Positions 1 to 27,465 of a DNA stretch of 27,465 nucleotides are shown here, one piece after another. The DNA is from a virus, in the IMG/VR virus record IMGVR_UViG_3300044530_001846, positions 1 to 27,465 of that record, one strand, 5' to 3'. The notes beneath the pieces are model-generated. The model did no database searches and was not told the origin of the DNA. It saw nothing but the letters and a program-made list of their open reading frames with translations. Both the position numbers and the translations under genes were made by a program. The stretch's first letter is position 1. Each line of letters begins with the position of its first letter.

Positions 1-132
1 GCCGCGCCTGATTTGCTGGAAGCATTGCAAATGCTATTGCCACAAGAACCACGGGAAGCCGACAGCTACGACCGGGCAATGTGGGACAACGCCCGTGCCG
101 CCATTGCCAAAGCCACCGGACAAACTCCTTGA
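1..132 (+). CDS. C-terminal end of a phage hypothetical protein (5' truncated)
   Basis: Frame 1 is open from the window edge to a TGA at 130-132 and gives 43 residues ending in ARAAIAKATGQTP. A tail of the form LLEALQ...ARAAIAKATG is common in small phage proteins of unknown function, which I recall rather than searched. The N-terminus lies outside the window, so length and domains cannot be judged. The stop codon overlaps a TTGACA hexamer at 129-134 that sits 11 bases before the first 15-bp palindromic core. The gene therefore ends a block just upstream of a new transcription unit. Confidence 0.7.
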   Translation, partial: AAPDLLEALQMLLPQEPREADSYDRAMWDNARAAIAKATGQTP

Positions 133-134
133 CA
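129..134 (+). promoter_or_regulatory. TTGACA hexamer, possible -35 element
   Basis: An exact TTGACA lies 11 bases before the TTTAG core of the motif at 145-161. The same hexamer at the same 11-base distance occurs before the copy at 5866-5882, but not before the other four copies. No good sigma70 -10 box is seen at 16-18 bases spacing, so a host promoter is only a possibility. Confidence 0.25.
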
Positions 135-144
135 CCTGCTCACC

Positions 145-161
145 CTTTAGCCTGACTAAAC
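145..161 (+). promoter_or_regulatory. 17-bp conserved motif, copy 1 (putative phage promoter/operator)
   Basis: This is an exact copy of CTTTAGCCTGACTAAAC, six bases before the ATG at 168. It opens the two-gene block 168-1669. The core TTTAG-N5-CTAAA is an inverted repeat, and the 17-mer matches the phage T3 promoter ATTAACCCTCACTAAAG at 12 of 17 positions. No Shine-Dalgarno fits between motif and ATG. Confidence 0.75.
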
Positions 162-167
162 ACTCTT

Positions 168-1316
168 ATGACATCACACACCGTCTATTACAACGAAGCC
201 CCCGTCGACCAATCCGACTACCCCGCCCTCGCCGAGAAGTTCAAAATCCCTTATGAAGTGGTGTTCCGCTGTGTCGAGGCGCTGGAGAAGACCGGAGAGG
301 TGCCAATCATGGCGTTTTCCGGCCCCACCAGAGAGCGCGTAAGGGCCTTGGCAATGGCTTTGGGCACAGAGTCCCCGGAAGCCACTCAAGACGCGCCACA
401 GGAGCCAGTGGAGGCCCTTGCAGAGCCACCTGTAGAGATTGTCTACGACGCCAAAGACGAACCAACCGAATGGGAACGTGAATCCATCCACTCCCAGCAT
501 GTGAATTCCCCGCAGACAAAGGATTCCAGCGATGTTCACGAAACCAATTTCGTCGACATAAACAACGAGTTTGCCCCGGAGGAAACCACCGAGCGCGACG
601 AGATTGTCGAACACGCGGCCCACGGGCTGATGGCTGCGTTCTCCGATTCAGACGGCTGCTTCATCATCTCCGACGACGGGTGCTGCCGGATCAACCCGGA
701 CAAGCCGCCGACTCTCCAACACTCGCTGGTCGTTGTCGCCAACGTCCTCAAGCTGAAGGACCTCGGAACAGTGGTGGACGACAAGAGCTCGTGGATGCTC
801 GGTTCGATCATCTCCTCCTTGGAAGACTTCCACGGCGAGAACTTCTCCGTTTCCCAAGTGTGCGACTCCACCACCAAGGCATACAACACGGTGGTCACCG
901 CCGTCGGCGTGTTCAACGCGTTCAAGCTGAAGCGCTACAAGCTGTCGTTCTCGTCGCACAAGGAGGCGCACTACGCCAAAATCCCCGACGCCCACAAAAA
1001 GCTCATCCTGCACAAGGCCGAAACCTACAAGGTGGGGCCGAAGTCAATCCGGGCGCTGTGCTCCATCGCCAAGACCATGGAGGACGACACCACCATCCGC
1101 AACATCCGCAGCCAAAAGCAGGCGCTCGACCTGATCGCCGCCTACAAGGAGGCCAAGGTGACTTACATCGTTTACGAGGAAGGCGAGTGGACGCGGGTGA
1201 ACGGACTGGCCGGTGACCCGCCTGAAGGCAAGATTGTTTTGAACACCAAGGAGTGGACCGCACAGGTCGGCAACCAAATCCTCCCCATCGCCAAGCGCAG
1301 CACCCTCAAGTCATGA
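168..1316 (+). CDS. Hypothetical protein, 382 aa, possible N-terminal helix-turn-helix
   Basis: Family not recognised. The ATG lies six bases after the conserved 17-bp motif with no Shine-Dalgarno. Residues about 18-45 (ALAEKF..PYEVVFRCVEALEKTG) have the spacing of a helix-turn-helix or short winged-helix unit, which is a weak pattern call. Residues about 65-150 are acidic and proline-rich, probably a flexible linker. Residues about 150-380 look like an alpha/beta globular domain, with a basic stretch (KLKRYKLSFSSHKEAHYAK) and a helical segment near 290-345. There is no signal peptide or membrane segment. It overlaps the next gene by ATGA at 1313-1316, so the two are probably translationally coupled. 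As head gene of a motif-led block before the replication genes, a regulatory or replication-accessory role is possible but unproven. Confidence 0.85.
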   Translation: MTSHTVYYNEAPVDQSDYPALAEKFKIPYEVVFRCVEALEKTGEVPIMAFSGPTRERVRALAMALGTESPEATQDAPQEPVEALAEPPVEIVYDAKDEPTEWERESIHSQHVNSPQTKDSSDVHETNFVDINNEFAPEETTERDEIVEHAAHGLMAAFSDSDGCFIISDDGCCRINPDKPPTLQHSLVVVANVLKLKDLGTVVDDKSSWMLGSIISSLEDFHGENFSVSQVCDSTTKAYNTVVTAVGVFNAFKLKRYKLSFSSHKEAHYAKIPDAHKKLILHKAETYKVGPKSIRALCSIAKTMEDDTTIRNIRSQKQALDLIAAYKEAKVTYIVYEEGEWTRVNGLAGDPPEGKIVLNTKEWTAQVGNQILPIAKRSTLKS

Positions 1317-1669
1317 TCGAACCCCTCATCCCCCCCGAGCGCGACCTATCCGGACTCGTCAAATTCTTCAAAGCCGTCAACGAGGTGACGGGAACCATCC
1401 AGAAGGACATCAGCATCGCCCTACTGAAAGACCCCGCCATGCAGAAAAAAGTGTCGAACCAGCTGAAAATGTCAGAAAACGACGCGCAGTTGGAAACCGA
1501 CAAGGTGGTGAAAGCGTTCATCGACGAGATGCCGAAAGCGACGATGAACGGCTACAACCTGTTCGGCAAGGTGTTCGCCATGCACGCCAACATCACCGGA
1601 GACCCGACGATGCACGACGTCTTCGACGAGGTGAACCGACAGGTGTTCGAAGAAATGGAAGACCACTGA
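1313..1669 (+). CDS. Hypothetical protein, 118 aa
   Basis: The ATG at 1313 overlaps the TGA of the upstream gene (ATGA), which fixes the start. An in-frame open stretch further upstream has no better start. The product is predicted mostly helical, with alternating charged and hydrophobic residues and a C-terminal acidic end (FEEMEDH). No cysteine clusters, membrane segments or catalytic motifs are seen, and I do not recognise a family. It is the last gene of the first block. A strong imperfect hairpin follows at 1676-1707, and then the second copy of the 17-bp motif. Confidence 0.8.
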   Translation: MIEPLIPPERDLSGLVKFFKAVNEVTGTIQKDISIALLKDPAMQKKVSNQLKMSENDAQLETDKVVKAFIDEMPKATMNGYNLFGKVFAMHANITGDPTMHDVFDEVNRQVFEEMEDH

Positions 1670-1675
1670 ACAACC

Positions 1676-1707
1676 AGCTCACGGACGCCTAAGCGTTCCG
1701 TGCAGCT
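1676..1707 (+). terminator. Imperfect hairpin between gene blocks (terminator-like, no U tract)
   Basis: AGCT-CACGGA-CGC pairs with GCG-TCCGTG-AGCT around a CTAA loop, giving 13 bp with two single-base bulges (T1696 and C1703). It starts six bases after the stop of the 118-aa gene and ends 12 bases before the next 17-bp motif. No T-run follows, so a classical intrinsic terminator is not shown. An RNA-processing site or a barrier between transcription units are alternatives. Confidence 0.5.
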
Positions 1708-1719
1708 TCATGTTCTCAA

Positions 1720-1736
1720 CTTTAGCCTGACTAAAC
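1720..1736 (+). promoter_or_regulatory. 17-bp conserved motif, copy 2
   Basis: Exact copy of CTTTAGCCTGACTAAAC, two bases before the ATG at 1739. It opens the block that carries the primase-helicase. The motif could itself be read in frame as FSLTK from a farther upstream ATG, but the start just behind it agrees with all other copies. Confidence 0.75.
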
Positions 1737-1738
1737 CT

Positions 1739-2092
1739 ATGAAACCACTTCTCGAATACATCAAGAACCAATACCACTTCAAGCTGGTTGAACGACGCGG
1801 CGACTACGCCATTTTCGCAGGCAACAAGCCCGATAAGGACAACACCAACTGGGAAGTGATTCACCTCAGAGTCACCACAGAAGGCTCAAGGATCGTCCAT
1901 GATCCGAAAACAAACACGGACATTCCAATTTCATGGGAAGCCCATGAAAGGCCGCCGAGCGACAATGAGTGGGGGAACCATGGATGGACTTGCCTCACAA
2001 AAGAAACTGCCCTTATAAGACTCAACGCCCTCACCCAAACACTCACCCAACAACCACCCACACATGAACCAACGCGACCAGCAATTCTTTGA
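1739..2092 (+). CDS. Hypothetical protein, 117 aa
   Basis: I chose the ATG at 1739, just behind the motif, over an in-frame ATG at 1700 because the 1700 start would place the hairpin and motif inside the coding sequence. The product has an N-terminal basic helix (KPLLEYIKNQYHFKLVERRG), a central beta-type region (DYAIFAG, WEVIHLRVTTEG) and an EWGNHGWTCLTKETA segment that resembles small phage proteins of unknown function. The last residues are rich in T, Q and P and read out of frame through the start of the HNH gene at 2064, a 29-base overlap. That tail may have been altered when the HNH gene inserted. It heads the second motif-led block. Confidence 0.75.
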   Translation: MKPLLEYIKNQYHFKLVERRGDYAIFAGNKPDKDNTNWEVIHLRVTTEGSRIVHDPKTNTDIPISWEAHERPPSDNEWGNHGWTCLTKETALIRLNALTQTLTQQPPTHEPTRPAIL

Positions 2093-2570
2093 CCTTATAA
2101 ATAAATCATTTTCTTATAATCCAGAAACAGGAGAAATAGTCAGACTCACCCGTCCAAGCAATAGGGTTCATATTGGTGATGTTGCAGGGAGTCCTGACAA
2201 AAAAGGCTATTTGTTGATTCATTTTAAAAGATCGAGATTCAAAGCTCATAGAATAGCATGGCTGCTAACTTATGGGGAGTTTCCAGATGGTCACTTAGAT
2301 CACATAAACGGAATCACAAACGACAATAGGATCTCAAACTTAAGGCTCGCAACCCGATTTAACAATATGGCCAATCGCGGAAAAGGATCAAACAACAAAT
2401 CAGGATTTAAAGGCGTGTATAAACATTCATGCGGAAACAGGTGGGCCGCTACAATAACGGCAAACGGGGTTTTCGAATATATTGGAATATTCAAGACACC
2501 AGAAGAAGCGGCATCGGCTTATAGAGTAAGATCAGAATTACTTCACAAAGAATTTTCAAACCATGGATAA
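2064..2570 (+). CDS. HNH homing endonuclease with AP2 DNA-binding domain
   Basis: Predicted free-standing homing endonuclease that cuts DNA and promotes spread of its own gene. The HNH core lies at residues 61-94: HRIAW at 62-66, LDHING at 78-83 and NDNRISNLR at 87-94, which gives the metal-binding and catalytic His/Asp/Asn set. Residues about 114-164 (GFKGVYKH...RWAATI...YIGIFKTPEEAASAYR) form an AP2-type domain. The length of 168 aa is normal for this class. Codon use and base composition are far more A+T-rich than in every neighbour, which indicates recent transfer. The gene lies immediately before the primase-helicase and overlaps it by ATGGATAA (ATG 2563, stop 2568-2570). Residues 1-10, MNQRDQQFFD, look like an extra N-terminal piece related to the helicase start (see findings). 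Confidence 0.9.
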   Translation: MNQRDQQFFDLINKSFSYNPETGEIVRLTRPSNRVHIGDVAGSPDKKGYLLIHFKRSRFKAHRIAWLLTYGEFPDGHLDHINGITNDNRISNLRLATRFNNMANRGKGSNNKSGFKGVYKHSCGNRWAATITANGVFEYIGIFKTPEEAASAYRVRSELLHKEFSNHG

Positions 2571-4422
2571 CAAAACAAAAGATCAGAATTTTTACGACTT
2601 AACTGCCATCCGTGACGCCCTTGCAGGACGCATCGACGAATTCGTCCTCAACCTGTTCCCCGAAGCAAAACGGGAAAGCAGTTGTTACATGATCGGCGGC
2701 ATCGACGGCAGCAAGGGCCGCCGGATGATGGTGAGCACCCGCGCCAACAACCCCGGCTACTACCTCGATTTCTCCGACCCGTCGATCAAGGGCGGTCCTT
2801 GGCGGCTGGTGTCCCAAGTGAAAGGCATCACCCTCAAGGAAGGTATCGCGTGGCTGGCCAAGTTCTGCAACGTCCCTCCCATCCAGAGCTTCGGCACCAT
2901 AAGCCAAGCCAAAGACCCGGAGGCGCTGGCCCGCACGATGAAGGAGCTTTCCGCCAAGTCCATTGAATATGCCAAGGCTCGCGGCATCACCGAAGACACC
3001 CTGCGCAAATACGGGGTGGCGTCCGACGTCCGCGACGGCGTCCTTTTCCCCTACTACGACGCCTTCGGCAACTTGGGAATGACCAAGCACTGGGGCCACA
3101 AGCTCAAAACGGACGGCAAGAAGGACACGTGGGTGAGCGCCGAGCCCGTCATCTCGATCTTCGGCAAGGACGTCTGCGACCCTGAGACCGGGCTGCAACG
3201 GCTCGTCATCTGCGAGGGCGAGTGGGACGCGATGGCGTGTTGGCAAGCTGGCATTCCAGCCGTGTCCATCCCGATGGGCGCGTCCAACATGAACTGGATT
3301 ACGGAGGACTACCAATACCTGTCCCACTTCGACGAGATCGTGCTGTTGTTCGACAACGACGAGCCCGGCAAGAAGGGAGCCAAGGAGGCGTCCGCCCGTC
3401 TCGGGACCGAACGCTGCCTGACCGTCCGCCTTCCCCTCAAGGACGCGAACGACATGCTCCGCGCCGGACGCGGGGCCGAAATCCTCAAGTGCATCGAGAG
3501 CACCACGCGTGAGCCGATGGCGGAGATCGCCGATCCGGAGTCGATGAAGGAGACGGTGAGATCCTACATGAAGGGCGAACACCTGTCGGACGGCGACGCG
3601 TTCTTCCTGCCAAATTTCGACCTGACGTTCCGCAAGCACGAAATGACGCTGTGGTTCGGGTTCTCGTCTCATGGAAAGTCACAAGCCGTTCAGAACCAAG
3701 TGGCTTCGTTGATGAGCCAAGGGAAGGTGACGTGTGTCGCCTCGTTCGAGCAGCCGCCGGAAATGACCCTGTCCCAAATCCTCCTCAACTTCACCGCCTA
3801 TCCCAACCTTCCGTTCCACGAGGAGTTCGACCCGGCCTACGCCTACATGGCGAAGAACGTGTTCATGTATAAGGCGCGGAAGCGGGCCGACCCGAAGCAC
3901 CTCATTCAAACCTTCATCCACGCGCACAAGCGCTATGGCATCGACACCTTCGTCATCGACAACGTCATGACCATGGACATCGACCGTGGCGACAACACCG
4001 CGCAGGCCGAAGCCGCCGACTTGGTGCGTGTCTTCGTGGCTGAATACCCGGTCCACGTCCACGTCGTCGCCCACCCGCGCAAACCCCCGGAAAACACCGG
4101 CAAGGTTCCGGGCATGGCGGAGATCCGTGGCGCGTCGGAATGGGGAGACATCCCGAACAACGTCATCGCCATCTGGCGCGACATGCCAAAGGCGGAGAAG
4201 ATCGCGGAGATGGAGGACCAAGGGTCGGAGCAGTCGGAGATCGACCAGTTTTGGGCGTCCACTCCGTGCGGCAAGATTGTGGTCAGGAAACAACGGGCGA
4301 CCGGCAACCTGCCGATGGCGTCGTTCTACTTCCACAAGCCGACGATGCGCTTCATGAACCGAATCGGCAAACCGTCGCCGATGTTCTCCGAACAACCATG
4401 GGTCACTCCTGATTCCAAATGA
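2563..4422 (+). CDS. Primase-helicase, TOPRIM plus DnaB-like helicase (T7 gp4/Twinkle-like)
   Basis: Replicative helicase with a TOPRIM domain. It would unwind DNA at the fork as a hexamer and may also prime. TOPRIM: CEGEWDA at 217-223 holds the catalytic Glu, and VLLFDNDEPG at 260-269 holds the DxD metal site. Helicase: Walker A GFSSHGKS at 366-373, Walker B VIDN at 464-467, the sensor-type His in HVVAHPRKP near 504, and a KIVVRKQRATGN arginine-finger region near 571. The length of 619 aa fits T7 gp4/Twinkle. The first 110 residues resemble the primase N-terminal fold but lack the four zinc-binding cysteines, as in Twinkle, so primase activity is uncertain. The first ~13 codons are A+T-rich like the HNH gene before it; the rest matches the phage. 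It overlaps the next gene by ATGA. Confidence 0.93.
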   Translation: MDNKTKDQNFYDLTAIRDALAGRIDEFVLNLFPEAKRESSCYMIGGIDGSKGRRMMVSTRANNPGYYLDFSDPSIKGGPWRLVSQVKGITLKEGIAWLAKFCNVPPIQSFGTISQAKDPEALARTMKELSAKSIEYAKARGITEDTLRKYGVASDVRDGVLFPYYDAFGNLGMTKHWGHKLKTDGKKDTWVSAEPVISIFGKDVCDPETGLQRLVICEGEWDAMACWQAGIPAVSIPMGASNMNWITEDYQYLSHFDEIVLLFDNDEPGKKGAKEASARLGTERCLTVRLPLKDANDMLRAGRGAEILKCIESTTREPMAEIADPESMKETVRSYMKGEHLSDGDAFFLPNFDLTFRKHEMTLWFGFSSHGKSQAVQNQVASLMSQGKVTCVASFEQPPEMTLSQILLNFTAYPNLPFHEEFDPAYAYMAKNVFMYKARKRADPKHLIQTFIHAHKRYGIDTFVIDNVMTMDIDRGDNTAQAEAADLVRVFVAEYPVHVHVVAHPRKPPENTGKVPGMAEIRGASEWGDIPNNVIAIWRDMPKAEKIAEMEDQGSEQSEIDQFWASTPCGKIVVRKQRATGNLPMASFYFHKPTMRFMNRIGKPSPMFSEQPWVTPDSK

Positions 4423-4670
4423 AAACCATCGACCACGTCCGTCGGGTCCTCAGCGACCTGCAATATCAGTTCCCGAACGGGGACACCACCTTCAGCGCCT
4501 GCCGCAACGGCTGCGGTGAAGGGGCTCGGGGCGGGCAGGAATGCCCCGACTGCCTGACTCTAAAGCTAGGGAAGGTGGTGGGAGAAGACCTCGCCCGCCG
4601 ACACCTCGTGGCGATGAAGGTTTACAAGTCGCTCCACAACAAGATCATCGAAACCGCGCAATCCAAATGA
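4419..4670 (+). CDS. Small putative zinc-binding protein, 83 aa
   Basis: The ATG overlaps the helicase stop (ATGA at 4419-4422). Residues 28-45 contain CRNGC and CPDC (C28, C32, C42, C45), a CxxxC-x9-CxxC arrangement that could hold one zinc ion in a ribbon or knuckle. The remainder is short helical sequence ending in ETAQSK. No catalytic motif is visible and I recognise no named family. Position directly behind the primase-helicase and before a DUF6378 gene suggests a DNA- or nucleotide-related role, but that is inference. It is tempting, though unproven, that this finger replaces the zinc domain missing from the primase. Confidence 0.75.
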   Translation: MKTIDHVRRVLSDLQYQFPNGDTTFSACRNGCGEGARGGQECPDCLTLKLGKVVGEDLARRHLVAMKVYKSLHNKIIETAQSK

Positions 4671-4999
4671 CCGAACAAGAAGACGTCCTGCAAGAAGCCC
4701 TCCGCATCACCAGCGGCGACCGGCAAAACCAATACGGCCCTCCGAACAAGGACTTCGCCCGCACCGCCAAGATGTGGACCGCGCTGAAAGGCGTCGAGTT
4801 CGAGGCGCGTGACGTGGCGCTATTCCTCATCTGCCTGAAGCTGTCCCGCGAGACCCACCAAAGGAAAAGGGACAACGCGGTGGACATCGCCGGATACGCC
4901 CGTTGCCTCCACTTGTGCAACGAGTCGGCTCGGGTGAACCGCTCCGAACAACTCCAATCCTTTATCGACTCCATGAAACTTGATCCAAACAAATTATGA
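4667..4999 (+). CDS. DUF6378-family phage protein, 110 aa
   Basis: The ATG at 4667 overlaps the upstream stop. The protein has the signature I associate with DUF6378: ALRITSGDRQNQYGPP at 11-26, a W in KMWTAL, LKLSR at 57-61, and DNAVDIAGYARC at 69-80. This family is common in tailed-phage genomes next to replication or nucleotide-metabolism genes. Its activity is unknown to me; the conserved D, R and Y residues and helical fold make a nucleotide- or nucleic-acid-related role plausible. It overlaps the next gene by ATGA. The assignment to the family is from recalled pattern, not from a search. Confidence 0.85.
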   Translation: MTEQEDVLQEALRITSGDRQNQYGPPNKDFARTAKMWTALKGVEFEARDVALFLICLKLSRETHQRKRDNAVDIAGYARCLHLCNESARVNRSEQLQSFIDSMKLDPNKL

Positions 5000-5493
5000 A
5001 ATCAAAGACACACGCAATGGCGGAAGCCATCACCGCAGCCCTCGGCCCGATCTTCCACGCCAACCCCGACTACAAGACCATCACCGAAGCCATCGCGCTG
5101 ACCGTGGCGCGTGTCGCTCAGTCCACCCCAGACAAGGGTAACGAGGAAGAAGAGCTTGAAATCATCATGCAAATCGCAGCCAATGCCCTCAACGTATTCC
5201 TCAATGAAGAGCAAACCATCCAAGAAACCAAAGCCAAGGTCTTGGCTAAAGGAATTGATGGATTTGCAGAGATGTATGGACCCGTCAACGGACTCGCCGC
5301 CATCAACGGAGGCGTGTCACCCGAAGCCTGTGCGGAAGCCGAAGAGTTTGCTGGACAAGACCACTCCGAAGAAAGCTGGGCGAACAGTTCCATCCATCAA
5401 GAAATCGCCCGGTTTGAACAAGAGCATCCAGAGGTCAATAATGGATACGAGCCCGACCGCCACAACCCGGACGGAGCCAGAGCTTACCTATGA
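4996..5493 (+). CDS. Hypothetical protein, 165 aa
   Basis: Starts at the ATGA overlap with the DUF6378 gene. The N-terminal ~85 residues are predicted helical (MAEAITAALGPIF.., ITEAIALTVARVAQ.., MQIAANALNVFLNEEQ). Residues 86-165 are glycine-, alanine- and glutamate-rich and end in a polar DRHNPDGARAYL tail. No motif or family is recognised. Its last 53 bases overlap the first codons of the HNH gene at 5441. Inside it lies a 16-bp palindrome at 5232-5247, which I consider incidental. Confidence 0.8.
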   Translation: MKSKTHAMAEAITAALGPIFHANPDYKTITEAIALTVARVAQSTPDKGNEEEELEIIMQIAANALNVFLNEEQTIQETKAKVLAKGIDGFAEMYGPVNGLAAINGGVSPEACAEAEEFAGQDHSEESWANSSIHQEIARFEQEHPEVNNGYEPDRHNPDGARAYL

Positions 5494-5887
5494 GCGCCAC
5501 GAGGCACCAAGGAAGCGCCGCAGGCTGCCGACGGTCAGTGAGTCACGGAAAGCCCTCTCCGTGGCCTACAGGGCGTGCTACGAGGCTATACCGTCTCATC
5601 CTCAATGCCCGAGATGCGGGCTATCGCTCCCTAAAGATCAGCTTGAACGCCACCACCCGGCAGGCAGACGCAAAGCCGCCTTCCTATTTACGGTTCAAAC
5701 ATGCTCTCCGTGCCACCAATGGACCCACGCCCACCCCAAGGACGCCGAAGCCGTCGGTCTCTTATTGTCCGGTCGCAACTCCAAAATCCTCACCCTTGCC
5801 GCAGCAACTGAGCTGGTGGTAAGACAACGGTTTCCTGCCATGTATTCCATTGACATCCTGAAAGCCTTTAGCCTGACTAAACCATGA
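5441..5887 (+). CDS. Small HNH-type nuclease, 148 aa
   Basis: Residues 56-97 carry an HNH/zinc pattern: CPRCG (C56, C59), ERHHPAGRR (H71, H72), CSPCHQWTH (C88, C91, H92, H96). It is followed by a helical tail. This fits the small phage HNH proteins with two structural CxxC knuckles, probable DNA endonucleases. I place the start at ATG 5441, which has an AGAGGT Shine-Dalgarno-like run five bases upstream, the only clear one in this block. The same frame is open back to 5111, but that stretch is a shadow of the 165-aa gene. Base composition matches the phage, unlike the HNH/AP2 gene. The last codons (KAFSLTKP) are written by the third copy of the 17-bp motif, and the stop TGA at 5885-5887 overlaps the next ATG. 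Confidence 0.8.
   Translation: MDTSPTATTRTEPELTYERHEAPRKRRRLPTVSESRKALSVAYRACYEAIPSHPQCPRCGLSLPKDQLERHHPAGRRKAAFLFTVQTCSPCHQWTHAHPKDAEAVGLLLSGRNSKILTLAAATELVVRQRFPAMYSIDILKAFSLTKP
5850..5855 (+). promoter_or_regulatory. TTGACA hexamer, possible -35 element
   Basis: An exact TTGACA lies 11 bases before the TTTAG core of motif copy 3, the same spacing as at 129-134. It is inside the end of the small HNH gene. No convincing sigma70 -10 box follows, so this may be coincidence. Confidence 0.25.
5866..5882 (+). promoter_or_regulatory. 17-bp conserved motif, copy 3
   Basis: Exact copy of CTTTAGCCTGACTAAAC, one base before the ATG at 5884. It lies inside the last codons of the preceding HNH gene, so the DNA sequence is kept although it also encodes FSLTK. 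It heads the block 5884-7622. Confidence 0.75.
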
Positions 5888-6186
5888 ACCACGAATCCAT
5901 CAGCCTGCGAGTCAGCCACCTTGAGTTCCGCTGGTCCGACACCAACAAGAAATATGAGCTGCTGCGCTGGCACTCCCGTGACGAGGGCGGCGAGTTCTGC
6001 ACCGTCATAGCCTTCTTCCATTACCAGAACGAGGGGTTCGACATGCGCACCGTCGGACGGCGCTACGAGGAGGCGCTCCGCGAATGTCCGGACGCCGTCC
6101 AGATCACCACCCGCTACGCCTTCGACTTCCTGCAAGCCCGCTTCAACGCGGAAGAGTCGCTCAAAGAACTTAAACCTTGGATGTGA
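5884..6186 (+). CDS. Hypothetical protein, 100 aa
   Basis: The ATG is one base behind the third motif and overlaps the stop of the HNH gene. The first half is predicted beta-rich (SLRVSHLEFRW, YELLRWHS, FCTVIAFFHYQNEGF) and the second half helical (RRYEEALRECPDA...FLQARFNAEESLKEL). Compact and soluble, with no signal peptide. No family recognised. It is the first gene of the third block and abuts the next gene through TGATG, where one base is shared at 6186. Confidence 0.8.
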   Translation: MNHESISLRVSHLEFRWSDTNKKYELLRWHSRDEGGEFCTVIAFFHYQNEGFDMRTVGRRYEEALRECPDAVQITTRYAFDFLQARFNAEESLKELKPWM

Positions 6187-6386
6187 TGAAATACGAAGGA
6201 CCCCTCTACGGAAAGATCGGGAGACGCTACATCCCGCTCCGTCAAACCTCCGATGACGTGGACGCGATGGAACAGGCACTGGCTGCCGCCAAAGTGAAAC
6301 ATGAATTGATGCAGGTAGAGTTAAAGCAGCTCCTCCACGACCTTCGATTCAACCCACTCCAACTCAAAACCCACCCCACTACATGA
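6186..6386 (+). CDS. Small hypothetical protein, 66 aa
   Basis: I start it at ATG 6186, which shares a base with the upstream TGA. An in-frame TTG at 6177 is possible but less likely in a genome that couples genes through such overlaps. The sequence is a short beta-type N-terminus (YEGPLYGKIGRRYIPLR) followed by one long amphipathic helix with heptad character (DAMEQALAAAKVKHELMQVELKQLLHDL), perhaps a coiled coil. Function unknown. It overlaps the next ATG at 6383. Confidence 0.7.
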   Translation: MKYEGPLYGKIGRRYIPLRQTSDDVDAMEQALAAAKVKHELMQVELKQLLHDLRFNPLQLKTHPTT

Positions 6387-6649
6387 AACACCTCTTTATC
6401 GGCGGGCCGGTTGACGGCCAGCATTTCGAAACCCACGAAGCCCCCTACCACACGGTTGCCGTCGCTCCTTACCGCACCGTCACCTATGTCGATCCGCCTG
6501 ATGAAACGACGATCAGCGACTACGGCTACCACCGAGCCTACTACTTCGCCCACCGACTGCCGGGCAACGTGAAAGTTTACACACCGGAAGACTGGTCGAT
6601 TGACCAAGCCATCGCAACCCTCATCCGCAGATACCCCACATCCTTATGA
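6383..6649 (+). CDS. Small hypothetical phage protein, 88 aa (MKHLFIGGPVDGQ type)
   Basis: Starts at an ATGA overlap. It opens with MKHLFIGGPVDGQHFE, a pattern I recall from many unnamed small phage and bacterial proteins that begin with a beta strand and a GGPxDGQ turn. The middle is rich in Y, H and T, and the end is a short helix. Most likely a small beta-sheet domain. No catalytic residues can be assigned and no function is known to me. It overlaps the next gene at 6646. Confidence 0.75.
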   Translation: MKHLFIGGPVDGQHFETHEAPYHTVAVAPYRTVTYVDPPDETTISDYGYHRAYYFAHRLPGNVKVYTPEDWSIDQAIATLIRRYPTSL

Positions 6650-7155
6650 AATCTCCTGAAAACTGGTATCATGAAATGATGAAACATGGTGAAAAGGTCA
6701 TCACTTGGGGTGATTTCCAAGAACTTGTCGCTGAGATCCAGCGCGACGCCCTGTCCGACCCGATAGCTAAAACCACCGACCAGTTTAATTTTGAAATGAA
6801 TCAGTCAATCGCCCGCAACGAGCGCATCCGGGCCGACCAGCTTCACGACGAGCTGATGAAAACACGAGCTAAGTGGCACGAAGCCCGCAAGCACCTCCGC
6901 GCCGCCAACAAGGGGGCCGAACGCAACGCGCAAGCCCTCGCCCTCGCCACGACACGCTATTGGGACTACCGCGACTCCGACCGGAACGAAAAGCAGCGCG
7001 ACGAATACAAACACAAAACAGTCGTCTGGAACTGGCTGCTCATGTCGGACGACGAATACCGCCTGAAGTGCGGCGAGCTGTCGTCCCAAGACCTCCGCAA
7101 CATCCGGGCCGTGCTCAAGGCCATGCTCGGAACCTCTCTCCTCAAACACCTGTAA
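6646..7155 (+). CDS. Hypothetical helical protein, 169 aa
   Basis: Starts at an ATGA overlap. The sequence is strongly helical and charged; residues about 45-120 (NQSIARNERIRADQLHDELMKTRAKWHEARKHLR...) have coiled-coil character. It contains several tryptophans and a basic/acidic stretch DYRDSDRNEKQRDEYKHK. No membrane segment or known motif. It ends two bases before the ATG of the MazG-like gene. Function not recognised. Confidence 0.78.
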   Translation: MKSPENWYHEMMKHGEKVITWGDFQELVAEIQRDALSDPIAKTTDQFNFEMNQSIARNERIRADQLHDELMKTRAKWHEARKHLRAANKGAERNAQALALATTRYWDYRDSDRNEKQRDEYKHKTVVWNWLLMSDDEYRLKCGELSSQDLRNIRAVLKAMLGTSLLKHL

Positions 7156-7157
7156 CC

Positions 7158-7622
7158 ATGCCATTCCAACACGCCATCCAACTCCTCGAAAAAGAATCCA
7201 GCTACTGTCTCCGTGATTACACCGCGCTCGGTGAGGTTCCGTCCGACGAATGCGCGGCCAAGCTCCGCAAGCTCAACAACGCCATCACCTTCCTCAAGGT
7301 GGCCAACCTCGGAGGGACGTCCGCGCTGGTCTCGCAGGTCCGCCAGTGGGGGCAGGACCGCAACATCACCGGCCCCAACGCCAAGGCGACGGTCCACACC
7401 CAGTTCGAGAAGCTCCGCGAGGAGTTCTTGGAGCTGGAGGACGCCATCGCCCGCGAGGACCAGCACGAGCTCATCGACGCCATCGGTGACATGACGGTGG
7501 TGTTGATTTTGTTGTCGGAGCTGGCAGGGGTGAGGTTCGAGACCTGCCTTGTCGCCGCCTACGAAGAAATCCGCGACCGCAAGGGCTCCATGATTAACGG
7601 AGCGTTTGTCAAACAACTTTAA
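7158..7622 (+). CDS. MazG-like nucleoside triphosphate pyrophosphohydrolase
   Basis: Predicted all-alpha NTP pyrophosphatase that cleaves (d)NTPs to monophosphates. Phage members are thought to adjust host nucleotide or alarmone pools. The MazG-type metal site is visible as KLREEFLELED at 85-95 (E88, E89, E92) followed by ELIDAIGDM at 104-112 (E104, D107, D111), and the family's terminal AYEEIRDRKG is at 134-143. VRQWGQDR at 61-68 is also typical of the domain's first helix. The first ~55 residues are an extra helical part. I start it at ATG 7158, two bases after the upstream TAA, although the frame is open further up as a shadow. It is the last clear gene of the third block. Confidence 0.85.
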   Translation: MPFQHAIQLLEKESSYCLRDYTALGEVPSDECAAKLRKLNNAITFLKVANLGGTSALVSQVRQWGQDRNITGPNAKATVHTQFEKLREEFLELEDAIAREDQHELIDAIGDMTVVLILLSELAGVRFETCLVAAYEEIRDRKGSMINGAFVKQL

Positions 7623-7681
7623 CCAATTTTGCGCCGTGCCTGTGCAAGCCGAAGTAGCTCGCAACCCCGGATTGGGAATTC

Positions 7682-7730
7682 CCGACGAGGCAGTAGTGGT
7701 CGAAAAGCGCGTGGGGCAACTGCTCGTCGG
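7682..7730 (+). repeat. 12-bp inverted repeat (stem-loop) with one bulge
   Basis: CCGACGAG-g-CAGT at 7682-7694 pairs with ACTGCTCGTCGG at 7719-7730 across a 24-base loop. Twelve perfect pairs with a single bulged G are unlikely by chance in a gap of this size. It sits about 60 bases after the MazG-like stop and could be an RNA stem or a protein-binding dyad. Confidence 0.6.
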
Positions 7731-7854
7731 CAGGATCATGACCCTAAACCTGATCACTCACGCGGCGGCGCAATCCCCTCACGGACGTAAAGCCGGACTT
7801 GATCCGGACAACCGGACGAATGACCCGAAGGAGGTTCGAAACTCCGGAAGGCAA

Positions 7855-7877
7855 GGAGACTACGTGTAAGTGTCTCC
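7855..7877 (+). repeat. GGAGAC/GTCTCC stem-loop
   Basis: Six perfect G+C-rich pairs around an 11-base loop that contains the TAA of the alternative small frame. No T-run follows. It lies five bases before the next stem-loop (7883-7911), and together they resemble a tandem hairpin element closing the third gene block. Confidence 0.45.
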
Positions 7878-7882
7878 CGCTC

Positions 7883-7911
7883 TGCTCCACGGCGTAAATA
7901 CTGCTGGAGCA
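7883..7911 (+). terminator. TGCTCCA/TGGAGCA stem-loop abutting motif copy 4
   Basis: Seven perfect pairs with a 15-base loop, ending three bases before the 15-bp palindromic core. There is no U tract, so termination is not demonstrated. The arrangement of a hairpin followed by the 17-bp motif repeats that at 1676-1736, which suggests end-of-unit followed by start-of-unit. Confidence 0.4.
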
Positions 7912-7913
7912 CC

Positions 7914-7930
7914 CTTTAGCCTGACTAAAC
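7914..7930 (+). promoter_or_regulatory. 17-bp conserved motif, copy 4
   Basis: Exact copy of CTTTAGCCTGACTAAAC, four bases before the ATG at 7935. It follows a stem-loop and opens the block 7935-9526. Confidence 0.75.
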
Positions 7931-7934
7931 CACC

Positions 7935-8156
7935 ATGAACCGAGACGATCTCATCACCGAACTGTATGACCTACAGGCCCAGCTGACCCGTGGCTGTAGG
8001 ATGAACCACTGCATCATCAACCCGCCTACCGGCATGGCTCCCAACGGAGGGTGCCGCTGCACCAAGGACCAGATCAGCAGACGCCTGCGCCAACTGTCGG
8101 AAGACGTGATGGACATCAGGCGTGACAACTGGTTCCCACCCACCCAACAACCATGA
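7935..8156 (+). CDS. Small cysteine-containing phage protein, 73 aa
   Basis: The start lies four bases after the motif. Residues 21-42 contain four cysteines (C21, C26, C40, C42) around HCIINPPTGMAPNGGCRC. I recall an NPPxGM..NGGCRC pattern from many small phage proteins of unknown function. The rest is two amphipathic helices (LITELYDLQAQL and DQISRRLRQLSEDVMDIRR). The cysteines could bind zinc, but spacing CxC is unusual. It overlaps the next gene by ATGA. Confidence 0.78.
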   Translation: MNRDDLITELYDLQAQLTRGCRMNHCIINPPTGMAPNGGCRCTKDQISRRLRQLSEDVMDIRRDNWFPPTQQP

Positions 8157-8362
8157 TCATCCACCATCCCGACATCAAGGAAATCAACAAGTTCCTCACC
8201 CACGGCATCCGCCTGCTGCACCATCTTGAGAAGCAGACCGGCGAACACGCGAAGCACAACCTTGAGACATTCCGTCTTGAGCTCGGGGACGCGTGGCTCA
8301 AGATGGCCAACTCCCTGAGCAATCCAATCATCCAACTCGAAGAAACCGACCAACAACCATGA
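8153..8362 (+). CDS. Small helical hypothetical protein, 69 aa
   Basis: Starts at an ATGA overlap after CAACAACC, a leader type seen before several genes here. Predicted as two long helices (EINKFLTHGIRLLHHLEKQTGEHA and ETFRLELGDAWLKMANSL), with six histidines, no cysteines and no membrane segment. No family recognised. It overlaps the next gene at 8359. Confidence 0.72.
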   Translation: MIIHHPDIKEINKFLTHGIRLLHHLEKQTGEHAKHNLETFRLELGDAWLKMANSLSNPIIQLEETDQQP

Positions 8363-8916
8363 GTGCCAAGAAGACCGCCAAGAAGAAACCCGCCGCCAAG
8401 AAGGCCGCGAAGAAAGCCGCCAAAGTGATGGCCGACGTGATGGACTCCATCATCGAGGCCGTGGAGCCGATGACCACCTCCAGTCCCCACGAGATGGAAG
8501 TGTTCGACGAGGACGACTACAACCCCTACGCCCCGAACAATGACGGTGGTGGATGGGGCAAAGAGGAGCCAGCGTTCTCGTCGTTGGACGATGATGAGCC
8601 GTATCCAGAGCCGGAAGCTATCATCATGCCCCCTGACGAGCCGAAGCCGCAGCCTGTCCCCGTGGAGAGGCCGTCCTTGCCCGTCCCTGCACCCGTAGGA
8701 CGCGTCGTAACGCCTCCCGTGGCACCAAGTCCCACACCACCCCCCAACGAGCCCACAGGCGACGCCCTGATCGTCCACCGCCTCATCAACGGCATCAACC
8801 ACCTCTACAAGATTGCCCGCCTGACCAAGGGAGCCAAGGGACCACAACCCGAGCACGTCGCCCGCATCCAGACCAACATCCTCGCCGCCAAAGACCTCAT
8901 CACCCGCCTGTCGTGA
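8359..8916 (+). CDS. Protein with histone-H1-like Lys/Ala N-terminus, 185 aa
   Basis: Starts at an ATGA overlap after CAACAACC. Residues 1-24 are almost only K, A and P with AKK and KKAAK repeats, like the DNA-binding tails of bacterial histone H1-like proteins, so non-specific DNA or RNA binding is likely. Residues about 45-135 are a long acidic then proline-rich disordered linker (DEDDYNPYAP..., PVPVERPSLPVPAPVG...). Residues about 140-185 (DALIVHRLINGINHLYKIARL...IQTNILAAKDLITRL) form a short helical domain. Basic tail, acidic linker and helical end give a modular architecture, perhaps a DNA-compaction or recruiting protein. No closer family recognised. Confidence 0.78.
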   Translation: MSAKKTAKKKPAAKKAAKKAAKVMADVMDSIIEAVEPMTTSSPHEMEVFDEDDYNPYAPNNDGGGWGKEEPAFSSLDDDEPYPEPEAIIMPPDEPKPQPVPVERPSLPVPAPVGRVVTPPVAPSPTPPPNEPTGDALIVHRLINGINHLYKIARLTKGAKGPQPEHVARIQTNILAAKDLITRLS

Positions 8917-9200
8917 ACCGCCCCAAGCAACGCAAGAACAAGCGCCTGCTCGAACTGCTCGGCTGCGACCCCCACGAGGAAGTCCCCACCTTCGAGGAGG
9001 CTCGCGACTCGGTGCCACGGGAAGTGCTCCCAGAACGAATCATCTGCCCCGCCTCCGGCAAACATTCCTTCCCCTCACAAAGCACCGCCCGCCAAGCCGC
9101 CACCAACCGCATGAACAAGGGCTCGGGGACAGGCGCTGTCAGGCAGTATCTCTGCCCCGACTGCTCGATGTGGCACCTCTCGTCCTCCTTCCACCGCTAG
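8913..9200 (+). CDS. Small zinc-ribbon-like protein, 95 aa, GTG start
   Basis: I chose GTG 8913 because it overlaps the upstream TGA (GTGA), the usual coupling here, and no in-frame ATG precedes it. The N-terminus is basic (RPKQRKNKRLLELLG). Residues 45-88 hold CPASGKH, then YLCPDCSMWHLSS (C45, H51, C81, C84, H88), with a helix of the SxxxARQAATNRM type between them. This fits the small phage proteins with a CP..GK...A...A...YxCPxCxxWHL pattern, probably a single zinc site. Possible nucleic-acid binding; function unknown. Confidence 0.78.
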   Translation: MNRPKQRKNKRLLELLGCDPHEEVPTFEEARDSVPREVLPERIICPASGKHSFPSQSTARQAATNRMNKGSGTGAVRQYLCPDCSMWHLSSSFHR

Positions 9201-9202
9201 CC

Positions 9203-9526
9203 ATGCTCTACAACGAAGACCGTCAGAACGAAGCTGACGCCCGGATCGACCAGTGGATTGGAGCCCCTATTGCGATGGAGGAACTGAGACGCACCATTCT
9301 CCGCCACGTCTGCCACTGCTACCAACGCAACGACTGGCGCTGGCCGTGCAACCGTCACACCGTCTCGGACGAAGACGTGCTGGCGGCGGTCAACCACATC
9401 AAATCCCTAAGAGGATGGTGGTTCAACAAGACAACCAAGGACGCCGCCTTCCGCACCGCCCTGTATGAACAAGGGAAGGCCATCTACAAGCGCGAGGCTC
9501 CCGAACGACACGATTACCAAATTTAA
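9203..9526 (+). CDS. Hypothetical protein, 107 aa
   Basis: Starts at ATG 9203, two bases behind the upstream TAG. The same frame is open further up only as a shadow. Mostly helical, with several tryptophans (DWRWPC, GWWFNK), a CHCYQ element and a C-terminal helix. VSDEDVLAAVNHIKSLRGWWFNK could be a small nucleic-acid- or protein-binding unit, but nothing is diagnostic. It ends at TAA 9524-9526, one base before the fifth motif. Confidence 0.76.
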   Translation: MLYNEDRQNEADARIDQWIGAPIAMEELRRTILRHVCHCYQRNDWRWPCNRHTVSDEDVLAAVNHIKSLRGWWFNKTTKDAAFRTALYEQGKAIYKREAPERHDYQI

Positions 9527-9527
9527 C

Positions 9528-9544
9528 CTTTAGCCTGACTAAAC
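9528..9544 (+). promoter_or_regulatory. 17-bp conserved motif, copy 5
   Basis: Exact copy of CTTTAGCCTGACTAAAC, directly touching the ATG at 9545. If it is a promoter, its transcript would have almost no leader and would run on, antisense, into the giant gene. Confidence 0.75.
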
Positions 9545-9706
9545 ATGAAGAAAGAACTACAGGAAGCGGCCTTCACCCGTGAGATCGAGAGACGCATCGA
9601 CCAGCTCGCCACCGAGTTCGACCTGTCCTACTCGTTCGTCGTGGGGGCGCTCAGCCTGATCCTCCACGGGATCAAGCAGGAATACTTCGAGGACGATGAG
9701 GACTAG
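9545..9706 (+). CDS. 53-aa protein, ribbon-helix-helix-like, candidate regulator
   Basis: The ATG follows the fifth motif with no gap and the frame runs to TAG 9704-9706. The sequence reads as a short N-terminal strand or coil, then helix one (TREIERRIDQLATEFD), a turn (LSYS) and helix two (FVVGALSLILHGIKQE), with an acidic tail EDDED. That layout is like the helix-turn-helix half of small Arc/MetJ-type proteins, which bind palindromic DNA as dimers. The N-terminal strand is not clear, so this is a hypothesis. Being directly behind a palindromic motif would suit autoregulation. Its stop overlaps the stop of the giant gene on the other strand. Confidence 0.65.
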   Translation: MKKELQEAAFTREIERRIDQLATEFDLSYSFVVGALSLILHGIKQEYFEDDED

Positions 9707-12700
9707 GGCTCGTTCGCCCACACCGCTTCCTGAAGCACCTTCTTGGAGGACTGTCTTCCCTCACGGGTGGAGAATAGAATTTCCTGTGCGAGATAGAGCG
9801 AGATGTCGAAGGCGCTAACCTCGCCCGTCTCGTTCGCGTCGTAAGCCAAATTCATTCCGGCAACCAAGTCGTATAGCACCCCGGTCGGAGCGGTGAGCTG
9901 CATTGCCGTCTTGAGTCCGCTGCTCTCCATCTCCCACACGTTTACCGCGTCCTTGTCCCACTTGTTCTCCGCCGATTCCAGTCCGGTGAGCTTGGCCGTG
10001 GCCTCCTGCACCACACTGTTGGTGATGCTGTTCTTGAAGGCGCTTGCCACCGGGAACAACCCGAGCACCGCGCCAGCCACCGGAGCCACCGGCAATACCT
10101 CGCTCAACATCGAGCTGGCCAACCCGGCGTAAGCCGAAGCCGCCGCCGCGTCCGGGTCCTTCCAGTCTTGGAAGAACTGTCCGGGTTTGCCGATGGTCAT
10201 CGCCTTGATCCCTCCGAGAACCGCGTTGTCCTCTCCTTCCGTATTGAACAGGCTGTCTGCCTTCTCCTGAGCCTTGGCCATCGCCTCGTCCTCGTCGTCT
10301 CCGCCAAGCATGTAGCCGACCGACAACAGGATTGGAACGAGGTTTCGGATCTTCAGAGCGTGGAACAACGAGTTTTGCACCATCGTCCCGACAAGGTTCT
10401 CCACCGCGTTCTGGTGGGCACGCTTTCCGCCGTCGGTCATTTGTCCGCCAATGTCCTCACCCGCTTCGTTGAGCGTTCCTATCTCGTGACGTTCGGCCTG
10501 CCATAACGTGGGGGCCATAGCACTCATGTTACTGGCGGTGGACGCCTGATGGTTCGAAAACCGGACAATCGAGCGCATCAACGCGTTCCATGTCGGAGAG
10601 CTGGTCTTGTTCTGGAAGAAGAACGACTTCTTCGCCTTGTCCGAAACCCCCATGTGGTCATTAAGCTTTGTTTGAGCGGCTTCCACCGCTTCCTGCGGGA
10701 TGTCGAAACGTCCCTTGTTCTCCGCCTTGATCATCTCTGTGATGGAGCTTGGCACCTCCCCGTCAATCAGACCCCTTGACTTCATCCATTGGAGCTCGGC
10801 CATCAACTCGGTGAGGAAGATGGCGCGTGACAACCAGCGTTCCGGCTTGGCGATGGTCAAATCCAAAGCCTTTTCCTGCCACTCCTGAGTGACCTTCGCC
10901 GCCTTGCCGGAATACTTCTTCACATTACCCACACCGTGACGGGTCTGGTTGCGCAGATTGGTCTTCACTTGGTCCATTCCGTCCGCACCACGGAAACTCG
11001 ACCACGGAGCAACCCGCAGCATAAACTCCTTGGCGTCGTGGTTGTAGTCGCCGGGCTCGTTCTTGTCGAACGACTTGGAAGTGACGATCTGGCCCATCGC
11101 CTCGAACATCATCCCCGCCTCGTTCCATTTCCCTGAAAGCAGCTTTTTCGCGCCGTAACCCAGAAGCGAAGGAGCCGACTGGTTCCACCATTGTTGGAAC
11201 GAAGCCAGCGCCTTGAAGATATACATCGACGACAGGAACTGAATGCTTTCGGAAAACGCCGTGTCGGTCACCCCGTGCTGCATGTCGTTGGCGATTTCAT
11301 TGTCGAACTCGGAAGCGATGCCCGCCAGCGCCACCCGTTGCAAACGCTTGTCCGCATTCTGCTCGTCCTCCCCAAGAATCAGTGAATTGACGATCTCGGC
11401 TTGGTTTGGACCCGCCTGCTGGACGCTTCCGACAATGTTCCGCAACGAACTGTAGACTGGCGTGACGTTCAACCGGTAGAGCGTGTCGTCAAGCATTCCC
11501 TCAATCGCGGAAATCCCGTTCAAACTCACAGGACGGAACACCAACGTCTTCTTGTTCTTGTCACGCTTCTCGGTGCGTCCCGGACCACCCAGCAATGACA
11601 TCTCTTGGAACCCGACCTCATGCAAAGGATCGGCCTTGTAAGGCGTCACTTCCAGACTGAGACGTTCCGCAGACGGATCGGTGGCGTAAGCATACCGCAA
11701 TGGGACAGTCGAGATCAAACGGGCTTGGCCATGCAGTCTTCCCGCAAGGAACGCCTCGGACGGATTAATGTCCTCAATCTCTTTCTGGTCGTGACCCATC
11801 GCCATCATCATGATTTCAGCCGCGTCGGTCATGCCCTTGAACTTGTCACCGATGTAGTCGGCGTAGTCCTTGGCGGCATCCATCACTCCTGACTCTTCCG
11901 ACTTCGCGTAAAGCCTCTCGATGGCCTCGTTGATCTGCTGCACCGCATAGGCCTCCTTGTCACCTTTCGGGACAAACGGAGAGTCAACGATGTCCTCAAT
12001 GATGGAGTAGAGCTCCTTCACCATGTTCTCGTCGCGAATGACGTTGATGTGGTCGTCGTTGAAAAACCCTTTCACACCACCCGCCGCCTTTTTCAAGGCC
12101 CCGTCCGTCACCTTGCTGTGACTTGCGAGCTGGGCGTCGCGATACAAGGACAAGTCCTTCACCCCTTTCTTCAGGTCGTTCGACCACATCGAGAAGTTGG
12201 CGGCGACCGAGTAGGTCCTGACTCTCTTCAATCCTTCCAAACTGGCGATCATGTAAGGAATCGACTGCATCAAGGAGTCGTTCCCAAGCGCCAGATGCTT
12301 CTTGGCCATCACCTTCTTCTCAGCTTCCAGCTGGGAAATCCAGCCGTTGCGGCCCGAGTTCATGTCGAAACCGTTCTGGAGGATACCGTGGAGACGCATC
12401 GCCTCAAGCTGGGCGAGGTAGTTTTTCCGGTAACGAATCCGGACGCGAGAGTCGTGGTGGTTCAAATACTTCATCGCCGTCAGTTCGGCGGTGCTCAGGT
12501 TGGTGGACAACCCGGTCAACAGCTGTTGCAAAGCGGCCTCCCCCTCGATCCTCGCGCTCATCCGCTCGAACAATTCGAACAGGCGGACCTGCTGGGCGGT
12601 GTTGTCGCTTTGAACAATGCTGTCGTCACCGAGCATCTCAAGGAACTTTGCGATGTCCTCCTTGAGTCCGCGTTGGTTGGTCTCCGTGCTGGGCGAGAGC

Positions 12701-15700
12701 TTGTCGTAACCAATGACCAGCGCCTCCACCATGTGGGACAACTGACTCAACGCGTTCTTCATGTCAACATGCTCAACGTCCACCTTCTTGTCCGCCGCCA
12801 GCTTGAAACCAGCCACCTTGTCACCCGGACGGGCGTTGGCTCGGGCGATCAAAAGCTCCGCGTGACGACCGGAATACTCCTTGGCCACCTGTTCACGGGT
12901 GGTTCCAGAAGGGGTGAACCTCGCTCCACCAAACGCATGGGTCCATGTCCCGTCTTTCCATTCACGGGTGAAGCCCATCCGGTTCTTGGTCTGGGGTTGG
13001 GGCGTTGGTTCGTCGGTGTCGGGAAGAGAGTTGAGGACGACGTCGCGCATCGTGATCTTCTTGCCTTTGCGCTTGGCGGTCTTCTCCGCAGGGGTGAGCT
13101 CGCTGTTGGAATGGTAGCGGTTCTTCAGGTCCTGCTCGGCGTTGATCTGACCCAGCATGATCCACTCACCGTTGTTGATGAGATGGCCGATGATGTCCTT
13201 GCGGGCGGCGAAGTTGGACGGCACCTTGTATTTGGAGACTCGGCGGGCTGCGTTTAGCCGGGCTAAATCAGCCTGAAGACTCTTGATCTTGTTCCGGTTT
13301 CCGGCAATCGGATGCTTGAACAACTCCTTGTCGGCGAGCTTGGTCTCAATGGCTTTGATCTGGTTGTTGATAACCTCAAGATTACCTCTCAGACCACTCC
13401 GGAACTTCGGATCAACCGACAGCTTCACCAGACGGGTCTTTTCGTTCTGAAGCGAAACCATCTTCTCAAGCATTGGAGCGGCACGCTCTGCCTCGGTCTG
13501 ACGCTGGGCCAGCTCGTCCCTCACCTTCATCGCTTCGACCACGTTGCTCGTGGAATAGATGCTGTGGACTCCGGGCTCCGCCAGCAAGGCGATGGCGTCA
13601 GGACTCAGTTGGGAACCCGATCCGGTCACTCCCCCGAAGTTGTTCTTGAACTCGGTCAGACGCGCCTCGGCGATCCTCTCCTGCAACGTGAGCGTGTCGC
13701 TCACCTGACGGATAATCGCCGCTGGGTTATAGTCGTTGAAGTAAGCTTGGTCGCCCTTCACCGCACGGTAGAGCTCGTCGGCATGACGGGCGTATTGACC
13801 GAGCGACTTGGTCAGAGCCTCTTTCATAATGTAGAACTCGTGGTCCTTCTCTCCTTCCGGCGTGGCGTTCCACTTGGCTGCAAGCTGGGCAAGACCCGCC
13901 TCAATCCCCATCTTGTTCTCGAAGTTGGGGGTGGTTCCGGCAGGGTAGAGGACGATGGTGGCGTTCACCGATTCGGTGCGTCCGGTCGGTCCTTTCTCAC
14001 CGGAGATGAAGACGTGGCGACCCGCCGACCACGGGGTGACCGAGCTGTGGGCGAGACGCTGGAAGAACCCTCCCTTCAATGGATTGCGGTCGATACGGAC
14101 CAGACCAGCCAACTCCTTGTTTGCCAGTTCGACATTCTGGCGAGCGACACGCAACTTGTTCATTTCCGACGCATCCAAAACCTTGCCACGCTCCGCGATC
14201 TCCATCTTGAGACTTGACGAAAGCTGCATCTCGTTGAGCAGGGCTCTGGTGTTCTTCTGGCGGTTGGGACGGACCTTGGAATCGTTTTCCAATGAGTCGA
14301 ACTTCTCGTTCAATTCCCGAACCAACGTCTTTGCCGCAGCTTCCTTGCCGAACGTGCTGATCTCGCCGATGGTTTGATTGAGCAGCTTCTGGTAACCGCT
14401 GCGGTTGGGCGCGAGCTTGGCCGGAAGGTTCGAACGGTAGATCGCGTCAGCCTCCGACAGCACGTGCTGGAGAATCATCTCACGTTGAGCCTCATCAATA
14501 AGGTTGATTGACTGCGAGTTGAACAAGTCAGGCGTCGCCGCCATCACGGCTTCAATCCGGTCGACCTCCGATTGGTTGAACGCAATCCGGTCTTCGATAA
14601 ACGCCTTCCGGTCCTTCATCGCCTGAAGCTCGCGGCGGGCCTCTGCCTCATGGCCTTCCAGCATTGGAAACACATTTTTCATCTCGGCGTAGACTTCGGG
14701 CGTCAAGGCCATGTCGGCGAAGGCGCGTGGGTAGATGACAAGCTTGTCCTGCCCCTTGCCGTTGTCGACCCAAGCTTGGGTTCCTTGGTCAATGGAACGC
14801 TGGGCTTCCTTGCGGATCACCGACTCAACACCGGAGACACGGGAAAGAAGACCGCCGGAGAACGATTTGAACCGGTTGCTCTCGTGGTGAAGCGTGGACG
14901 CGGTGCGTCCGTTGATCCGTCCTTCCATCATGTTGTGCCATGCGGTGACAACAGGGACTCCCTCACGGCCCGGAAGCCTGCTCTCCTGTGTCCGGCGAAG
15001 CCCCTTGGGGGTGTTCTGTCTGACGACGGGACGCGCCTGCGGACTGGTGGACTCGCTGAGAAGTTGTGTTCCCGGAGTTGGCCGTCTCGAAGCCATCCCC
15101 TCCATCTGGGTTCTGGCGTCAAACCGCATCGACTCATGCTCCTTGGCAAGACCGATCAGGTCGACAAAGAGGTTGATCATCATCGCGTCGCTCGCTGGCA
15201 GGCTTTCTCCGTTCCATGCCGGGTCCTCAAACCCACCACGTCCACGGTGAAACTCCTCCAACACCGCCTCCATCCGCTTGTCCATCACCCCATACTCAGA
15301 GATGTCGTGGTTCTTGTTGCGGAGATACTGGAGGATGCTGGAAACCGACGGCTCGACGGAACGAAGCAACTCCTTGTCCTCGTTCGACGGCTCGATGTCC
15401 AACTCGACTTCCTGACGTTCGGTGGAGTCGACGCGGCTGGCGAGGAACTTCTCAAGCTCCGACTCCATCCAGCTCTTCTCCACATCGTCAGCCGCCTGCT
15501 CTTCGGCCAGATCCGAATCCTCGTCGGTTTGAGGCGTGGCCTTGGTTTCCATCGCGTTGTCGAAGGCGTATGGGTCCTGTTCCTCCACCGCGTCCTCGCC
15601 CATCTGCTTGTTTGCCAGAAGGATTTCATTGAGGGTGGCGTTGGACAAGTCGCTTGATTTCAATAGGTTGTCTCCGAAAAGGAAGCGGTCCAGAAGCTTC

Positions 15701-18700
15701 TTCATGTTCGGATTGGTCATGGCCTGAGCGACCAGCATCGCGTCGGTGATGATGTTCTGCTGTCCTTTAAGACCCGAGAGATCAGTCTTCCCGTCGAAAG
15801 AAGCTGACTGAAGTGTATCGGTCGACTCGACAAATCCTTTCTCACCCATCCGGTCAAACAAGTCATCCCTATCAAAAGCACGGACGGTCGAAAGGGTCCC
15901 GTTTTTCATCAATCCTTCTGAACGAGACAGAGCTCCAAGATTCTCCATCGTGGCGAAGTGCTCACGGAGGAGACCAGACAGGATTTCAACTTCCGTTTCC
16001 TTGGCCGCTTCGTCCATCGCCGCCAGTTTTTCGGGGTTCTGTTCAAGCAGCGACATCGAATAGTCACCGAGCATTTTGCTCACTGCATCCGTATTGCCCT
16101 TGTGAGCCCTCATGAAGCGCTCGATGTGGGTTATGGGACTGAGTGCCACACGAATCCTTTCAGCGGCTTCCTGAAGCACGGGGGCGACCAATGCAGCCGA
16201 CTCTGACTGTGTCCCCCACCACGCAAGCGCCTGAGACACCATCGCCTCGTTGTCGGCGGAGTTGGAACCCTCGGCGGCGTAAAGCACCGGAGGGTTGCCG
16301 TCGACACCGGGAAGGAACCGTGAACCAAAGTAGGCTTGGTTCTTGTCGATTTCGCTCTTGCTCGCCCGGTAGACCAAGACACCCGGAATGTTCTGTGTGA
16401 GAAGATTGACGGCCTTGTTGGCGGAGACGAAGCCCGTTTCATTGTATTGGGCGAAGACGTTGCCCCGATGGAGGTTGATGGCCTTGTTGCCACGGCTCTC
16501 CGACTGGAGCATGAGCGCGATCTTGTTCGACTCCTCCTGTGAGGCGAAGCCATTGCCCTTGCGCGGAGCGAACAAATCACCCATCCCGAGCTCTGCCATC
16601 TTGGACGCTGTCGCGGCGAAACTCGTCTTGATTGATTCGGAGTCCTTGGCGAAAACAGCCCCCTGCGCGGACTCGTTGTCGTTCGTCGCGGACAACGCAT
16701 ATCCCACCACCGTCCGGATGGCCGTCAACAACTCCTTGTTCGAATCGTTGCCATTGCCGTTCGCCTCCACCACGCGGGCTTGGTCGATGATCTCCATCTC
16801 GCTCTTGGCCTTGAACTCGATCAACGACTCCATCAATTCAAACGGGTTGATCTCAGTGGCAACGCTTTTCCGTGTGTCCGATGGCACAACCCCCATGCGG
16901 GTGACCGTCCGTGTTTTGGTGACGGTGCGCGTGGTGGCTGCGCCGGGAGCGTTCTGGGCGTTGATCCGCGCAGTTTCCTTCTCCCACTTTGCCAGCGCCT
17001 CTTGATGGATGGCGTCTCCGAACATATCGAAACTACCCTGAACCGGCTTGATTGGAAGAACCTCTTTCGGAATCACCTCATCATCCTCATAGCTTTCCTC
17101 CTGCTGGATTTCCTCGACTCCACGGCTGGAAGCGTAGTTGTGATACATTTCGACCAACGGAGACAGTTCGCTTTCCTTGGTGACGCCGAATAAGCCACGA
17201 ATAGCCTTCCGGATGAAAGCATCATAACCTCTCGGATCGTCCTCCAGTGCGACAAGATCGCGGAGGAACTGACGGGGAGCGTCGGCAGCCGACTCGTTCG
17301 AAGAAAGAAGTCCGCCATCCAAGTTTAGCCCGACTAAAAGGGCGGCTTCAGTCAGACGCTTATTCTGAAGCTGGCGCTGAAGGTCGGTGGTCACCTGTGC
17401 TCTCTGTGCTTTTGACCGCCTTGAGTCCTCGCTGGCGCGTCCATCACGGGTCTCCTGCACCGTGCTGCCCTGCGTCCCCATCTGGGAAGCGAGAGGGAAG
17501 TTGCCGGAGTTGTCCTTGTCGGCGATGGCGTAGGCGATGGCCTCGCTCGGGTCCATGTCGACGTGGATCTGCTTGCGGACCACGAGCATCTCGCCGTTGG
17601 AATCGAGCTGGACCTTTGGTTGTCTCACTGGAACCAAGCGTCGCGTCTCAACCCCGTTGACGGCTTCCGTTCTGTAAGTGACTGCCACCGGCATCCCGGC
17701 TTGGTAATCTGGATGAGACGACGAAACCAGCTCGGTGAACTCCTGACCGTTCTTCCCAACCGACCTCTTCTCAAACATCTCCTCAAACACCACGTCCCCC
17801 TTGGAGTCCCGTTCAAACACAGGGACGTCAGACCAAACCCAGTTCGGACCGCCCACCACCAACTCACCGTCCTCTTTCGAGAACGAGATACGGCGGAACT
17901 TCTCGTAAAGGTCGATGCCGAAAGTGGCGCTGATCGCTGAAGTCCTGCTCTTGGCGAAGTAGTTGATGTTCCACAATCCGTTGTGAAGCGTCGGGTAGTC
18001 GATGTGGCTCTTGCGTGCCTGCTCGAAGAAGTCGGAGTAGGCCACCATTCCGGCGTCACGGCTCGTCTGGGTGACCTCGCGGGTGACGTTCGGACGACTG
18101 CGGACAAACCGCTTCACCGCACCCCGCGCCCAACGGGCCTCGTTGCGAAGTGACCGGACAGACGCATCCAGCACCTGATGGCTCTGAGAGTTGTAAATCG
18201 CGCTGATGGATTCAGCGAGCGCCTTGCCAGACAAGCCGGAGCTGACGACGTCGAAGTGAAGCTTGAGGAACCGTGCTTCCTGCTCGTTGATCAGTTGGAG
18301 GGCCTCTGTCGCACGCTGATGAATCCGTGACGACAGTCGTCCGGCCAAAGTCTGCATTCCTCCGATATTCCCAAGGATCTTCTTGGGGTCGGTGGACTCC
18401 TGAAGCTTGGTCGCCCAGTTGCGGAGCTTCTGGAAATAATCCGCAAAGGTCTCTTCATCATACTCCGTGGTTGAGGAAATGGTAGCTTGATTGACTCGGG
18501 CGGTCTCCCCGGAATCGTGTTTGATCATCTCCGGAATACCGGCGCTGTCAAAAAACGCCTGACGCGTCATGCTCTTCAAGCGGGTCTTGCCGTTGAGGAA
18601 GTCAATGAAGTATTTCCCATAAGGGATGTTCGGAAGGATGGACTCCAGCTCCTCGTAGGTGGTGGCGTTGAACTCGTCGTTCTCGATGGGTGGAGTGTTG

Positions 18701-21700
18701 AATCCAAAGCTTCCCTCGTAGCGTTGAGCCAGCTCCTCGTTGACTCCGATCTCGGTCAACATCTTTTGCCACTGCATCTGGTAATTCGTCCCGATTGCGG
18801 CCATGTTGCTGGCGACGTGGCGATTGAGGAGGACGTCTTTGGCCGTGGCATTGCGCTCCAGCGTGAACACCTTGCTCTTGTCATAGGGCTTCTCGACCAT
18901 CGACATGCCGTCGGAGGAAGGAACCATCTCCGGAATGAACGGGACGCCGGGGCGGTCGACATGGTAACGGAGACGGTCCGCTCCGTCCTTGTTCAACACT
19001 TGGAAGATCGCGGGATAGTAGTTGACCCCGTAGGATGATTCGGAATCGGAAGTCGGCATGATGTCGTCAAGACCCTGTTCCGGGTCAAAGAACAACGGGC
19101 GACCGTCCATCTTCGCCTTCACGTAGGCCTCCATCTCCTCGGCGTCTCTGGCGTCGAACTTGGCGTAGACCAAGCTCTGGAACCGAAGACCGAAGTTGGT
19201 GCTGTCCAAGGACTCGGAACCAAGGACCAAGTCCACCACCCGGCGGTTGGTCTCGTTGTATTGGTCGAGCGCCTGCATGTAGGCGTTGAACTTGACCATC
19301 TCCTCCTCGGCGAACGGCTTGTTGATCGCCGCCTCAGCCCGCAACCGACGCGCCTTGAGCAGGGCCTGACTGCCGTCCGAACGGCTCTCACCCGACAAAT
19401 ACATTTCGATTTCCTTGGCCGTGTTTAGCTTGGCTAAAGACTCCTGCTGCTCATCCGTGAGGTTGGCGCGTCCAATCCGCTCCTGTTGTTCCTCGGTCAT
19501 TACCGCCAGCTTGAACGCGGCGAGATCCTCCTGAAGATTCAGGCGCTTGGTGTTTTCGAGGTTGGTTGGCTTTGTGTTTGGGAAGAGGATGGATTGGATT
19601 GGAAGCAAGGCGTTGCTGCCAAGCAACAGGCTCTTCCCTTCCAACAACGCGTCATCGTCCATCGCCATGTCGGCGGCGTGACGGCGCAAACCACGTAACC
19701 ATTCCTGCTTCGACAAGGAAGGAAGCTCCTCACTTGCTGCTTGGGTCTCAACAACCACCTCGTCAAACATCGGGGGTCCTTGATCGGGCTTGAGGAATTG
19801 ATTTCCCGTCTTGACCCACTTGCCTTCAACCATTCTCCATCCAGCCCTCACCGATTCAACAGTGAGCATCTGCCGCCTTTCCGTAATGCGGGGGCGAGCC
19901 GGAATATTATCTGAAACATCTTCGTTGATAGTCAAACCAAACCCAAGTTCATTCGCCACCTTATTCGCAGTGATGATGTCTCTCAGGTTACGCAAATCTA
20001 GTCGCTCCAACGCTTGAAGTATGTCCACGTTGGCGTTGTGGAGGGTGATGCGGTCGGCGTTGACCATCGCGGCAAGCTCGTCCTCCTTCTGCTTGATGAA
20101 GCGCGAGCCGTTGTCCATCAACGGAGCCGACGCCACGAGCCGGGACCACACCTTGAGCTTGTCCGGTTCCGAGCCTTCCTCCAAGACCGACAGGAAGTTG
20201 GGGGTGTTGGCCCGAGCCCATTCCAGTTGCTGCCAAGCGTAACCCAAGTCCCGTTGCACCAAGGACAACGCACCCTCCTCGTTCAAATCACCCAGAGCCT
20301 TGTCCAGATCGTCAAGGTCGGTGCCGGGGTAGTAGCGACCGATCATCCCGCGAACGTCCAAACCGTCCTTGTCTTCAGACGTCCGGAGACGGATGGCTCC
20401 CTGCTTGTAGTCCAACACGATCATGTCGTCCAAAGACATCCCGAGCTTCCCGGCGATGTCGCGGATCTCCACCATCACCTCGTTGTGCTTCATCGCCACC
20501 GAACCGATGGCCTTCTTGGTCATCTCCCGCGACCGCTGGAATCGCTCCACCGCCTCCTCCAGCCCCTTCTCCTTGATCTGGTCGACGTCGCCGCGCAGGT
20601 TGGCTTTGACGTAGGCCGTCTCCTGCTGGCGGATCATCCGGTTCAGCGAGGTTGGAAGCTGGCCCATCATGTAACGGAGGTGGGCCATCCGCTTGATCTT
20701 CTGCATGTAGCGCTTGAGAAGCTCCACCACGGTCTTCCACGGGTTGCTGGTCTCATTGTTCGAGAAGTCCTCGTTGAGGGCGATGAGCAGGCGCTTGGAG
20801 TCGGTGGTTTGTTGTTCGGTGCTGACGCCGCTGGTGAGGATCTGGTTGAGAGCGCGGAGGGTTTCCGAGGCGACCAAATACTTGTCCGCGTCGTCGAAGT
20901 CCTCGATCTTCTTGCCATTCACCCGTTGGGCGGCAACCCGTTGGAACACGTCGTTGACGAAGCGTTGCCTGACGTTGCCGCCCTTGTCCAAGTCTTCGGA
21001 CAGCTCCACGAAGTCGGAGAACGAATTGATGATCTCCTCGTCGGTGAATTCCTGCATCGCCACGAAGTGGGTTTGCTCCTCGTCCACGAACGCCGCGATC
21101 TGACGGGCGACTTCGTTGGAGACGAAGGAATCGTAAAGCTCTCCTCGGGTGGAGTCGTAGCCCTTGAAGATGCTGCGGAGGTTGGCGACGAACGCGTCCT
21201 TGTCCAAGTCCATGGACAGCTTGTCTCCATCACGTTTGACGTTGAAGAAAAACCCCTTCTCCATCTTTGCTCCCCAGTTGATCGCCGCCGGGTTGCTGCC
21301 GGGAGCCACCACCTGAAGCACGTTCTCGATCATCTTGCGGAAGGCCGCAGGATCAATCGGTCCCTTCCCAAGCAGGTCCTTGAGCATCGGCTCGATGGCC
21401 TTGCCCGCTTCCGTGAGGCGGTTGCGGTTCCAGTTGGAGTTGAGCTTGCCGAGAAGGACCGTGTCGTTCTTCCGCATCGCGTCGCCAATCACCTTCACGT
21501 CGATCTGGCGGAAGTAGTAGACGCCGTCGGCCTCTTCAGTGAGGACAAGGACGTGGTCAGGATCGCCTGCGATCTCCACAACCGCGTTCACCCCGATGGG
21601 GAGAGTCTTGCCCTTGGCGGGCTTGTAGTAAATCTGGCTCTTGTCGTCCTTCGACCACACCCCGCCAAACTCGTCCTCCACGTCCATTGTTGACAAGTCG

Positions 21701-24700
21701 ACGTAGAACTTCGGCGTGGACGGATCGAGGAACAACGGGTCCTCCTCACCGGGCCTGTCGTTGGCCGTGTCTGGCTGGGCGTCAAGGACGTTGGTTGGCT
21801 TCTCTTTGAACTTGCGAACCGCCTTGCGGACGTCGGCTGCATTCTTGATCTCGGACTCGGAGATCAACAGGACACGCTGGTTCGCGGGAATTCCGTACTC
21901 CTCGCGGGCGGACGTCTCGTCATCCCCGACAACCACCGCCACGCCATCGTCCCACAGCTCCTGAAGCGCCTCGTCCACCATCGCCGCCTTCTGGTGAGGC
22001 TTGCGTCCAAGGACGTCCCTGACGGCGGCTGGAGCTTCCGGAGTTGTTTCTTCGGAAGCTCCTTCGGTCAGCACATCCCCTTCGTCTTCGGCTTGGGCTT
22101 CGTCGTCGGTTTCGGTTTGGTCTTCATCGGTTGGTGGTGTTTGTTTTTCGTCTTCTACCGCCGGAGTGGCGGAGGGAGCTTCTTTAGCCGGGCTAAAATC
22201 CGTGATGGCGCGGATCTTAGAGACGGATGCGCCATTGATCTTCTTTCCTCCAACCTCGATAACCGCATTGGCGGCATCCGAGTCGTAACCGGAGAACGTG
22301 CCTTCTACGACCTCACCGCTGGAGCGGACATATGAAATCTTTTGTCCAGCTTTGAAGAGGGGTTTGTTGTTCGCATCATCCCACTTCCCTTCCTTCTTGA
22401 GGCGAGACACCGCCGCACCGCGATGGTGGTTGATGCTTCCTGAAATTGGCGTTGTGGCATGAACCGCAAGCTCGTCCTCGCTCATCACCTCGACGTCTAG
22501 CTCTGCTTGCTTGACTGGACTGACGACAGGTGCCACAGGCTCTGCGCTTGGTGTCTTGAGAGGTGTGCCAGCACCTGTAGTTTGGCTATTGCCGCCTCCT
22601 TGGGCGCTTGAAGGATTTCCCACACCTTTTTCGCCGGGAGTGGGGACTTTTGGATCAGCTCTTGTATCTGTTCTGCTTTGGATCGGTCTTGCATAGTTGG
22701 TGGTTTGAGAAGAATCGAAATTGCCGAAGCTCTTGAGCATCCCCTTGCGGATTTTCGCCTCGGAACCGAGAGCCTTCATCGGGCTGATCGGGTCAGCCGC
22801 CTTGAGTTGTGCCGTCGCCTCGGATGGAGACAACACCTTGGTCTCGCCCTTGGAGTTGGTCAGCACCGCGCCCATCGACGTCTCTCCCTTGACCGCGACG
22901 CTCTTCATCGTGAACGTCTCTCCGCCAACCGTGAAGTTGTGCGTGAGGTCGCGCTTCGGATCGCGCATCTCCGGGTTCCACTCCATGTCGTTTCCGTCCT
23001 TGTCCTTCGGTGCCGGACCCAAATGGTCGGTCATTTCCTGAGCATGGACGGTCTTGGGGTCAGGAGGGGTGTTCCTTGCCTTCTCCTGCGCCTTCTGGGC
23101 GCGTTCAACGGGAGTCGTGGCACTTGGCTCCAGACGGCGGGCAAAGCCGCTCACGGCGTGCTGTGAGAGCACCTTGGCCCGCTTCTCCACCGGGATGGAT
23201 TCATCGGCCATGTAGTTGGCCACCGAAACCACCGGAGCTCCGGACGCCGCCTTGATCCCCAGCATCTCCGCAGACGCATCACTGTTGTTTTCCTTGATGT
23301 CCTTCCAGATCACCTCGGCAAACTCCTTGATCTCACGGACGCGGGTGTCCCGGTTCTTCTTGCGGAAGGCTCCAGCCGTCTCAACGACCATCCCTCCACT
23401 CTCACCCAACCCGCCACCGAACGCACCCATCACGCCCGCCGCCATATACTCACTGAACTTGTCACCGATGTTGTCCCAAACCTCGCCCTTCCACGTCTTG
23501 GAATCGTCGAGCACGGCGAGGAACACGTCGGACAGCGCGGTGTCGAAGGTTTCCTCCATGAACTCGGCACCCATTCCAACCGCAGGGCCGTAGCCTTTCA
23601 GACCGTTGGCGCGGGCGGCGCGGTTGATGGTCTCGCGCAGCGCGGGTGCCAGCGCCTTGCGTAGCTCGGAACCTTCCGCCGCCAATCCCTCAAGGGTCTC
23701 GATAGCCGCCTTCTGAGCGTCTTGAGAAACAGCGCTCTTCATCGCCTTGTTGAACTTGAGATGCTTGAAAATTGACCCGCTGAGCCCGCCCTCGACACCG
23801 CTCATGCCTTTTTCAAGACCCGGAGCAATCCGGTTGAACGCGGCGGTCGCGATGAACGCGGCGGCTCCGTCTGCCAATCCCTTCATTCCCGCCTGATGAT
23901 ACGCCTCCTCGGCGTCACCGGTCTTGTCAAAAACCTGATTGTAGGTGGAGCCGAAGGACATCCCTCCGGCCTGCAACGCGCCGATGTAGGCGGAAGGGTC
24001 CTTGATCGCCTTGATACCGAAATTCTTCAGCGTGTTCGGAGCAAGCTCGGTCATCGCCTGCTTCATCGCCTTCTCGGAAATCGTGATCTGCCTGCCCATC
24101 GCTGTGGCGGCTCCTGTGCCCTGCAACGCGCCAACTCCCTTGAGTCCGAGACCGCCGCCGATGACACCACCTACAATTCCTCCAACCATCTCGCCCGTGT
24201 CACCACCGACGGCTTCACCAAGTTCGGAGCCAAGATAACCACCCGCTGTTCCTCCTGCCACAACACCGACACTTTTCGCCCCGGCAACCGCCACGCCACG
24301 GGCCGCGCCAGCCATGGTCAGCCCCTTGATCCCGCCCTTCACCAGTCCGCCAGCTCCAAAGGTGGTCATCATCGACGCAACCTGTCCGGCCATGTCATAA
24401 ATCCCCTTGTTGGTGAAATCCATTCCAAGCACCTTGTAGTGCTCCGTGCCGCCCATGCCCTCGAAAGCATTGTCACCCACGCGAGACGAGTCCGCCGCGT
24501 ATTGGGTGATGGCGTCGTTACCTCCAAAGAAAGAAGCTCCAAGCAACGCAGCTCCGGCACCCGTCGAACGGTTGGCCGACCAGAACGCGTTGTTCAACTT
24601 GTCGAGCATCCCATACTGGTCCTTGTCGAAAAGCTCCGGGTTCTGCTCGATGAACGAATACATGTCGCCTCCCGGCGCGTCCATGTGCCTTTGGAACTTG

Positions 24701-27465: not shown

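Follow-up and report, generated by a model that had tools for sequence, protein, structure and literature searches.

An uncultured phage clade encodes giant, cysteine-poor candidate ejection proteins with an exchangeable cargo slot

More than half of the 27,465-bp virus record analyzed here (the window) is occupied by a single gene, which raises the question of what a phage protein of 5,314 amino acids is and where it acts. The open reading frame (positions 9703 to 25647, minus strand) starts with ATG and runs through 5,314 codons with no internal stop, and its codon-position GC is of the coding type and even from end to end. Since homologous frames of 4,652 to 5,977 aa are found in other IMG/VR contigs, this is not a chance frame, and the uninterrupted protein of the preliminary description is real. 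Its size, described as exceeding that of the N4 virion RNA polymerase, indeed does so but has precedents: the P23-45 tape measure (5,002 aa; PMC10770324), BcepIL02 gp70 (4,667 aa), and its own family, with a maximum of 5,977 aa. A near-identical contig, IMGVR_UViG_3300042892_003562 (73,925 bp; here G001), encodes a giant of 5,486 aa with a 442-aa protein B and a 535-aa protein A directly upstream; the genes of G001 were called by a simple codon-usage script instead of a standard gene finder. We consider it likely that this uncultured clade of phages, probably short-tailed ones, has three internal virion (ejection) proteins and that the giant is the largest of them, and we infer its ejection from synteny in relatives, the absence of cysteine, and the types of cargo encoded by its homologues.

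On the opposite strand, early genes (window positions 1 to 9526, plus strand) converge on the giant, among them a primase-helicase (2563 to 4422), a DUF6378 protein (4541 to 4999), and a MazG-like protein (6873 to 7622), all on the plus strand. G001 additionally encodes an Erf annealing protein and an exonuclease, and no RNA or DNA polymerase was recognized among the genes scanned. Just before the primase-helicase lies an HNH endonuclease gene (2064 to 2570, plus strand; PF13392; PHROG E value, 5e-64); the matching stretch is missing from G001, which indicates a recent insertion or loss.

The giant belongs to a previously unrecognized protein family. Relatives were reached through the neighboring putative portal, which led to 43 related IMG/VR loci, several of them on contigs of 67 to 80 kb; a C-terminal alignment then picked up the giant in eight portal-linked contigs, as an open frame in seven and a cut one in the eighth. 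Including the window and G001, the family counts ten homologues. Full-length frames (4,652 to 5,977 aa) are present in nine, and the tenth has a 1,722-aa frame cut by the contig end. All ten frames are uninterrupted, with first-ATG choices as start codons of the homologues, and the contigs that carry them are those of uncultured phages (67 to 80 kb). Pairwise block identities are mostly 19 to 53%, and conservation is concentrated in aa 1 to 900, 1320 to 1860, and 4130 to 5314, with a variable middle and a hypervariable stretch at aa 960 to 1320 that takes up insertions of up to several hundred amino acids.

Outside this family, pieces of the window giant gave no convincing match in Pfam, PHROG, and NCBIfam scans, and an Rfam scan returned nothing. 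Tblastn searches with aa 1 to 1000, 901 to 3800, and 4501 to 5314 found no match among 50,697 phage records, and GTDB genome scans with the giant C terminus and the portal were equally empty and so give no hint of a host or a prophage. PDB searches with sequence profiles built from the N, M, and C parts gave nothing, or chance EF-hand matches at an E value of 0.04. The putative portal itself (L008:5950 to 8268, minus strand) matches nothing in PHROGs, Pfam, PDB sequences, or the 50,697 phage records searched by tblastn, and the clade of 43 loci that it defines is an unnamed phage group. At the same locus (L008:10110 to 11006, minus strand), the terminase large subunit contains an intein (Intein_splicing match), within whose coding sequence an HNH homing-endonuclease gene runs antisense (L008:10214 to 10948, plus strand; PHROG HNH E value, 9e-27). 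This antisense gene shows 63 to 100% identity, with the sense frame open, in 8 of 8 relatives checked (L012, L014, L032, L038, L039, L040, L051, and L055), while other relatives are without the intein.

The gene order adaptor, A, B, giant is found in all relatives with upstream ORFs listed, the locus of one homologue (G016) ending inside the module. In the window, protein B (25669 to 26997, minus strand) has 442 aa and no cysteine, and proteins of 455 to 488 aa, likewise without cysteine, occupy this position in the relatives examined. The gene that had been described as encoding a short membrane-type protein proved to be a window-edge fragment, namely the last 146 aa (27024 to 27464, minus strand; zero cysteines) of protein A, which is complete in G001 (42134 to 43741; 535 aa). 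Adaptor and portal are named from position and size only, the portal having no library match, and the strongly divergent proteins A and B were identified partly via similarity and partly via position and size. As is typical of podoviral ejection proteins, A, B, and the giant are encoded by consecutive late genes that follow the head and adaptor genes, with the largest last.

All three proteins of this module are nearly devoid of cysteine, an empirical trait set up here and not a published criterion. In G001, the giant, B, and A contain no cysteine in 6,463 aa, against 1.06% in the other called genes. Proteins A and B lack it in all seven assembled sequences of each (3,661 and 3,296 aa in total), and the giants of the family contain four cysteines in 49,407 aa. 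Two of these four belong to TIGR02594/CHAP domains, where each is the PWC residue, the expected catalytic nucleophile of this fold. No other residue is depleted nearly as strongly as cysteine, the next being tryptophan (0.56×), threonine (0.69×), and histidine (0.73×).

Known ejection proteins display the same pattern. In a panel of T7, SP6, phiKMV, P22, N4 (gp50 in part), and LUZ7, they contain 1 cysteine in 16,354 aa, compared with 116 in 18,887 aa of other late proteins (Fisher P value of 2e-30, with residues treated as independent). Two out-of-sample giants, BcepIL02 gp70 (4,667 aa) and DC1 gp16 (4,650 aa), are free of cysteine, as is BcepIL02 gp69; the comparison thus spans six phages plus two (L074 to L081, BcepIL02 and DC1 included) and is not a survey. 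An exception is BcepIL02 gp63, annotated as an internal virion protein, with 4 cysteines: either the rule is not absolute or the label is loose. The crAss001 proteins gp46, gp47, and gp45 have 0, 1, and 2 cysteines, respectively. Cysteine goes unmentioned in a review of ejection proteins (PMC8954989), and we found no statement of such a rule in the openly accessible literature, subscription papers being outside the search.

Comparison of the two near-identical phages exposes a second trait of the giant. Outside aa ~983 to 2000, the window and G001 genes differ at 10 nucleotides in ~12.9 kb (99.9% identical); inside, three in-frame swaps replace segments with nonhomologous ones. In exchange slot A (aa 995 to 1149; 22201 to 22665, minus strand), the window segment is exchanged for 279 aa in G001. 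At site B (aa 1459 to 1480; 21208 to 21273, minus strand) the counterpart has 118 aa, and at site C (aa 1876 to 1985; 19693 to 20022, minus strand) it has 63 unrelated amino acids. The swaps could in principle be an assembly error of metagenomic contigs; against this, frames are open across all swap junctions, and independent contigs vary at this place too.

Several of the exchanged segments are enzymes by profile. The 279-aa segment of G001 is a PD-(D/E)XK nuclease (PHROG exonuclease E value, 2e-12; Cas4-like, 3e-9) with the motifs GTAFHAEVE, GMVDGLI, LVDTKT, and QMKAY. The slot of homologue G021 carries a related nuclease (PHROG exonuclease E value, 2e-14) and, in addition, a TIGR02594 hydrolase (E value of 1.5e-19, above the cut-off), so that one giant holds more than one effector enzyme. 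A TIGR02594 hydrolase is also found in the slot of G020 (E value of 6.6e-17, below the cut-off; Pfam CHAP, 5e-5), and the hydrolase cargo matches PHROG tail lysozymes at E values of 5e-21 and 1e-18. The slots of G016 and G018 contain the HExxH motifs HEMGH and HEVIH (chance expectation, 0.01 to 0.05 per shuffled protein), and these cassettes are probable metalloproteases, with weak library matches (SprT-like E value, 0.001; phrog, 0.002). In the window, G013, and G017, the slot at aa ~960 to 1300 holds short modules only, and the profile libraries recognized no enzyme in that of the window. The enzymes that had been suspected inside the giant are therefore a feature of the family, with none recognized in the window slot. 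The hydrolase segments of G020 and G021 are 50% identical while their giant backbones are 24 to 34% identical, a pattern that mobile cassettes or stronger constraint on them would produce. Separately, G016 (L061/L062) and G017 (L063/L064) share near-identical slot linkers on giant backbones that are 20 to 34% identical. The adaptor proteins of these two also have almost equal scores against G001, and together this suggests recombination between lineages.

Around the slot, the conserved N-terminal region (aa 1 to 960; 22768 to 25647, minus strand) is most conserved at aa 540 to 780 (mean identity, 31 to 49%). It includes the stretch previously described as glycine-zipper-like, which is indeed a glycine-rich hydrophobic segment (aa 487 to 508; 24124 to 24189, minus strand) but no family trait, homologue coverage of aa 481 to 540 averaging 0.35; a glycine zipper as a membrane device was dropped on this ground. 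Of the further sequence features noted at the outset, the acidic linkers are confirmed (aa ~1164 to 1205; 22033 to 22158, minus strand), and the C-terminal hydrophobicity resolves into one strong stretch (aa 5176 to 5205; 10033 to 10122, minus strand).

The fold search suggested in the preliminary description covered the C terminus and the conserved region M1 (aa 1295 to 1905; 19933 to 21765, minus strand). The M1 AF2 model (pLDDT 71, pTM 0.50) has no match below an E value of 0.001 in the viral fold library and no convincing fold match; its invariant residues in the homologue alignment (E1523, E1524, H1527, R1575, E1595, R1598, and Q1602) look like an active or metal site. The conserved C-terminal region (aa 4130 to 5314; 9706 to 13260, minus strand) is modeled as 1,185 all-helical residues (pLDDT 63, pTM 0.57). 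In the Foldseek viral library it matches large phage proteins at E values down to 5e-8, with low TM scores (~0.3), several of them named "large polyvalent protein associated domain." Only at an E value of 0.06 does it match a putative internal core protein, and the PDB holds no match.

Taken together, the giant is most likely an ejected polyvalent protein, with conserved ends for delivery and a slot for cargo. Proteins A and B and the giant would be packed in the head and leave it with the DNA or ahead of it, and the conserved N- and C-terminal parts may form, or dock to, a core or trans-envelope conduit. The slot after aa ~960 and the smaller sites at ~1459 and ~1876 would hold exchangeable cargo destined for periplasm or cytoplasm: a peptidoglycan hydrolase could open the wall, a nuclease or metalloprotease could act on envelope, host, or defense targets, and the window giant would carry small modules alone. 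Such a chain would have to be at least partly unfolded to thread a narrow channel and cross the oxidizing periplasm, which may be why cysteine was purged, an active-site cysteine being the main tolerated exception. The DNA-ejection machine proposed earlier from gene order thus gains support from that order in relatives, from the absence of cysteine in the giant and its two upstream neighbors, and from the hydrolase in two homologues.

Other readings account for parts of these observations. The giant could be the tail tape measure of a long-tailed phage, possibly an enzyme-bearing one like that of P23-45, which provides a size precedent (PMC10770324). The M1 model does match tape measures weakly in Foldseek (E value of 0.026 and worse). 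Tape measures can carry hydrolases too. However, three consecutive cysteine-free proteins lie in the order of an N4- or T7-like ejection module, no long-tail assembly genes were recognized among the genes scanned, and the top C-terminal fold matches are large polyvalent-type proteins, which makes a tape measure unlikely. That the giant is a non-virion polyprotein or late nonstructural protein we regard as very unlikely: it is syntenic with late genes, shares its cysteine purge with proven ejection proteins, and has peptidoglycan hydrolase cassettes in its family.

Two more specific identities were considered. A diverged N4-type virion RNA polymerase would fit the position of the gene, which like N4 gp50 follows two cysteine-free proteins and is itself cysteine-free. 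Yet hhalign comparison of six regions with the N4 gp50 and LUZ7 virion RNA polymerases found no similarity and the motif-B pattern R...K......YG is absent, leaving this highly improbable; an RNA_pol Pfam search of eight genomes was also empty but is disregarded, its positive control being equally silent. An antirestriction protein of the DarB type (a methylase-helicase), such as Bcep22-like phages have, would match in similar size, in a terminal position among the late genes, in lack of cysteine, and in being virion borne in JC1. With no DPPY/NPPY-type methylase motif or Walker A in the window copy and no profile similarity to the Bcep giants, there is little reason to believe in such an identity. 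An ejected protein with exchangeable cargo stays our preferred reading.

We lean, with some reserve, toward a broader proposal: that this new ejected family is a delivery chassis whose effector slot is swapped among near-identical phages, and that cysteine purging is a general signature of ejected phage proteins, legible from sequence alone, with active-site cysteines as the main exception. The family would supply virion-protein candidates of ~5,000 to 6,000 aa with natural cargo swaps, which allow delivered effectors to be compared against a constant delivery backbone. If upheld more widely, the cysteine signature would make ejected proteins and hidden effectors recognizable in uncultured phages, and it makes the crossing of the envelope by giant proteins, unfolded and through an oxidizing periplasm, directly testable.

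Among known systems, polyvalent proteins (Iyer et al. 2017, PMC5512222) are very large, virion linked, and multidomain. Their genes lie next to late genes, and their enzymatic domains vary, with HExxH metallopeptidases and domains that cleave peptidoglycan among them. The giant resembles them as a large multidomain protein among virion genes, exceeding 2,000 aa and, at the family level, bearing several effector enzymes. The C-terminal model matches several phage proteins named after polyvalent-associated domains, at low TM scores. The giant differs in that its backbone forms a separate family, for which the suggested check against the polyvalent domains of Pfam gave no match by sequence (an LPD38 search was empty, its positive control silent too), and in that the nuclease and TIGR02594 cassettes of this family occupy a defined slot at which near-identical phages differ. 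The DarB-like giants of Bcep22-like phages (Lessievirus), BcepIL02 gp70 and JC1 gp69, are of similar format, with 4,500 to 4,670 aa, genes that are among the last of the late region, no cysteine in BcepIL02 and DC1, and a ~530-aa virion protein upstream (cysteine-free in BcepIL02); the JC1 homologue has been detected in virions by mass spectrometry (PMC9144972). They show no profile similarity to the giant, and DarB-type motifs were not found in the window copy.

Profile comparison also found no similarity of the giant to N4 gp50, T7 gp15 and gp16, P22 gp16 and gp20, BcepIL02 gp70, or crAss001 gp47; the comparison with N4 gp50 and T7 gp16 had been proposed as a check. For the T7, P22, and N4 ejection proteins this is not decisive, since such proteins diverge strongly. 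The N4 module gp52-gp51-gp50 shares the three-gene order, the cysteine-free chain, and a genome of ~70 kb; it differs in its polymerase, in size (3.5 against 5.3 kaa), and in its small partners. The T7 core of gp14, gp15, and gp16 likewise consists of three consecutive, nearly cysteine-free internal proteins with the largest last. In T7 this largest protein bears an envelope-active enzyme, as it does here in G020 and G021, but at a fixed place instead of in an exchange slot, and the giant is four times larger. Despite the lack of detectable kinship to any of them, we propose that the giant works like N4 gp50 to gp52, T7 gp14 to gp16, and the Bcep giants.
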